A stretch of 61,898 bases of DNA, from the NCBI RefSeq assembly GCF_002441695.1, contig NZ_JXJW01000017.1:1-61898 (forward strand). The letters run 5' to 3'. The notes beneath the pieces were generated by a model, which worked only from the letters and a program-made list of their open reading frames with translations, was not told the DNA's origin and searched no databases. Positions 1 through 61,898 of the stretch are shown here, piece by piece (positions within the stretch are counted from its first letter, which is position 1; each line of letters opens with the position of its first letter). The stretch is from Pseudolactococcus piscium (GTDB lineage: Bacteria; Bacillota; Bacilli; Lactobacillales; Streptococcaceae). A program made the position numbers and the translations under genes.

Positions 1-463
1 TTTTCATACGTTTTTAGAGGTGCCCTTAAGATTAATATATTAATTTGTTTAGTCAAATTTGTAAATGAAAGATATTGATCTATGAAATTAAAATCGTAAT
101 AATCAAGTAAACTAATGAACACTGACTTTATAAAAGATGTATTGATATTAATTTCAAAAAAGTAGCAGAGTAATTTAAAGTCTAATTGATACATTTGTCG
201 ATTAGACCTGTACTACAATTTGGTATAACTTATACGGTTGCAATCTCATTATTTGATAATCACTTAGTATTTGAAGACCCGTCCTCTATTTTTCAGTGTT
301 AATTCTGTAGAAACACCTTACAAATCAATTCAAAGAACGAAGAGGAAAGCGTTGTGAATGACCATTAATATTTCCTTCACTATTTCAATTATAGTATTCT
401 ATATAATACATTTAAAACAATTCTGCTCTTTTATTTTTCTATCTTGAAATAACTAGAATAGAC
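1..463. other. AT-rich gene-poor stretch
   Basis: I see no convincing gene here. The only candidate is a 29-codon ORF at 358-447 (+), a very hydrophobic peptide starting MTINISFTIS, with an AGAGGAAAG purine tract about 10 bases upstream. It has no recognisable family and could be chance. A TATAAT-like box occurs near 397-402. The region lies downstream of rpmG. Confidence 0.4.
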
Positions 464-497
464 AAAAAAACAACGCACTTAAGTGTAAGGCGCTGTT
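464..497 (-). terminator. Rho-independent terminator, minus strand
   Basis: On the minus strand an 8-bp stem (AACAGCGC with GCGTTGTT, one G-U pair) is followed by seven T. It lies about 150 bases past the rpmG stop codon, so it could end the rpmF-rpmG transcript, or belong to a lost gene in between. Confidence 0.65.
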
Positions 498-622
498 CTT
501 ATTCGAAACGTTAAACATTTTTTTATTTCTAGAAAAGGTAGTCAAAAAGGTAGTCATTGGGTTGATTTATACTGCAATATAGTGAAATTCAAAATTTCAA
601 GAATCGCTCTAAATCAAGCTTT

Positions 623-642
623 TACACGTCTACTGACGTGTA
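623..642. repeat. 8-bp inverted repeat just after rpmG
   Basis: TACACGTC-TACT-GACGTGTA is a perfect hairpin beginning eight bases past the rpmG stop codon. Neither strand has a T-run after it, so it is not a standard terminator. The 3' end of rpmG is, as I recall, an integration site for some streptococcal conjugative elements, so it could be a recombination site or scar. That is inference. Confidence 0.5.
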
Positions 643-650
643 CTGAACCC

Positions 651-800
651 TTACTTGACTTCTTTAAAAGTTACGTGTTTACGTAATTTTGGAGAGTATT
701 TTCTAAGTTCAAGACGGTCAGGTGTGTTACGTTTGCTTTTTTGAGTCAGGTACAAACGTTCGCCAGATTCTTTGTGTTCAAGAGTAATATTTACGCGCAT
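651..800 (-). CDS. rpmG: 50S ribosomal protein L33
   Basis: A 49-residue protein that was read manually because it is very short: it starts [17 protein letters not shown] and ends KHVTFKEVK. This matches bacterial L33, a structural protein of the large ribosomal subunit. No CxxC pairs are present, so it is the zinc-free (C-minus) paralogue type, which in other Firmicutes is linked to zinc limitation. It lies 18 bases downstream of rpmF on the same strand, and the pair is the usual rpmF-rpmG operon. The next downstream terminator is some 150 bases away. Confidence 0.95.
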
Positions 801-818
801 CTTAGTTTGTCCTTTCTA

Positions 819-986
819 TTATTTTGTAACTTTTTTGCCTTTGTAATATCCTTTAAGGGATACACGGTGGCCGCGGCTGTAATCGCCAGTCGTTTCATCA
901 AATATAACTGTTGGTGCTGTCATTTTATAATGCGTACGACGCTTGTTTTTCTTAGATTTCGAGGTGTGACGTGCTGGAACTGCCAT
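819..986 (-). CDS. rpmF: 50S ribosomal protein L32
   Basis: A 55-residue protein with the classic start [20 protein letters not shown] and a basic C-terminus ending KGKKVTK. It is a structural component of the large ribosomal subunit. Like streptococcal L32 it lacks the zinc-binding cysteines found in some Bacillus paralogues. A strong AAGGAG ribosome-binding site precedes the ATG. It is the first gene of the rpmF-rpmG pair and has its own promoter upstream, at 1045-1073. Confidence 0.96.
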
Positions 987-1044
987 TTTCTTAAATCTCC
1001 TTTTATTTTTTAAATTTGTTGCCTTGATTTCTCAATACTTATCT

Positions 1045-1073
1045 ATTCTAACAAAGTTCACTTGAGAAATCAA
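1045..1073 (-). promoter_or_regulatory. rpmF promoter
   Basis: Minus strand: -35 TTGATT (1068-1073), a 17-base spacer, and -10 TAGAAT (1045-1050). It is about 60 bases upstream of the rpmF start. An 11-bp inverted repeat (CTTGATTTCTC at 1023-1033 with GAGAAATCAAG) brackets the promoter. Confidence 0.65.
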
Positions 1074-1079
1074 GCATTT

Positions 1080-1103
1080 TTGTCAAGTATTTTTACTTGA
1101 CAA
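1080..1103. repeat. 10-bp hairpin between valS and rpmF
   Basis: TTGTCAAGTA and TACTTGACAA are separated by four T. Neither strand has a clear T-run following the stem, so termination of valS here is possible but not textbook. The stem contains a TTGACA box on both strands. Confidence 0.5.
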
Positions 1104-1131
1104 GAACTTGACCGATATCTGAGCTGATCTT

Positions 1132-3801
1132 TTAAGATAAGGTTTCCAGCTCAGTAATTCTAGCTTGGGTTGTTTCATATTTTGCTTGATAGTCTGCTTG
1201 CTTGGCTTTTTCTTTATCGACCACTTCAACTTTGGCATTAGCCACAAATTTCTCATTAGATAGCTTACGTGTTACCATATCCAACTCTTTTTGCCACTTA
1301 GCTAGTTCTTTTGTAAGACGGGCAATCTCATCTGAGATATTAATCAAGCCAGCGAGTGGTAAATAGATTTCAACATCTGAGAGAATGGCTGTCATCGCTT
1401 GAGATGGTACGTCAATATCAGTTGCAATAGCTAGTGTTTCAGGATTTGTAAAGCGCGTTAGGTAGGCGTCATTTGCCTTTAAAAAGGCTTCGATTTCAGG
1501 ATTCTCAGTCTTGATCAAGATTGGAATTGCTTTACTTGGTGCAGTATTTACCTCTGCACGACTATTACGGACAGATTTGATGATATCTTTGAGTGTCTCA
1601 ACACCACTGACTGCAGCATCATCTGTAAACTCAGGGCGCACTACTGGATAGGCAGCAGTTACCAAGCTACCTGTAATCAGACCAAGATTTTCAGAAATTT
1701 CTTCTGTTACAAATGGCATGATTGGGTGCAGTAAACGCAGAATTTGATCTAGGACATAGACTAGTACACTACGTGTGACATCTTTTTCTGCTTCATCTTG
1801 GCCATAAAGGACTTCTTTGGTTAATTCAACATACCAGTTGGCAAACTCTTCCCAGATAAAATTATAGAGGGCACGACCTGCTTCACCGAACTCAAATTTT
1901 TCAAAGTTTTTCGTCACATTTTCGATCGTCTCATTTAGCTTAGTTAAGATCCAGCGGTCAGTGACGTTACCTGCTGTTTTAGCTGCTACTTTATCAACAT
2001 TAGCTAAGATATCAGTTGCAGTAACCGTCTCCTTATTCATGATGATATAGCGTGAGATATTCCAGATTTTATTGATGAAATTCCAAGCCGCATCCATCTT
2101 CTCATAAGAGAAACGGACATCTTGACCTGGTGCAGAACCGTTTGATAGGAACCAACGTAAGGCATCCGCACCATATTTTTCGATGACATCCATCGGGTCA
2201 ATCCCGTTACCGAGAGACTTAGACATCTTACGGCCCTCTTCATCTCGAATCAAGCCATGAATCAAGACATTTTTAAAAGGTCTCTCTTCTGTAAATTCCA
2301 AACTTTGGAAGATCATACGGCTGACCCAGAAAAAGATGATGTCATAACCTGTCACCAAGGTTGACGTTGGGAAATAGCGCTTAAAGTCAGCAGCATCTTC
2401 ATCTGGCCACCCCATGGTTGAAAACGGCCATAAGGCTGAGGAGAACCACGTATCTAAGACATCATTATCCTGTGTCCAGCCATCACCTTCTGGTGCCGTC
2501 TCACCGACATACATTTGACCATCTACGTTATACCAAGCAGGGATTTGATGTCCCCACCATAGTTGACGTGAGATAACCCAGTCGTGGACGTTTTCCATCC
2601 ATTGTGTAAAGGTATCATTAAACCTTGGTGGGAAGAATTCAACAGCATTTTCTGTTTGTTGGTTAGCGATAGCATTTTTTGCCAGCTCATCCATTTTAAC
2701 AAACCATTGGGTAGACAAGCGAGGTTCTACTACAGCGCCTGAACGCTCAGAATGACCAACGCTATGCGTCATTTTCTCGATTTTAACAAGCTGTCCCATG
2801 CTATCCAGCTGAGAGATGATTGCTTTACGGGCTTCAAAACGATCCATGTCAGCAAAGTCAGCTGCTAACTCATTCATCGTGCCGTCATCATTCATGACAT
2901 TAATCATCGGTAAAGCATGACCTTGTGCATTCAGACGTTCTACGACATCAAAGTCGTTTGGATCATGAGCAGGTGTGATTTTTACGACACCTGTTCCTTT
3001 GGTCATATCCGCATGATCATCAGTTAAGACAGGGATCTCACGATTAACAAAAGGAACCATCACTGTTTTACCGATAATATCAGCATAGCGTTCATCTTTA
3101 GCATTGACAATCACGGCCACATCACCTAGGAGTGTTTCCGGACGTGTCGTCGCAATCTCGACCATGCCTGACCCATCTGTGAGCGGATACGTAATATGGT
3201 AAAAGGCACCTTCGACATCTTTATGGATCACTTCGATATCACTGAGGGCCGTACGTGCAGCTGGATCCCAGTTAATGATAAACTCACCACGGTAGATAAA
3301 GCCTTTTTCATATAGCTTAACGAATACTTTTTTGACAGCTTTTGATAAACCATCATCTAGGGTAAAGCGTTCACGTGAATAGTCGAGTGACAAGCCCATC
3401 TTGTTCCACTGAGACTTGATCGTCCCCGCGTACTCGTCTTTCCACTCCCAAACCTTGTCTAGGAATTTTTCACGGCCTAAATCATAACGAGTAATCCCGT
3501 CCTCACGTAAGCGTTCTTCAACCTTGGCTTGCGTTGCAATCCCTGCGTGGTCCATACCAGGCAACCATAGTGTATCGTAGCCTTGCATCCGCTTGGCACG
3601 AATGATGATATCTTGTAAAGTCGTGTCCCAAGCGTGACCAAGATGGAGCTTACCTGTCACATTTGGTGGTGGAATGACGATACTATAGGGCTCCGCAGTT
3701 AAATCGCCTGATGGCTTAAACACGCCTGCAGCAAGCCATTTGTCATAGCGTCCTGCTTCTACTTCTGTTGGATCGAATTTTGTTGACAGTTCTTTTGTCA
3801 T
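1132..3801 (-). CDS. valS: Valyl-tRNA synthetase
   Basis: An 889-residue cytoplasmic class I aminoacyl-tRNA synthetase that charges tRNA-Val. Visible signatures are the HIGH-type motif ([15 protein letters not shown], about residues 44-58), the KMSKS motif ([10 protein letters not shown], about 527-536), the large CP1 editing domain between them, and a C-terminal coiled-coil arm ([20 protein letters not shown] onwards) typical of ValRS. Length is normal for Firmicutes (about 880). It is transcribed from its own promoter through a T-box leader, so expression should rise when uncharged tRNA-Val accumulates. Confidence 0.98.
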
Positions 3802-3884
3802 GCTTTTCTCCTCTATCTTACTTATCTTATTTTCTGACTCATCTACTTGCTTTTCAGTTAATCGGAAATCCGTTTGAAATCAAA

Positions 3885-4073
3885 CAAAAAGCCCCCTATT
3901 ATAATGAATAGGACGCTTTCACGTGGTACCACCTAAATTCCCAAACGGTGTTTGAGCACTCGATTTTTTTATTCAGTTGATCAAAAAGTAACTATTGTAA
4001 AGGTATCGACGTCATTTTCAGCAATCTGACGTTCTCTGCTACGATACCGACTTTACAAACCTCTTCTTGTTTG
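3885..4073 (-). promoter_or_regulatory. Valine T-box leader of valS
   Basis: The T-box core AGGTGGTACCACG is at 3922-3934. It is followed by a terminator hairpin (AAAGCGTCCTATT with AATAGGGGGCTTT, then TTTTG; 3885-3918). Upstream, a nested stem (TTGTAAAG/CTTTACAA, GGTATCG/CGATACC, ACGTCA/TGACGT) spans only 3995-4059. A GTC triplet at 4008-4010 fits a valine specifier. The left side of the stem carries an AGAGA bulge, as expected of a specifier loop. The product prevents termination when uncharged tRNA-Val pairs with the specifier and the T-box. Confidence 0.9.
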
Positions 4074-4079
4074 ACCTTC

Positions 4080-4108
4080 ATTTTAGCAAAATATGCACGC
4101 GCCGTCAA
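4080..4108 (-). promoter_or_regulatory. valS promoter
   Basis: Minus strand: -35 TTGACG (4103-4108), 17-base spacer, -10 TAAAAT (4080-4085). Transcription would start near 4073, just before T-box stem I. Confidence 0.75.
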
Positions 4109-4129
4109 CTTCCTTGACGACTGCCAAGC

Positions 4130-4753
4130 TTATTTGGGCAAGACTGTCGATACAAAGTTTGCAAGGCCTCGCTCATGTTGCATCTGATGGTTACAGGCAT
4201 CACTATCTAAACAGATATAATTGCCATTTTTAGTATAGGTGCCATCCACGTTTGACTTGGTCAAGGCCATGAACTGCACTACCTGTGACGTCTGTGAGCA
4301 GATGGCACAGGTATTCTTTTTCGTGTCTGCACCGATGGTACCGTAAATCCCCATCGTCTGACCAGCATGGTTGACCAGCATATACTTGCGATGACTGGCT
4401 AAATCGTTCCAAGCAAAATAAGTGTAATCCCTTAACTCAAGGTGTTTAACCTCAGGTACTTTTAGTTTCTTGACTTTCTTAAACAGTTTTTGGATCACTG
4501 CCTTAGTCGGAAACTCAAATGGGACGACCTCAGCCTTAACTGATGCCAATAATTTTTCTGCACCCTCTTTTGTCAAAGTTGGTGACTTGATATCACGGAT
4601 AAACGGCGCAAGCGTCTCTGATAATTGATACATCTCATCCGAAATTTGTGCGTAGAGTGCCTCTTGTGTCTCGACTGAATTCACTGAATGATAGGCATTA
4701 ATTAACTCAAAGGTGAGATGCCGAATCCGGTTAAAGTCAGATGGTGTGATCAA
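4130..4753 (-). CDS. FusB/FusC-family elongation factor G-binding protein
   Basis: A 207-residue protein resembling the FusB family, which binds EF-G and helps release it from the ribosome; some members give fusidic acid resistance. The N-terminal half is helical. The C-terminal half has the family's treble-clef zinc site: CAICSQ (about residues 149-154) and CLDSDACNHQM (about 181-191) supply the Cys ligands. The start is a TTG whose bases overlap the ebfC stop codon (TTGA), and no ATG occurs until residue 43, so translation is probably coupled to ebfC. Whether this chromosomal member gives resistance or only assists translation cannot be told from the sequence. Confidence 0.82.
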   Translation of the reverse strand: MITPSDFNRIRHLTFELINAYHSVNSVETQEALYAQISDEMYQLSETLAPFIRDIKSPTLTKEGAEKLLASVKAEVVPFEFPTKAVIQKLFKKVKKLKVPEVKHLELRDYTYFAWNDLASHRKYMLVNHAGQTMGIYGTIGADTKKNTCAICSQTSQVVQFMALTKSNVDGTYTKNGNYICLDSDACNHQMQHERGLANFVSTVLPK

Positions 4754-5049
4754 AATGGTAAGCCTTTGGTAAATTTGCCAAGTTTTTGTTCAGTCGTTTT
4801 ATCGATGTCAACCAAGGCACTGTTGACAGCTTGGGCGATCATGTCTGACAAAGTTTCTGGATCTTCTGGATCGATCAAGTCTGTCGCGATATCGATATTT
4901 ACAAGCTTACGATCGCCTGTAAACGCAACTTTGACCAAGTCTTGTGCAGATGTCCCATAAAAAGTCGTTGCTTCAATATCAGCTTGTGCAACCTTCATAT
5001 TCTTTTGTAAATCCTGGGCTTGTTTCATCATTTTTTGCATGTTCATCAT
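4750..5049 (-). CDS. ebfC: YbaB/EbfC family nucleoid-associated protein
   Basis: A 99-residue protein matching YbaB/EbfC, a small dimeric DNA-binding protein. Features seen are the Met/Gln-rich N-terminal helix (MNMQKMMKQAQDLQKNM), a central beta region (VKVAFTGDRKLVNIDI) and the acidic DPEDPETLSDMIAQAVN helix. Translation may start at the first, second or fourth residue (MMNM). It is upstream of, and overlaps by 4 bases, the FusB-like gene, making a two-gene operon. In streptococci the 3' end of ebfC is also, as I recall, a target of some integrative elements; none is inserted here. Confidence 0.92.
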   Translation of the reverse strand: MMNMQKMMKQAQDLQKNMKVAQADIEATTFYGTSAQDLVKVAFTGDRKLVNIDIATDLIDPEDPETLSDMIAQAVNSALVDIDKTTEQKLGKFTKGLPF

Positions 5050-5218
5050 AGTTATGTACCATTTCCTTTATTCTATAGGCTTCATAGCCATTTTTACTTT
5101 TTCTACTGACCACAACTAACCATTTTTTTAAATCATCAAAAGTGTTAGCCACTTCTTTTTGCTCTGCAGGGGATAAGAAGACAGCCTCTATCATCCTTTG
5201 TGCTATGGTTTTGGACAT
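4979..5218 (-). CDS. Small hypothetical protein upstream of ebfC
   Basis: A 79-codon ORF, starting MSKTIAQRMIEAVFLSPAEQ, that overlaps the first 71 bases of ebfC in another frame. The first 60 residues look protein-like (mixed charged and hydrophobic, helical). The last 20 residues lie in the overlap and may be chance. The first ATG has little space after a weak AGAAG tract; an internal ATG (residue 9) follows AAAGG. I recognise no family. It may be a real gene translationally linked to ebfC, or a spurious ORF in the ebfC leader. Confidence 0.4.
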   Translation of the reverse strand: MSKTIAQRMIEAVFLSPAEQKEVANTFDDLKKWLVVVSRKSKNGYEAYRIKEMVHNYDEHAKNDETSPGFTKEYEGCTS

Positions 5219-5295
5219 CTTCTATTTTAACATCTTTATACCTTTCTGTCAGCCGATACTTGTTTAGCAACTTAGTTTAAATGATTCGATTTATC

Positions 5296-5320
5296 AAAAA
5301 GCCAGTACTTCAGTACTGGC
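5296..5320 (-). terminator. Terminator of the LPQTG adhesin gene
   Basis: GCCAGTAC-TGAA-GTACTGGC on the minus strand is an 8-bp perfect stem followed by TTTTT. It is 40 bases after the stop codon of the adhesin. Confidence 0.85.
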
Positions 5321-5359
5321 CAAAAGTATTTGACAAATCGCTACTACGAGCTAAATAGA

Positions 5360-8300
5360 TCACTCTCGCTTTTTACTGATAAACCAGGTGATATATGTCA
5401 TGGCCAACAAACCAATCATAACGATTAAACGACTGTCCTTGTCACCTGTTTGCGGTAGTTTTTTCACTTTAGATTCTGTAGCAGTGGACATCGACGACTT
5501 TCCTTTGTCACCTTGATCAGCCTGTTTATCTGTTTCTAAGACTTTTGAAATCACTTTAATTGTTGCCACAGCACTCACATTACCATTCTGATAAGTGACG
5601 TCGTAACTGCCAACCTGATTACTGTCTACCGTGCCCGTGACTGTTAGGTCTGATAGGATGAGTGGCGAACCCGTTTTATCTGTGGCTGATACAAAATTGT
5701 CCTCAGCTTGCCAAGTGTCTCCTGCATAAATCGTTGTATCTTTTGTCATAATCGTTGTTTTATCTGATACAACAGTCACAATAGCTACTGCATGAACATT
5801 CCCATTTTGATAATCGACCTCGTATCTGCCTGGTCGACTACTGTCTACTGTACCAGTAACACTTAAATCTGATAGAGCAAGTGGCACGCCAGTTCTATCA
5901 GTGGCTGATACGAAGTTATCCTCAGCTTGCCAACTCTCACCAACATATAAGCTGGAGTTTTTAACACCTACAGAACTCAAATCATTTTCTTGAATTAACC
6001 CAATAGAAAATTGATTGTCATTTCTCGTTAATTGAATTTCTGTCCCTGATAGATAGGCATCTGGAATGATATAACCAGCTGGTGCCTGCGTTACAAATAG
6101 TGTATACTTTCCAGTTTGTATATCGTTTAATGTATAGTTACCATTTTTATCTGTTTCGATTGTTTGCATTAGATCAGTTAATTGATTAACTAATACTAAG
6201 GTAACACCCGGAATTTTAGTCGTTGGCTGTTCACGATTATAAACCTCAAACAGTGCCTGTGCTTTATAAATAATCCCCTCAGAGTCACCTGCAGAAAATT
6301 GTAAGTTGGTAACTGAAGATGTCGCTGTTCGTTCTTTTTCCGATAAGCTTTCAATACTACTAGAAGAAACTGTCATCATTGCAGAAATCTGTCCAGCATT
6401 CTGTGAGATGACACTATAGCTAATATCAATATTTTCTGTCAATGTATAATCACTAAAAATAATATTGACACCTTCAGAAGTCTTCTGGACTTTGTAACTA
6501 TTTCTAGGAACTCGACTAATTTCAATTGAATTGATATCTATTTCTCCGCCCGTATTCCCTAAAGATTTCATCTCAAAAATGGGATTAACAACTTTTTTCG
6601 TTGTCTGATTAATATTTTGAGTAGACCCCTTGACGGTCGTCAAATTTTTGGTTCCTACAACTGCACTTTGTGCTATGGTAACAATATCCGTAACAGTATT
6701 CGTCACCTGTATTGTAGAAACACTTTCCTCATTATTGTTTTGAGGTTCCTTCGCATAGCCAGAAATACTAGTTGTTTGATTAGCCTGCCATCCATTCGCA
6801 TAGCTGTAAGCTATCATGTAACGCTTATTAGTCGTTCCAAAGTTGAAGAGATACTGATTAGTTGCAGTATCGAAGCTAATCTCTGGATACCCAACATCAG
6901 TTTTCTTCATCAGATTACTAGTATAACCTCCTCGATCCCAATATTGTGGATAAATTGCATCAACCTGATCATTTGATACATCATAGATATCAAAGACAAC
7001 ATCTGTATTTTTAGGAATTATAGTCCTAACAGATAGGTTTTCTATCGTATCTTGACGTGCATTTACCAAGAACTGATTTTTGCTTCCTTGTAAGGTTTTT
7101 TCAGAATACAATTTCCTGCCTGTAGATACATAGCTTTCAATACTATCCATACCATCTGCCTTAATTGTTATCGGAATTTTATCAACAGGAATCACTTTAG
7201 TTGTAGGTAATCCGTCTGGTACATAATTGAAGCCAATAGCAAATTGTACAGAACGGACAATCGGTGAAGTAAATTTTACCAGGGTACCTCCAGCAACTTT
7301 GCTGATTGTGTAATCTACATTAAGTTTGTAATAGTAATTAACATCTCTGACTTCTCTTAAACTTAAGTAATCTGGGTGTTTAACAAAAATTTCTAGGTGA
7401 TTCATTGGCAAAGCGTTGCTGGCTTCAATATTAAGGACAGTATCACTGCTATAAGCACCATTTTGATAATAATTGCCCCATGCAGTTTCAGCATTACTTG
7501 GGTTAATGATCGAAATCGGCTCAACATAATCATCGCCAACAATTTTAAATGCTTTACCAGGAATCAAAGGAGAAGATACGTTAATGATGATATCTTTTTT
7601 ATTAAAGGGCACTGTAAGAAAGGTTGACCCAAGCCGAAGATTGCTATCTATTTTAGCAGTAATAATTGTTTCATTATCTTTTGTCTGAACATCAAAGTAA
7701 TCTGATACTTGGACAGACTGATATAATGCATCATTAGCTAAGAGTTTATCTAACGTAATGGGTTGTCCATTCTGGCTAGTAATTACGACCTTCTCTCCAG
7801 CTTTCATTTCAGTCGGCATACTATGAATATATAAAGCATACTTTCCTTTGCTACCAAATAAACTCCCACCAAGGATTGCATCGTTAGTTCTTGAGTAAAT
7901 TTCTTTTTCATCTCTACTCGTTTTAGCACTTAAAGAGATGCCAGATCTTTTTCCTGCAACATTTTTTAATGAAATAGATCCCAATCCAGTTGTTGGATAT
8001 CCCTTACTATAGTAATATGCATAATCACTGATCGCTGATAAACTAATTGTAAACTTATAAGAAACGGCGTATGCTTTTTGCCTATTTAGCCGTGCTATTT
8101 GAACCGAGGTGTCCTGTACTGTATTGCTTAAAATCGTGTAATCCGTACCTTCTGTTAATTCAGTCTGACTATCCGGGTTCACGTTCCCTTTAATATCTAC
8201 ATCAAAGCAAGAAACAGCTAGTGCTCTCATATCTTGTTTCTTATAGACAGCATCCGGTGAGCTTGCAAGCGTTAACGAAAGTGTAGTCTCCCCTGAAAGG

Positions 8301-9100
8301 TTTCGATCTAAGTTATAGTAAACCACGCCATCTAAACCAATAATACTTTTGTTTTCAACATACTTAAGTGTATCAACTGTTTCATATAAATCAAATGAAT
8401 AAGTTGTTTGTGCTAAATCACCTATCATAATTTTGACTTGTGGTTCTTTTTCCGTATATAAAAAACTCTTTAACTCAATCGAAAATGATACATCTGTAAC
8501 TGCTTGTGAAAAGGTAACTGTTAACTGCTTCGTGCTACCAAGTACTTGCCAACTCGCATCGATTCCTGCTATCATACCAGAACTATCTGAAAAGCCAAGA
8601 TTATCTGGTAATGTCATTACAAACGTTGAACCCGCTGGATAAGCCTTATTTGCAACTTCAAAGTCCAGCTTCAACTTTACTGGTGTATTATTTAATAGAC
8701 GTGTTTCAGTAGTCATACTATACGCCACGTCATCCATAGAGGTAAGTGTCGCTTTTTTTAACAACTGATCTGTAATATTAGTCTCTTGCGTTATGCCACT
8801 GTCCGTTTTTACAGGTTCGGTAGCCGTTTCTTTGTCTGTCTCATCTGTTATTGATGCTTTTGACTGATTCACGGGCGATTTTTCGGCTGGTATCTCATCT
8901 GGTAAATCACTACTTTGCTTAACCCCCGATTCCGCATGCACGTCATTCTTTACAGCAGTCGTCATTTCCCCCTGATGACTATCCCTTGTTTCAGCAACAG
9001 CCAATAGTGGTCCTATTACTTGTGATAGACTCAACACCCCGATCAATATCAATCCATATAATCTTTGACTTACTTTTTTCACACTGTTTCTCTCTTTCAA
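5360..9100 (-). CDS. LPQTG-anchored surface adhesin with CnaB and Ig-like domains
   Basis: A 1246-residue secreted, sortase-anchored protein. The N-terminus has a signal peptide (residues 1-36, hydrophobic LILIGVLSLSQVIGPLLA, cleavage near AVA-ET). A Glu/Lys/Thr-rich linker follows to about residue 110, then a long beta-rich region (about 120-950) resembling adhesin-type Ig folds. Near residues 990-1065 is a SpaA/CnaB-like module (KIPGVTLVLVN, TDKNGNYTLNDIQTGKYTL, QAPAGYIIPD). Two tandem Ig-like repeats come next. The C-terminus has LPQTGD, a hydrophobic helix and KKRE, a sortase A substrate. It probably binds a host, plant or matrix ligand that the sequence does not reveal. It is monocistronic, with its own promoter and terminator. 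Confidence 0.9.
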   Translation of the reverse strand: MKERNSVKKVSQRLYGLILIGVLSLSQVIGPLLAVAETRDSHQGEMTTAVKNDVHAESGVKQSSDLPDEIPAEKSPVNQSKASITDETDKETATEPVKTDSGITQETNITDQLLKKATLTSMDDVAYSMTTETRLLNNTPVKLKLDFEVANKAYPAGSTFVMTLPDNLGFSDSSGMIAGIDASWQVLGSTKQLTVTFSQAVTDVSFSIELKSFLYTEKEPQVKIMIGDLAQTTYSFDLYETVDTLKYVENKSIIGLDGVVYYNLDRNLSGETTLSLTLASSPDAVYKKQDMRALAVSCFDVDIKGNVNPDSQTELTEGTDYTILSNTVQDTSVQIARLNRQKAYAVSYKFTISLSAISDYAYYYSKGYPTTGLGSISLKNVAGKRSGISLSAKTSRDEKEIYSRTNDAILGGSLFGSKGKYALYIHSMPTEMKAGEKVVITSQNGQPITLDKLLANDALYQSVQVSDYFDVQTKDNETIITAKIDSNLRLGSTFLTVPFNKKDIIINVSSPLIPGKAFKIVGDDYVEPISIINPSNAETAWGNYYQNGAYSSDTVLNIEASNALPMNHLEIFVKHPDYLSLREVRDVNYYYKLNVDYTISKVAGGTLVKFTSPIVRSVQFAIGFNYVPDGLPTTKVIPVDKIPITIKADGMDSIESYVSTGRKLYSEKTLQGSKNQFLVNARQDTIENLSVRTIIPKNTDVVFDIYDVSNDQVDAIYPQYWDRGGYTSNLMKKTDVGYPEISFDTATNQYLFNFGTTNKRYMIAYSYANGWQANQTTSISGYAKEPQNNNEESVSTIQVTNTVTDIVTIAQSAVVGTKNLTTVKGSTQNINQTTKKVVNPIFEMKSLGNTGGEIDINSIEISRVPRNSYKVQKTSEGVNIIFSDYTLTENIDISYSVISQNAGQISAMMTVSSSSIESLSEKERTATSSVTNLQFSAGDSEGIIYKAQALFEVYNREQPTTKIPGVTLVLVNQLTDLMQTIETDKNGNYTLNDIQTGKYTLFVTQAPAGYIIPDAYLSGTEIQLTRNDNQFSIGLIQENDLSSVGVKNSSLYVGESWQAEDNFVSATDRTGVPLALSDLSVTGTVDSSRPGRYEVDYQNGNVHAVAIVTVVSDKTTIMTKDTTIYAGDTWQAEDNFVSATDKTGSPLILSDLTVTGTVDSNQVGSYDVTYQNGNVSAVATIKVISKVLETDKQADQGDKGKSSMSTATESKVKKLPQTGDKDSRLIVMIGLLAMTYITWFISKKRE
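5560..5962 (-). repeat. Two tandem Ig-like repeats inside the adhesin gene
   Basis: Two copies of about 65 codons (about 5560-5745 and 5766-5962) encode nearly matching segments. Both contain WQAEDNFVSATD, a P-L-LSDL-VTGTVDS stretch and YQNGNV-AVA. The DNA is also visibly similar, so copy number could change by recombination. Confidence 0.8.
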
Positions 9101-9196
9101 TTTCCGTCTGCATCAATCAATAATTTCATTTTCCTTTTAAAAACACGATAAATAATAAGGATATAACTACATCTTTATTAATAACCCTCGCTTTTT

Positions 9197-9225
9197 ATTA
9201 TAATATATTTACATTTAAATGTCTA
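9197..9225 (-). promoter_or_regulatory. Promoter of the adhesin gene
   Basis: Minus strand: -35 TAGACA (9220-9225), 17-base spacer, -10 TATAAT (9197-9202). The untranslated leader would be roughly 90 bases. The rest of the 9101-9401 interval is AT-rich with no recognisable riboswitch. Confidence 0.65.
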
Positions 9226-9401
9226 TACCAATTTCATTTTTTCAGACACTCATTAGATTGGAGTGATTTTAAAACTAGAAAATTGTCTTAAAATGAGAAA
9301 ATAACTTGCAGAATATGCCTCAATAAGCTATAAATACGAACTTTATTTTCTTATCCAGAACTGGACATAGTTTTTTTCTAAGACAAAATTAGGTCATTCG
9401 G

Positions 9402-9410
9402 TGTTATACT
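9402..9410 (+). promoter_or_regulatory. Extended -10 promoter of mmuP
   Basis: TG-T-TATACT is an extended -10 element about 40 bases before the mmuP start. I found no clear S-box or T-box, so any methionine control would be through a protein regulator. Confidence 0.55.
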
Positions 9411-9451
9411 AAATAAATATTGTGTTATGCAGGTATCAAAAAGGAGGAACT

Positions 9452-10840
9452 ATGGCAGACAATGACAATCAATTTATGCGAAAAATGAGCAGTAAACACT
9501 TGGTAACGCTTTCCTTAGGAGGCGTTATCGGCACAGGTATCTTTTTAAGCTCAGGCTATCTGATACAAGAAGCTGGCGCTATCGGGACGATCATCGCCTA
9601 TGTGGTAGGCGGCTTTCTTGCGACACTGGTGATGATGTGTTTGGGGGAATTATCAGTTTATCACCCAAATACTGCCTCGCTCCATCTCTATGCCTCAAAG
9701 TATATTCATCCTAGCCTAGGCTTCACCGTCGCTTGGCTATACTGGCTAACCTGGACTGTGGCGCTCGGCTCACAGTTTATCACCATGGGGGTTTGTCTCC
9801 AAAAGTGGTTCCCACAGACACCAATTTGGGTGTGGTGCGCCGTCTTCTCAGTGCTAATCTTATTGCTCAATATGCTAGATATTAAAATTTTTTCAGTGAG
9901 TGAATTTTGGATGTCTCTGACTAAAATCGTGGCACTCGGTATTTTTATTATTTTAGGGGCTATGGCCATCACAGGATTGCTACCTAGTCATGCAAGCAGT
10001 GCACCCTTATTTACCAACTTGGTTTCAAATGGGGTCTTCCCACACGGAGTTGGTGCTGTCTTTATCGTCCTACTTTCAGCAAACTTTGCCTTTAGTGGTA
10101 CCGAGTTGATTGGTGTTGCTGCTGGTGAAACGAACCACCCTGAAAAAAATATCCCTAAAGCCATCAAAAGTACGCTATTTTTATTAATCACACTATTTAT
10201 TGGGACGATCGTTGTCATCGGTGCTTTAATTCCAGGCTCATCAAAGATCTTAACAGAGAGTCCATTTGTTTCTATTTTACAAAATATCGGTATTCCCTAT
10301 GCCAGTGATATCATGAATTTCATCATTTTCATTGCCATCCTTTCTGGTGCTAACTCTGGTTTGTATGCAGCCAGTCGGATGCTCTGGTCACTTTCAGAAG
10401 ATGGTACCTTACCTAAAGTCTTTTCTAAATTATCGAAAAACGGCTTACCAATCTATGGCTTGCTCTTAACCTTAGCTGGTGGTCTGCTCTCTTTATTTTC
10501 TAGCATCTACGCTGAAAGCACCGTCTACTTAGCGCTCGTCTCTATCTCAGGTTTTGCTGTTGTCGCAGTTTGGTTGTCTATCGGTATCAGTCAACTAAGA
10601 TTTAGGAAAGTCTTTCTAGCGTCTCATCCCTTGTCTGACTTAACCTATCGCACACCAGGTTACCCAGTCGTTCCTTGGCTAGTGATCATTTTATGCGTGG
10701 TTTCCATGATCGGTATCTATTTCGACCCCAACCAGCGAATCGCCCTCTACTTCGGTATCCCCTTTACCCTAGTTTCAATCATCGTCTATCAAATATTTTA
10801 TAGCAGGAGAACACATGACATTTCAACACTGGCTGACTGA
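9452..10840 (+). CDS. mmuP: Amino acid permease, probably S-methylmethionine
   Basis: A 462-residue polytopic membrane permease of the APC superfamily (amino acid transporter family), with about 12 membrane segments. The family signature GVIGTGIFLSSGYLIQEAGA is in the first helix. The ATG at 9452 is chosen because it follows AAGGAGG at good spacing; an upstream in-frame TTG at 9422 lacks this. It overlaps by 26 bases the homocysteine S-methyltransferase gene. This arrangement is the basis for calling the substrate S-methylmethionine (the mmuP-mmuM pair of E. coli). On sequence alone, other neutral amino acids remain possible. Confidence 0.85.
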   Translation: MADNDNQFMRKMSSKHLVTLSLGGVIGTGIFLSSGYLIQEAGAIGTIIAYVVGGFLATLVMMCLGELSVYHPNTASLHLYASKYIHPSLGFTVAWLYWLTWTVALGSQFITMGVCLQKWFPQTPIWVWCAVFSVLILLLNMLDIKIFSVSEFWMSLTKIVALGIFIILGAMAITGLLPSHASSAPLFTNLVSNGVFPHGVGAVFIVLLSANFAFSGTELIGVAAGETNHPEKNIPKAIKSTLFLLITLFIGTIVVIGALIPGSSKILTESPFVSILQNIGIPYASDIMNFIIFIAILSGANSGLYAASRMLWSLSEDGTLPKVFSKLSKNGLPIYGLLLTLAGGLLSLFSSIYAESTVYLALVSISGFAVVAVWLSIGISQLRFRKVFLASHPLSDLTYRTPGYPVVPWLVIILCVVSMIGIYFDPNQRIALYFGIPFTLVSIIVYQIFYSRRTHDISTLAD

Positions 10841-11726
10841 GCAAGAGGTGGTTATCATCGATGGCTCAATGGCAAGATTACTTGAAGAACAAGCGCTTGA
10901 GATTAACCATAAATTATGGACAGCACTGGCATTAATCGAGGCCCCAGAAGCCATCTTTAACGTCCACAAACGCTATTTTGATGCAGGTGCTAATATCGCC
11001 ATCACCGCAAGCTATCAAGCAACTGTGAAAAGTTTTTCTGACCTGGGCTACTCTGAAGCAGATGCCATCTCATTCATCAAAAGTAGTGTGACCCTAGCCA
11101 AAGAGGCTAGAGCAGCATCAAAAAGCCCACAAACCAAATGGATTGCGGGATCAGTCGGACCATATGGTGCCTATCTATCAGATAGCTCTGAATATACCGG
11201 TAATTATCAGATAGCTGATACTGAGCTATACACCTTTCATGCAGGTAGAATCAAGGCCTTAATCGAGGCAGGTGCTGATATCTTAGCGATTGAGACGATA
11301 CCAAGATTAGACGAACTACAGGTCATCTTATCGATCATCGCTACTTTTGATTTTCCAGTCATGGTCAGTATTTCCTTGAAAGATACAGGACATATGCCAA
11401 GCGGGGACAGTCTTGATGCTTTCCAAACCCTTGTCGAACAGGATAAACATGTCATCGCCTATGGCATCAACTGCGTCGCACCACAGTCGGTTGCAGCTAC
11501 CATCGAACACCTAGCAGCCCATGCAACAAAACCCTTGCTAGCCTACCCAAATTCAGGGGCAATTTTTGATCCCATCAGTAAAACTTGGTCAGAAGACTTG
11601 AGCACAAAAGAGATATTTTCTGTGGATGCAAAAATCTGGCACCAAAAAGGGGCGACATTAATCGGTGGCTGTTGCTGTTCTTCTGACAGTGACATTGCCT
11701 TATTAACGCAGTCACTCAAGGGATAA
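10815..11726 (+). CDS. mmuM: Homocysteine S-methyltransferase
   Basis: A 303-residue cytoplasmic enzyme that moves a methyl group from S-methylmethionine (or S-adenosylmethionine) to homocysteine, giving methionine. It has the TIM-barrel homocysteine methyltransferase fold with the three zinc/thiol ligands visible: GINCVAPQS (Cys about 219) and GGCCCSSDSD (about 285-294). The N-terminal VVIIDGSMARLLEEQ corresponds to the usual DGGLATELE motif. It starts inside the permease gene with AGGAGA in front, so the two are translated as an operon. It lets the cell use plant-derived S-methylmethionine as a methionine source. Confidence 0.93.
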   Translation: MTFQHWLTEQEVVIIDGSMARLLEEQALEINHKLWTALALIEAPEAIFNVHKRYFDAGANIAITASYQATVKSFSDLGYSEADAISFIKSSVTLAKEARAASKSPQTKWIAGSVGPYGAYLSDSSEYTGNYQIADTELYTFHAGRIKALIEAGADILAIETIPRLDELQVILSIIATFDFPVMVSISLKDTGHMPSGDSLDAFQTLVEQDKHVIAYGINCVAPQSVAATIEHLAAHATKPLLAYPNSGAIFDPISKTWSEDLSTKEIFSVDAKIWHQKGATLIGGCCCSSDSDIALLTQSLKG

Positions 11727-11771
11727 TAGCGTCATCCACCATCCTTATACGACTAACTTGGTCAACATGAC

Positions 11772-12596
11772 CTAATTTGACCTAGCATCCCTTGCTTGCT
11801 GCCTAATCCATGTCACAAGTTTAGACAACTCATCTCTTGATTCCTGATCTCGTGTGATGAGATAAAAATGGCGTTGATATTTCTCCGATAACGGCTTATA
11901 ATCAAGGCCTTGGGCAGCTCTTTCTGAAATAATCGAACAGCCGTATCCTTTTTTCAACAAGGCGACGATAATTTCGTTATTATGAATCGATACCTGTTCT
12001 TGCTTGATGTCATGTTCTTCTATATAGCGTTGGGTATAATAATAGACACCTGATGTCTCTTCTCTGACCAGCCAGGGGCCGATTTCAGGGTTGCCAACGA
12101 TGACGAGTTGATCTTTGACCAGTGGGAAACGGTGCATATGTTTCATCGACAAGGGTTTTTCAATAAAGCCAAAATCAATCTCATGCCGGTTGAGTGCTTC
12201 AACGACGGCTAAGGAGTTCATCAGTTTTATCGTAATAGATAGTTTAGGGAAGACACGCTTAAGTTGGATGATCAAATCTGGCAACACATAAATAGAATAA
12301 GTATGGGAAGCGCCAATGACACAATGTGTCATCTGGTTTTTTTCATGCTGTAAATCCAACTTCAGCTCCCGCCACTCATCTAATAGATTGACAGACTTTT
12401 GATAAAGCAAGTCCCCTTGTGGCGTCGTCTCAATTTCCTGACGACCATTTCTGATAAATAAGGCAACCCCTAAATCAGCTTCAAGCTGCTTGATCTGGGC
12501 AGAGACCGTTGGTTGGGCAATAAAGAGCAACTCAGCTGCTTTAGAAAAATGCTTGGTTTCATAAACGACTTTAAAAGTTTCCAGATACTTAAACAT
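11772..12596 (-). CDS. LysR-family regulator divergent from the YeiH-type exporter
   Basis: A 274-residue LysR-type transcription factor. The N-terminal winged helix (MFKYLETFKVVYETKHFSKA, then AAELLFIAQPTVSAQIKQLE) is clear. The effector-binding domain follows from about residue 90. LysR family proteins bind palindromic operators and respond to a small ligand. It is divergently transcribed from the yeiH-like gene across a 103-base gap, a common control arrangement (compare E. coli YeiE/YeiH), so that gene is the likely target. The ligand is unknown. Confidence 0.9.
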   Translation of the reverse strand: MFKYLETFKVVYETKHFSKAAELLFIAQPTVSAQIKQLEADLGVALFIRNGRQEIETTPQGDLLYQKSVNLLDEWRELKLDLQHEKNQMTHCVIGASHTYSIYVLPDLIIQLKRVFPKLSITIKLMNSLAVVEALNRHEIDFGFIEKPLSMKHMHRFPLVKDQLVIVGNPEIGPWLVREETSGVYYYTQRYIEEHDIKQEQVSIHNNEIIVALLKKGYGCSIISERAAQGLDYKPLSEKYQRHFYLITRDQESRDELSKLVTWIRQQARDARSN

Positions 12597-12632
12597 GGCG
12601 ACACTCCCATCAGTTTTTTTGATTAAACCTAT

Positions 12633-12650
12633 TATATCAATTGATTATAG
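12633..12650. promoter_or_regulatory. Candidate LysR operator
   Basis: The shared gap contains a near-palindrome centred on ATCAATTGAT, lying upstream of a TATAAT box for the rightward gene at about 12668. Its position between the two genes fits a LysR binding site; no experiment supports it. Confidence 0.45.
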
Positions 12651-12699
12651 TAATGGCTAATTTTTATTATAATAGAGTTAAAGGAAAAGAGGCAGACTT

Positions 12700-13707
12700 A
12701 TGATTAATCAACTCATTCAAAAAAACAAGGCAATTTTGCCAGGACTTGGCTTATCCATCATTGTTGCCATTATCGGAAAATTATGTGCACTTGCTTTACC
12801 CAGCTTAGGTGGTGCGACACTTGCTATTTTACTGGGGATTGTTTTGGGTAATACACTTTTCAAGCAAGCCTATTTAGCAGATGGGACTAAGTTTTCCGAA
12901 AGTAAGTTACTGGAGTGTTCAGTCGTCTTACTAGGCTTTACTGTCACCTTTCAAACCATCAGTCGACTAGGGTTAAATGGGTTAGGTTTTATCATCGTTA
13001 TGATGACAGTCGTCATTATTTCAGCCATGTTTATCGGCAAAAAACTCGGATTTTCAGAAAATGTCGGTATTTTGATGGCCAGCGGCAATGCTGTTTGTGG
13101 CTCATCTGCTATCGGGGCTGTCGCACCGACTATCGGCGCTGATGATGACGAAAAAGGTCAAGTCATCACACTGGTAAACTTATTAGGGACAGTCATGATG
13201 CTCACGTTACCAATAATAAGTACCATCTTATTTGGTCATAGTTTATTAGCTCATAGCGCCCTATTAGGTGGCACACTCCAATCTGTCGGACAGGTCGTAG
13301 CCGGTGCTAGCTTGCTTAATCAGGAAACAGTCCGATATGCCATGCTCTTCAAAATAACTCGGATTTTATTTTTAGTCGTGGTCGTCTTTATCTTTCAGAA
13401 ACGTCATAAAAAGCGGACAGACAGCACGGTCAGTAAAAAACGGTCATTTCCTATCCCTTGGTACGTCTTGGCTTTCTTACTCATTTGTATCCTGAACAGC
13501 TCTGTCAGCTTACCTAAACCTTTCAGCGATAGCGCACACTTCATCAGTACGTGGTTTGAAACAATCGCACTTGCTGCGATTGGCTTACGACTTGATTTGA
13601 AGAAATTCATCAAAGAAGGCCCAAGATTTCTGATTTACGGACTCTCAGTCGGTACAGTCCAAACATTAGCTGCTATTCTATTGATTATCATGTTTAAAAT
13701 CAACTAA
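12700..13707 (+). CDS. yeiH: YeiH/UPF0324-family membrane transporter
   Basis: A 335-residue integral membrane protein of the YeiH family (putative sulfate/sulfonate export). About nine to ten hydrophobic segments can be seen, with the family motifs GGATLAILLGIVLGN, ECSVVLLGF and ASGNAVCGSSAIGAVAPTIGA. AGGAAAAGAGG precedes the ATG. The substrate is not proven in any member I can name with confidence. Regulation is likely by the divergent LysR protein. A bidirectional terminator follows. Confidence 0.88.
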   Translation: MINQLIQKNKAILPGLGLSIIVAIIGKLCALALPSLGGATLAILLGIVLGNTLFKQAYLADGTKFSESKLLECSVVLLGFTVTFQTISRLGLNGLGFIIVMMTVVIISAMFIGKKLGFSENVGILMASGNAVCGSSAIGAVAPTIGADDDEKGQVITLVNLLGTVMMLTLPIISTILFGHSLLAHSALLGGTLQSVGQVVAGASLLNQETVRYAMLFKITRILFLVVVVFIFQKRHKKRTDSTVSKKRSFPIPWYVLAFLLICILNSSVSLPKPFSDSAHFISTWFETIALAAIGLRLDLKKFIKEGPRFLIYGLSVGTVQTLAAILLIIMFKIN

Positions 13708-13709
13708 CT

Positions 13710-13764
13710 AAAAAAGTTAAGTCTTATCCTGATAGCGATTACGCACGGAAGACTTAACTTTTTT
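13710..13764. terminator. Bidirectional terminator
   Basis: A perfect 16-bp stem (AAAAAAGTTAAGTCTT with its complement) encloses a 23-base loop and serves both converging genes, yeiH and the RibD-C-like gene. Confidence 0.92.
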
Positions 13765-13778
13765 ATTATTTAATTTAT

Positions 13779-14294
13779 TCAGACTGACTTATGATAGCTC
13801 AATGCAGCAAACGGCCCATATTTAGTCACGTCCTCTAGTTCAAATCTTTGTAAGCTGTCGCTCTTTGTGAAAAGTGGAATGCCATCTCCCAGTAAGACTG
13901 GGGCAACTTGAATCTTCAGCACGTCTACTAAATCCTTCTCTAAAAGTGGGGCCAAAAGTGTATTCCCACCAACAATCCAGATATTTTTAGCAGTATCTTG
14001 CTGCTTAATAAAGTCGACTACTGATCCCGAGACAAAGTTAAACCCTGCTATATGCAAATTTGGCTCATGTGTGAACACATAGTTTGTCGTTGTCGGGTAA
14101 ATTTCATCTAGATTATCTAAATCCTTAATGGCATTAAACGTTTTCTTGCCCATGATGACAATGTCCATTTGGTTATAAAAAACGTCATAGTCAGTGACTT
14201 CGACTGATCCTGTCTGATACAGCCAATCTAACTGATGATTTTTGTCTGCCAAATAACCGTCCAATGATATACAGCCATAAAAAAATACACACAT
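13779..14294 (-). CDS. RibD C-terminal domain (dihydrofolate reductase-like) protein
   Basis: A 171-residue protein of the RibD-C/YyaP-like family, which has the dihydrofolate-reductase fold but usually is not the housekeeping DHFR. Motifs include GCISLDGYLA near the start, MGKKTFNAI (residues about 49-57) and IWIVGGNTLLAPLLEKDLVD (about 110-129), the NADPH-binding GG region. It follows GGAGACCAAAT. Being shorter than RibD and lacking its deaminase domain, it is probably an NAD(P)H-dependent reductase of unknown substrate. Confidence 0.85.
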   Translation of the reverse strand: MCVFFYGCISLDGYLADKNHQLDWLYQTGSVEVTDYDVFYNQMDIVIMGKKTFNAIKDLDNLDEIYPTTTNYVFTHEPNLHIAGFNFVSGSVVDFIKQQDTAKNIWIVGGNTLLAPLLEKDLVDVLKIQVAPVLLGDGIPLFTKSDSLQRFELEDVTKYGPFAALSYHKSV

Positions 14295-14396
14295 ATTTGG
14301 TCTCCTTTGACTAGCTAAAAAACGTTGCTACCCTCATGATAACATGTATGACTCAGAAAATGGCAACCCTTAACTAAAAAATGACTAGTTATCCAT

Positions 14397-14422
14397 AAAA
14401 AAAAGCTGAGCATCATCGCTCA
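14397..14422 (-). terminator. Terminator of tRNA-Leu
   Basis: A minus-strand stem TGAGC-loop-GCTCA is followed by GC and eight T, directly after the tRNA. Confidence 0.75.
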
Positions 14423-14429
14423 ACTAATA

Positions 14430-14515
14430 TGCGGAGAAAGGGACTTGAACCCTCACGACCAAAGTAGGTCACAGGATCCTTAATCCTGCGCGTCTGCCAA
14501 TTCCGCCATCTCCGC
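14430..14515 (-). tRNA. tRNA-Leu (anticodon AAG)
   Basis: The minus strand folds into a class II tRNA: acceptor GCGGAGA/TCTCCGC, D-arm with GG, anticodon stem CAGGA/TCCTG enclosing TTAAGGA, a variable arm GACCTACTTTGGTC, and T-loop GGTTCAAGTCC. Position 34-36 reads AAG (14479-14481), leucine CUU; A34 would be converted to inosine. The CCA end is not encoded. Confidence 0.95.
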
Positions 14516-14583
14516 GAAACAGTACTTTATAAGTATATCAAAGTACTAGTGTCTCGTCAAGCGGTTTACGACTTTTTGATCGG

Positions 14584-14838
14584 TTAATACTTGATTTGAT
14601 CAAATAGGCCATCTGGTAAATCGTGGAATGATTTACCAGCCTTGAAGTTATCAAATTTCCCTAGCAGAAAACCATAGGCGTCTAAGCGGCTCTCATAGCG
14701 AATGACCGCTTCTCTAGCACGGTCATCCCCATCCTCATCGACAACTTTTTGACTTGCTGTCATCGCTAACTCATTAATGGCAACTTGACTAGTCACCCAC
14801 GCTTCAAACTCTGTTATAAATTTTTGTTCATTTGTCAT
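14584..14838 (-). CDS. DUF1912 family protein
   Basis: An 84-residue protein that matches my memory of the streptococcal/lactococcal DUF1912 family: EFEAWVTSQVAINELAM near the start, RYESRLDAYGFLLGKFDNF in the middle and FHDLPDGLF at the end. It is acidic, helical and has no known function. The ATG at 14838 follows AAGGAG; an in-frame GTG one codon upstream is also possible. Family members are narrowly confined to Streptococcaceae, supporting the taxonomic assignment. Confidence 0.88.
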   Translation of the reverse strand: MTNEQKFITEFEAWVTSQVAINELAMTASQKVVDEDGDDRAREAVIRYESRLDAYGFLLGKFDNFKAGKSFHDLPDGLFDQIKY

Positions 14839-14918
14839 CACTTACGCTCCTTAAGGCGATTTTTATTTATTCAGCAAGGTTAATCAATCCCTTAACTGCA
14901 TGTCTTATGTCTTATGTC

Positions 14919-15431
14919 TTATCTGTTATCAGATACCTTGGTTATTAACTTTTGATAGGCAACACGTTCCCCTTCATACATGACGGTACCACAGACTTCA
15001 AACCCTAGTTTGGTCAAAATATGTTGCATAATCTGATTATCTGGATGTGTATCAACGCGAAAATCGGTATAGGTATCAAATGTTTCAAAAACATCAGTAA
15101 ACAGCTTTTGTCCGAATGACTGACCTCGAACCTGGCTTGAAATAGCTAGCCGATGTACCGTCACATAATCTCGGTTATGAGTTAACCAGGAACCCTTGAG
15201 CTGGTCATAGGCTGGTTCAAAACCTGTGATAACTGCTGCATAGCCTACAAGAATACCATCATGTTTTAAAACATACCCCACGCCTTTTTCGATATCAGAT
15301 AGGACATCACTGGATGACGGATAGGCACTCGTTTGCCATTGGTCAAGGCCTTGTGCTTTTAAGAACGCACGCGCACTTTCAATCACCTCGATGATCTCCG
15401 ATAACTCTGCTTGCTTGGCTTTTTCTATCAT
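14919..15431 (-). CDS. GNAT family N-acetyltransferase
   Basis: A 170-residue GNAT-fold protein likely to transfer an acetyl group from acetyl-CoA. The N-terminal strand-helix part, the [20 protein letters not shown] stretch (acetyl-CoA pyrophosphate loop, R/Q-x-x-G-x-G/A type) around residues 92-111, and the [20 protein letters not shown] region are all typical. It overlaps the 3' end of the RlmD-type gene by 4 bases (ATGA), so the two are co-translated. The acceptor substrate is unknown. Confidence 0.88.
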
Positions 15432-16765
15432 TTGCGCACCAACTTAACAACTGCTTCTGTTCTAGCTGTATGCGGGAACATATCCACTGACTGGATGTAC
15501 TTAATGTCATAGACAGATGCCAGCTTAACCAAGTCACGCGCCAAAGTTGACACATTACAAGAGACATAGACCATTTTTTCAGGTCTAGTCGCAACGATCG
15601 TATCCAATAACTTATCGTCTAATCCAGTCCGTGGTGGATCGACAATCAGTGCTGTTGCTTCAAAGCCATCAGCTACCCATTTAGGGATAACTGTCTCAGC
15701 TGTCCCCACCTCATAGATCCCATCAGGCACATTAATTCTTGCATCGTCTATCGATTCTGCAATCACATCCATGCCACGAATACTGCGTACCTTGCCTAAG
15801 AAAGCACGACCAATCGTGCCTGTACCAGAATAGGCATCAATCAAATCATCATCCGGCCCTGCATCCATGGCTCTGACCGCTTCACGATAAAGGACATTTG
15901 TCTGTTCTGGATTAAGCTGATAAAAGGCACGCGGACTCAGCTCAAAACTATAGTCAAGTACCCCTTCTAAAATCGCACGCTCTCCCCATAAAATCTCCGT
16001 TTCACCACCATAAATCTCTGATGTTTTCTTGGCGTTTATATTTAGGGCGATCGTTCTAATCTCTGGAAATTTCTCAGTTAAACTCGTAATCGTGCGTGTC
16101 AGCTCAACAGGTGCAGAGGAAATGAAAATGATTTGAACCTGACCGGTCTTATGCGCTCGTCGCACCATGACTGTCCGGACACCATCAAATTGGCGCTCAT
16201 TATAAATCGGAATCCGATGAAAGGTCAAGAGTTCAGTTATCTCATTAATGATTGCTTGTGTCGTCTCATCCTGTACGAAACAATTTTTAATTTCAACAAG
16301 TCGATGAGAGCTTTCAGCAAAAAGACCAGCTCTGACTTTCTCACCTAGAAAGCGTGTCTGGAATTGCATTTTTGCCCGATAATGTTGCGGATTTTTCATT
16401 CCTATGGTCTTGCGAACCTCATAGGTTTCATAGCCTGCTGGCTTAAACTTCTGCAAGGCCTGCCTTAACAAATCTTGCTTGAACAATAACTGTTGCGGAT
16501 AAGCCAAATGCATAATTTGACAGCCGCCACATTGCTTATAAATATCACATACAGGGACAACACGATGTGGGGACTTTTTATTTAATTTAAGGACTTTTGC
16601 TGTCGCATAATTTGGCTCACTTTTGATAATTTCGGCGTAAACCTCTTCACCTTTAAGTGCGCCAGCGACAAAAACTGTCATCCCTTTAAAGTTCCCGACA
16701 CCTTCGCCATTGATACCGATTTTTTTTATTTTAAGTGGAATTTTTTGCTTAATTTTGAGAGTCAT
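15428..16765 (-). CDS. rlmD: 23S rRNA (uracil-5)-methyltransferase RlmD/RlmCD
   Basis: A 445-residue class I SAM-dependent enzyme that methylates uracil C5 in 23S rRNA. The N-terminal TRAM domain (residues 1-60) is followed by the 4Fe-4S cluster ligands: Cys73, Cys79, Cys82 and a further Cys in KNCFVQ. The methyltransferase domain has [10 protein letters not shown] (SAM binding), [13 protein letters not shown] and the catalytic Cys in [13 protein letters not shown]. In Gram-positives one enzyme can act on both U747 and U1939 (RlmCD); two paralogues are also possible. Length and motifs are complete. Confidence 0.93.
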
Positions 16766-16837
16766 ATACTCATTTTACCATTTTTTGCTCATTTTGACTC
16801 ACTATCCTTAAGCAATGATTTTATCTTATCCCTTATT

Positions 16838-18730
16838 TTAAACGGGCTTGGTTGGTACTAAAAGTCTGAGTGAATTGAGTAGCACAATGACTGTACTTCC
16901 CTCATGTGCCATCACACCAGCCACAACCGATAGATTGCCAATCAAGCTCATAGTCACAAGAAAGAAAACGACAACTAAGGAGAAGACAATATTTTGGAAG
17001 ACGATCTGTTTCAACCGTTTAGATACCTGATGCGCTTTGACGATATTGGTTAACTTATTCTTCATCAAGACAACATCAGCTGTTTCAATCGCGACATCCG
17101 TCCCATCTCCCATGGCAATACCGATATCGGCAGTTGCCAATGCTGGTGCATCATTAACCCCATCTCCTACCATGGCAATCATGCCAAATTTAGCTTTATT
17201 CGCTGTGATATTTGCTGCTTTTTGGTCAGGTAGCACGTTTGTCAGGATTGTATCAACCCCAATTGCTTGACCAATCGCTTGACCAGTTAATTGCGCATCT
17301 CCTGTAATCATGATGGACTGGATATCCTCTTTTTTGAGGTAGTTAATCACTGATACGGCCTGCTCTTGTGGTACATCTTGTATGGCAATTAAACCAACAA
17401 CTTGCTGGTCCACAGCGATATAGACAACTGTCTTACCCTGACTTTCATGACTTTCTCTCTGTATCGTCCACTTGGCAGCAACCTGATCAAATACACTCGG
17501 TTTAGCAATTTGAATCAGCTTGTTATCATACCTAGTCGATAGGCCTTCTCCCACACGATTTGTTACTGCTAGCGCGATGGGCTGATCAATCTGGTCAAAC
17601 TCAGCAACGATAGCCGTAGCAAGTGGGTGGTTACTCTGTTTTTCCATAGCAACAACAACTGGTAAAATAGCGGTAAATTCAGGATCAAGGTCATAGGCAA
17701 CAACTTTAGGTTTCCCTTGTGTCAACGTGCCTGTCTTATCAAAAGCGATGGCTTTCAAATTAACAAAGTTTGCTAAAAATGAGCCACCTTTAAACAAGAT
17801 ACCTTGCCGTGCTAGATTAGAAATGCCTGCAAGCGTTGCTGGAATAGCTGAAACCGCGATAGCACATGGTGAGGCTGAGACTAAAAAGACTAAGCTTCTT
17901 GAAAATGTATCAGACCATGACCAGCCAAATAGAATGGGGAAGCTAACAAGTAATAGGATAAAGATTGCTAAGACAGCTGTCACATAAACTGGCTCATATT
18001 TTTGAATGCCAGCGGCTGTCGGCGACAAATTATTTTGTGATTGGGCGACCATTTTTAAAATTTTTGAAAAGACAGTATCCTCACTGTTTTTAGTCACTGT
18101 CATCGTGAAGGTACTGTTGCCATTCATCGTTGCGCCAAAAACAGGATCGCCTACCGTTTTTTCTCGCGGTATGCTTTCGCCATTAATCGTTGACTCATCT
18201 ATGCTGACTGCACCCTCAGTAATCGTCCCATCCGTCGGTACTTGTGCACCATTTTGGACTTGTACACGATCGCCAACCTGTAATTGGTCGACGGAGACGA
18301 CTTCAACAGTCCCATCAGGTTTGAGTCTGCGTGCCTCAGTCGGATTCAACTCTAATAGCTTGGTAATTTCTCTCTTGCTTTTACCTGCCACATATTCTTC
18401 TAGAAAATGCGCACCAGCAAAGATAAAAATCAATAAAGCTGCTTCTTTAGATTCGCCTAGTATAATGGCACCTAGTGCTGCAAGCGTCATCAGGATATGC
18501 GTATTCGGGGTAAATTTTCTGTTAGCTTTGGTATTTTCGATCGTATCGACGATCCCCTCAATCATCACATGATAACCTGATAATAAGAGGGCAATGATAT
18601 CAAGGATTTGCGACACCTGTTGAGAAACAGGTAGGAAGAAAGTTAAACTAAATAAAATGAGCCCTAAAAAGTAGTGACATTGGGTAGTTGCCCAAAATGC
18701 TGTTTTTTTATGATGGTGTGTGTGTGCCAT
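16838..18730 (-). CDS. P1B-4-type metal-exporting ATPase
   Basis: A 630-residue P-type ATPase. A short His-rich N-terminus (MAHTHHHKK) replaces the usual HMA domain. Motifs are the actuator TGES-like INGES, SPC in the membrane helix (SASPCAIAVS, about 285), the phosphorylation site DKTGTLT (about 333), the NHPLATA nucleotide-binding motif, GDGVNDAPAL, and MAHEGSTVIVLL in the last helices. SPC plus HEG(G/S)T is the signature of the P1B-4 group (ZosA/PfeT, CzcP, CoaT), which exports Fe(II), Co(II) or Zn(II). It acts in the cell membrane. A divergent MerR regulator and operator indicate metal-induced expression; the exact metal cannot be fixed here. Confidence 0.93.
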   Translation of the reverse strand: MAHTHHHKKTAFWATTQCHYFLGLILFSLTFFLPVSQQVSQILDIIALLLSGYHVMIEGIVDTIENTKANRKFTPNTHILMTLAALGAIILGESKEAALLIFIFAGAHFLEEYVAGKSKREITKLLELNPTEARRLKPDGTVEVVSVDQLQVGDRVQVQNGAQVPTDGTITEGAVSIDESTINGESIPREKTVGDPVFGATMNGNSTFTMTVTKNSEDTVFSKILKMVAQSQNNLSPTAAGIQKYEPVYVTAVLAIFILLLVSFPILFGWSWSDTFSRSLVFLVSASPCAIAVSAIPATLAGISNLARQGILFKGGSFLANFVNLKAIAFDKTGTLTQGKPKVVAYDLDPEFTAILPVVVAMEKQSNHPLATAIVAEFDQIDQPIALAVTNRVGEGLSTRYDNKLIQIAKPSVFDQVAAKWTIQRESHESQGKTVVYIAVDQQVVGLIAIQDVPQEQAVSVINYLKKEDIQSIMITGDAQLTGQAIGQAIGVDTILTNVLPDQKAANITANKAKFGMIAMVGDGVNDAPALATADIGIAMGDGTDVAIETADVVLMKNKLTNIVKAHQVSKRLKQIVFQNIVFSLVVVFFLVTMSLIGNLSVVAGVMAHEGSTVIVLLNSLRLLVPTKPV

Positions 18731-18772
18731 GACATACTCCTTTATGATCTGACTGGTTTATGGTATATTAAT

Positions 18773-18803
18773 AGGATAAACTATACCTTAAAGGGAAGGT
18801 CAA
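18773..18803 (-). promoter_or_regulatory. MerR-type promoter and operator of the metal ATPase
   Basis: Minus strand: -35 TTGACC (18798-18803) and -10 TATCCT (18773-18778) are separated by 19 bases, the long spacer typical of MerR-activated promoters. A dyad, ACCTT-N6-AAGGT, is at 18785-18800 and also overlaps the ribosome-binding region of merR, which would allow self-control. The dyad centre is a few bases off the spacer centre. Confidence 0.7.
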
Positions 18804-18807
18804 GCAT

Positions 18808-19584
18808 ATGAACAAAAATAATTTATTAACCATCGGTCAACTCAGTAAACTATCAGATACCCACATCAAAGCAATCCGATACTACGAGAAAATCGGTATT
18901 TTTCCAGCCAGTTATGTTGATCCTGATAACGGGTATCGTTACTATTCAAATGCACATGTCATTTATTTGCAGTTAATCAAGCTATGTGTCACCTACGATA
19001 TTTCATTAAAGTCATTTAATAGTTACTGGGATGGTGATGATAAAATTGATCTGAATGCCATCATTGAACAAGCTAAACTGCATATCGACGAAAAGAAACA
19101 ACAGCTACTCCGAGATGAAAACTTTCTATCTGAGCTGAGTTCTGAACTGGCTTTATCACAAAATTTGCATACTAAGATTGATGCGCTCATCGAAACTAAG
19201 CATGAAGATTTCTTACTGATTCCTTTTGAAGGAGATATCTTTTCCTACCACTACTATGCCGAATTTCACAAGGCCTTAGCCATTATCGATAGACATAAAA
19301 CGACCTACTTTAATAAGGTCGGCTGTTATTATGATATTCAACCCAACCAAACAAAACAGTATCTTGCCTTAAAAATACAGGCACATACGCCTGATACTGG
19401 CTGTCTAGAAGTCTTACACGTTAATAATAAAACCGCAATCATCAAACATATCCGGCCAGATGAAGTCGCGCTTGAACTAACTGAACTCGCAAACATCAGC
19501 TGTAAATGTTTGATTTTAGAAACCTATGAATCACCTTACCATGTCGTCAATCCCCACTTAGAACTGCGACTACTCTTAAAATAA
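18808..19584 (+). CDS. MerR-family transcription regulator
   Basis: A 258-residue regulator with an N-terminal MerR winged helix (LTIGQLSKLSDTHIKAIRYY, then EKIGIFPA and NGYRYYS), a coiled-coil dimer helix about residues 80-120, and a C-terminal domain that resembles GyrI-like effector domains of the BmrR type. The tail carries several cysteines (GCYYD, GCLEV, NISCKCLI), which could bind metal. It is divergent from the P1B-4 ATPase across a 77-base gap with a typical MerR promoter. It is longer than ZntR/CueR-type sensors (about 140), so the effector could be a ligand or a metal. Confidence 0.85.
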   Translation: MNKNNLLTIGQLSKLSDTHIKAIRYYEKIGIFPASYVDPDNGYRYYSNAHVIYLQLIKLCVTYDISLKSFNSYWDGDDKIDLNAIIEQAKLHIDEKKQQLLRDENFLSELSSELALSQNLHTKIDALIETKHEDFLLIPFEGDIFSYHYYAEFHKALAIIDRHKTTYFNKVGCYYDIQPNQTKQYLALKIQAHTPDTGCLEVLHVNNKTAIIKHIRPDEVALELTELANISCKCLILETYESPYHVVNPHLELRLLLK

Positions 19585-19658
19585 AGGGCTGTCCAACCTA
19601 TCTAACGCACAAGGTTAAAAGGACGAGCAAAATCCTGGTTTTTTACGTATAATAAAGT

Positions 19659-20453
19659 ATGCCTAAAATTATCTCACTCGAAAAAAAGAAACGCTTATAT
19701 AAGGTTGTGTTTGACAACGACCAGACCATCTATGTCACCGAAGATACCATCGTCCGTTTTTTCCTATCCAAAGGGGCTAGCTTTGATCCACCTGAAATCG
19801 ATAAAATCGTTGCATTTGCTGATTTTTCTAGGGGAAAAAATCTAGGACTTTACTATATTTCATTTAAGCAGCGCACAAAAAAAGAGGTTGTTACCTACCT
19901 CCTTGATCATGATATCCCTAACTTTCAGATTGCTAAAATCATCGATGAATTAACCGAATCACGTTTTATAGATGACGACGCCTATGCCGCATCCTTCATC
20001 CGGGGAAAAGTGCTAGGCAAGACTTCAGGACCTTACCAAATCAGACAGAAGCTGACTGAAAAGGGCATCGATAAAGCATTGGTGCTAGACAAACTAGACG
20101 ATCTGTTTGATTTTGATACCCAGGTTGAGGTTGCCACCCATCTAGCTGAAAAACTGGTCATGACTAAGTATAGTCGCCTGCCATTAAAGGCATTAAAAAT
20201 GAAGATCTCGACCCACTTAACGAGCAAGGGCTTATCCTATGACATCAGTAAGATCGCACTTGATAATCTTGAGTTAGAATCTGACCAAGAAAATGAGGCT
20301 GACCTCCTTCAAAAAGAACTGGAAAAAGTCCTGAGAAAATATAGCAGAACCTACGATGGCTATGATCTTAAACAGCGTGTTAGTAACGCCCTCGCCCGTA
20401 AAGGATTTGATTTCGACGTGATTAACCGCGAACTCCGAGAGATAGACTTCTAG
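19659..20453 (+). CDS. recX: Regulatory protein RecX
   Basis: A 264-residue protein matching RecX, which binds RecA filaments and limits recombination and the SOS response. It shows the tandem three-helix repeats: the RFFLSKGASF region, LLDHDIPNFQIAKIIDELTE followed by RFIDDDAYAASFIRGKVLGK (the conserved YA-s-F-R core), and later repeats to RKGFDFDVINREL. Length is normal. A TATAAT box ends only 5 bases before the ATG at 19659, with no upstream ribosome-binding site nearby, so its transcript may be leaderless. It converges on the RsuA gene; the two TAG stop codons share CTAG. Confidence 0.93.
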   Translation: MPKIISLEKKKRLYKVVFDNDQTIYVTEDTIVRFFLSKGASFDPPEIDKIVAFADFSRGKNLGLYYISFKQRTKKEVVTYLLDHDIPNFQIAKIIDELTESRFIDDDAYAASFIRGKVLGKTSGPYQIRQKLTEKGIDKALVLDKLDDLFDFDTQVEVATHLAEKLVMTKYSRLPLKALKMKISTHLTSKGLSYDISKIALDNLELESDQENEADLLQKELEKVLRKYSRTYDGYDLKQRVSNALARKGFDFDVINRELREIDF

Positions 20454-21157
20454 TTAAAATAGCGCGATAGCGCCTTAATTTCATCATGAGTTAGCGGACG
20501 ATAGTCGCCAGATGCTAGCTTGTCATCCAACTTGATCGGTCCGATTTGCCTTCTGAGCAGTTTGGTGACTAAAACCCCTATACTTAAAAACATCTTGCGA
20601 ATCTGACGATTTTTACCTTCACTGATCGTGATACAAGCTGTCTGTTCTGACGTCACGATTAATTTTGCAGGTGCAAGTTTAATAGTACCATCGATGACTA
20701 GACCAGAGGCAAATTTAGCCACAGCTGTTTCTGATAAAGGCTCCTTTGTCACAACGTCATAGACCTTCTCAACATGTGCCTCAGGCGCCAATAGCTTGCG
20801 GCCCAACTTACCATTATCTGTTATCAAAATTAGACCCTCAGATAAAAAATCTAATCGTCCAATAATGTAAAGCCCCTCACGATTGATATCTGGTGATAGC
20901 GCATCAAATACCACTGGTAAACTGGCATCCTGATTAGCAGACAAGGTCCTGATGGCCTTATTTAGCATAAAATAGCGATGGGCCGGAAATTGAACTAGCT
21001 TATCATCTAACTTGACCTCATTGAGGTTACTGTCAACTTGGTGGTTGATCAATTTGATAGGTATGCCATCTACTAACACACGGTTTTGTTTGATTATTTT
21101 TTTGACTTCTGACTTTTTCGTCGTCGTATAGCTGACTAATACATCATCAATTCGCAT
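20450..21157 (-). CDS. rsuA: 16S rRNA pseudouridine synthase (RsuA family)
   Basis: A 235-residue pseudouridine synthase of the RsuA/RluB group. The N-terminal S4-like RNA-binding domain (residues 1-60, KKSEVKKIIKQNRVLVDG) is followed by the catalytic domain with GRLDFLSEGLILITDNG, where the Asp of GRLD is the nucleophile, and the later ISEGKNRQIRKMF motif. RsuA makes pseudouridine at position 516 of 16S rRNA in E. coli; small family members in Gram-positives may act on other sites. AGGAAT lies before the ATG. Confidence 0.9.
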   Translation of the reverse strand: MRIDDVLVSYTTTKKSEVKKIIKQNRVLVDGIPIKLINHQVDSNLNEVKLDDKLVQFPAHRYFMLNKAIRTLSANQDASLPVVFDALSPDINREGLYIIGRLDFLSEGLILITDNGKLGRKLLAPEAHVEKVYDVVTKEPLSETAVAKFASGLVIDGTIKLAPAKLIVTSEQTACITISEGKNRQIRKMFLSIGVLVTKLLRRQIGPIKLDDKLASGDYRPLTHDEIKALSRYFN

Positions 21158-21173
21158 TTTTAATTCCTATTTC

Positions 21174-21202
21174 TTGACCTTTTCTGACTTTTAAAATATA
21201 AT
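21174..21202 (+). promoter_or_regulatory. Promoter of the DUF960 gene
   Basis: -35 TTGACC (21174-21179), a 17-base spacer, -10 TATAAT (21197-21202). It sits in the short gap between rsuA and the DUF960 gene. Confidence 0.75.
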
Positions 21203-21244
21203 TTAATTATATAATTATTTTTGAAAAAAAAGCGAGGTAAACCT

Positions 21245-21556
21245 ATGGCTTTTACAAATACACTCTCACGATATGCTAGTTTTGGCACGATCCAAACCAT
21301 ACCAGGTGAGGTTATCGATTGTTTCTGGTATATAATAGATAATAATCTAAAAGGCGTCTTCGTTTTGGAAGCGACGATTAACTTTGAATTATTAAATAAT
21401 CACGGGGCCCTCTCCGTTCGTTTTTCACAGGATGATGACCCTGAGACTGCTGTCGTCATCGACTTTAACTATAAGTTCGAGTCAAACTGGCCTAGACTTT
21501 TTCATGCGGTAGATAACATGGGTCGCGAAACAATTATGACGCCCATGGAACTCTAA
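21245..21556 (+). CDS. DUF960 family protein
   Basis: A 103-residue protein starting MAFTNTLSRYASFGTIQTIP and containing GEVIDCFWYIIDNNLKGVF. It fits the DUF960 family found in lactobacilli and streptococci, of unknown function. The ATG at 21245 is taken because GCGAGG lies just upstream; an in-frame TTG at 21221 gives eight extra residues with no homology. It is monocistronic, with its own promoter and a clear terminator. Aromatic and acidic residues are plentiful; no catalytic motif is seen. Confidence 0.87.
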   Translation: MAFTNTLSRYASFGTIQTIPGEVIDCFWYIIDNNLKGVFVLEATINFELLNNHGALSVRFSQDDDPETAVVIDFNYKFESNWPRLFHAVDNMGRETIMTPMEL

Positions 21557-21579
21557 TACCTTATCTATAATACTTAATG

Positions 21580-21608
21580 AGACTGACAACACCTGTCAGT
21601 CTTTTTTT
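21580..21608 (+). terminator. Terminator of the DUF960 gene
   Basis: AGACTGACA-ACACC-TGTCAGTCT, a 9-bp stem followed by a run of T. Confidence 0.92.
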
Positions 21609-21635
21609 GGCTTAATCTGACAACTTTTAGCCATC

Positions 21636-21659
21636 AAAAAACAAATCCCGAAAGATTTG
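21636..21659 (-). terminator. Terminator of the rpsF-ssb-rpsR operon
   Basis: Minus strand: CAAATC-TTTCGG-GATTTG with six T after it, about a dozen bases past the rpsR stop. Confidence 0.88.
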
Positions 21660-21671
21660 CTTATTTATTTA

Positions 21672-21917
21672 CTATTCAGTTTCGTTTGCTACGAATGGAA
21701 GCAAAGCCATGATACGTGCACGTTTGATTGCTGTTACAACTTTACGTTGGTTTTTAGCAGACGTACCAGTCACACGACGTGGTAAAATTTTACCACGTTC
21801 AGAGATGAAACGTTTCAAGAGCTCAGTGTCTTTGTAGTCAACATTTTCGATTTTATTTGCAGCGATAAAGTCAACTTTTTTGCGGCGTTTGAAGCCACCA
21901 CGACGTTGGATTGCCAT
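21672..21917 (-). CDS. rpsR: 30S ribosomal protein S18
   Basis: An 81-residue structural protein of the small ribosomal subunit. The basic N-terminus, [20 protein letters not shown] and [17 protein letters not shown] are the conserved S18 core; it contacts S6 in the ribosome. It is last in the usual rpsF-ssb-rpsR operon and is followed by a terminator. AGGAGAAA precedes its start. Confidence 0.97.
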
Positions 21918-21973
21918 GTGTTTTCTCCTTATATTATTCTAGATAGATTTAAAATAAACCTACCTACCTGTGA

Positions 21974-22480
21974 TTAAAATGGTAGATCATCATCACTCAA
22001 GTTCATCGGTGTCCCACCTGAAAACGGATCGCTATCGCGTCCAAAGTCAGGTGTTGCAGCTGATGCTTGTGGTTGTGATGATTGATTGCCACCGAAGTTT
22101 GCAGTGTTTGGTTGTGATGATGGTGTATATCCACCGCCACCTTGACCATTTTCGCGAGCTGAACGGCTTTCTAGCATTTGGAAATTATCAGCCACGACTT
22201 CGGTTACGTAAACACGTTGACCTTGTGGGTTCTCATAATTTCTCGTTTGGATACGGCCAGTAACACCCAAGAGTGCACCTTTTTTAGCCCAATTTGCTAG
22301 ATTTTCCGCAGCTTGACGCCAAATGACGATATTAATGAAATCCGCTTCACGCTCACCATTTGCATTTTTAAAGGTACGATTTACGGCAAGCGTAAATGTC
22401 GCCACTGCTTGGTTAGCTGGTGTGTAACGAAGTTCAACGTCTTTGGTCAACCGACCTACTAAAACAACATTATTAATCAT
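21974..22480 (-). CDS. ssb: Single-stranded DNA-binding protein
   Basis: A 168-residue SSB that coats single-stranded DNA during replication and repair. The OB-fold (residues 1-110) begins [20 protein letters not shown] and carries the conserved [20 protein letters not shown] and [12 protein letters not shown]. The Gly/Gln/Ser-rich linker and acidic tip DDDLPF recruit partner proteins. The length is normal for the main replicative SSB of streptococci and lactococci. It is in the middle of the rpsF-ssb-rpsR operon. Confidence 0.97.
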
Positions 22481-22516
22481 GTTTAGTCCTTCCTGATACC
22501 TAAAGCGGGCTTAAAA

Positions 22517-22816
22517 TTAAGCTTCAACCTTAGTGATCATGTGACGTAAGATGTCATCGTTAATTTTCGATAGACGGTCAAATTCGCTTGTCGCAGCTGA
22601 TTCAGAATCAGCTTCAATAGTGACAATACGGTATAAACCTTCGCGGAAATTATTGATTTCGTACGCAAGACGACGTTTTTCCCAATCTTTTGATTCAGAA
22701 ATAGTTGCACCATTTTCTGTTAAGATTGTGTCAAAACGCTCAACAAGCGCTGTTTTTGCATCTTCGTCAATGTTTGGACGAATAATGTAAAGAATTTCGT
22801 ACTTAGTAGTAGCCAT
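22517..22816 (-). CDS. rpsF: 30S ribosomal protein S6
   Basis: A 99-residue small-subunit protein: [20 protein letters not shown], then [19 protein letters not shown] and [20 protein letters not shown]. The ATG at 22816 is preceded by AAAAGGAGGATATACATCA. An ORF extending further upstream to 22918 is in frame but has no start signal and covers the leader. In several bacteria the S6:S18 complex binds its own leader RNA; a 20-base perfect palindrome lies in this leader. Confidence 0.97.
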
Positions 22817-22844
22817 TGATGTATATCCTCCTTTTGGTCTAATG

Positions 22845-22864
22845 ACTCGAGGAATTCCTCGAGT
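22845..22864. promoter_or_regulatory. Perfect palindrome in the rpsF leader
   Basis: ACTCGAGGAATTCCTCGAGT is its own reverse complement. In RNA it forms an 8-bp stem with an AAUU loop between the promoter and the rpsF ribosome-binding site. It could be part of an S6:S18 autoregulatory leader, or a protein-binding site. I do not see the CCG-type bulge described for the S6:S18 motif. Confidence 0.7.
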
Positions 22865-22889
22865 AAGTGAGGGTTTCTCACAAGTATTA

Positions 22890-22918
22890 ATTATACCATA
22901 ATAGATGAGATGATACAA
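22890..22918 (-). promoter_or_regulatory. Promoter of the rpsF operon
   Basis: Minus strand: -35 TTGTAT (22913-22918), 17-base spacer, extended -10 TGG-TATAAT (TATAAT at 22890-22895). The leader would be about 65 bases. Confidence 0.85.
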
Positions 22919-23089
22919 GTTTTATTTTTCTAAGTAATTGGTGATAAGCATTGGCTAACTTATCTTGCCAATTCATGTCCTCTTTTGCACATCAAATAAC
23001 TTGCTTGCTAATCGCTACTACTCTAAAATATTGCTACCATTTTAAACTATTTAATGGTATAATTATCCTAAAAAATTAGAAAGTACTTT

Positions 23090-23722
23090 ATGACTAGTTC
23101 TACGATTCGACACTTTATGACCTGTGTACTACTTACCATGATTACCCTGTACCTATTAAATCTACTATCAAATGGGCAAATCAATTCGACATTATCCTTA
23201 AATTCAGACAAAATTATTAATGAAAACCAGTATTTTCGATTATTAACCTTTGCCTTTTTGCATGGTAGTTTGCTTCATTTGGTTGGCAATCTACTCGTCA
23301 TCAATAATATCATCTACCCTTTTCTTGATCGAAAATTATCTCCTAACCTTTTTCTAGCCACTTTTTGTATTAGCACGATAACAACTGGTATCATGCTTTT
23401 AGTACACTATACTAAAGCTCCGTTTACTTTCGTCGGTGCTTCAGTAGGCTTCTACGCTTTTTTTGGTCTCATGCTTATTTATTATCTGAGAAGCGGCTGG
23501 TCAGCTTTCATCTCCGACTTGTCCCACCAGCCCATCTATAACAATCTTTTAGTTTGGGCAATCTTTGTTTTCTTCCTTGGTAACATCATTACCTCGGTTC
23601 AAGAACATTTCACTACTTTTTCTGGGCTCTATGCCCATACTGTAAGCTTTATGGTTGGCCTTATCATAGGCTCACTCACACCAACTCACTTAATGATGAA
23701 TAAGCCGAATACCGACACATAA
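23090..23722 (+). CDS. Rhomboid family intramembrane serine protease
   Basis: A 210-residue membrane protein with about six hydrophobic segments, resembling rhomboid proteases. It has the conserved N-terminal region RLLTFAFLHGSLLHLVGNLL (HxxxN-like, about residues 51-70), the catalytic serine motif GASVGFYAFFG (about 117-127) and a histidine in a late helix (YAHTVSFMVGLIIG, about 182-195). It would cleave membrane-spanning substrates within the bilayer; the substrate is unknown. Short start with no strong ribosome-binding site. A bidirectional terminator follows, shared with the convergent DUF1295 operon. Confidence 0.85.
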   Translation: MTSSTIRHFMTCVLLTMITLYLLNLLSNGQINSTLSLNSDKIINENQYFRLLTFAFLHGSLLHLVGNLLVINNIIYPFLDRKLSPNLFLATFCISTITTGIMLLVHYTKAPFTFVGASVGFYAFFGLMLIYYLRSGWSAFISDLSHQPIYNNLLVWAIFVFFLGNIITSVQEHFTTFSGLYAHTVSFMVGLIIGSLTPTHLMMNKPNTDT

Positions 23723-23737
23723 GCACCTCTTTTATAT

Positions 23738-23771
23738 AAAAAAACACCTTACCAGTTGGTAAGGTATTTTT
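23738..23771. terminator. Bidirectional terminator
   Basis: ACCTTACC-AGTT-GGTAAGGT is flanked by A-rich and T-rich runs, serving both the rhomboid gene and the DUF1295 operon. Confidence 0.9.
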
Positions 23772-23791
23772 GACTTTAATCAGCATACTTG

Positions 23792-24559
23792 CTAGACCCC
23801 CTTTTTCCCAATAAAAGGGACAAATTTCGCTGTCTTTTTGGCATATGCCTTGAAGTCTGGACGCTCTTTATATTTTTTTTCTAATAACGGTACACCTGAT
23901 ACAAATAACAATAACAAGGTAATAACTATGGGGCCAATAATCCCCCACATGTTACGACTTTCGTTTAGCGTTACCAGGAAGACACCCCACCAAGCTAATG
24001 CTTCACCAAAATAATTAGGATGACGTGTTGTCGACCAAAGGCCAGTTGTCAGCAATTTGCCTTTATTGTCTGGATTTTTCTTGAATTGGGTTAATTGATA
24101 GTCACCAATCACCTCATACCCAAAGCCAATCACCCATATGATGATGCCTAAAATCGTCCACCAGCCGACAACGGTCGACGTCCCGGTATTAACCAGCAAA
24201 ATAGGTAGCGATACAATCATCAATAGCACACCTTGTAAAACAAAGACATTTAGAAATGCTTTTAGTCTTGCATACTTGCTTCCCCAGCGTTTACGCATAT
24301 TGACATATCGGTAGTCTTCGCCTTTGCCAATATTACGTTTTCCTAGATGAATGGCTAGACGTAGTCCCCAAATAACAACTAAAATAAGCGTTATCACGCT
24401 TGCAGGCGTAGCATTTTGATGCACTAAAAATCCAGTAAGCGCGACAACGATAAATCCCAGACCCCAAGCAATATCAACAATCGAATTATCTGCTAAAACT
24501 TGTGCCAATAAGAACAGGGCTATAAAATAAATACATACAACTAAAATGACAATGCTCAT
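23792..24559 (-). CDS. DUF1295 (steroid 5-alpha-reductase-like) membrane protein
   Basis: A 255-residue integral membrane protein of the DUF1295 family, related to steroid 5-alpha-reductases and isoprenylcysteine methyltransferases. Many hydrophobic segments; the C-terminal conserved core is visible as [22 protein letters not shown] (a stretch of 22 residues whose key residues are Arg-His-Pro-Asn-Tyr-Phe-Gly-Glu). The ATG overlaps the end of the DhaL-DegV fusion gene by 4 bases. Together with that gene and DUF2177 it forms an operon that may modify membrane lipids; the reaction is not known. Confidence 0.87.
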
Positions 24560-26364
24560 TTTCCTTCATCTCCTTTATCAAATTCATAGGCAATAGCGAC
24601 TGACCCGTCACCTGCACTCAAGGCAACAGCTGTTGAGATGGGGAGAACAAATGTCGGTGCCATGCCTAATTTTTGTCTTAAATCATGCTGCCATTTTTCT
24701 GCTCGATCTGGCTGACTAGCGTAGACAATCCCATAACTTAAGAGTTGCTTTTTCTGATGTAACGTCATGATTTTCTTCAGCATCTTCTTTTCATTACCAG
24801 TTAAGCCAAAAGAAAAATTGACTAACTTACCGGCACCATCAGCTATGGTGACGAGTGGTTTCAGATGCAACTTCTGTGCTAATCTCCCTGCTTTTTCAGG
24901 GACACGACCAGAGTTAATCATCGGTTCTATATCATCCACACTCACTAGGATGGCAACATGTTGCGTCCACTGTTTTGCTTTATCTGCTATCTCTTTTAAG
25001 CCAAGACCAGCCTGAATCCATTGATTGACACGCATGATAAGTAAGCCTTGAGCAGCAGAATTTTGTTTAGAATCAATTACCGCTAACCGCTCGGCTGGCA
25101 AGATTTTCTCAGCAATTCGCTTGATACTATCAAAAGTCCCACTCATTTTTTGAGAGACCGTAACGACGATGACAGCCTCATAATGACTTTCTAAAAAGCG
25201 GAACAAGCTATCGATTTGACTCAGTCCGGGCTGTGCAGATGACCCGCGCTCCCCTAAACTTTGTTGCAACTCAAAGAACTGTTGATTCTTAATCGTCAAC
25301 CGATCAAGATAACTTGCTTGGCCCATCAAAATCGTCATGGGTAAGACATGTATCTGTTCTGATAGGACATAATCCGCCGGAATATCAGCAATAGAATCCG
25401 TAACTAAAGCAATTTTTGCCTTTGGTGTTTGGCTAACATGGTACTGTAGTAGCATATCATCAATCTTTTGTTGAATTGGTTGGCCAAATGTCCGTAACTT
25501 GTCAACAATTTCTGAAGGATCATTAGCATGAACATGAATACGCGCTTTACCTCGGTTCACTGAGACAATCGTAGACTCTCCCAATCCTTTTAGAGAAGCT
25601 TGAATTCCTTCACTAGTCCCCGCTACATTTTCCAATAACACTTCTATACAGTAGCGTTGTGTTGGTACTTCTGTAATCAATCGATTACGATGGATAGCCC
25701 GATCAATCTCCGGATGTTCTTCTGCTATGACCACAGGGATGGCTTGATTGGTAAAGCCCAGTGTAAAGCCCTCTATAAAGAGATAAAATCCTTTTGCACC
25801 TGAATCTACAACCTGATTCTTTTGTAGAATTTTTAACTGGCCCGTTGTATTTTCTAAGGCATTTTTAGCGATCACTAGGGCCTTAGTTAAGCGCTCTTCA
25901 ATCTGCAGTGTTGCTGATTGTGCTGCAAGTGCATCACCCCAAGACCGAATCACTGTTAAAATCGTGCCTTCCACTGGCTGACCAACGGCATGATAGGCAT
26001 CGTCCACCGCTAGTTTGGTACTTGCCACAAACTGATCAAGAAAAGTCTGTTCAGATGTTTGACACAAATTATCATATAGACCATTAAAATACTGGGCCAA
26101 TATATTGCCTGAATTCCCTCTAGCACCAACTAATGAGGCATCCGCAAGTCGCTCAAATAGGGATAAAGTAGAAGGGAAATGCCCATCAATTGCTTCCTTG
26201 ATTGTCTGCATCAAAGCTGCTAAATTATTGCCTGTGTCCCCATCAGATACAGGAAATACATTAATATCATTTAGCTCTTTTTTATGGATAATCACTTGCT
26301 CAGCGCCAGCTTGAAAGGCAAGTTTAAACCGCTGATATTCCTGAATATCGGTATGTTCTGCCAT
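24556..26364 (-). CDS. DhaL (DAK2)-DegV fusion protein, FakA/FakB-like
   Basis: A 602-residue two-part protein. Residues about 1-210 form a DhaL/DAK2 domain with the ATP-binding motifs [14 protein letters not shown] and [12 protein letters not shown]. Residues about 315-600 are a DegV fold: [17 protein letters not shown], then the fatty-acid pocket region ([21 protein letters not shown]) and [13 protein letters not shown]. Separate FakA and FakB proteins make the fatty-acid kinase of Firmicutes; FakB is a DegV protein that carries the acyl group. Here both parts are one chain, suggesting a self-contained acyl kinase. The start at 26364 follows GGAG. It is co-translated with DUF1295 and close to DUF2177. 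Confidence 0.88.
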
Positions 26365-26369
26365 TATAT

Positions 26370-26783
26370 CTATCTCCATTTAAAATAAGTCGCTGTTAGC
26401 ATCGTCAATACTGAAACTGCTGCTGTAACGCTTGTCCCCCAAACTAAATCGACGACTGTCACAACTACCGGCCAGTCTTTTAACGTAGCCAAGTTAGTCA
26501 AGTCATAAGTTGCATAACAGAGTAAGCCTAGAAATGCCCCTGCAAGACAAGCATATAGTAGACTTTCTTTTGATACTGCAGGATTGATAACAAAGAAAAC
26601 CAAGCCTAGTACATACAGTCCGTAGAAAAGCACTGCTGGCAATAACTGGGTTTGCCCCATGATATGACCTAGATGGTGTTGGTAAAACTTTCGTGAGATA
26701 AGGAGTAGCCATAACATGTCAAATACCAAGAAATAGCCAGCAGTAGTTAGTGATAACTTAAAAAATTGTCCCATTTGATTCAC
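26370..26783 (-). CDS. DUF2177 family membrane protein
   Basis: A 137-residue integral membrane protein with four hydrophobic segments. It fits DUF2177: FDMLWLLLISRKFYQHHLGH early and YATYDLTNLATLKDWPVVVT later, with conserved DLTNLA. Function is unknown. It is the first gene of a three-gene operon; its stop codon is 5 bases before the chosen DhaL-DegV start. The operon's domain content points to acyl-chain or lipid metabolism, which is inference. Confidence 0.86.
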   Translation of the reverse strand: MNQMGQFFKLSLTTAGYFLVFDMLWLLLISRKFYQHHLGHIMGQTQLLPAVLFYGLYVLGLVFFVINPAVSKESLLYACLAGAFLGLLCYATYDLTNLATLKDWPVVVTVVDLVWGTSVTAAVSVLTMLTATYFKWR

Positions 26784-26992
26784 CCCTTTTCATATAGTAG
26801 TTATTAAATCATTTTAACATAGAAGCGGGGGATTGTATTCATGATTAGATTAGCATTAAGGAAAGACAACTTTTCTACTGCAATCCAGCCAATTTTGATA
26901 GCACGTATCGGATTTTTTTTGCTTTGACAGCATGTTGTGACGTCTGAACGCCAAAGCAAAAGCAGAAAGATCACCCTCGTTTTTCTGACAAC

Positions 26993-27023
26993 AAAAAAAG
27001 CCGTACATGCAAGCATCTACGGC
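26993..27023 (-). terminator. Terminator of the VOC-family gene
   Basis: Minus strand: GCCGTA-12-base loop-TACGGC followed by seven T. The remaining gap 26784-26992 has no recognisable gene. Confidence 0.85.
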
Positions 27024-27037
27024 ATGATAAGTCCGAC

Positions 27038-27403
27038 TTAGTTGGCTTTGGCAACCGCAATATAATTACCTTCTGGGTCTGAGCAACTAAAAGTCATGAG
27101 GCCATTATAAGCCACAATCTCACTTGCAGTGCTAATTTTTGCGTGAACCGTCTCAAAGTCCTCGATAAAAATCATAAGAGAAGGAAAGGACCCTAGCACT
27201 TCTGGCGAATATTTTTTGATGAAGGCTTTCTCAAAAAGCGCCAATTCAACTGTCGGTGTTAACTCTAGTATGATCCCCTTGAACTCTTCTGGTAGCGGGA
27301 TTTCCTCCTTAATCTTTGCGTTAAAGTTCTCAAGCCAAAAGCGACTGACGATATCAATATCCTCAATATACAGCATTATTCTTGTTTTAGTGACCATCTT
27401 CAT
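27038..27403 (-). CDS. VOC (glyoxalase/bleomycin-resistance fold) protein
   Basis: A 121-residue single-domain protein of the vicinal-oxygen-chelate superfamily. Recognisable features are MLYIEDIDIVSRFWLENFNA at the start (the beta-alpha opening) and SCSDPEGNYIAV at the end (DPEGN motif). Members include lyases, dioxygenases and binding proteins; no specific substrate can be inferred. The start ATG follows AAGGTG. Monocistronic, with a terminator. Confidence 0.85.
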   Translation of the reverse strand: MKMVTKTRIMLYIEDIDIVSRFWLENFNAKIKEEIPLPEEFKGIILELTPTVELALFEKAFIKKYSPEVLGSFPSLMIFIEDFETVHAKISTASEIVAYNGLMTFSCSDPEGNYIAVAKAN

Positions 27404-27431
27404 ACACCTTATCTTTCATATAACTTAGGAT

Positions 27432-27451
27432 TGCTTGCTTAAAAGCAAGCA
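27432..27451. repeat. 9-bp tight hairpin
   Basis: TGCTTGCTT-AA-AAGCAAGCA, in the gap between the VOC gene and the next small gene; no T-run follows on either strand. Confidence 0.55.
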
Positions 27452-27470
27452 TTAGATCAGCATAACATGC

Positions 27471-27650
27471 TCATTCCAGGCGTTTAACTTGTTTCATGGT
27501 GCCAGCAAAATAGGCTAAGCCAACAACAAGTGACGTGATAACAAATTCCCACCATGACCATCTACCGAAAATCGTTAGACCCAAAATAATCAAGAAACAA
27601 GTCCCTAAAACGGCATCCTTCGGTCCTAAAGGAACATTCACATTAAACAT
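27471..27650 (-). CDS. Small membrane protein (59 residues)
   Basis: Read manually on the minus strand: a 59-residue ORF starting MFNVNVPLGPKDAVLGTCFL, with hydrophobic segments about residues 13-30 and 37-50, an aromatic FGRWSWWEF between them, and a basic end ending KRLE. The ATG follows an ACGATAAG stretch without a strong ribosome-binding site. It is not part of a known family that I recognise, but composition and continuous membrane-like pattern suggest a real small gene. Its function is unknown. Confidence 0.55.
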   Translation of the reverse strand: MFNVNVPLGPKDAVLGTCFLIILGLTIFGRWSWWEFVITSLVVGLAYFAGTMKQVKRLE

Positions 27651-27684
27651 CTTATCGTATCATCTCTTTTCTACTATAGGTTAA

Positions 27685-27870
27685 TTATTGTTTATTGTTT
27701 TGAATTGATAAAATCACACCACAGTTAATGGCTACTAAAACCCAAATCCATTCTGCAAGTCCGATATGACACCCTCTCATGCTGCTTTCAGCATAACATT
27801 TTTCGATAGGCGTCCTTAATGCACGGTTACGCGCAAAATGAGCAAAGCTATCTAAAATTAATCTTATCAT
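27685..27870 (-). CDS. Possible small membrane peptide (61 codons)
   Basis: A 61-codon ORF immediately upstream of the 59-residue gene on the same strand. Only its C-terminal part (GLAEWIWVLVAINCGVILS) looks like a membrane helix; the N-terminal part has no ribosome-binding site and is unremarkable. An inner ATG at codon 31 would give a 31-residue single-helix peptide. Weak candidate. Confidence 0.25.
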   Translation of the reverse strand: MIRLILDSFAHFARNRALRTPIEKCYAESSMRGCHIGLAEWIWVLVAINCGVILSIQNNKQ

Positions 27871-27931
27871 AATTCCATAATTTTGTGTCTATTTGGTGTA
27901 TCAGGTGATGTGAAGGCTAAATCTGCCAATT

Positions 27932-28528
27932 CTATAATTGTTTACAAAAATTAACAATAGCCATGGCTATGATATAAATAATGAGTGTAGCAACACCATA
28001 GGCTAAAACAATTAAGCAGTCTACTAGCCACATTTTTTGACCGGTTCTCTTTTCTCTTAACGCATTGACATCACCATTTTGTGAAAAGGCTAGAATTTCC
28101 TTGTACGTTTTTAAGTCATTTTCTTTTTTAAAGGTCTCTAGTTTTAATGAACTCCAAAAGCCAGGTAAAAATAAAACAAGTGGTACGAGCAGTATTGTAT
28201 TAGATTCTGGGAATGCGACGACTAACCCAATAGATAAGGCTGACAACACTGTGGATGTTAACATAATTTTCGTATGTAAGTCGGATTGTTGGTTGACTTT
28301 ATTTCTACTTATCTTCATTTTGATTTCCTCCAGGTCTGCTTTGATCAACTCATCTAATGATATATCAAATAAAATCGATAAAGCAATCATGCTTTGGATA
28401 TCTGGATATGTCTTATCCGTTTCCCAGTTAGAAATGGTTTGTCTTGATACAAAGATTTTTTTGGCTAAATCATCTTGGGAAAAATTTAGTAAACTGCGGT
28501 ATGCTTTTATTCGCTTGCCTATCTCCAT
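27932..28528 (-). CDS. XRE-family regulator with membrane domain
   Basis: A 198-residue protein. The N-terminal helix-turn-helix (MEIGKRIKAYRSLLNFSQDD, then SRQTISNWETDKTYPDIQS) is clear, residues 1-70. Two to three hydrophobic segments follow (about 100-135 and 175-195), so it is likely membrane-bound. The start at 28528 follows AAAGGAG. This architecture occurs in Firmicutes regulators often next to transporter or stress genes. Nearby inverted CTGTCAAAA repeats at 28578-28633 could be its operator. Confidence 0.85.
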   Translation of the reverse strand: MEIGKRIKAYRSLLNFSQDDLAKKIFVSRQTISNWETDKTYPDIQSMIALSILFDISLDELIKADLEEIKMKISRNKVNQQSDLHTKIMLTSTVLSALSIGLVVAFPESNTILLVPLVLFLPGFWSSLKLETFKKENDLKTYKEILAFSQNGDVNALREKRTGQKMWLVDCLIVLAYGVATLIIYIIAMAIVNFCKQL

Positions 28529-28610
28529 AACTGTCTCCTTTATATAAATCAAGTATAACAAGAAACGTTATCAAAGACTGTCAAAATCTTTGTTTTTCCT
28601 TTGATCACAG

Positions 28611-28636
28611 CCTCTGTCAAAAGGTTTTGACAGAGG
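28611..28636. repeat. 12-bp perfect inverted repeat near the XRE gene
   Basis: CCTCTGTCAAAA-GG-TTTTGACAGAGG forms a long hairpin with no T-run on either strand. A third CTGTCAAAA copy lies at 28578-28586, and GTAAAC-ATC-GTTTAC follows at about 28667-28681. The rest of 28637-28795 has no gene that I can support. Confidence 0.7.
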
Positions 28637-28795
28637 TATCAGAGACAGTCGCAGCATATCTACTTTGTGTAAACATCGTTTACAAGGTCTTGAACATGCA
28701 ACATTGTTTCTCTTGAACAGTCAAAATAAGCTTTTCGAAAAAAAACTAAACCCCACACGCTTTAGACGTTATCCTGAGGGAGTTTACAGGCATAT

Positions 28796-28831
28796 AAAAA
28801 ACACCGAAGAGATACAGATCTCTTTGATGTT
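28796..28831 (-). terminator. Terminator of the 73-residue membrane protein gene
   Basis: Minus strand: an imperfect stem (AAACATCAAAGAGAT with ATCTCTTCGGTGTTT) followed by a T-rich run. Confidence 0.75.
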
Positions 28832-28923
28832 TACCGATTAATGAGCACGACAACTTATTTACTGCATAACCCTATATTCCAGCAATATCTTTTTTACGAT
28901 TATGGCAAGCTACTCATTGTTTC

Positions 28924-29145
28924 CTATTTATCTGTTAAAAAAACGAACACACCAAATGCAATTAATACTAAACTAAAAATAGGGTATCGGCTCAAGAGTG
29001 GGATTTTCAGAATGTAGAGGAGAAGGACGATGATAGCTGATATGACAAATCCACTATATCTTGAAATAGCACTTGGTAGTTTAGGGAAAATATTTTCTTG
29101 TAAATATGTGCCTAACATCAGCATACATAGCGCAAACAAAATCAT
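28924..29145 (-). CDS. Small two-helix membrane protein (73 residues)
   Basis: A 73-residue hydrophobic protein, MILFALCMLMLGTYLQENIF, with two or three membrane segments and a short DK tail. It is preceded by a weak ribosome-binding tract (AGAAGTAAAG). No family recognised. It may be linked to the adjacent bacteriocin-immunity-like gene (same strand, 84 bases upstream), but that is speculative. Confidence 0.5.
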   Translation of the reverse strand: MILFALCMLMLGTYLQENIFPKLPSAISRYSGFVISAIIVLLLYILKIPLLSRYPIFSLVLIAFGVFVFLTDK

Positions 29146-29229
29146 ATCTTTACTTCTCTCATTCTAATAGGACCTAAATCACATCGGTTGATGTGCGCCA
29201 CTTGGATGCTACTTTTATGATACTACGGC

Positions 29230-29547
29230 TTAATCTAAATAAGAGCTGTTCAAAAAGGCAGATCCTCTATTTGTACCGATTGGCATGATTTGATTTATCA
29301 CTTGACTTAAGTGTTTATAGAAGTCAGATGCATCTTTTGTTAATCCTGTATTGATGGCCTCTAATTGTAGACTAGACATAAATTTGTTAACGACAGCGAC
29401 AGCATAGCGTTTCTTTTCCAAATCTTGTTTGGCCATCAGGCCGATTTTACGCTCGCGCTCAGTTAAATTTGGGTTTAGACAATAATCAAAAACTTGATCC
29501 AGCAGACCATCCTCAATTAAGGTCATCTTCTTACGACTGGTAAACAT
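29230..29547 (-). CDS. Bacteriocin-immunity-like protein (EntA immunity family)
   Basis: A 105-residue cytoplasmic helical protein. The pattern ERERKIGLMAKQDLEKKRYA, then VVNKFMSSLQ and LTKDASDFYKHLSQ, resembles class IIa (pediocin-like) immunity proteins such as that of enterocin A. These proteins protect a cell by blocking the bacteriocin-bound mannose-PTS receptor. No bacteriocin structural gene with a double-glycine leader is nearby, so it would be an orphan immunity gene giving protection against bacteriocins of neighbours. Confidence 0.6.
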   Translation of the reverse strand: MFTSRKKMTLIEDGLLDQVFDYCLNPNLTERERKIGLMAKQDLEKKRYAVAVVNKFMSSLQLEAINTGLTKDASDFYKHLSQVINQIMPIGTNRGSAFLNSSYLD

Positions 29548-29716
29548 ATAAACAACTCCTGCTCTCTAATAAACTAAAGGACTTCTGCGATAAGCTGCTT
29601 GTCAGTTAAAAACACTGATGCAATCATCCTGCCCTTATTTTTTTTCATTATAGCACTTAGGCTAGGTGAAAGCAACGGATAACATAGCTGTTCATGACTG
29701 GCCGAAATGACTGGTA

Positions 29717-30616
29717 TCAGACTAATTCATCTTCTTTAGAGAGTCTATCTAGCATGGCAATCAGTTCTTGTAACTTTTCATCCAATACGGCATTTCTCAA
29801 ATAGGCATATTGCACATAAAATGGGACTTTATCCTCAGCAACTAAGGGAATTTTTACCAACCCATCCATGTCTTGAAAGGGGAGGAAGTCTGTCATTAGG
29901 GTAATACCGATATTTGATTTGACAAGTTGACCGATCGTATGGACATCAGAAAAATGGAGGAGCACTTTGGCCTTATTTTTATATTTATCGTTCAGACTTT
30001 GAAAGGCACCTGTATGTGCCAAGCCTCTTTCCAGCAGGATAAAAGGATAGTCTAAGGTATCAGCAAATGACACTTCCGATTTTTGAGAAAGCGGATTATC
30101 TTTTGACACAAAAATAAAGAATTCGCGCTTATAAAGTAGCTCCACAGTTAGACTAGGGTGTGTCAGAGGCGTGACACTCCCCATTAAACTAAAATCTAGC
30201 TGACCAGATAATAAATTTTCTAATAAATCCTTTGATCTTGCCGAAATCAAGTTAAAATTTGAAATGAGATTAACAGTGCCCTCCTCCCTCAGTAATTTAG
30301 AAAAAATCCTGGCGCGGATAAGGGGTGGAAAGCCGATATGTATTTTATTTTGCTTGGCATGTTCGATCGCTCTATCAACAACCAACAATTCGTCCAGTAT
30401 ACTGGTAACATGGGCTTTTAGTATCTCACCCTCCCGCGTTAAGACGACAAACCGATGTGAGGGGTCTTTTTGGATCAGGTCGCATCCATAACGTTGTTCG
30501 AGACGTTTCATGGCATAGCTAATCGTCGGCTGACTGACATTGAACTGGGTTGCTACTTGGGTGAATGATAATAACTCGCCTAAAGCATTAAAATATTCAA
30601 AATCCCGTAAATTCAT
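29717..30616 (-). CDS. LysR-family transcription regulator (MleR-like)
   Basis: A 299-residue LysR regulator. The N-terminal winged helix contains YFNALGELLSFTQVATQFNV and SQPTISYAMKRLEQRYG. The effector domain starts at about residue 90. The domain is similar in style to MleR/CitR-type regulators, but no malolactic or citrate genes are next to it. It is divergently transcribed from the 99-residue ORF and MFS exporter across 273 bases, so it probably controls them. A -10/-35 pair for the rightward operon lies in this gap. Confidence 0.88.
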   Translation of the reverse strand: MNLRDFEYFNALGELLSFTQVATQFNVSQPTISYAMKRLEQRYGCDLIQKDPSHRFVVLTREGEILKAHVTSILDELLVVDRAIEHAKQNKIHIGFPPLIRARIFSKLLREEGTVNLISNFNLISARSKDLLENLLSGQLDFSLMGSVTPLTHPSLTVELLYKREFFIFVSKDNPLSQKSEVSFADTLDYPFILLERGLAHTGAFQSLNDKYKNKAKVLLHFSDVHTIGQLVKSNIGITLMTDFLPFQDMDGLVKIPLVAEDKVPFYVQYAYLRNAVLDEKLQELIAMLDRLSKEDELV

Positions 30617-30676
30617 GATAAAATGCTCCTTTTTTATTATTTTATCATATTATTCTCTATTTGTTATAAGTAAAAT

Positions 30677-30705
30677 TTATCATATCTAGCGGAGTTGACT
30701 ATAAT
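30677..30705 (+). promoter_or_regulatory. Promoter of the leader ORF/MFS operon
   Basis: -35 TTATCA (30677-30682), 17-base spacer, -10 TATAAT (30700-30705). Two similar TTTATCATAT stretches near 30647 and 30680 could be LysR contacts. Confidence 0.6.
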
Positions 30706-30774
30706 CTTTTACAAGGGTTACACTATATACCGTAGAGCAGTTATGCAGCATAATTTTAATTGGAGGATGTACAA

Positions 30775-30822
30775 ATGCGTACACATAAATTGTTTAATAA
30801 AGGGTCAACATTGACATCCTGA
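30775..30822 (+). CDS. 15-residue leader ORF upstream of the MFS gene
   Basis: An ORF, MRTHKLFNKGSTLTS, follows a strong TGGAGGATG ribosome-binding site six bases before the ATG. The middle LFNKG equals the first residues of the MFS protein (EKLFNKGF), with a 13-base identical DNA core (TTTAATAAAGGGT). It may be a leader peptide or a remnant of a duplicated MFS start. It is too short for standard gene calls. Confidence 0.5.
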   Translation: MRTHKLFNKGSTLTS

Positions 30823-30839
30823 TGCGAGGAATCAATGTT
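30807..30839 (+). promoter_or_regulatory. Hairpin at the end of the leader ORF
   Basis: AACATTGA and TCAATGTT form an 8-bp stem across a 17-base loop containing the stop codon of the leader ORF. No T-run follows, so if it regulates, it would do so through translation rather than termination. Confidence 0.5.
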
Positions 30840-30889
30840 AGATAACTGAATATACAATAATTAGGGAAACAATAGAAAGTGTAGTAAAA

Positions 30890-31189
30890 ATGAAAACTTG
30901 GACAAATGCAATCGTTGATAGATTAGATGCAGCTTACCGCGTACGTTTTGATAAAGATGAATCATTGATTTTCTTAAATGATGCCTATCAAAATCTATTA
31001 ATACTCGAGCTCAAAGCCCAATTAGATGACAATGAACAACTTAACCAGTTCATTGCCTACTTCATGGAAGTAAGAGATTTATTTATCGGTGAATTAGTGG
31101 ATCGTTATCCATCAAACTATCACAATATCGAAGCTAAAATCGCTGTGTTACATCAAATGAATGATCAAGTGCTAAGTATCAGCAAATAA
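30890..31189 (+). CDS. Hypothetical 99-residue protein in the MFS operon
   Basis: A 99-residue acidic, helical protein (MKTWTNAIVDRLDAAYRVRF) with no hydrophobic segment or recognisable motif. It sits just before the MFS transporter gene with a 53-base gap, so it is probably co-transcribed. A weak GAAAGTG tract precedes the ATG. It could be a regulatory or ligand-binding partner of the transporter; there is no family assignment. Confidence 0.6.
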   Translation: MKTWTNAIVDRLDAAYRVRFDKDESLIFLNDAYQNLLILELKAQLDDNEQLNQFIAYFMEVRDLFIGELVDRYPSNYHNIEAKIAVLHQMNDQVLSISK

Positions 31190-31242
31190 GCAAGCACAGC
31201 TAACACGGATCGTCTCATAAAATAAAAGGAGTTTACAAGACA

Positions 31243-32433
31243 TTGGAACAGGAAAAACTATTTAATAAAGGGTTTATTTCAATCACACTCATCAACTTTG
31301 TTGTCTATCTCGTTTATTACTTATTAATCGTCATCATTGCGGTTATTGCACAAAGTGAATTACACGCAACACTAGGACAGGCAGGCTTAGCTTCCGGCAT
31401 TTATATTATTGGTACTCTATTGGCCCGTCTGTTCATTGGTAAAAAATTAGAAGTGATGGGTAGAAAAGCCGTACTAAGATACGGTGCCTTATTCTACTTA
31501 GCTACGACAATCGCCTACCTCTATATGCCCATCATCCCAATGCTTTATCTGGTTCGTCTATTAAATGGATTTGCATATGGGGCCTTATCAACGGCCACTA
31601 ATGCCATTGTAACCGCCTATATTCCTAAATCACGTTATGGTGAAGGGATTAACTATTATGGTCTAAGTACAAGTCTTGCTGCAGCTATCGGACCATTAAT
31701 TGGTTTATTACTTTTAAACCTGACTAACTTTAGATTTATCGTCATTTTCTCTATCGTGCTTGTCTTACTCACAACGATCGCTTGTTTTGCTTTCCCAGTG
31801 AAAAATATCGTACTTACAAAAGAAAATAGAGCAGCAATTAACAAATGGACGTTCGATAGCTTCATCGAGAAAAAAGTTATCTTCATCGCTTTCGTCGCTT
31901 TCTTAATGGGTCTCTCATATTCAAGTGTTCTTGCCTTCCTGTCTTCTTATGTTAAGGTGATTCATTTGGTTGAGATTAGTTCCCTATTCTTCGTCGTTTA
32001 TGCCCTAGTGATAACGGTAACACGACCACTTTCTGGTAAAATATTCGACTCATTTGGCGAAAAATTTGTCATGTATCCTAGTTACTTGTTCTTAACAGCT
32101 GGGTTAATCCTATTAAGTATCACTGATAGCAGCTGGATGTTATTACTTTCAGGTGGGTTAATCGGTCTTGGTTACGGTACCTTCATGTCAAATGGTCAAG
32201 CCGTTGCCTTGAAACAAGTTGTCTCTAATCACCGTATTGGTGTTGCCCTTTCAACTTACTTCATCGGGTTAGACCTCGGTTTGGGTGTTGGCCCATTCGT
32301 CCTAGGTGAATTAAGAAGTTTATTCTCTTTCCAAGAAGTTTACTTGATTGCAGCTGTGCTACCGATCGTATGTCTTGTACTTTATATGATTTCACGTCGC
32401 AAAGGCAATAATGCGCCTGCCGCCATTAAATAA
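31243..32433 (+). CDS. MFS transporter
   Basis: A 396-residue major facilitator with about 12 membrane segments. Seen are the cytoplasmic GKKLEVMGRKAVL motif between helices 2 and 3 (motif A type, DxxGRR/K-like), a proline/glycine-rich sequence in helix 5, and GKIFDSFGEKFVM as its second-half counterpart. The start is a TTG at 31243 with AAAGGAG nine bases upstream; no better ATG exists. It is likely a drug or metabolite exporter; the substrate is unknown. Control by the divergent LysR regulator is likely. Confidence 0.87.
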   Translation: MEQEKLFNKGFISITLINFVVYLVYYLLIVIIAVIAQSELHATLGQAGLASGIYIIGTLLARLFIGKKLEVMGRKAVLRYGALFYLATTIAYLYMPIIPMLYLVRLLNGFAYGALSTATNAIVTAYIPKSRYGEGINYYGLSTSLAAAIGPLIGLLLLNLTNFRFIVIFSIVLVLLTTIACFAFPVKNIVLTKENRAAINKWTFDSFIEKKVIFIAFVAFLMGLSYSSVLAFLSSYVKVIHLVEISSLFFVVYALVITVTRPLSGKIFDSFGEKFVMYPSYLFLTAGLILLSITDSSWMLLLSGGLIGLGYGTFMSNGQAVALKQVVSNHRIGVALSTYFIGLDLGLGVGPFVLGELRSLFSFQEVYLIAAVLPIVCLVLYMISRRKGNNAPAAIK

Positions 32434-32488
32434 AGCTTTAGATCTATTTCGATAAGTTAAGCAGCTCGTCTGCTTATGATTTATTCTT

Positions 32489-32525
32489 AAAAAACTGATT
32501 AGCCAGATAGCTAATCAGTTTTTTT
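32489..32525 (+). terminator. Terminator of the MFS operon
   Basis: CTGATTAGC-CAGATA-GCTAATCAG followed by seven T, with A-run before it, so it also works weakly in the other direction. Confidence 0.88.
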
Positions 32526-32702
32526 GTATGATGTAAAGTTATCTTAATGCTCTGAATAATTGCTTACTTATAGTAGGAACATTAGATTAGTTCATCCTTT
32601 ATGTCTTGTGCGTCCCTACTCTTACAGAGGTGAATCAGTAAGCAATACAAGTTAAACACACTGAGATTACCGTTCACTAGGATAGTGCTTATAAGCGCAG
32701 AT
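32526..32702. other. Interval without a gene
   Basis: No gene, repeat or regulatory motif that I can support lies between the MFS and uppP terminators. Confidence 0.5.
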
Positions 32703-32729
32703 AAAAAAACTGGACGAGCCAGTTTTTTT
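32703..32729 (-). terminator. Terminator of uppP
   Basis: AACTGG-loop-CCAGTT flanked by A7 and T7; it overlaps the region right after the uppP stop codon. Confidence 0.85.
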
Positions 32730-32732
32730 GTC

Positions 32733-33566
32733 TTAACCAAATACTGCTGAAATACCTGCATAAACAAGTATGATGACACCTAGTACGATCCTATATTTAC
32801 CAAAGAAAGTAAAATCGTGTTTTTTGATATAATCCATCAAGAATTTAATCACAACGATGGAGACTAGAAAGGCAGTCAGACTAGCGATGAACAAGATGCT
32901 AAACTGATAAAAACTAAAGCCTGATCCCGAAAACATAAACTTAACAATTTTCATCAAACTCGCACCAAACATGACGGGAATACCAAGAAAGAAAGTGAAT
33001 TCCGCAGCAACGAAACGAGATGCACCTAGTATAATCGCACCTAAGATCGTCACACCAGATCGTGATGTACCAGGCATAAGCGATAAAACTTGAATCAGGC
33101 CGATATAAAAGGCGAACTGATAAGGCATACTATCGAGTTTAACTAGCTTATCTGGTCGTGTTTTCGCCCACTTCTCGATATAGATGAAGGCAACGCCATA
33201 GATAATCAGCATGAAGGCAATCGGTACAAACTTATGAAAATGCGCATCCAACCATTTATCCAGTGGCAGGCCAATGACTGCAGCCGGGATACAAGCAATG
33301 ATCACTTTCAACCATAGTTGCCAGGTTAGTTGTGTCTCACGTGCTGTCTTGTTTTTGTCAAATGGGTTCAATTTTTTAAAGTAAATGACAACAACTGCTA
33401 AAATCGCACCCAGTTGAATCACGACATTAAACATGTTCATAAACTCAGTTGGTTGCTTGAGTTTGATAAACTCATCGGCCAGAATCAAGTGAGCTGTCGA
33501 ACTGATCGGTAGCCATTCCGTTATACCTTCTATAATCCCTAAAATAATCGCTTTAATAAATTCCAT
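32733..33566 (-). CDS. uppP: Undecaprenyl-diphosphatase
   Basis: A 277-residue membrane enzyme (BacA family) that removes a phosphate from undecaprenyl diphosphate, recycling the lipid carrier for peptidoglycan synthesis; it gives some bacitracin resistance. The N-terminal signature [20 protein letters not shown] and the [10 protein letters not shown] motif around residues 165-175 are intact. About eight membrane segments. The length is normal. It is monocistronic. Confidence 0.96.
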
Positions 33567-33695
33567 GATATCTGCTTTCCTATTTTAATTTTTCTAGCTT
33601 CTGTATACATTATATCAAAACAGGTGCAAGTTATGCGCATAATTTATCAATTCCTTCAGATGTACTCGCCTAGCCAAATGACACGCAGATAGATA

Positions 33696-33724
33696 TTGAA
33701 AATTCAGTCTATTTTTAGTACAAT
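33696..33724 (+). promoter_or_regulatory. Promoter of the amino-acid ABC operon
   Basis: -35 TTGAAA (33696-33701), 17-base spacer, -10 TACAAT (33719-33724). The chosen start ATG is 35 bases further. Confidence 0.7.
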
Positions 33725-33758
33725 AGGGAAGATAATATATACACTTAGAAAGAGACTT

Positions 33759-35354
33759 ATGAAAAAAATATTTTCGCTTATCTTTGCGACACTGCTCGTC
33801 CTAAGCCTAGCGCCAACTACTCCTGTAAAGGCAGCTAGTGACGATAACGAGTTCCGTGTCGGTATGGAAGCAGGTTACCCGCCATTTAACTGGACGCAAA
33901 AAACAAATGCTGATGGTGCGGTTAAAATCGACGGCACCAATCAGTATGCCAATGGCTATGATGTCCAAATCTCCAAAAAAATTGCAGCTAAACTGGATAA
34001 AAAATTAGTCATCATCAAGACAAAATGGGATGGCTTGCTACCAGCCCTAACCTCTGGCAAAATCGATGCGATCATCGCTGGTATGAGCCCAACTGCTGAA
34101 CGTAAACAAGCCATTGATTTCTCACAAAACTATTACACCAGTCAACTGGTCGTCATGGTCAAAAAAGATGGTAAATATGCCAATGCCAAGTCGATTAATG
34201 ACTTTAAAGGGGCTAAAATTACGGGTCAACAAGGTGTCTTCCACTATGACCTAATTCCACAAATGACTGGTGCGACAAAAGAACCAGCCATGGGAGATTT
34301 CTCAGCTATGCGTGTCGCACTCGAGTCTGGCACGATAGATGGCTATGTCGGGGAACGTCCTGAAGGGATCACAGCAGTATCTAAGAATCCTAAGTTCAAG
34401 ATGATTACGTTTGCTGATGGCAAGGGCTTCAAGACAAATCCAGATGATACACAAACTGCTGTTGGCCTCAAAAAAGGCGATAAAAACCTTGAGGACATCA
34501 ATACAGTTTTAGCTGGTATGAGCCAAGCTGAACAAACAAAAACGATGGATCAGATGGTCGCACTCCAAACGCAAACAACTCAAAAGGTCGGCTTTTGGGG
34601 GCAAGTAAAAGAAATCCTCAAAAATAATGGTGGTGACTTTGTACAAGCTGCTGGGATGACTCTCTTCATCTCGATTATCGGGACATTCATCGGGACATTT
34701 ATCGGCCTCATGATCGGTGTCTTCCGAACATCAAAGAAATCTGCTAATCTTGCTATGTCACTGCTACAAACTGTGGTAGGCTGGTTGATTAACATCTATG
34801 TTGAGATATTCCGTGGCACACCGATGATCGTTCAGGCCATGGTCATCTACTATGGGTCTGCACAGTTTCTAGATATTTCTTTAGACAAAACACTTGCTGC
34901 CCTGCTTATCGTCTCGATCAATACAGGTGCCTACATGAGTGAGATTGTTCGTGGTGGTATCTTCGCTGTTGATAAAGGACAGTTTGAAGCGGCCAGTGCA
35001 CTTGGTATGAGCCATGGTCAAACCATGCGCAAGATCGTCTTACCTCAGGTTATCCGAAATATCCTCCCTGCAACTGGTAACGAATTCGTGATCAACATCA
35101 AGGATACATCAGTCTTAAATGTTATCTCGATTACGGAGCTTTTCTTCCAAGGGAATACTGTTGCCCAACAAAACTATCAATATTTCCAAACCTTTACAAT
35201 CATTGCAGCGATTTACTTCGTCTTAACATTTACTGTGACACGTATCCTGAGATTAGTAGAGAAAAAATTAGATTCTGAAAATTACACTACAGGTGCTAAC
35301 CAAATGCAATTGCCTTTAGAGAAAAAAGTTGTAGAAATAGGGGGTGAAAAATGA
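33759..35354 (+). CDS. Amino-acid ABC transporter, fused binding protein and permease
   Basis: A 531-residue protein with the substrate-binding domain and the membrane permease in one chain, as in the GlnP type of lactic acid bacteria. A signal-type N-terminus ([19 protein letters not shown]) precedes the binding domain (about residues 28-265, [33 protein letters not shown]). The permease follows, with the EAA loop [20 protein letters not shown]. The ATG at 33759 after AGAGAC is preferred to a distant in-frame ATG at 33696. It is polar amino-acid type (His/Arg/Gln/Glu family). The ATPase gene overlaps by 4 bases. Confidence 0.92.
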
Positions 35355-36091
35355 GCGAAGTAATTCTAGAGATTAAAAATCTAAAAAAATCTTTTGGCCA
35401 AAATGAAGTCCTTAAAGATATCCATATGACCGTTACATCTGGTGAAGTCATTTCGATCATCGGCAGCTCTGGTAGCGGTAAATCAACACTGCTACGTTCT
35501 ATCAACTTACTAGAGACGCCAACATCTGGCGAAATTCTCTATAAAGGCGAAAACGTCCTCACAAAAGGCTATGACCTGAACAAGTACCGCACCCATCTAG
35601 GGATGGTATTCCAGTCATTCAATCTGTTTAATAACTTAAATGTATTAGAAAATGTTATCGTCGCCCAAACGACTGTCTTAAAACGTAGTCGGGATTTAGC
35701 GACTACGACAGCCTTAGATAACCTAAAGGCTGTTGGCATGGATAGTTTTATCAATGCAAAACCTAGTCAATTATCTGGTGGTCAAAAACAACGTGTTGCC
35801 ATCGCGCGTGCTTTATCGATGAACCCTGATCTTTTATTGTTTGATGAACCGACAAGTGCGCTCGACCCCGAGATGGTCGGCGAAGTGCTTAAAACGATGA
35901 AAGAACTTGCTGATAGTGGGCTCACGATGGTTATCGTAACACATGAGATGGACTTTGCTCGTGAAGTATCCGATCGTGTTATCTTTATGGACCAAGGCGT
36001 TGTTGCCGAATCTGGTACACCCGATCAAATTTTTGTTCATCCAAAAGAAGCTAGAACTAAAGCATTCTTGACGCGTTTCTTAAAAGATTAA
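35351..36091 (+). CDS. Amino-acid ABC transporter ATP-binding protein
   Basis: A 246-residue ABC ATPase that powers the preceding transporter. Walker [11 protein letters not shown]-loop region, signature LSGGQKQR, Walker [13 protein letters not shown] and the switch His (VTHEMDF) are all intact. The ATG overlaps the permease gene by 4 bases (ATGA). Polar amino-acid uptake subfamily (GlnQ type). A strong terminator follows. Confidence 0.95.
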
Positions 36092-36110
36092 CATACGCAT
36101 GCTAAATTAA

Positions 36111-36157
36111 TTTTAAAAAAGATAAGATACTTAACCACCTGTATCTTATCTTTTTTT
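36111..36157. terminator. Terminator after the ABC operon (arm A flank)
   Basis: AAGATAAGATAC-10-base loop-GTATCTTATCTT, a 12-bp stem with a T-run on the right and an A-run on the left. An almost identical hairpin lies at the outer end of the other WxL arm (46884-46927). Confidence 0.9.
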
Positions 36158-36239
36158 CCTTTAAATCAACCAAAAGATATTTCGCTATAAAATAAGCGAA
36201 GCCCAAAAATGAAAAAATATAAATATTTCCATTTTTTCA

Positions 36240-36268
36240 TTGACATTTATATAGCCCCTTGTTATAAT
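36240..36268 (+). promoter_or_regulatory. Promoter of WxL cluster A
   Basis: -35 TTGACA (36240-36245), 17-base spacer, -10 TATAAT (36263-36268). The downstream leader to the start codon is nearly the same as that of cluster B. Confidence 0.9.
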
Positions 36269-36313
36269 GATATTGTAACACAACTTAATATATTAAAGGA
36301 GACAGAAAATTTC

Positions 36314-37117
36314 ATGGAACTTAAAACCTTTTTAAAAAGCACGCTTGTTTTGACAAGTATTGTAACGACTGGGGCGATATTCGCAAATACAGCTATTGCC
36401 AATGCTGATACCACATATGATGGTGCCAAGAAAGCCAAAACAACATCTGATCTTACTTTTATTAAATCAGATACACCAACACCTCCGACACCTCCAGGAC
36501 CAAAACCAAAACCAGAACCAGGTCAAGATCCAAAACCTGATCCAAACCCACAACCAAATCCACAAGGTGGCGAATTAATGCTATCTTATGCCTCTAACCT
36601 AAACTTTGGTACTCAGCTAAAATCAGATACGAACTTTTTTGCTAAAGCAGACAAAGGAAGTAATGGCACTGAATTCTTACCATTTATCGGAATAGAAGAT
36701 AATAGAGGGTCTGAACGAAAAGGTTGGAAACTAACTGCTAAGCAAGATACGCCTTTCAACTCTACAAAAGATAACAAAAAACAGTTGGATGGTGCTACTA
36801 TCACATTCTCTAATCTATTTTACAACGATGAAGCAGGTGCCCCTAAAGCAGCTGCTGGTGATGTTGTCCTAACCTCTGATGCAAAAGATCTTGCGACTGC
36901 TGATACGACAACTGGTATTGGCAGATGGAGCCTTGGGTTAGGTAAATTAGAAGAGGGAATCGTAAGCTACACAGCAGATAAAGATGGCAAGATGACACCT
37001 GTAAAGGGACTAGTTACTAAGGGTGTAAAACTCTCTATACCAAATACTTCTGTTAAAGAGTCTGATACGTATACCACGACGATCACCTATGAATTAATCG
37101 CAGATCCAACTGCTTAA
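36314..37117 (+). CDS. Small WxL-domain surface protein (arm A)
   Basis: A 267-residue secreted protein with a signal peptide (LKSTLVLTSIVTTGAIFANT, cleavage near ANA-DT), a Pro/Lys-rich linker (about residues 55-85) and a C-terminal WxL domain, which attaches non-covalently to peptidoglycan. The WxL motifs are GWKLTA (about 147) and GRWSLGL (about 208). The ATG at 36314 follows AAAGGAG; an in-frame ORF extends upstream but is not translated from a start site. About three-quarters identical by eye to its partner in arm B (45934-46722). Confidence 0.9.
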   Translation: MELKTFLKSTLVLTSIVTTGAIFANTAIANADTTYDGAKKAKTTSDLTFIKSDTPTPPTPPGPKPKPEPGQDPKPDPNPQPNPQGGELMLSYASNLNFGTQLKSDTNFFAKADKGSNGTEFLPFIGIEDNRGSERKGWKLTAKQDTPFNSTKDNKKQLDGATITFSNLFYNDEAGAPKAAAGDVVLTSDAKDLATADTTTGIGRWSLGLGKLEEGIVSYTADKDGKMTPVKGLVTKGVKLSIPNTSVKESDTYTTTITYELIADPTA

Positions 37118-37156
37118 TCAAACTAGGTTAAACATTAAAATCAAAAGTAGGGAGTT

Positions 37157-37201
37157 AGACTTGGTATACAGTTGTTGTATATAGAGGCTAAGTCTCTTTT
37201 T
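37157..37201 (+). terminator. Intra-cluster hairpin after the WxL gene (arm A)
   Basis: AGACTT...AAGTCT with an internal GTATACA/TTGTATAT stem and a T-run. The equivalent position in arm B carries a similar hairpin (45848-45899). It may reduce read-through into the downstream genes. Confidence 0.65.
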
Positions 37202-37202
37202 A

Positions 37203-37457
37203 TATTGCTTTGTTGACTACGAAATTTGCAGATACCAGTAAAAGCTTTTTAACAACACGACTTGATCATGAAGCAAAATAAGTATAAGCTAGCTATTCTG
37301 ATTTAAACATAACAGTATATACACTCTGGATGTCATACTGACCGAGATAAAAAAACAAGGTGATACCTAGTGCTCGATTAAATTACGGTATTAATTTAGT
37401 TGAGCGTGCTTTTAAATCTGGTCTATCACAAAACATTTAAAAATGATCATTAAGTAA
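37203..37457 (+). pseudogene. Decayed WxL-interacting protein gene (DUF916/DUF3324)
   Basis: Fragments of the arm B WxL-interacting protein gene (44824-45831) remain. About 37266-37330 corresponds to the start of the mature protein (ADTSKSF, then LD-E, SYSDL), interrupted by stops. About 37380-37430 corresponds to the residues INLV...FKSG near 240-260. The end (37440-37457) matches the last codons and the TAA. Some three-quarters of the gene is missing, with frameshifts and stops, so it cannot make the protein. Confidence 0.85.
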
Positions 37458-37475
37458 AGAGGTCAAAAGGACGAT

Positions 37476-37742
37476 ATGAAAACGATAAAATTAACTTTGC
37501 CCCCCATATTGATAGGGATGATACTTTTAGGACCTATCTCTAAAGTCTATGGGGACACTAAAGACCAAGTCAAAACAGATGCCAGCATTGCATTTATTGA
37601 CGGGACAGCTACACCTAATTCACCTGCTAGTAATCATCTATTGCCCCTTGGAGAAGAGACGATACCGAGTCTTATCTGTGCCGGACTGATCCTACTGGTT
37701 TTAGTAGCACTGATTCTATACATCAGAAAAAAGAGACATTAA
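37476..37742 (+). CDS. Small LPxxGE-type cell-wall anchor protein (arm A)
   Basis: An 88-residue secreted protein: signal peptide (about 1-26), short middle (KTDASIAFIDG), then LLPLGEE, a hydrophobic helix and IRKKRH. This looks like a cell-wall sorting signal, but the LPxTG box is shortened to LPLGE (the Thr residue is missing). Its partner in arm B has the same LPLGE. In typical WxL operons a small protein with an LPxTG-type tail occupies this place. The start follows AAAGG. The stop is three bases before the next gene's ATG. Confidence 0.8.
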   Translation: MKTIKLTLPPILIGMILLGPISKVYGDTKDQVKTDASIAFIDGTATPNSPASNHLLPLGEETIPSLICAGLILLVLVALILYIRKKRH

Positions 37743-37745
37743 AGT

Positions 37746-40700
37746 ATGAAAAAAAATAAATTATTCACTTTGTTTTCTCTGACACTTTTGTCGTTGGGAA
37801 CACCACTCACAAGTATTGCACAGGCAGTTGTCATCAGCCAAGATACTACTGCTATCACCACTGCAGTAAACGACAAAACTGAAAACACACCCAATCAAGA
37901 AACTGAGCCAGTGCCTACTGACGAAGATAAGACTGGTCAAGATGAAGCTGATTCAGTGATTGCTGATCAGGAGAACTCAGAGAAACAAGAAACTGAGCCA
38001 GAAGCTACTGAAGAACCCAAAAATGAAACGAGCACGCCATCCGACAAAAAACCGAGAGCAGGAAATTCTGGAAACTTAAAAAATGACGGACTTACCTGGG
38101 GAGATGCACCCTGGGCCTTTGACCCAAATACAGGTATCTTAACGATCAACTCAGGAACCCTAGACAATCGTGAAAACGCACCTTGGAACCGTTCTGATAA
38201 CTTCAAAATTAATGTTGATCAAATCAAAAAGATTATCTTTACTGGTAAAACTAAAGCACCTAAAAGTTGTTTAGACTTATTTGCTAACCTAACTTCTCTA
38301 AAGGAAATCGTCGGATTAACTAATTTCGATACCTCCGAGGTGAATAATATGGCTGGCATGTTTAGGAACTGTACGTCACTAACAAACTTGGATATGTCAA
38401 AATTTAGCACCTCAACGGCGAATAATATGAACGGTATGTTTAGAAACTGTACAGCACTCACAAGTTTAGATCTATCAAATTTTGATACTTCTAACGTAAC
38501 AACGCTCCAAATCATGTTCTCCCAATGTAAGTCGCTTAAAAATCTAAATCTATCAAGTTTCAATACAGCTAATGTGACACGAATGGATAGTATGTTTAGG
38601 GACTGTAACGCACTAGAAGCTCTAGATTTATCAAGTTTTAGTACAGCTAATGTGACACGAATGGATAATATGTTTGCCCAGTGTAGAAAACTAAAAAGTC
38701 TAAATGTTTCAAATTTTGATACAGCTAAGGTGACAAACATGACCTACATGTTCTATCAATGTGGGTCACTTATAAACTTAGATCTATTAAGTTTCAATAC
38801 CCCTAATGTCACAAATATGGATAACATATTTTATAAATGTTCGTCATTAAAAAGTTTGGATCTATCAAAATTTGATACCACTAAACTAACCAATATGGAA
38901 GATATGTTTTCAGGCTGTCAGTCACTTCTAAACCTAGATCTGTCAAGTTTTAGAACATCAAAAGTGACAAATATGAACAAGATGTTTGCTAATTGTAAAT
39001 CACTTGAGACCTTAGATATCTCAGGTTTTAATACGAGAGTTTATGATTCATATAAGCAGACAACCATGATAGATATGTTTGCCGGTGCATCACCTTATAG
39101 CGTAACATTTGGTAATGACTTCCAATTTCCATCAACAATGACTTCGCCAAATGTCACTAATTTTTCCTTATCACCTCCTCCTAGAAACAAACTACTGGAA
39201 GAAGGACTCTACTCTACTGGTCTTGTGGTCGAAAAAAATGGTAAATCTGCCCCTTTCTCCACCGTAAAGGACTTCATTGCTAGCAGTCGGTGGAACCCAA
39301 TAAAATCCGGGACCTATATGTTCGAGACTAAACCTATTAAATGGGGAGATGCACGTTGCTCCTATGATTCGAATTCTCGTACCCTAACGGTTAACTCTGG
39401 TGATCTTTATGGTAAGCAACCTTGGTCTACTTTAGGTGTTACAAACGAAGTTAAAAAAATTGTATTCACAGGTAAAAACAAAATAACGTGGTTAAACATG
39501 CCAGATGCTGGCGTATTCCCTGGTCTAAGTCAGCTGACAGAAATCATCGGTTTAGAGAATCTAGATGTCTCAGCTTTAACTAACTTTAGTAATATGTTTT
39601 CTGGTTGTAGTTCCCTTAAAAGTCTAAATCTATCAAGCTTTGATACGACGCGCTTACAGACCTCATATCCTCCGTTAACTAATATGTTTAAGGGGTGTAG
39701 CTCGCTGTCTAGCATCACTTTAGGGGATAATTTTTTATTCTCTCCTTTTATCAACTCTCCCAATTCAGATCCTTTTCTACCTAACCCTATAGCCCTAAAC
39801 AGCTGGGAGAAATCAACCGGTAAGTGGATTCGAGAAGATGGCAACTCTAAAGCCTATAGTCCTAACGATTTCATGGCTAACTATGGGAAAGGCGACTTAA
39901 CAGCAGGAACTTATATCGCTGAAGTTATCCCGACTAAGTGGGGAGATGCGCTATGGACATTTGATGCTAAGACTGGTAGCTTAACAGTAAACTCTGGAAC
40001 ACTGGAAGCAGGACCAACTACTTCTCCCTGGAAACGTACTGATGGTCAAGAAATAGATGCGAGCCGCATCAGAAAGATCATATTCACTGGGAACACCCAA
40101 GCACCTGAAAATTCAGACTCTCTATTTTCGGGTCTTTCCAACCTGACAGAGATTGTGAACCTGACTAACTTGGATACCTCAAAAGTGACAGACATGTCTC
40201 ACATGTTCATCGGATGTAACTCGCTCAAAACCTTAGATTTATCTAACTTTAATACGTCAAATGTAACCAAGACTGAGTGGATGTTCCAAGACTGTGCATC
40301 ACTGACAGAACTAAACCTCAAATCATTTGATACCTCGAAGTTGACCAAGATGTGGATGATGTTTAGTGGGTGTGCTAGCCTGACAAGTTTAGATCTGTCA
40401 AATTTTGATACAAAACATGTTGTCACCATGGGTAAACTATTTTATGACTGTTCAAGCTTAACAAGTGTTAACCTATCAAACTTTGACACGTCACAAGTCA
40501 CACATATGGGACAGATGTTCCAAGATTGTACTTCCCTTACAAGTCTCGATTTATCGAGCTTTGATACAGGTAACGTCACAACCATGCAAAAACTATTTAA
40601 AAACACGCCTCTTTCTAGTTTAACACTAGGCGTTAAGTTTACATCGATGGGCGATGATGCTGACTTGCCTATACCTACCGCAATAAATGAAGGGGAGCAA

Positions 40701-41729
40701 CTAACCGGAAACTGGATTAGAAAAGATGGTAAGTCTAAAGCCTATAGTCCAGCAAACTTCATGGCTAACTATGGTAAAGGGGATTTAACAGCAGGAACTT
40801 ATGTTGGTGAGCTGATTTCTAGTGGTGCTATCTTAGAAACTAACGTCTCCTTTAGTACTGATTCAGGCAAAACAGTTGCGACTACTGCTGTGATTGGTGA
40901 CCAACTGCAAGCGACACTCACAGTCAAGCATTCTGATAAATCACCGACAGACGCGACTGCTAACACCGTTAAGTTATCAACGATCAGCCTGTTGACAGAT
41001 GCATGGGCATTATCGCCTACTGTCACAGTCACAACCTTTGATCAAACTGGTAAGCAAACAGCAAGTAAAGCGCAAACCATTAAAGATAATGAACTCAGTT
41101 TACCATCATTACCTTTCGGTTCGTATGTCGAGATTACCTTAACAGGGACTGCCTGGGAAAAAGCGTACGCCATCTCTGGTGGTAATTATCGCTATACGCT
41201 GAGTCATCAAAGTCAATCAGGAATGCAAAAAGTTGAAACATCGGATAACTTTATCATTAATAGTGGTGCTTTCGGTTTCAAATCAGTCCCTAATATTTCC
41301 TTTAAAGACAACATCTTACCGACAAAATCTAACCAGATTATTGATCGAAAAGACCCTGACTATGCGATTTCGGTAACAGACTATCGAGGGACGCGTTTAC
41401 CTGATGGGGTAACAGCAAAACCTGATCGCCTTAACTGGGAGATCACTGCCACAGCTAGTCCATTTAAGGATGCTGCTGGTAAAACGATTAAGCTATCCAC
41501 TATGGCTATCAGTTTTACAAAGGCAATCGGGCAGACGACAGAACTCGGTGCTGATGCGATACTCATTTCATCTCACGATGTGACAGGTGAGACTGCTAAG
41601 CAGCATAATCTCACTAAGTTATCTTGGGCTAAAGAGCTCGGCTTTAAAGTAGTCGTCCATAACAGGACTGACTTAGATACTACAAAATATACTGCAGATG
41701 TAGACTTTGATTTAAGAACAGCACCTTAA
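37746..41729 (+). CDS. BspA-type leucine-rich-repeat WxL surface protein (arm A)
   Basis: A 1327-residue secreted protein. A signal peptide (to about 27) and a Glu/Thr-rich linker (30-110) are followed by three modules that each open with a W-G-D/N-A motif and end with L-T-V/I-NSG (starts about 116, 531 and 728) and carry BspA-like leucine-rich repeats (repeated M-F, C-SL, LDLS-F-T). The C-terminal 300 residues are the WxL-type domain (LNWEITA about 1228, LSWAKELGF about 1290). It is presumably displayed on the cell wall. The last module plus C-terminus matches the entire arm B homologue. Confidence 0.9.
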   Translation: MKKNKLFTLFSLTLLSLGTPLTSIAQAVVISQDTTAITTAVNDKTENTPNQETEPVPTDEDKTGQDEADSVIADQENSEKQETEPEATEEPKNETSTPSDKKPRAGNSGNLKNDGLTWGDAPWAFDPNTGILTINSGTLDNRENAPWNRSDNFKINVDQIKKIIFTGKTKAPKSCLDLFANLTSLKEIVGLTNFDTSEVNNMAGMFRNCTSLTNLDMSKFSTSTANNMNGMFRNCTALTSLDLSNFDTSNVTTLQIMFSQCKSLKNLNLSSFNTANVTRMDSMFRDCNALEALDLSSFSTANVTRMDNMFAQCRKLKSLNVSNFDTAKVTNMTYMFYQCGSLINLDLLSFNTPNVTNMDNIFYKCSSLKSLDLSKFDTTKLTNMEDMFSGCQSLLNLDLSSFRTSKVTNMNKMFANCKSLETLDISGFNTRVYDSYKQTTMIDMFAGASPYSVTFGNDFQFPSTMTSPNVTNFSLSPPPRNKLLEEGLYSTGLVVEKNGKSAPFSTVKDFIASSRWNPIKSGTYMFETKPIKWGDARCSYDSNSRTLTVNSGDLYGKQPWSTLGVTNEVKKIVFTGKNKITWLNMPDAGVFPGLSQLTEIIGLENLDVSALTNFSNMFSGCSSLKSLNLSSFDTTRLQTSYPPLTNMFKGCSSLSSITLGDNFLFSPFINSPNSDPFLPNPIALNSWEKSTGKWIREDGNSKAYSPNDFMANYGKGDLTAGTYIAEVIPTKWGDALWTFDAKTGSLTVNSGTLEAGPTTSPWKRTDGQEIDASRIRKIIFTGNTQAPENSDSLFSGLSNLTEIVNLTNLDTSKVTDMSHMFIGCNSLKTLDLSNFNTSNVTKTEWMFQDCASLTELNLKSFDTSKLTKMWMMFSGCASLTSLDLSNFDTKHVVTMGKLFYDCSSLTSVNLSNFDTSQVTHMGQMFQDCTSLTSLDLSSFDTGNVTTMQKLFKNTPLSSLTLGVKFTSMGDDADLPIPTAINEGEQLTGNWIRKDGKSKAYSPANFMANYGKGDLTAGTYVGELISSGAILETNVSFSTDSGKTVATTAVIGDQLQATLTVKHSDKSPTDATANTVKLSTISLLTDAWALSPTVTVTTFDQTGKQTASKAQTIKDNELSLPSLPFGSYVEITLTGTAWEKAYAISGGNYRYTLSHQSQSGMQKVETSDNFIINSGAFGFKSVPNISFKDNILPTKSNQIIDRKDPDYAISVTDYRGTRLPDGVTAKPDRLNWEITATASPFKDAAGKTIKLSTMAISFTKAIGQTTELGADAILISSHDVTGETAKQHNLTKLSWAKELGFKVVVHNRTDLDTTKYTADVDFDLRTAP

Positions 41730-41787
41730 GCCATCACACATCAATTAACTAGCTAAGCAGTAATAAGTTATAAGGGCTACAAATTTT

Positions 41788-41829
41788 AAAAAACCGGACT
41801 GAGGGGACCCCCTAGTCCGGTTTTTTTTG
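41788..41829. terminator. Terminator at the end of arm A
   Basis: AAACCGGACT-13-base loop-AGTCCGGTTT with a run of T; works for the rightward LRR gene, and its A-run allows the other direction. Confidence 0.9.
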
Positions 41830-42090
41830 CTCTTTGTCAAATCGTGTGGGAAATATCCAAAGACCATAAGCAAGGGATTCGGTACTTTTTTTAGTTTGTT
41901 ATAACAGTGTTCATCAAAACAACTATTTAAAAAGGACTGAGGAGACTAGGAATGGCAAGACAAGTCAGGGAAATTATTTTAGTTTACTCACATTATAATT
42001 GAATTCAATACTGCAACACAAAACGAATTAAGAAGAAATTAAACTGGATGTCGCCAACCCAATATCGGATGGCATTATCAAACTAACAAA

Positions 42091-42119
42091 AAAATCAAGC
42101 AGTAAATGCTTGATTTCAA
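42091..42119 (-). terminator. Terminator of arm B
   Basis: On the minus strand AAATCAAGCA-loop-TGCTTGATTT is followed by a T-run. It is 170 bases beyond the stop codon of the arm B LRR gene and overlaps the first copy of the 42-bp repeat. Confidence 0.7.
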
Positions 42120-42232
42120 AAGTTTATATTTTGGGGGTCACATCAAAATGCTTGATTTCAAAAGTTTATATTTTGGGGGTCACATCACAATACTTGATTT
42201 CAAAAATTTATATTTTAGGGTTCACATCAAGC
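42107..42232. repeat. 3 x 42-bp tandem repeat between the arms
   Basis: Three head-to-tail units begin at 42107, 42149 and 42191. Units 1 and 2 are almost identical; unit 3 has several substitutions. Each unit has TTGATTTCAAAA, TTTATATTTT and GGGGGTCACATC-like stretches. Because 42 is a multiple of 3, an ORF runs through the repeats, but no start or protein-like signal supports translation. Confidence 0.9.
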
Positions 42233-42290
42233 ATTACCACTAAATTTTTAATGATAATCAATCTAAAGCATTAATTATAAATAATTGTGG

Positions 42291-44534
42291 TTAAGGTGCA
42301 GTCCGTAGATCAAATGATACATCGGCAGTATAGTTTGTAGTATCTAAGTCAGCTCTATTGTGGACGATTGCTTTAAACCCGTTGTCTTTAGCCCAAGATA
42401 ACTTAGTAAGATGATTGTTTCTAGCAGTCTCACCTGTCACATCGTGAGACGCAATTAGCACTGCATCGGAACCGAGTTCTTTTGTTTGGCCTGATTTATT
42501 CGTAAAGCTGATTGCCAAAGTAGATAACTTAATCGTTTTACCAGCAGCATCCTTAAATGGACTAGCTGTTGCTATTATATCCCAATTGAGCCGATCTGGC
42601 TTTGCCGTCGTGCCATCAGATGGTAGCTGAGCGCTACGATAGTCTGCTACTGTGATCGCATAATCAGCGTCTTTACGATCAATAATCTGGTTGAATTCGG
42701 TCGGTAAGAAGCTTTCCTTAAAGGAAATATTAGGTACTGATTTAAAACTTAGTAAACCACTATTACTGACAAAATTATCTGATTTATCAACTTTTTGAAC
42801 ACCTGACTTATTTTTATGATAGAGCGTATAGTGACAGTTATAACTAGGGGATGCATCTGTTTTTTCCCAGACGGTCCCAGTTAAGCTAATCTTTAAATAT
42901 GATCCATAAGGCAAGGTGGGTAGGCTAACTTCATTATTTGAAATAGTCTGTACTTCAGTAGCCGTTTGGTTACCATTTTGATCAAACGTTGCGATTGTTA
43001 CACTAGTGGATAATACCCATGCATCTGTCAAAAGTTTGATATTTGTTAATTTAACGGCGACTGCGGTCGAACCAGTCGGCGATTCAGCAGTATGCTTGAC
43101 TGTGATCTCCCCTTGTAGTTGATCACCAATCACAGCATTAGTCGCAATTGTTTTGCCTGAGTCAATACTAAACGAGATGTCGGTTTCTAAGATAGCAGTA
43201 TCATTCTTCAGTTCAGCCACGTAGGTACCTGCTTTTAATTCCTCGCCAATCTTTTTCATAAAGTCGACCGAGTCGTAGGCTTTAGAATTCCCGTCTTTTC
43301 TAATCCATTTTCCAGTTAATTGATCTCCAGCGTTTAGTGCACTGGGAGCAGTTAGACCACAATCACTACCCAAATTCTTAAATTTGTCGCCTAGTGTTAA
43401 GCTAGAAAACTGCGTATTTGTAAACATCTTCATCATCGTGGTGACATTCTTGGTATTAAAGCTCGACAAGTCAAGATTTTTAAGAGAAGTACATCCTTCA
43501 AACACATGTCCCATATTTTTAGCACTTGAGGTATCAAAGCCTGATAGATTGAGGCTTGTTAAACTTGAGCAGCCATAAAATAGTTTGCCCATCGTGCCAA
43601 CATTCTTGGTGTTAAACATAGACAAATCTAAACTTGTCAGTTTTGCACAGCCACTAAACATCATCCATATTTTTGTAACCTTTGAGGTGTCAAAGGTCTC
43701 AAGATTTAGTTCTGTAAGTGAAGCACAGTCTTGGAACATCCATTCAGTACTTGTTACATTTGACGTATTAAAGTTAGATAGATCTAATGCATTAAGAGAC
43801 TGACAACCAAGGAACATCCGGTCCATATTTGTCGTTTTTGAAGTATCTAGGTTAGGCAAGTTAACAATTTCTGTCAAGTTTGTTAGGTTAGCAAATAGGG
43901 AGCCTGAATATTCCGGTGCTGTCGTAGGACCTGTAAAGATAATCTTTTTAATCTGGTTCCCATCGATTCCATCAGTTTCTCGACGCCATGGTGAGGTCTC
44001 GTAGCTATCAAGCTCTCCTGAGTTGATTGTCAAGATACCTGAGTCACTATCAAATGTCCATGATGCATTTCCCCAAGTAAGTGTATCATCAGCACCCACC
44101 CCTCTAGCTCTCCCTATTTCTGAGTGCTCTGGTTTAGTGGGTGAGGCTGTCGCCTCACTTTTTTGTTCTTCGGTCGTTGAGGTTGAAGGCTCAGTTTCTT
44201 GTTTATCCATCGTCTGCTCATCGGTAGTCGAGAACGGAGACGTCCCTTGTTCATTCATGTTCTGATCATCAGTAGCCGAGGAATTAGTTTCTTGACTATC
44301 CGAATTATGCTCATCAGTTGTTGATGGATCGGTTTCTTGATTATCCGACTTTTGCTGATCACTAGTAGTTGGTGCGATCCCTTGTTCTTTAGCGTTTTTG
44401 GTATCGTTACTTGATCCGTCGGAGGTAGTGATGGTATCTTGCTTAGCGCCACCTGCCTGTGCGATACTCGTTACTGGTATCATTATTGACAAAAGTGTCA
44501 GAGAAAACAAAGTGACTAATTTATTTTTTTTCAT
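42291..44534 (-). CDS. BspA-type leucine-rich-repeat WxL surface protein (arm B)
   Basis: A 747-residue secreted protein. A signal peptide and a long Glu/Thr/Ser-rich linker (to about 145) are followed by a single module (W-G-N-A at about 152, then leucine-rich BspA-like repeats) and a C-terminal WxL-type domain (LNWDIIA, LSWAKDNGF). It equals the last module plus C-terminus of the arm A protein, which has two further modules. It overlaps by 14 bases the preceding small anchor-protein gene, so translation is likely coupled. Function: cell-surface display and probably adhesion. Confidence 0.9.
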   Translation of the reverse strand: MKKNKLVTLFSLTLLSIMIPVTSIAQAGGAKQDTITTSDGSSNDTKNAKEQGIAPTTSDQQKSDNQETDPSTTDEHNSDSQETNSSATDDQNMNEQGTSPFSTTDEQTMDKQETEPSTSTTEEQKSEATASPTKPEHSEIGRARGVGADDTLTWGNASWTFDSDSGILTINSGELDSYETSPWRRETDGIDGNQIKKIIFTGPTTAPEYSGSLFANLTNLTEIVNLPNLDTSKTTNMDRMFLGCQSLNALDLSNFNTSNVTSTEWMFQDCASLTELNLETFDTSKVTKIWMMFSGCAKLTSLDLSMFNTKNVGTMGKLFYGCSSLTSLNLSGFDTSSAKNMGHVFEGCTSLKNLDLSSFNTKNVTTMMKMFTNTQFSSLTLGDKFKNLGSDCGLTAPSALNAGDQLTGKWIRKDGNSKAYDSVDFMKKIGEELKAGTYVAELKNDTAILETDISFSIDSGKTIATNAVIGDQLQGEITVKHTAESPTGSTAVAVKLTNIKLLTDAWVLSTSVTIATFDQNGNQTATEVQTISNNEVSLPTLPYGSYLKISLTGTVWEKTDASPSYNCHYTLYHKNKSGVQKVDKSDNFVSNSGLLSFKSVPNISFKESFLPTEFNQIIDRKDADYAITVADYRSAQLPSDGTTAKPDRLNWDIIATASPFKDAAGKTIKLSTLAISFTNKSGQTKELGSDAVLIASHDVTGETARNNHLTKLSWAKDNGFKAIVHNRADLDTTNYTADVSFDLRTAP

Positions 44535-44805
44535 GTTTTAATATCCCTTTTTTCCTGATATAGACGATCAATCCGCCTAAAGCCAGTAGTGCCAATCCGG
44601 CACAGAGAACAGGTAGTATCATCTGTTCTCCGAGTGGCAATAAACGATTACTAGAAGGTGCAACAGGTGTAGGTGACCCGTCTATAAATGTAATACCGAC
44701 GTCTGTTTTGACTTGTGGCATCGTATCACCATAAACTTTACAGATAGTCCCTAAACATATCATCCCAATCAAGCTGGTGATCAAGCTTATTTTTATCATT
44801 TTCAT
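44521..44805 (-). CDS. Small LPxxGE-type cell-wall anchor protein (arm B)
   Basis: A 94-residue secreted protein equivalent to the 88-residue arm A gene: signal peptide, short middle (KTDVGITFIDG), LLPLGEQ, hydrophobic helix and IRKKG. The C-terminus runs eight residues further (ILKHEKK), overlapping the start of the LRR gene. The sortase box is LPLGE, without the Thr expected in LPxTG. AAAAAGAACGAT precedes the start. Confidence 0.8.
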   Translation of the reverse strand: MKMIKISLITSLIGMICLGTICKVYGDTMPQVKTDVGITFIDGSPTPVAPSSNRLLPLGEQMILPVLCAGLALLALGGLIVYIRKKGILKHEKK

Positions 44806-44823
44806 ATCGTTCTTTTTACCTCT

Positions 44824-45831
44824 TTACTTAACAACCATCGGTTTTTTATTTTTTTTGATATACCAGATGATAAAGGCGAAGATAATTAAGACTAAAGCAG
44901 CGATAATCAGGAATAAATAAGTATTATTTGTAGATTTATCGGTCACGTAGACTGAATTTTTATTGAACTCTTTCGCTTCTTTTGCTTTTATTGTAAACTT
45001 TTTAGTAAATGAAAATGCCTTACCATCAGCTTTACCAGTTACAGTCATGATATACTTACCAGATTTAAAACTATTGTTTACTAAATTAATGCCATAATTA
45101 AATTGAGAATTAGGTGCCATTCTCATATTAGAGTTTTCAGCTTCATATAAGACTTTTTTTGACCCTGCTTTGGTTACGGATGCTTTTGCTTCCAGTTTCT
45201 TAATTATCACAGGCGCCCCATTTTGAAGTGTTGCACTGATGACATTTTGTGAATTACGTTGTTCTATTTTAGCATCTAGAAGTGACATATCAGGTACTAT
45301 CTCAGCTTCTGTTTCGCGCAATACGACCCCCACAGTATAGGCAATGTTACTTTCTACCCCACTTGTTTTTGGTTTTGCTTTTGTTTCTGCTGATGTGACA
45401 CGTATGCCTCCTAGAATCTGTCCATCGTATTGTTTTTCAGGCATGATAACCGTTACAGGGACATCGATTGCACTTTTTGCTGGAATCGTCACGTCTTCAC
45501 TCTCAACTGTCGCAATATCTGAAAAACCGACTTTTAAAGTTGTGTTCTTATTACTATTACCAGAGTAGTCGGTTATCCCATTATCATTTGTAGCACCATT
45601 ATTAAGTTTGAGCTTGAGTTTGACTGCTTGGTCTGCCCCATTAAAGATGCGAATTGGTAGCACTTTATGTTCATTTGGTGCTACTTTTAGATCATAATAG
45701 CTACTTTGTGTTTGCTTTGTTTCAGGATCAAGTGGTGTTACTGAAAAGCTTTTACTGGTATCTGCTGATACGCTTACTGCAGTTAATAGGACAATGAAAC
45801 TAGCCAATACTATATAAAATTTGTTCTTCAA
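44824..45831 (-). CDS. WxL-interacting protein (DUF916-DUF3324)
   Basis: A 335-residue protein with a signal peptide (MKNKFYIVLASFIVLLTAVS), a DUF916-type beta domain (about 25-150), a DUF3324-type domain (about 160-285), and a C-terminal transmembrane helix with a basic tail (LFLIIAALVLIIFAFIIWY then KKNKKP). In WxL systems such proteins bridge WxL proteins and peptidoglycan or host matrix. It is intact only in arm B; the arm A copy is a pseudogene, so the arm A WxL proteins may depend on this protein. Confidence 0.92.
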   Translation of the reverse strand: MKNKFYIVLASFIVLLTAVSVSADTSKSFSVTPLDPETKQTQSSYYDLKVAPNEHKVLPIRIFNGADQAVKLKLKLNNGATNDNGITDYSGNSNKNTTLKVGFSDIATVESEDVTIPAKSAIDVPVTVIMPEKQYDGQILGGIRVTSAETKAKPKTSGVESNIAYTVGVVLRETEAEIVPDMSLLDAKIEQRNSQNVISATLQNGAPVIIKKLEAKASVTKAGSKKVLYEAENSNMRMAPNSQFNYGINLVNNSFKSGKYIMTVTGKADGKAFSFTKKFTIKAKEAKEFNKNSVYVTDKSTNNTYLFLIIAALVLIIFAFIIWYIKKNKKPMVVK

Positions 45832-45847
45832 TCTGTATTCTCCTTAG

Positions 45848-45899
45848 AAAAAGGGCGCTAGCTTGTACATTCACATGATGTATAACAAGTCTAGCTCCC
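45848..45899 (-). terminator. Intra-cluster hairpin after the WxL gene (arm B)
   Basis: On the minus strand GGGAGCTAG...CTAGCGCCC with a T-run after it, between the small WxL gene and the WxL-interacting protein gene. It is likely a partial terminator that lowers expression of the later genes relative to the first. Confidence 0.75.
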
Positions 45900-45933
45900 T
45901 CCTTTTCATTTTAATGATTAAGCTAGCACTTGA

Positions 45934-46722
45934 CTAAGCTGCTGCTGGATCCGCGATTAATTCGTAAGTGATCGTCGTGGTATAAGTATCTGATTCTTTA
46001 ACAGAAGTATTTGGAATAAATAATTTTACACCTTTGGTAATTTGACCTTTGATAGGTGTCGCCTTACCCTCTGTATCTACTTTGTAATCTACGATTCCCT
46101 CTTCTAATTCGCTACCAAAACCAAGACTCCATGATCCAATACCTGTTGTCAACTCTGCAGTCGCAAGGTCTTGTGCTCCGGATGATAAGGTAATATCACC
46201 AGAAGCAGCTTTAGGGGCACCGGCTTCAGCATCATAAAATAGATTAGAGAATGTAATCGTAGCACCAGCCAATTCTTTTTTGTTATCTCGTGTTGACTGA
46301 AAAGGTGTATCTTGCTTAACTGTTAATTTCCAGCCTTTTCGTTCAGACCCTCTATTATCTGATACTGAGATAAAAGGTAAAAATTCAATGCCTTTACTAT
46401 CTATATCCGCTTTAGCAAAAAAAGCTGCATCTGACTTCAACTGAGTACCAAATTTTAAATTAGGTGCATAAGAAATCATTAATTCCGCACCCTCTGGATT
46501 TAGAGTTGGAGTTGGTATTTTATCTGGATCAGGTTTTGGTCCTGGTGGTGTTGGTGGTGTCGGGGTATCTGATTTTATAAATGTAAGATCAGATTTTGTT
46601 TTGGCATGCAACGCATCGGGATATGTGTCATCCGCATTAATAACTGTTGCATTCATGAGGACACCCCCAGTCACAATACTTGTTAAAATAAGCGTTCTTT
46701 TTAATAACATTCTTAATTCCAT
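45934..46722 (-). CDS. Small WxL-domain surface protein (arm B)
   Basis: A 262-residue secreted protein with a signal peptide (LLKRTLILTSIVTGGVLMNA), a Pro-rich linker, and the WxL domain with GWKLTV and GSWSLGF. The C-terminus (SDTYTTTITYELIADP) is identical to the arm A copy. The ATG at 46722 after AAAGGAG is taken; an in-frame ORF further upstream is excluded. First gene of cluster B. Confidence 0.9.
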   Translation of the reverse strand: MELRMLLKRTLILTSIVTGGVLMNATVINADDTYPDALHAKTKSDLTFIKSDTPTPPTPPGPKPDPDKIPTPTLNPEGAELMISYAPNLKFGTQLKSDAAFFAKADIDSKGIEFLPFISVSDNRGSERKGWKLTVKQDTPFQSTRDNKKELAGATITFSNLFYDAEAGAPKAASGDITLSSGAQDLATAELTTGIGSWSLGFGSELEEGIVDYKVDTEGKATPIKGQITKGVKLFIPNTSVKESDTYTTTITYELIADPAAA

Positions 46723-46767
46723 GAAATTTTCTATCTCCTTTATTCTATTAAGTTGTAGTATAATATC

Positions 46768-46796
46768 ATTATATAAGGCTGCCATCTAATTGTCAA
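46768..46796 (-). promoter_or_regulatory. Promoter of WxL cluster B
   Basis: Minus strand: -35 TTGACA (46791-46796), 17-base spacer, -10 TATAAT (46768-46773). The leader to the start codon has the same order of sequences as cluster A (TAATGATATT, ACAACTTAAT, AAAGGAGA, AGAAAATTTC). Confidence 0.9.
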
Positions 46797-46883
46797 TACT
46801 TAAATGAGATTATTTTTATTTTTTAATATTAGACTTCGTTTATGTGAAAAAGAAAAGACTGTCATCCGTTTTGTTTAAATAAC

Positions 46884-46927
46884 GAAAAAAAGATAAGATA
46901 CAAGTAATGAAGTATCTTATCTTTTTA
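46884..46927. terminator. Outer-flank terminator of arm B
   Basis: AGATAAGATAC-10-base loop-GTATCTTATCT with A and T runs. It terminates queH or isolates the cluster, and mirrors the hairpin at 36111-36157. Confidence 0.85.
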
Positions 46928-46984
46928 TACTAAATCGGCTTATCGCTCATGTCTTTTAACTAAATCTATTCATAGATTCTTATC

Positions 46985-47704
46985 TTATTCTGTCAGGTAA
47001 GCTTTGGCTGCTGCATTCACTGCTTTCAGATCAACTCCTTGCTGCTTGGCGGCAAATACACAGCCGCAGTAACACTGACGATAAATATCATATTCCCCAC
47101 ACATGTCTACTGAACGACGGTAGCCATTATTTTTCTTGAAGTCACTCGGTAGATAATTCACAGCATAAATTTTTTGCATATCCAAGCCAACTTCATTAAT
47201 CACTTGGCTATTTTTATGAGGCGAAACAGTCAGGGCACTGCCAAAGTAGTCAAAACCGAGTGCTTGCGCTTTTTCAGCAACGATGTCCAGACGCATTTGA
47301 AAACAAGCTGTACAGCGTTTGCCACCCTCAAGTTCAGATTCAAGTCCCTTAGCCATGACCATCTGGTTAAAAACAGCTGGTTCATAGGGACTCGACATAA
47401 AGCCGACCTTTGCGCCCGTTCTTTGATTAAAGGTCTCGACAAAGTCTTTTTGGACTTGCTCTCTTCGGCTATACTCACTTGCTGGATGGATATTAGAGTT
47501 GGCAAATAGAATCGTCACATCCGCATAGCTGGATAAGTACTCTAGACTATACGTACTACAAGGGGCACAACAACTATGCAGTAAGATGCTTGGCCGAACC
47601 TGCTGTAACTGCCAGTCTGCCATCACTTCTTGTAATACCTTATCATAGTTGACTTTCTGACCAGCTTTATATGTCCTTAAAATTTCTGTCGAATCTTTCA
47701 TCAT
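46985..47704 (-). CDS. queH: Epoxyqueuosine reductase QueH
   Basis: A 239-residue enzyme of the last step of queuosine tRNA modification (epoxyqueuosine to queuosine), a non-orthologous replacement for QueG. Cys ligands are visible: HSCCAPCST (about residues 44-52), KRCTACFQMRL (about 130-140), and MCGEYDIYRQCYCGC near the C-terminus. The start is taken at 47704 (MMKDSTEI); the second Met is equally possible. It is a standalone gene between the WxL locus and dnaX. Confidence 0.93.
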   Translation of the reverse strand: MMKDSTEILRTYKAGQKVNYDKVLQEVMADWQLQQVRPSILLHSCCAPCSTYSLEYLSSYADVTILFANSNIHPASEYSRREQVQKDFVETFNQRTGAKVGFMSSPYEPAVFNQMVMAKGLESELEGGKRCTACFQMRLDIVAEKAQALGFDYFGSALTVSPHKNSQVINEVGLDMQKIYAVNYLPSDFKKNNGYRRSVDMCGEYDIYRQCYCGCVFAAKQQGVDLKAVNAAAKAYLTE

Positions 47705-47788
47705 TGGTCCTTTTATATACCCTATCCTATGCTTATCAAATCACTTAGCCACTCACGAGTTAAAACCACACTTGTCCATCACCAGTTG

Positions 47789-49435
47789 CTAATCCGCTAT
47801 AATTTCAACAACATCTCCAAATAAAGCTTGTGCTTGGTCAATGATTGGGTTATCTGATTCTTTTTTTGTCACATCTTGTTCCTGATCTGTAGCCGAAGGT
47901 GCATCCGAATCAGTTTTTTTCGTCTTTTGCAAGGCCGCATACTCAGTTCGGATTGCTAGCCAATCATCACTCGTTAAGGCGATGATTTCAGGGGCAAAGC
48001 CGACGATATTTGACATATAATTGCCAAATTGCACTTTTAGTTCTTCATTTTGAACTGCTTTTTGGGCAATAAACTCACTTTCAAAGGTCACAACAACAAA
48101 TTCTCTTGAGGCGGCAACTGCTGAGGTACTTTGCAACATTGACTTGCCAAATCCACTATCAAAGGAGTTAATGACCTCTTCCCATGCACCTTGAATCGCT
48201 GTTCTAGCTTCGTTTGTTGCTTGGGATAGTGCCTTAAAGACGAAGTCTTTACTGAAGTAGCTAGCACTAGACTTTGCTGTGACTTTCTTTTCAGTCACAG
48301 CTTGTTCAGTCCTAGGCATCGTCGTGAACTCGCCCGAAGCAAGCTTACGACTTAAATCAGCAACTTGTGCTTGCAAGTCAGTAATAGCAGTCGTATAATC
48401 AGCTGTTTTTAGAGACTCAGACAACCTCATGGTCATGACGTCAGCAGCAATTTTTTCTTGTGTTGTTTGCTTCAAGGTTTGCAAGGTTTGTGTCGCGATA
48501 TCAATCCAGTTAAAAACTTGTGCTTTGGCTACAGGGAGTGTCGCTTGATCTGCTAAAAGCATATCCCGAAAATGCCCCATCAAATCCTCGGTAAAGCGGA
48601 TCATATTTTTTCCGTCACCAAAAATTTGATCTAACTGAGCAAGGGCCTCCTCGACTTTCTCTTCTGAGATCGCCATAATGTAGGCCGCTAAAGCCTGCTT
48701 TGAAATGGCACCTGTCACTAATAAAGCAACATCCAGGGTCAAACCATTTTCGCTAAAGCTTAAGGCTTGGTCAAGTGTTGATAGGGCATCACGCATGCCG
48801 CCATCAGCTGCAGTCGCAATCAAGTCTATGGCATCTGTTTCAAATGTGACTGCTTCTTGTGTCAATATATCGGCTAAATGCTGACTAATATCGACTGATG
48901 TGATTGCTCTAAAGGCGAACCGTTGGACGCGTGATAGAATGGTAGCTGGTATTTTCTGAATTTCAGTTGTTGCCAATACAAAAACGACATTTTCAGTTGG
49001 TTCTTCAAGCGTTTTGAGTAGGGCATTAAAGGCCCCTGTCGTCAGCATGTGCACCTCATCTATAATATAAACTTTATAGGTAGCACGAGATGGTGCATAG
49101 GTCGATTTGTCTCGGATTTCACGGATTTCATCTACACCATTATTCGACGCAGCATCCAGCTCAATCACATCCTCAAGGGAGCCATTGGTAACACCTTGAC
49201 AGATTTCACAGTGATTGCAAGGCTCACCGGCTACTTGATTTGGACAGTTAATCGCTTTTGCAAAAATTTTTGCAGCTGATGTTTTACCTGTTCCCCTAGG
49301 ACCAGAGAAGAGATAGGCATGCGAGATTTGATTTGTGACGATGGCATTCTTTAATGTTTTCGACACGACTTCTTGGCCGACCATGTCATCAAAGCGCTGG
49401 CTTCGGTACTTACGATATAGGGCTTGATAGCTCAT
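47789..49435 (-). CDS. dnaX: DNA polymerase III subunit gamma/tau
   Basis: A 548-residue clamp-loader ATPase. Motifs are YRSQRFDDMVGQ, Walker A GPRGTGKTSAAKI, the zinc site CPNQVAGEPCNHCEIC (Cys ligands), DEVHMLT (Walker B) and the sensor region. The C-terminal third (about 370-548) is tau-specific. The ATG overlaps by 4 bases the upstream msrC gene stop. Length is typical for a full gamma/tau; I see no obvious slippery sequence for a shorter form. Confidence 0.96.
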   Translation of the reverse strand: MSYQALYRKYRSQRFDDMVGQEVVSKTLKNAIVTNQISHAYLFSGPRGTGKTSAAKIFAKAINCPNQVAGEPCNHCEICQGVTNGSLEDVIELDAASNNGVDEIREIRDKSTYAPSRATYKVYIIDEVHMLTTGAFNALLKTLEEPTENVVFVLATTEIQKIPATILSRVQRFAFRAITSVDISQHLADILTQEAVTFETDAIDLIATAADGGMRDALSTLDQALSFSENGLTLDVALLVTGAISKQALAAYIMAISEEKVEEALAQLDQIFGDGKNMIRFTEDLMGHFRDMLLADQATLPVAKAQVFNWIDIATQTLQTLKQTTQEKIAADVMTMRLSESLKTADYTTAITDLQAQVADLSRKLASGEFTTMPRTEQAVTEKKVTAKSSASYFSKDFVFKALSQATNEARTAIQGAWEEVINSFDSGFGKSMLQSTSAVAASREFVVVTFESEFIAQKAVQNEELKVQFGNYMSNIVGFAPEIIALTSDDWLAIRTEYAALQKTKKTDSDAPSATDQEQDVTKKESDNPIIDQAQALFGDVVEIIAD

Positions 49436-49941
49436 TTTTCATCCTTTGCTTCAATTGAAAATTGATTAAAATGCCAAGTCGTTTTATCAATTAATAGCTG
49501 GCAAAATTGCTCAAGAAACTCACGATCGATTTGGTCATACCCCTTGATGATAGTGGCATCTAGATCAAGGACACCGAGTAACTTCCCATGTTTAACCATG
49601 GGAACGACAATCTCAGAACGGGCTGCTGCATCACAAGCGATATAGTTTTGATGCAAGCTGACATCATCCACGATGATTGTCTTATTTTCACTGGCAGCTT
49701 GACCACAAACACCTTTACCAAGGGTAATATTGACACACGAGATACCGCCTTGAAAAGGCCCTAAAACAAGTTTTTCACCATCAAATAAGTAGAAGCCTAC
49801 AAATACTTGATCAGTCAGGACTTGTGATAAGAGGGCACATGCATTTGCTAAATTGGATAGGGCATTTCCCGTTTCATCAAGCAGTGCATCAAGTTGCAAC
49901 AGGGCTAGCTCATATTTTTCTTGTCTCGACATCTTTTTCAC
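49432..49941 (-). CDS. msrC: Free methionine-(R)-sulfoxide reductase (GAF type)
   Basis: A 169-residue GAF-domain enzyme that reduces free Met-R-sulfoxide. The conserved features are CVNITLGKGVCG (two catalytic/resolving Cys, about residues 69-80) and the IACDAAARSEIVVP segment (Cys about 103). Family length is about 160. It lies just upstream of dnaX with a 4-base overlap, an arrangement seen in streptococci and lactococci. Helps repair oxidised methionine. Confidence 0.9.
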   Translation of the reverse strand: MKKMSRQEKYELALLQLDALLDETGNALSNLANACALLSQVLTDQVFVGFYLFDGEKLVLGPFQGGISCVNITLGKGVCGQAASENKTIIVDDVSLHQNYIACDAAARSEIVVPMVKHGKLLGVLDLDATIIKGYDQIDREFLEQFCQLLIDKTTWHFNQFSIEAKDEK

Positions 49942-49951
49942 CTGACTTTTC

Positions 49952-49960
49952 TGATATAAT
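49952..49960 (+). promoter_or_regulatory. Extended -10 promoter of the chorismate mutase operon
   Basis: TGA-TATAAT (TATAAT at 49955-49960). Transcription would start near 49967, leaving about 85 bases before the start codon. Confidence 0.7.
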
Positions 49961-49967
49961 AGTTGTT

Positions 49968-50035
49968 ATAGACCACGCTAAACCAGTACATGTTCCCATA
50001 CCTGGTAGATTAAAGTCTCTCGTCTATTATTATAT
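49968..50035 (+). promoter_or_regulatory. Structured leader of the chorismate mutase operon
   Basis: Within the leader, AGAC pairs with GTCT (about 49970/50015), enclosing ACCAG with CTGGT (about 49982/50001). A second GTCTAT about 50022 can compete for ATAGAC. This suggests two alternative folds upstream of a GGAG ribosome-binding site. It does not match any riboswitch class I can name, including the fluoride class. Confidence 0.55.
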
Positions 50036-50053
50036 CAAATTTTGGAGATAAAA

Positions 50054-50323
50054 ATGAACCTTGATGAAATTCGCGTCGATATAGATGCATTAGATAATCA
50101 ACTGATTGACCTTTTAGAAAAACGGATGCACCTCGTCTCACAAGTTGCCACTTTCAAGAAAATGACCGGTGGTCGTGTCCTTGATAACACACGAGAGCTC
50201 ATTATTTTAGAAAAAGTCGCCAATCATGTTCAAGACCCTATCTTTACAGAAACTATCGTCAATACCTTTAAAGATATCCTTAAGAATTCACGGTATTATC
50301 AGGAAACTGCTTTAAAAGATTAG
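50054..50323 (+). CDS. Chorismate mutase (AroQ class)
   Basis: An 89-residue all-helical AroQ-type chorismate mutase that converts chorismate to prephenate for Phe/Tyr synthesis. Active-site residues fit the family: LDEIRVDIDALDNQLIDLLE, KRMHLVSQVATFKK (the Arg-Lys pair) and a C-terminal REL/VANH region. The ATG at 50054 is preferred because TTTGGAGATAAAA lies before it. It overlaps no gene and is followed after 5 bases by the CLC gene. Confidence 0.93.
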   Translation: MNLDEIRVDIDALDNQLIDLLEKRMHLVSQVATFKKMTGGRVLDNTRELIILEKVANHVQDPIFTETIVNTFKDILKNSRYYQETALKD

Positions 50324-50328
50324 AACGG

Positions 50329-51546
50329 ATGCACATCATGAGACTTGATTATCGCGATACTGCGATTTGGGCATTACTGGCTGTGCTTATTGGTCTGATT
50401 ACAGGTGTTCTTGATGCAGTATTTGGGCGTATATTATTAGCCGTATCTAGCTTTCGTAGCGATCACTTCTACTATCTCATCCCATTTTTAGCCCTTGCCG
50501 GTCTTGCCACTGTCTATATCTATCAACGATTCGGTAAGCGAGCTAACAAAGGCATGGGACTTGTCTTCAGTATTGCTAACCAGTCAGATGAGACTATCCC
50601 TAGACGCTTGATTCCGATTGCCATGCTGACAACCTGGTTGACCCACCTGTTTGGTGGGTCTGCTGGTCGTGAGGGTGTCGCGATTCAGATTGGGGCAAGT
50701 GTTGCTAACTATTTAGGTGACTTAGCCAAGGTTAAAAATCGGCATATCATGGTCATGGTAGGCATGGCGGCGGGTTTCTCTGGCTTATTTCAAACACCTT
50801 TAGCAGCCACTTTATTTGCAGCTGAAGTCATCGTTGCAGGTAGTATTTACTATCAGGCTATTTTACCCGCACTGATTGCAAGTCTTGTTGCAGCCCAAAC
50901 TTCGCATTTTCTTGGCCTAGAAAAATTTTCGATTGCTGTCAGCAAACTGCCAACACTCAATTTGCTCATTATCATAAAACTAGTTGTGATTGGGATTGCT
51001 TTTGGGCTAACAGGATTTATCTTTTCTTGGCTATTAGGCAAGACGAAAGCTAGATTAAGCACTTTACTGCCTAATCCTTATCTTAAAATCGCTGTAGGTA
51101 GTGTGATACTATCCGTCTTATTTGTCGTTTTTGATCACGGGCGCTATTCTGGTTTGGGGACGAATTTAATCTCCACTACTTTTAGTGGGGGGCCGATTTT
51201 TGCTTGGGACTTTATCATCAAACTATTGCTTACGATACTGACCTTGTCTATCGGCTTTCAAGGTGGTGAAGTCACCCCACTCTTTGCCATCGGGGCCACA
51301 CTTGGTATGGTATTAGGTACTCTAATGGGCCTGCCCTTGATATTTGTAGCCGCATTGGGCTATGCTGCAGTTTTTGCTGCAGCCACTAACACATTTTTTG
51401 CACCACTCCTGATCGGATGTGAAGTCTTTGGTTTTTCACTCCTGCCCTATTTGTTTATCACAATCTCAGTCAGTTATGCCTTAAATTTTAATCACTCCAT
51501 CTATACAACACAGAAAATACGACAAATCCAGAAACCAGATCACTAA
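50329..51546 (+). CDS. CLC-family chloride/fluoride transporter
   Basis: A 405-residue CLC protein with about ten helices. GGSAGREGVAIQIG includes the gating Glu (GREG). In place of the GSGIP helix, NKGMGLVFSIANQ is seen, with a Met where Cl-selective members have Ser. This resembles the fluoride-specific CLC(F) branch, but I am not certain. The late GYAAVFAAATNTFFAP helix is typical. A CLC gene after a chorismate mutase is a recurrent streptococcal order. Either of two close ATGs (50329, 50338) could start it. Confidence 0.88.
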   Translation: MHIMRLDYRDTAIWALLAVLIGLITGVLDAVFGRILLAVSSFRSDHFYYLIPFLALAGLATVYIYQRFGKRANKGMGLVFSIANQSDETIPRRLIPIAMLTTWLTHLFGGSAGREGVAIQIGASVANYLGDLAKVKNRHIMVMVGMAAGFSGLFQTPLAATLFAAEVIVAGSIYYQAILPALIASLVAAQTSHFLGLEKFSIAVSKLPTLNLLIIIKLVVIGIAFGLTGFIFSWLLGKTKARLSTLLPNPYLKIAVGSVILSVLFVVFDHGRYSGLGTNLISTTFSGGPIFAWDFIIKLLLTILTLSIGFQGGEVTPLFAIGATLGMVLGTLMGLPLIFVAALGYAAVFAAATNTFFAPLLIGCEVFGFSLLPYLFITISVSYALNFNHSIYTTQKIRQIQKPDH

Positions 51547-51590
51547 TGTGGGCTGGTTTTTGCATGGCAAGCATATTATCTAGTCATACA

Positions 51591-51634
51591 AAAAGACCTA
51601 CTATATTAACTAAACTTAGTATAGTAGGTCTTTT
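51591..51634. terminator. Bidirectional terminator
   Basis: A 15-bp stem, AAAAGACCTACTATA with its complement, serves both the CLC gene (+) and glnN (-). Confidence 0.95.
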
Positions 51635-51652
51635 ATAATCATAACTTGTTGC

Positions 51653-53764
51653 TTAAACTTCAAACATCAAATCGCCATATGATGGCATTGGCCATGCTTC
51701 TTTGTCGACGATCATTTCAAGCTTATCAACAGGTGCACGAAGGGCATCCATTGCCTTGAAGACAACTTCGTTATAGAAGCGAGCTTGTACTTTGCCTTCT
51801 TCTTTTTGAGTTGCTTGATCTGTCACTGCCTTAAGCTCAGTAAGTGCTGACTTAGTTACTTTAAGTAAGTCAGATACTTCTCCTAAAATATCAGCCTGAA
51901 CACTAGCATCGCTACCAGCTGCCTTGACTGCAATCACAGTATCAGCTAATGACTTAGTATATTTGATGACAGCAGGAATAATTTGTTTAGTTGCCATATC
52001 GATCATGGTTAAGGCTTCGATATTGATAACTTTAGCATAATTTTCATACTTAACTTCTTCACGCGCTTTTAACTCAGTTGGTGTCAAGACGCCATAATTG
52101 TCAAACAAGTTGATCACGTCTTCAGATTCCAAAACTTCTGTCGCATCAACAATCGATTTAAGATTTGGCAGACCACGTTTTTCAGCTTCGACAACCCACT
52201 CGTCAGAGTAGCCATCGCCATTAAAGATGATTCGGCTATGTGCTTTCGCATATTCAGAAATTAATGCATCTACTTCTGCATCGAAATCAGTCGCTTTTGC
52301 CAGACGTTCTGATGCATCATCAAAGGCTTCTGCCACAATCGTGTTCAAGACAATATTTGGTGAGGCGATCGAATCACGTGACCCAACCATACGGAATTCA
52401 AATTTATTACCTGTAAAGGCAAATGGAGATGTTCTGTTACGGTCAGTTGCATCTTTAGTGATATCTTTCAAAGCAGAAGAACCAGTTGTTAAGAAGCCAC
52501 CCTCAATAGATGTTGAAGCTGAACCAGTTTCAATATATTGGTTAATAATATCTTCTAACTGTGATCCCAAAAAGACTGAGATGATTGCTGGTGGGGCTTC
52601 GTTTGCACCTAAACGGTGGTCATTACCTGGATCTGCTGCAGATTCACGTAGCAAGCCAGCATATTTATCCACTGCCTTAATGATCGCTGCAAGTACAAGT
52701 ATGAACTGTTTATTTTCATGTGGTGTGTCACCTGGTTCAAGCAAGTTTTCACCAGTATCTGTCACAAGTGACCAGTTATTATGCTTACCAGAGCCATTTA
52801 CCCCAGCAAATGGTTTTTCATGGAGTAAACATTTCATATCATGTTGGCAAGCAATCCGTTTTAAAGTTTGCATAACAACTTGGTTTTGATCGACAGCAAC
52901 GTTTGCATTGGCATAGATCGGTGCAATTTCATGTTGCGCTGGCGCAACTTCATTATGCTGTGTCTTAGAGGTTACGCCAACTTTCCAAAGCTCTTCATTG
53001 ATATTTTTCATGAAGCCGGCTACACGTTGACGAATCGTACCGAAGTAGTGATCATCTAGCTCTTGACCTTTAGGTGCTGGTGCACCAAATAAGGTACGAC
53101 CAGTGTAGATCAAGTCTTTACGTTGTTCAAATTTGGCAGCATCTACTAAGAAATATTCTTGTTCAGCACCGACAGAAGGCGCCACTTTTTTAGCACTTGT
53201 ATTACCGAAAAGACGGAGTAATTTAATAGATGAATCAGAAATAACTTGCATAGAACGTAACAACGGTGCTTTTTGGTCCAATGCTTCGCCATTATATGAA
53301 TAGAAAGCAGTTGGAATTAAGAGTGTTGTTCCTGCGGCATCATGACGAACAAATACTGAAGAGGTTGTATCCCATACAGTATAGCCACGTGCTTCAAAAG
53401 TCACACGTAAACCACCAGAAGGAAATGAAGAGCCATCAGGTTCGCCTTTGATCAACTCTTTACCTGAAAAAGCAGTTACGACACTGCCATCAGCTTTTGG
53501 TGCTGTGATAAATGAGTCTTGCTTTTCAGCTGTAACACCAGTAAGTGGTTGAAAGAGATGCGCGAAATGTGTTGCACCTTTAGCAATCGCCCAAGTACGG
53601 ATTTCATTTGCAATCACATCGGCTGTTGCAAGATCAAGGTCTCGTCCTTCATCAATTGATTTTTTAAATTGTTTGTAAACACTTTTAGGTAAACGCTCTT
53701 GCATGACTGCATCCGTGAAAACATCCTCAGCAAAGATTTCTGGAATATTGACTTTGTCCATCAT
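51653..53764 (-). CDS. glnN: Type III glutamine synthetase (GlnN)
   Basis: A 703-residue GSIII enzyme making glutamine from glutamate, ammonia and ATP. It is the long, distinct GlnN type (about 700 residues) rather than GSI. The motifs include FEARGYTVWDTTS, GAEQEYFLVD, NEVAPAQHEIAPIYANANVA, HEKPFAGVNGSGKHNNWSL and NRTSPFAFTGNKFEFR. The first two codons are both Met; GGAGAATTTA precedes the start. A GlnR-type operator overlaps its transcription start. The cell has both this and a GSI (glnA) close by. Confidence 0.96.
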   Translation of the reverse strand: MMDKVNIPEIFAEDVFTDAVMQERLPKSVYKQFKKSIDEGRDLDLATADVIANEIRTWAIAKGATHFAHLFQPLTGVTAEKQDSFITAPKADGSVVTAFSGKELIKGEPDGSSFPSGGLRVTFEARGYTVWDTTSSVFVRHDAAGTTLLIPTAFYSYNGEALDQKAPLLRSMQVISDSSIKLLRLFGNTSAKKVAPSVGAEQEYFLVDAAKFEQRKDLIYTGRTLFGAPAPKGQELDDHYFGTIRQRVAGFMKNINEELWKVGVTSKTQHNEVAPAQHEIAPIYANANVAVDQNQVVMQTLKRIACQHDMKCLLHEKPFAGVNGSGKHNNWSLVTDTGENLLEPGDTPHENKQFILVLAAIIKAVDKYAGLLRESAADPGNDHRLGANEAPPAIISVFLGSQLEDIINQYIETGSASTSIEGGFLTTGSSALKDITKDATDRNRTSPFAFTGNKFEFRMVGSRDSIASPNIVLNTIVAEAFDDASERLAKATDFDAEVDALISEYAKAHSRIIFNGDGYSDEWVVEAEKRGLPNLKSIVDATEVLESEDVINLFDNYGVLTPTELKAREEVKYENYAKVINIEALTMIDMATKQIIPAVIKYTKSLADTVIAVKAAGSDASVQADILGEVSDLLKVTKSALTELKAVTDQATQKEEGKVQARFYNEVVFKAMDALRAPVDKLEMIVDKEAWPMPSYGDLMFEV

Positions 53765-53786
53765 TAAATTCTCCTGACATTCTATA

Positions 53787-53838
53787 TGTGATAAGTTCTA
53801 ACACTAATCATTATACATTTTTTTCGATGCGAATGCAA
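53787..53838 (-). promoter_or_regulatory. glnN promoter with GlnR operator
   Basis: The GlnR/TnrA-type box TGTGA-TAAGTTC-TAACA (53787-53803; matches TGTNA-N7-TNACA) lies downstream of -10 TATAAT (53810-53815) and -35 TTGCAT (53833-53838), spacer 17. A box between the -10 and the gene is where a repressor would block initiation. Confidence 0.85.
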
Positions 53839-53886
53839 CAATAGTTGTAATTTTTAGAATTTTCTTTTTTTATGCTATTTTTTCTA

Positions 53887-53930
53887 TAAAAAAATACAAG
53901 ATGCGCATCTAAATGCGCTGTCTTGTATTT
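53887..53930 (-). terminator. Terminator of glnA
   Basis: Minus strand: AATACAAGA...TCTTGTATT with an inner GCGCAT/ATGCGC stem and a run of seven T. Confidence 0.92.
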
Positions 53931-53947
53931 GATCGAATTGCTTAGTT

Positions 53948-55288
53948 TTAATATAAATCGAGGTAGTTATCCACTTCCCACTGGGAAACGAACTGTGCAT
54001 AGGATGCCCATTCTACTTTTTTCGTTTCGACAAAGTTCGTATAGATATGCTCACCGAGGGCTGACTTGACAACCTCATCCTCACGCAATGCTTTGACGGC
54101 ATTATGTAGGGTTGATGGTAGATCACTAATACCAACTGCTTTGCGCTCATCACCTGTCATCATGTAAATATTATTTTCGACTGGTGCAGGTGCTTCAAGC
54201 TTGCGGTCAATACCATCTAATCCACATTCAAGTAAGACAGCCATCGCTAAATAAGGATTAGCTGTCGGATCAACTGAACGGAGTTCCAAGCGTGTGCCCA
54301 TACCACGTGATGCTGGGACACGAACAAGTGGCGAACGATTACGTCCTGCCCAAGCAATATAAACAGGTGCTTCATAACCAGGGACTAATCGCTTGTAAGA
54401 ATTCACTGTCGGATTTGTAATCGCTGTGAAGTTATAGGCATGATCTAAAACACCACCAAGGAAATGATAAGCCGTCTCAGATAGTTCTAGTTCTCCTTTA
54501 GGATCATAAAAGACATTATCACCTGCTTGATTAAACAAGGACATGTTACAGTGCATGCCGCTACCATTTATCCCAAACTTAGGTTTTGCCATGAAGGTCG
54601 CGTGTAGCCCATGCGCACGTGCAACTGTCTTAACAACGAGTTTAAAAATCTGGATATTATCACATGCTGCTAAAACATTTGTATACTTAAAATCAATCTC
54701 ATGTTGCCCCACCGCAACCTCATGGTGGCTAGCCTCTACTTCAAACCCTAAATCTGTCAAGACGTTAACAATCTCACGGCGCGTATTATCAGCTGAGTCT
54801 GTTGGTGCCAAATCAAAGTAACCACCTTGATCATTCACTTCAAGTGTTGGATTCCCTTGTGTATCTAATTTGAATAAGAAGAACTCGGGTTCTGGTCCAA
54901 GATTAAAAGATTTAAATCCTGTCTCTTCCATATGCCTAAGCGCACGTTTCAAGTTACCTCGTGGATCTCCAGCAAAAGGGGTCCCATCGGGATTATAAAC
55001 ATCACAGATCAAGCCCGCTACTTTCCCATTTTCATCTCCCCATGGAAAAATAATCCAAGTGTCTAGATCTGGATAGAGGTACATGTCCGACTCATTAATT
55101 CGTACAAACCCTTCGATAGAGGACCCATCAAACATCATTTTATTATTTAAGATTTTTGCTAACTGCTCTTGTGTTGCAGGCACTTCAACATTTTTTAATG
55201 TCCCTAAAATATCCGTGAACATCAAGCGTAAGAATGTGACATTCTTTTCTTTAACTTCTCTTAAAATATCTGTCGTAGTCGTTACCAT
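53948..55288 (-). CDS. glnA: Type I glutamine synthetase
   Basis: A 446-residue GSI enzyme (glutamate + ammonia + ATP to glutamine), the main ammonium-assimilating enzyme of Firmicutes. Motifs include [47 protein letters not shown] and [17 protein letters not shown]. The C-terminal adenylylation loop of proteobacterial GlnA is absent, as expected. It lies immediately after glnR in the usual glnRA operon; the start follows AAAGGAGATACCAG. Confidence 0.97.
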
Positions 55289-55331
55289 CTGGTATCTCCT
55301 TTATTCCATTTACAGCTTATTAGCTGCATAT

Positions 55332-55365
55332 AAAAAGAGTGTCTATCATGACAAACATCTCTTTT
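55332..55365 (-). terminator. Weak intra-operon hairpin between glnR and glnA
   Basis: Minus strand: imperfect AAAGAGATGT/ACACTCTTT stem followed by TTTTTATA. It may adjust the glnA to glnR ratio. Confidence 0.5.
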
Positions 55366-55387
55366 AGTTTCTCTCATCTGCCAAAAC

Positions 55388-55750
55388 TTACCTTAAGGTC
55401 GATCTGGGTTTATTAAATCTAGACTGCTGCAAGATTTCTTGCTCTAGTATCTTGCGTACCTCTGCATCAGTTATCGATTTATTTTGAACTTCTGCAAGTT
55501 CAGCTTTACTTTTTTCATAAACTTTCTTGATCCCTGCGATGTTTAAGCCATCATTCAGATAATCTCGAATTTCTAACAAAACATCCATATCGTTAAGCGA
55601 ATACATCCGGCGATTCCCATCATTTCTTGCTGGAAAAATCAGATCTTGATCCTCATAATAACGAATTTGGCGTGCTGTCAAATCGGTTAATTTCATAACA
55701 GCACCAATGGGAAAGACAGCCATCGAGCGCCTTAGTTCACGTTCTTTCAC
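55388..55750 (-). CDS. glnR: Nitrogen regulator GlnR (MerR family)
   Basis: A 120-residue MerR-family repressor. The N-terminal winged helix (LTDLTARQIRYYEDQDLIFP, then RMYSLNDMDVLL) is intact; the C-terminal tail interacts with glutamine synthetase in related bacteria. The GTG at 55750 is preferred because AGGAGG is nine bases upstream; a longer in-frame ORF would put that site inside the gene. GlnR represses glnRA and glnN when glutamine is plentiful. A GlnR box precedes its own promoter. Confidence 0.93.
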   Translation of the reverse strand: MKERELRRSMAVFPIGAVMKLTDLTARQIRYYEDQDLIFPARNDGNRRMYSLNDMDVLLEIRDYLNDGLNIAGIKKVYEKSKAELAEVQNKSITDAEVRKILEQEILQQSRFNKPRSTLR

Positions 55751-55789
55751 TAGAATACTCCTCCTAGATGTCACATCATCTCTCTTCTC

Positions 55790-55842
55790 ATTATATAGTG
55801 CCTTTTAAGAAAAGTCAACGGCTAATGTTAGATAAAATAACA
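55790..55842 (-). promoter_or_regulatory. glnRA promoter with GlnR operator
   Basis: -35 TTGACT (55813-55818), 17-base spacer, -10 TATAAT (55790-55795). A perfect TGTTA-GATAAAA-TAACA box (55826-55842) sits upstream of the -35. A second dyad CTACTTAAGTAG follows it, beyond which ruvB ends. Confidence 0.9.
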
Positions 55843-55865
55843 TCTACTTAAGTAGCGTCCTCTAG

Positions 55866-56885
55866 TTAATCTCCGGTGTACTCATATCCAAAATGTGCAT
55901 AGGCTTTGGCCGTTGCACAACGTCCTTGACGTGTGCGAATCAAGAAACCTGATTGAATTAAGTACGGTTCATACATATCCTCTAAAGTTTCACGTTCTTC
56001 CGAGATATTAACCGCGAGTGTCCCTAAGCCAACAGGCCCACCACGGTACATCTCTATCATTGTTTTGATAATCTTTTGGTCGACATAATCTAGACCAGAA
56101 GCATCCACATCTAGCATCAATAACGCTTTTCGTGTTACCTCATCATCGACGAGACCTGTCCCTTTAATCTGTGCAAAATCTCGGACTCGCTTGAGTAATC
56201 TGTTGGCAATACGCGGTGTCCCACGACTCCTGCGCGCAATTTCATGTGCCCCATCTCCCGTAATCTCAACATCAAAAATATCGGCTGTTCGTGTGACAAT
56301 TTCTGTCAGGTCGTTAATATCATAGTAAGCCATGTGCGCATTGATACCAAAACGCGCGCGTAGTGGATTGGATAGCATACCAGCTCGGGTGGTTGCCCCG
56401 ATTAAGGTAAATGGCGGTAGTTCCAGATGAACACTGCGACTAGCATCTCCACCACCAATCATAATATCAATATAGAAGTCTTCCATGGCGCTATATAGCA
56501 CCTCCTCAACTGCCATCGGTAATCGATGAATTTCATCTATAAACAGGACGTCGCCAGCCTCTAATTCATTCAGAATCGCGACTAAATCGCCAGCCTTTTC
56601 GATTGCTGGACCAGATGTCTGTTTGATATTAACACCGAGTTCATTTGCAATCACAAAGGCCATGGTTGTCTTACCTAGTCCTGGAGGACCAAACAGCAGC
56701 ACATGATCCAGTGACTCCTCACGTAATTTGGCTGCCTTGATAAAAATATCTAGTTGTTCCTTGATTTTATCCTGACCGATATATTGGGCTAGATATTGGG
56801 GTCTGAGCGTCCTCTCGGCTAGATTTCCTTCTATTTCAAGGTCAAAGTCTTGCAACTCGCCTGATGTCATTTTGTCATTTTCCAT
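55866..56885 (-). CDS. ruvB: Holliday junction helicase subunit RuvB
   Basis: A 339-residue AAA+ motor driving branch migration at Holliday junctions, bound to RuvA. Motifs: Walker [12 protein letters not shown], Walker B DEIHRLP, sensor 1 (GATTRAG), arginine finger region and the RuvB_C winged helix (YMVDEIYEPYLIQ-like: [20 protein letters not shown]). The gene precedes glnR and follows ruvA on the same strand. Full length. Confidence 0.97.
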
Positions 56886-57027
56886 ATCTCTATTATATCA
56901 TCAAACTATTTTATTATATAGGGTTATCTCTGTCATATTATCTGACTATGATTTGCTTCAACTCCTTTGACTTTACTCATGCTGATCTCGTCTAATTCTA
57001 AGACTATCACACGAGTAAGTTGCCTAT

Positions 57028-57093
57028 AAAAAAAGTTGCGCTGCTAACTTGCCTAGGTATCTCACCTACTTTACAAGTTATCAGATCGCAACT
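57028..57093 (-). terminator. Terminator of ruvA
   Basis: A long hairpin on the minus strand (AGTTGCG...CGCAACT with an inner TAACTTG/CAAGTTA) followed by seven T. Its left arm begins at the ruvA stop codon. Confidence 0.9.
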
Positions 57094-57673
57094 ATTTCAT
57101 CATCAATTTCAATGCTTTTTTAATAAAGCCTTCGGTCGTGTCTGTGGTACCGTCTAGATAGGTCTCAACCTTCTTAAGTTCCGATGCTTTATACCCTAAA
57201 GCGCTCAGTGCTGCCAAGGCATCATCGAGTGATGCGTTAGTAGGTGCCTTAGCAGCCTGTGTAGGTGCTGCGACATTGTCAAACTTACCTTCTAAATCTA
57301 ACACCATTTGGCTGGCAGTTTTCTTACCAACACCAGGGAATTTTGTCAGATACTTGATATCTCCACTATCAATAGCAGTCACAAGGCCGACATTATCATC
57401 TGCCGCGATAATCGCGAGTGCTGATTTTGGGCCGATACCAGAAACTGAAATCAATTGTAAAAACAAGCGTTTCTCGGTTTCATCTGTAAAGCCATACAAG
57501 GTATGCGCGTCGTCACGAATGACTTGATGCACATAGATTTTAATCTCTGCATTGAACAGATTTGAAAACGCGTAGGGGTTCGCCACATGGAGTAGATAAC
57601 CAAGACCTGATACGTCAACGACGACATAGGTTGGTGTAATTTTGCTTAACGTGCCATTTAAATATTCGTACAT
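57092..57673 (-). CDS. ruvA: Holliday junction DNA helicase RuvA
   Basis: A 193-residue tetramer subunit that binds Holliday junctions and recruits RuvB. The N-terminal OB domain ([20 protein letters not shown]), helix-hairpin-helix repeats ([12 protein letters not shown] and [16 protein letters not shown]) and the C-terminal RuvB-binding helical domain ([22 protein letters not shown]) are present. It follows mutL by 32 bases in the same direction, the usual order in this group. Confidence 0.96.
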
Positions 57674-57705
57674 AACTTCTTTCTATAAACAGTAGTGTGA
57701 CCGAC

Positions 57706-59664
57706 TTAAAACTGAGTATGCCACCCCCCTTTGTGTGTTTGCTGAATCCGCCTAAACATCTTTTCAAGGTCTGTATTTGAAAACGAGACAAGAGCTGGCC
57801 TACCATGTGGACAATTATAGGGATTTTTACACTGAGCGAGTTGCTGTAATAAATCGCGGGCACTGGCGGGATCAATAAACATATTAGCCTTAATCGAACT
57901 TTTACAAGCAATCATAATCGCCAAATCTTCTCGATATTTCTTGACAGATACATCACGTCCAGCTAACAGCAGGTCGATTAATTCATAAGTAGCCGATTCG
58001 ATTTCATCGTCATTCATCCAGATTGGATGTTCACGTAAAATGAGTTGATCATCTCCATAAGCGGCTAAAAAAACGCCCGCTTCTGCTAACAGCTCTTTTT
58101 TATCCAATACCAGGCCAATTTCATCCTGGGTTAATCTGATCAAGATAGGCGCTAATAGTTGTTGCTGATCATAGTTAACCTGTCCAATTTTTTCACGGTA
58201 ATACTCATATTTGACACGCTCTTGCGCCGCATGCTGATCCACAATATAAAGCCCTTCTGGAGATTGGCAAAGCAAGTAGGTCCCGTGCATTTGAGCTAAA
58301 AATTCTAGTTCAGGAAAGCTTTTATTACTAACCTCATCATCTGCAGATGTAAAGGATACTGCCGCATTAACCACGGATGATTCCTCAGGTATTGCTTCCG
58401 TGGTTGCTCCAGACGTTGTTTCAGCTGCTGAACTTGACACAGTCGTTCTATCTTTGACAGCGGAGAGCTCTGAAAGTGACGTTGGCACGAGGTCGATTGT
58501 GGCCTTCTCTTGTACATAAAAGTCCTGACGTTCTGAATCATAATATAGCTGTTTTCCCGTCAAAGGCAGACTAGTTTGTTGCGCTTTAGCGACGGGAGAC
58601 GCAGTGGACGTTGACTTATTTAAGTTCTCAAGCGCATTTGGAATTAAGGTCTGCGGCTGCAAGACCTGACTGATTGCTTTCGTGATCAGCATCATCAGTT
58701 CTCGCTCTTTGGAAATTCTGACCTCTTGCTTTGTCGGATGCACATTTACATCTGCTAAAAAAGGATCAATTTTGATGTCAATAACCGCAAGTGGAAAACG
58801 CCCCACCATCAATTTTGACCCATACCCATCTACAATCGCACGATTGATGAGGAAATTCTTGATATAACGACCATTCAGTAAAATCGTAATATAGTTGCGA
58901 TTCGCCCGCGTTAGCTCAGGCAAACTGACATAACCACTGACTTCAAAATCAAGGTCTGAATTTGAAATAGCCAGCATTTTTTTAGCTGTGGAGATGCCAT
59001 AAACACCCGCAATCGCCTGACGCAAATCACCAGTTCCAGCCGTCTTCATCATCTCACGTCCATCATTGATCAAAGTGAAGGCAACTTCAGAATGCGCCAA
59101 ACTCAAGCGGTTGATGATATCAGTGATATGACTCAGCTCAGCCTGTAGACTTTTAATGTACTTCAGCCGTGCTGGTGTATTATAAAATAAGTTTTCGACT
59201 TTGATACGTGTACCAACACGCTTGGGTGCAGCATCATTTTGGATGATAACACCACCCTTGACAATCAACAAAGTCCCACTTTCATCACCATTATCTGCTA
59301 CAGCTGTATTGATCGTTAACTCACTGACGCTTGCAATAGAAGGGAGTGCTTCACCACGAAAGCCTAGTGTCCGAATCCGAAAAAGATCATCGACATCTTT
59401 TATCTTACTGGTCGCATGACGTTTGAGCGCTAGGGCAACTTCATCGCGCGCAATCCCTTCGCCATTATCGATAATTTCGATTGACTTAAGACCGGATTCC
59501 TCGATTTTGACCGTAATTTGTGTCGCAGCTGCGTCGATGGCATTTTCCAGCAACTCTTTTACAACACTAGCAGGTCGTTCAATCACTTCACCAGCGGCAA
59601 TTTTATTGGCTAAATTCTCATCCAGTTCAATGATTTTAGCCTGTTTTTTTTCCTGTATTGTCAT
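57706..59664 (-). CDS. mutL: DNA mismatch repair protein MutL
   Basis: A 652-residue mismatch-repair ATPase and MutS partner. The GHKL ATPase motifs are at the N-terminus ([37 protein letters not shown]), followed by [10 protein letters not shown] and the C-terminal dimerisation domain ([40 protein letters not shown]). The metal-endonuclease DQHA motif is present as VDQHAAQER. The start adds nine residues (MTIQEKKQA) before the normal [15 protein letters not shown] box ends just 6 bases before the ATG. Confidence 0.96.
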
Positions 59665-59670
59665 GACCTT

Positions 59671-59679
59671 ATTATACCA
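59671..59679 (-). promoter_or_regulatory. Extended -10 box right at the mutL start
   Basis: TGG-TATAAT ends 6 bases before the mutL ATG (TATAAT at 59671-59676). If used, transcription would begin at or next to the ATG. The bases between (AAGGTC) contain an AAGG that would serve as ribosome-binding site for longer transcripts. Confidence 0.55.
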
Positions 59680-59765
59680 TTTTTTAAAATTGCCATGTGC
59701 TTGTTTCGTTTAAGTTCCGTCGGATAATGTATTGATATCATATGAAAACTTAGGATTATTGACTA

Positions 59766-60116
59766 TTAATTTGACTTATATAACTCAAAACCAAATGATT
59801 TTGCTGTATAAGATTCATTTTCTGAAGCGTCAACTAGACCTTGTTGCCAGGCGTCATAAACCTCCAAAAAGCGGACTTCTTCTTCATCTGAATAGCCGGT
59901 AAACACAGTTTTATCAATATTCTCATGTTGAAAAAAAATCGTTTTTTCGGGATTAATACCTGTCGGATAAATGGCACCCATATAATCTGCGAACCTGTCA
60001 CTTCCAGTTTCTGCATCTTCATAAACTGCACCGCGACCTATGACGACTAATTTTTGCATGCCTTCTTTAAGCAGGACAATACTACCTAATGGTAAAAGTT
60101 GTTCATTCCAATTCAT
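59766..60116 (-). CDS. DUF4176 protein of a type VII secretion toxin locus
   Basis: A 116-residue protein of the DUF4176 family, recognisable from LLPLGSIVLLKEGMQKLVVI, ADYMGAIYPTGI and FTGYSDEEEVRFLE. DUF4176 proteins recur in type VII (ESX/LXG) gene clusters in Firmicutes, with unclear function. It overlaps by 4 bases the end of the polytopic membrane gene, so it is co-expressed with it. It is the last gene before mutL. Confidence 0.85.
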   Translation of the reverse strand: MNWNEQLLPLGSIVLLKEGMQKLVVIGRGAVYEDAETGSDRFADYMGAIYPTGINPEKTIFFQHENIDKTVFTGYSDEEEVRFLEVYDAWQQGLVDASENESYTAKSFGFELYKSN

Positions 60117-60991
60117 TTCTGTTTCTCTCCTTTTTCTTCTAATGTTGTACCTTTAATATGCTTATCAAAATATTTTTTTCCATACCATTCTATCTGTGTT
60201 TTTTCTTCCCACAACCGATAATCTTCTGGATATTTATACTTATAATAACCATGAAGCAAATAGGGTAAAAACAAATAACACTCTGCTACTACGATACCAA
60301 TATCCATGACAAACCACATGGCAAGGATACTGATAAATCCAATAAAATCAGTTCTAACGCCTGTTGTATCAGGAAAAATAAATTTCCATAACACAACTAA
60401 AATAACTGCCACCCAGCCATATTTCATCACAAATTTGATTAACTTATCCACCAGATCGTCTAGTTTATTATTTATTTGCTCAGTCTGAAATAGTTGTTGG
60501 CTTAAAGCACGTAACTTACTTCTAACTACTAAATAACCTATTATAGTAACTAAAGCGAAGAAAACAATAACACCTAAAATAGTTAACGAACTGAAGAAAA
60601 AAGTTAACAAAATTAAATTAAGTATTACCATCAACCAAATCATAAAATTGTTACTATTAACATGATATATCACCTGTTTTAAATATAAAAATCTATGTTT
60701 CTGTACATAAACGATACTGATTATCCATAAAGATAGTGTTAACCAAAAAAACCAATGTGGTAAAAAATTAATTGTTGGACTAGGTAATGGAGAATCTGGG
60801 TCATGATGGTAATAGAGAAAAGTCATACCGTATGAAAGAGCAATCACTGGCAAAATCAAGAGAATACTTAATATCGGTCGCTTATAGAGTTGCTTTGGAT
60901 CTCCTTTTTTTATCATATAGTCAATCAAACTATCATCAAGTAAGACTAAACTTTCTTCAAAAGACGCTGTCATTATCTTTGGTACTCTCAT
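60113..60991 (-). CDS. Polytopic membrane protein, candidate immunity protein
   Basis: A 292-residue protein with about six to seven hydrophobic helices in pairs (about 47-70, 85-105, 124-170, 195-215, 225-255) and a charged C-terminal tail. The ATG at 60991 follows GGGGGTAAG; a GTG 15 bases upstream is less likely. It begins 5 bases after the toxin stop codon and overlaps DUF4176. Position and topology suggest it protects against a membrane-targeting toxin, like TsaI with S. aureus TspA, but I see no clear family signature. Confidence 0.65.
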   Translation of the reverse strand: MRVPKIMTASFEESLVLLDDSLIDYMIKKGDPKQLYKRPILSILLILPVIALSYGMTFLYYHHDPDSPLPSPTINFLPHWFFWLTLSLWIISIVYVQKHRFLYLKQVIYHVNSNNFMIWLMVILNLILLTFFFSSLTILGVIVFFALVTIIGYLVVRSKLRALSQQLFQTEQINNKLDDLVDKLIKFVMKYGWVAVILVVLWKFIFPDTTGVRTDFIGFISILAMWFVMDIGIVVAECYLFLPYLLHGYYKYKYPEDYRLWEEKTQIEWYGKKYFDKHIKGTTLEEKGEKQK

Positions 60992-60996
60992 ATTAC

Positions 60997-61898
60997 TTAC
61001 CCCCACTTAAATTTTGGTATCTTAATCGAAGAAATAGCTTTACCAAGGGATTTCCCTACATTTTGAACGTCCTTATATACGTGTTTAGCAGTATTTAATC
61101 CTTGACTAATCCCCTTACCAATAGCTACTTTACTGTTATCATACAATTTATAGGCGTCATCTTTTATATCATCATAAAAGTGCGGATTTACTGCTTGCAA
61201 AATTACGTTACCAAAACCAATAGTTCCACCAATAGCAATACCAACTGGACCCAATGGTGCTAAAAGTGTCATGCCTTCAAGTGGTCCAATACTTTTCAAT
61301 GTCTCAATTCCACCACCAATGATGCCTTTCCCAATACTGCCCGTCTTACCATACTCATCTATACCACTGGATACAAAGGTAATCCCTAATTGTGCATATG
61401 TGGCAACTTTTGCAATACTCCCTAATCCCTTGGCAACGCCAAACTCCTTTGCACCCTTAAGCCATTTAGCATTTTTCAAACTTTCACTTACAAAGGTTTT
61501 TACAGGAGAGCTAAATTTACCAAAAGCTTCATATGCTTTCCCTAATGTATCAATCTTTGGTAGCCATTTACCTTGCGCTATGGCCTGCCCAAAAGTTTCA
61601 TATTTTGATAGACCATTGATTAACTTTGTCTGGATACCACTAGGAAGTTTATTAGCTAAGATCCAGAATTCATCATTGCCTAGTAATTTTTTTACTACAT
61701 TTGCAGGATAAGCCTTTAACAACATCTCTATTCGTTTTATATTATCTGTTTTGCCTTTTTTTAATGGGCTTAGTAGATCTTCCACTTGCTTATATAACGC
61801 TAAATATGCATTCGATAACGTACTATCTTCTACTGCTGTAGCATTTTTCTGTATTTCACTAAACCAACGCTCATCCATCCCCTTAGGAAACTGATAGC
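60997..61898 (-). CDS. C-terminal part of an LXG-type type VII toxin
   Basis: The reading frame is open to the window edge (no stop upstream of the ATG at 61878), so only the last 300 residues are seen. They contain a helical section, then a glycine/alanine-rich region (YGKTGSIGKGIIGGGIETLK, then LLAPLGPVGIAIGGTIGFGN) resembling the glycine-zipper tails of membrane-depolarising toxins. The lysine-rich C-terminus ends KIPKFKWG. With the membrane protein and DUF4176 downstream, this suggests a type VII secreted antibacterial toxin. The N-terminal LXG domain lies outside the window. Confidence 0.6.
   Translation of the reverse strand, partial: YQFPKGMDERWFSEIQKNATAVEDSTLSNAYLALYKQVEDLLSPLKKGKTDNIKRIEMLLKAYPANVVKKLLGNDEFWILANKLPSGIQTKLINGLSKYETFGQAIAQGKWLPKIDTLGKAYEAFGKFSSPVKTFVSESLKNAKWLKGAKEFGVAKGLGSIAKVATYAQLGITFVSSGIDEYGKTGSIGKGIIGGGIETLKSIGPLEGMTLLAPLGPVGIAIGGTIGFGNVILQAVNPHFYDDIKDDAYKLYDNSKVAIGKGISQGLNTAKHVYKDVQNVGKSLGKAISSIKIPKFKWG

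Follow-up and report, generated by a model that had tools for sequence, protein, structure and literature searches.

Csc-type (WxL) surface-complex clusters in an old inverted pair between glnQ and queH of Pseudolactococcus piscium, with probably separate arm lineages

Two csc-type (WxL) surface-complex clusters lie tail to tail between glnQ and queH on contig NZ_JXJW01000017.1 of Pseudolactococcus piscium, whose 61,898 nucleotides form the window analyzed here. The inverted pair is probably old: its glnQ and queH lineages would have been separate since before the split between the window genome (G000) and G006, the glnQ type has lost its WxL-interacting protein (WxLIP), modules would be exchanged chiefly with a third cluster, locus b, and recombination between the arms would be rare, with at least one event in the G001 lineage. 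At the level of sequence, this reading is anchored in the anatomy of the pair, its orthology, a gene relic, an empty target site, the mosaic structure and a dN/dS well below 1 for the intact genes.

The left arm (~36111-41735, glnQ side) and the right arm (~42285-46927, queH side) align by blastn over 1799 nt at 74.3% and over 1073 nt at 76.4% identity (both E 0.0), with a third block of 435 nt at 77.5%; inverted-repeat blocks I1-I9 lie at 74-82% and the outer terminator pair, block I12, at 89%. This arm-versus-arm alignment, proposed as a check by the original prediction, bears out the tail-to-tail arrangement of two WxL clusters. Divergence, estimated there by eye at 15-25%, is slightly higher in the alignable parts (~18-26%), the outer terminators being closer (11%). 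That the event is not recent agrees with the tree of the LRR C-domain, in which the glnQ type with locus b and the queH type with the G001 glnQ-side copy form two groups (100/99 each), both lineages being older than the G000/G006 split. The arms had also been taken for two versions of one four-gene cluster, which holds for the WxL, LPLGE and large LRR genes, found in both, but not for the WxLIP gene, absent from the left arm. Nor are the large LRR proteins equivalent, with three module blocks in the left one (1327 aa) versus one in the right (747 aa). The features are collected in Table 1.

Table 1. Features of the inverted pair, in window coordinates
Feature	Position	Strand	Basis
Outer terminator hairpin, glnQ side	36116..36161	+	89% reverse-complementary to 46881-46926; fold of 36105-36165 z -8.56
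Promoter TTGACA-N17-TATAAT, left arm	36240..36268	+	exact string
Small WxL protein, 267 aa	36314..37117	+	PF13731 E 6.9e-35; longer ORF from 36209; start taken at ATGGAACTTAA
Terminator-like hairpin 3′ of first gene, left arm	37145..37205	+	z -3.75; consensus fold, 8 copies
WxLIP (DUF916/DUF3324) gene relic, two fragments, remainder deleted	37160..37440	+	match to right-arm WxLIP
Small LPxTG-type (LPLGE) protein, CscD-like, 88 aa	37476..37742	+	TIGR01167 17.9 bits (cut-off 15.9)
Large DUF285/PARCEL-repeat protein, 1327 aa, ~300-aa C-terminal domain	37746..41729	+	PF03382 E 3e-95; TIGR02167, 17 repeat stretches
Terminator 3′ of left-arm LRR gene	41785..41835	+	fold -24.5 kcal/mol, z -5.25
Three 42-bp direct repeats in spacer (dispersed intergenic repeat)	42104..42229		9 own-genome matches including this one
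Large DUF285/PARCEL-repeat protein, 747 aa	42291..44534	-	PF03382 E 1.8e-33; TIGR02167, 6 stretches
Small LPxTG-type (LPLGE) protein, 94 aa	44521..44805	-	LPLGE motif; NF053819 26.8 bits, below 47 cut-off
Intact WxL-interacting protein (CscA type), 335 aa	44824..45831	-	PF06030 2.8e-30; PF11797 5.6e-43
Small WxL protein, 262 aa	45934..46722	-	PF13731 E 4.1e-34 (scanned from 46731); longer ORF to 46785; start taken at ATGGAATTAAG
Promoter TTGACA-N17-TATAAT, right arm	46768..46796	-	exact string
Outer terminator hairpin, queH side	46881..46926	-	pairs with glnQ-side copy; fold of 46880-46935 z -7.12

The 358 nt between the left-arm WxL and LPLGE genes contain only fragments corresponding to WxLIP codons ~23-51 and ~240-258, with flanking intergenic sequence, those at 37228-37314 and 37365-37422 matching 45679-45765 and 45058-45115 of the right arm. 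With these fragments only, the left arm has no CscA (DUF916 + DUF3324) and thus derives from a csc cluster without being a complete one. CscA is present in the right arm, as the sole intact copy of its subfamily in the genome; the two further matches in the same genome share 39% and 35% identity with it. CscB, the small WxL protein, is recognized in both arms by PF13731, and CscD, a very small LPxTG protein, in the 88- and 94-aa LPLGE proteins, which by eye have a hydrophobic stretch and a basic tail; TIGR01167 exceeds its cut-off in the left copy only, and NF053819 remains below its own in both (37.1 bits for the left copy). Both large proteins carry TIGR02167/DUF285 arrays of the PARCEL type, scoring 460.8 bits for the 1327-aa protein and 169.2 bits for the 747-aa protein (cut-off 30). 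Across copies, these adhesin arrays are mosaic with intact frames, from 699 to 3249 aa. As for the LRR C-domain, the candidate for the C-terminal WxL2 domain of CscC, neither window copy is among the matches listed for PF13731, and the G001 middle copy reaches 12.5 bits (cut-off 25); hhalign of the C-domain with the small WxL alignment gives a probability of 9.9% (E 0.0032), and the AlphaFold model has a mean pLDDT of 42.3, too low for use.

The control elements follow the original prediction: the same promoter string occurs at both sites, the outer terminators are closely similar, and the hairpin after the first gene is supported by the fold of the left copy and by the 8-copy consensus, in which 2 of the 22 pairs are changed on both sides. 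The right-arm copy gave z +0.79 in a single fold, on a stretch missing the 3′ side of the hairpin, a value that therefore counts neither for nor against it.

In the genus, the pair occupies the same site in 3 of the 12 genomes compared, the window genome included (G000, G001 and G006, one per species), and each of the three encodes one WxLIP at >80% identity. The site is empty in two others (G007 and G008), where glnQ adjoins queH with one terminator between them. G006 has the same arm layout as the window. Locus b is a third cluster, beside fbp and without intact cscA. In G006 this cluster and the glnQ arm, ~0.66 Mb apart, have ~6 kb in common at 96-100% identity, including six front modules (96-100%), and dS between their WxL genes is 0. 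Beyond a switch at ~6.1 kb, G006 locus b resembles the left arm of the window instead, with which its three back modules are best paired (88-90%). Its C-domain joins that of G006's own glnQ arm (89/92), the alternative grouping with the window's left arm not being rejected (p-AU 0.10).

The original prediction held that the arms could recombine to invert the spacer or swap LRR modules. LRR-module exchange is real, and the comparison with related genomes that it recommended uncovered one changed side, in G001, among the three pair-bearing genomes; the demonstrated exchange partners, however, are the glnQ arm and the dispersed third cluster. In G000 and G006, neither site patterns nor the longest exact match give any sign of conversion between arms: across their four arms, 202 sites pattern by side and 14 by genome, the latter not above a baseline of 22, and identity between the arms runs uninterrupted for at most 42 and 29 bp, respectively. 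Frequent arm-to-arm conversion is therefore rejected for these two genomes and frequent switching is unlikely. The length of the inverted arms, several kilobases, and the opposite position of the intact-arm type in G001 would suit an active locus whose arms often recombine within a population, flipping the spacer or swapping modules. Such a locus is nonetheless improbable with arms that differ by 18-26% and with outer terminators that keep their sides, by eye in three genomes and, in G001, also by site counts (8 glnQ-like, 0 queH-like and 3 neither among 11 sites in the outermost part of the glnQ side). The near-identical inverted repeats or neighboring recombinase of a phase-variable invertible element were not found either, inspection by eye of the ORF list for 30-52 kb revealing no recognizable recombinase. 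A reservoir of surface variation, as originally proposed, is plausible, the arms not being its main exchange partners. In G001 itself, where the intact-WxLIP type stands on the glnQ side, sequence comparison points to a single ancient event between the arms, either an inversion or a conversion. The C-domain of its glnQ-side copy has 57 queH-like, 10 glnQ-like and 1 neither among 68 informative sites, versus 4:63 and 8:53 (queH-like:glnQ-like) in glnQ-type controls, and grouping by position is rejected for the C-domain (p-AU 0.0009) and the last module (p-AU 0.005; queH-type group support just 75/67). One-way gene conversion with the queH arm as donor and the glnQ arm as recipient, or the arrival of a queH-type cluster from elsewhere, in either case followed by queH-arm decay, is a possible though less favored route to this layout, and is compatible with the overall reading of an old, rarely recombining pair. 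It accords with the decayed state of the G001 queH arm (WxL, WxLIP and LPLGE relics, and two LRR genes without C-domain), in a complex locus that also has an extra cluster. It accords too with the mixed type of the glnQ-side genes: LPLGE has 12 glnQ-like and 10 queH-like sites, the LRR N-terminus is mixed over few sites (5:9), and the WxL gene clusters with the G001 middle copy, glnQ-type-only and queH-type-only groupings being rejected (p-AU 0.004 each); site counts are subject to noise around WxL, where the glnQ-type control from G000 locus b gives 73 glnQ-like and 30 queH-like among 110. Against it, long arrays would be expected on the queH side after an inversion, and G001 has them (4 and 3 modules); module c2 groups with glnQ/b-type modules (85/97), but most others group with the middle and tandem copies of G001 itself. 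The shared WxLIP deletion was discarded as a means of telling which arm is which in G001, the relic ends being too eroded.

Loss of WxLIP could also mark the left arm as a non-functional duplicate in the course of decay. There is little to recommend this, since the other three left-arm frames are open, its promoter, terminators and hairpin are retained, and dN/dS between G000 and G006 in the glnQ type is 0.18 for WxL and 0.29 for the LRR C-domain. Over 18 WxL, WxLIP and LRR C-domain pairs dN/dS lies between 0.12 and 0.29, one WxL pair being undefined (dS 0).

In the probable reading, the two cluster lineages have evolved apart from a time preceding the G000/G006 split; the glnQ type has lost WxLIP and has longer PARCEL-repeat arrays, and the queH type has retained WxLIP and a single LRR module. 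Both arms are presumably expressed, and the proteins of the WxLIP-less arm may rely in trans on the one intact WxLIP. A predicted surface adhesin, the long LRR protein would vary its binding face by gain and loss of modules and by ectopic gene conversion, chiefly with locus b. Rare recombination between the inverted arms, with one or more events in the G001 lineage, would have placed inner sequence of the queH type on the glnQ side. A more tentative model of multi-slot display can be proposed, in which several adhesin clusters would share one common WxLIP anchor. The WxLIP-free slots would then form a network swapping PARCEL modules, through ectopic gene conversion, between the inverted pair and a distant third locus, and rare inversion of the pair would switch the side of the anchor.

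The closest known system is the csc cluster (cscA-D) of Lactobacillus plantarum and relatives (Siezen et al. 2006, PMC1534035), in which a DUF916 protein, a small WxL protein, a large C-terminally anchored protein and a very small LPxTG protein are likewise clustered, with multiple clusters in one genome. According to that account, each cluster always has one cscA, and clusters evolved as whole units, with no shuffling between them; here, in contrast, neither the glnQ arm nor locus b has an intact cscA, and both are mosaic. No description of an inverted pair was found there, the main text not using the word 'invert'. The elr operon of Enterococcus faecalis (PMC4522977) also combines an LRR surface protein with a C-terminal WxL domain (ElrA), further WxL proteins, and small LPxTG and DUF916 proteins, but is described as a single five-gene operon in which the genes are ordered differently and a separate DUF916 gene is included, with no inverted pairing. 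PARCEL/DUF285 palindromic amphipathic repeats (PMC2996958) are matched by the LRR arrays through TIGR02167, the NCBI PARCEL model; the published work uses longer imperfect dyads, and perfect 10-nt palindromes are not enriched here (3 and 3 versus synonymous-shuffle means of 4.62 and 2.57), and such perfect palindromes were rejected as drivers of PARCEL exchange. In the MBA/UU172 elements of Ureaplasma (PMC3047005), inverted repeats likewise lie among surface-protein paralogues and inversion can yield chimeras, but it is reported as site-specific and frequent, whereas the arms here are diverged and a change was observed only from one species to another. Among the matches listed in literature on WxL recombination or inversion, no inverted WxL pair was found, which is no proof of absence, and no paper in the collection searched mentions Lactococcus piscium together with WxL.

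Three genomes thus contain WxL clusters without a DUF916 gene and one intact copy of the anchor subfamily each, which in G001 has changed sides, in contrast to the csc clusters as described in PMC1534035. If display in trans holds true, anchor and adhesin would be separable, and the variable part of the WxL complex would evolve like other antigen families, through exchange among dispersed copies.

The left arm of the paired locus, on the glnQ side, encodes a small WxL protein, a relic of the WxL-interacting protein (WxLIP; DUF916/DUF3324, CscA type), a small LPLGE protein (LPxTG type, CscD-like) and a large DUF285/PARCEL-repeat (LRR) protein of 1327 aa. The inverted right arm, on the queH side, encodes a small WxL protein, an intact WxLIP, a small LPLGE protein and a DUF285/PARCEL protein of 747 aa. 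A large inverted duplication extending beyond the genes themselves had been predicted, and alignment of the arms partly bears this out: blocks align at 74-82% and the terminators at 89%, with identities of 78.2% for the WxL gene, 76.4% for the LPLGE gene and 77.6% for the C-terminal 900 nt of the LRR gene, and the predicted common promoters and post-WxL hairpin are present in both arms. The names glnP, glnQ, queH, fbp, rbsK and dnaX are presumptive, assigned by reading the translations and not from database matches.

Features of the paired locus and of the surrounding window
Feature	Position	Strand	Remark
ORF, 1246 aa	5360-9100	-
glnP-glnQ	33696-36091	+	precedes left arm
WxLIP fragments	between 37117 and 37476		left arm; 358 nt, gene fragments only
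Spacer between arms			about 560 bp
Spacer direct repeats	42104-42229		three of 42 bp, two of them identical
queH-side terminator	46881-46926
queH	46985-47704	-	beyond right arm

The 42-bp spacer repeat has nine matches in its own genome, including that of the window (best elsewhere 94% over 93 nt), and is a small dispersed intergenic repeat. In the relative G006, the queH-side terminator is changed in stem bases on both sides with the stem, by eye, intact. Residues 967-1188 of the 1246-aa ORF match a 573-aa protein of contig C27 at 31.5%, and this ORF possibly encodes another large surface protein inside the window.

Among 12 genus genomes, own included, the glnQ-queH pair of clusters was found only in the window's genome (G000), G006 and G001. 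In G007 and G008, glnQ adjoins queH with a single different terminator between them, an empty site. Seven of the 12 are, as far as the search went, uninformative, because glnP and queH lie on separate contigs (G002, G005, G009), queH has no match (G003, G004, G010) or a close glnP was not found (G011). A WxLIP match (E<=0.001) occurs in 9/12 genus genomes, and the LRR C-domain (E<=1e-30) in 3/295 family genomes, namely G000, G006 and G001.

When the sites that divide the four arms (two each in G000 and G006) two against two are counted, 202 unite arms of one side, 14 unite arms of one genome and 22 show the third, baseline pairing. Exact identity between arms extends over at most 42 bp (G000) or 29 bp (G006); site patterns and longest identity in these two genomes thus give no sign of recent arm-to-arm exchange in the window. 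In both genomes the arm with the intact WxLIP, whose LRR protein has a single module, lies on the queH side, and the longer arrays, of 3 and 12 modules respectively, lie on the glnQ side; the 12-module protein of G006 (L033, C1 331007-340756) is 3249 aa long in a single open frame. In G001, where the locus lies on one contig, the intact WxLIP arm is on the glnQ side, an extra WxL-LPLGE-LRR cluster with its LRR gene split across two frames occupies the middle, and on the queH side there are two LRR genes with long arrays but no C-domain, plus relics of WxL, WxLIP and LPLGE genes. Since four flanking genes place G000 and G001 nearest (dS 0.15-0.21, and 0.16-0.34 with G006; for glnP alone, G001-G006 at 0.160 is marginally below G000-G001 at 0.166), the G001 arrangement is most simply taken as derived.

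The LRR C-domain of the G001 glnQ-side copy groups with the queH type (100/99), grouping by position having p-AU 0.0009; the last-module data likewise reject such a grouping (p-AU 0.005), although support for the queH-type group is only 75/67 there. The outermost sites keep their side, with 8 glnQ-like, 0 queH-like and 3 neither on the glnQ side, and 13 queH-like, 0 glnQ-like and 4 neither on the queH side before its first glnQ-like site, beyond which the counts are 11 and 11. The entire terminator-to-WxL stretch of the glnQ side is mixed (42 glnQ-like and 45 queH-like of 109), with 18 queH-like and 4 glnQ-like sites in columns 800-1100, the 3' part of WxL. The G001 pattern is compatible with an inversion whose crossovers fell between the terminators and the WxL end. 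Gene conversion instead of inversion is a possible origin of this layout, because the G001 glnQ-side WxL gene as a whole groups with the G001 middle copy and is rejected as a member of either type (p-AU 0.004 in both tests), and because sites are mixed in LPLGE (12 glnQ-like:10 queH-like) and at the LRR N-terminus (5:9).

A third, dispersed cluster, locus b, adjoins fbp in G006 and G000; its ends in G000 lie on contigs C3 and C73, both stopping within the cluster. In G001, rbsK (964813-965709) adjoins fbp (965882-967804) with a gap too small for a cluster, which shows an empty b site and so supports C3 and C73 flanking one locus. The rbsK gene, which adjoins locus b in G000 (L052, about 4964-5518) and fbp in G001, was not matched in G006 (threshold E<=1e-60), where a flavodoxin-like gene, by reading of its translation, adjoins locus b. 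From 0.3 to 6.0 kb, G006 b is 96-100% identical to the G006 glnQ arm in 300-nt windows, with 1012 bp free of differences and a WxL dS of 0; between 6.3 and 8.1 kb, matches of at least 200 nt to that arm are absent, and similarity is to the left arm of the window, at 79-96%. Over its last 1.8 kb the best match comes by turns from G000 b, the G006 glnQ arm and the left arm of the window. Module phylogeny is consistent with this, pairing G6bC3 with G0q2 (100/100) and G6q11 with G0b4 (99/91), and these mosaic matches and groupings together indicate that locus b and the glnQ arm exchanged array parts after the two lineages separated. The C-domain tree unites G006 b with the G006 glnQ arm (89/92). 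At locus b of G006 the LRR gene is interrupted, its coding sequence lying in two frames.

Cluster b of G000 carries a WxLIP relic similar to that of the left arm, next to nothing is left of WxLIP in the G006 glnQ arm and G006 b, and no relic was detectable in the G001 middle cluster. In its own genome, a PF06030 scan included, the window's WxLIP is one of three matches, the others being 39% and 35% identical to it. Above 80% identity to the window copy, G006 and G001 have a single copy each (85% and 81%), and their remaining full matches reach 33% at most; G001 also has a relic match (47 residues, 50% identity). The short contig C27 of G000 (L055, 1-8505) holds a further WxL cluster, with a DUF285-like protein of 1196 aa, the 573-aa protein (weak WxL match), a small WxL protein and a WxLIP of 38-39% identity.

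WxLIP has a between-species dS of 0.61-0.93, against 0.15-0.34 for the four genes that flank the locus. Divergence at the locus thus greatly exceeds that of its neighbourhood, and some sequence may have been imported from elsewhere. Values of dN/dS of 0.12-0.29 in 18 pairs (WxL, WxLIP, LRR C-domain; undefined for one WxL pair with dS 0) speak for function of both arms. According to passages of PMC1534035, PMC10599100 and PMC4522977, csc/WxL-type clusters encode surface complexes, the DUF916/DUF3324 protein binds WxL proteins, and detection of the LRR-WxL protein ElrA requires another operon member. We infer that the left arm may depend on the WxLIP of the right arm.
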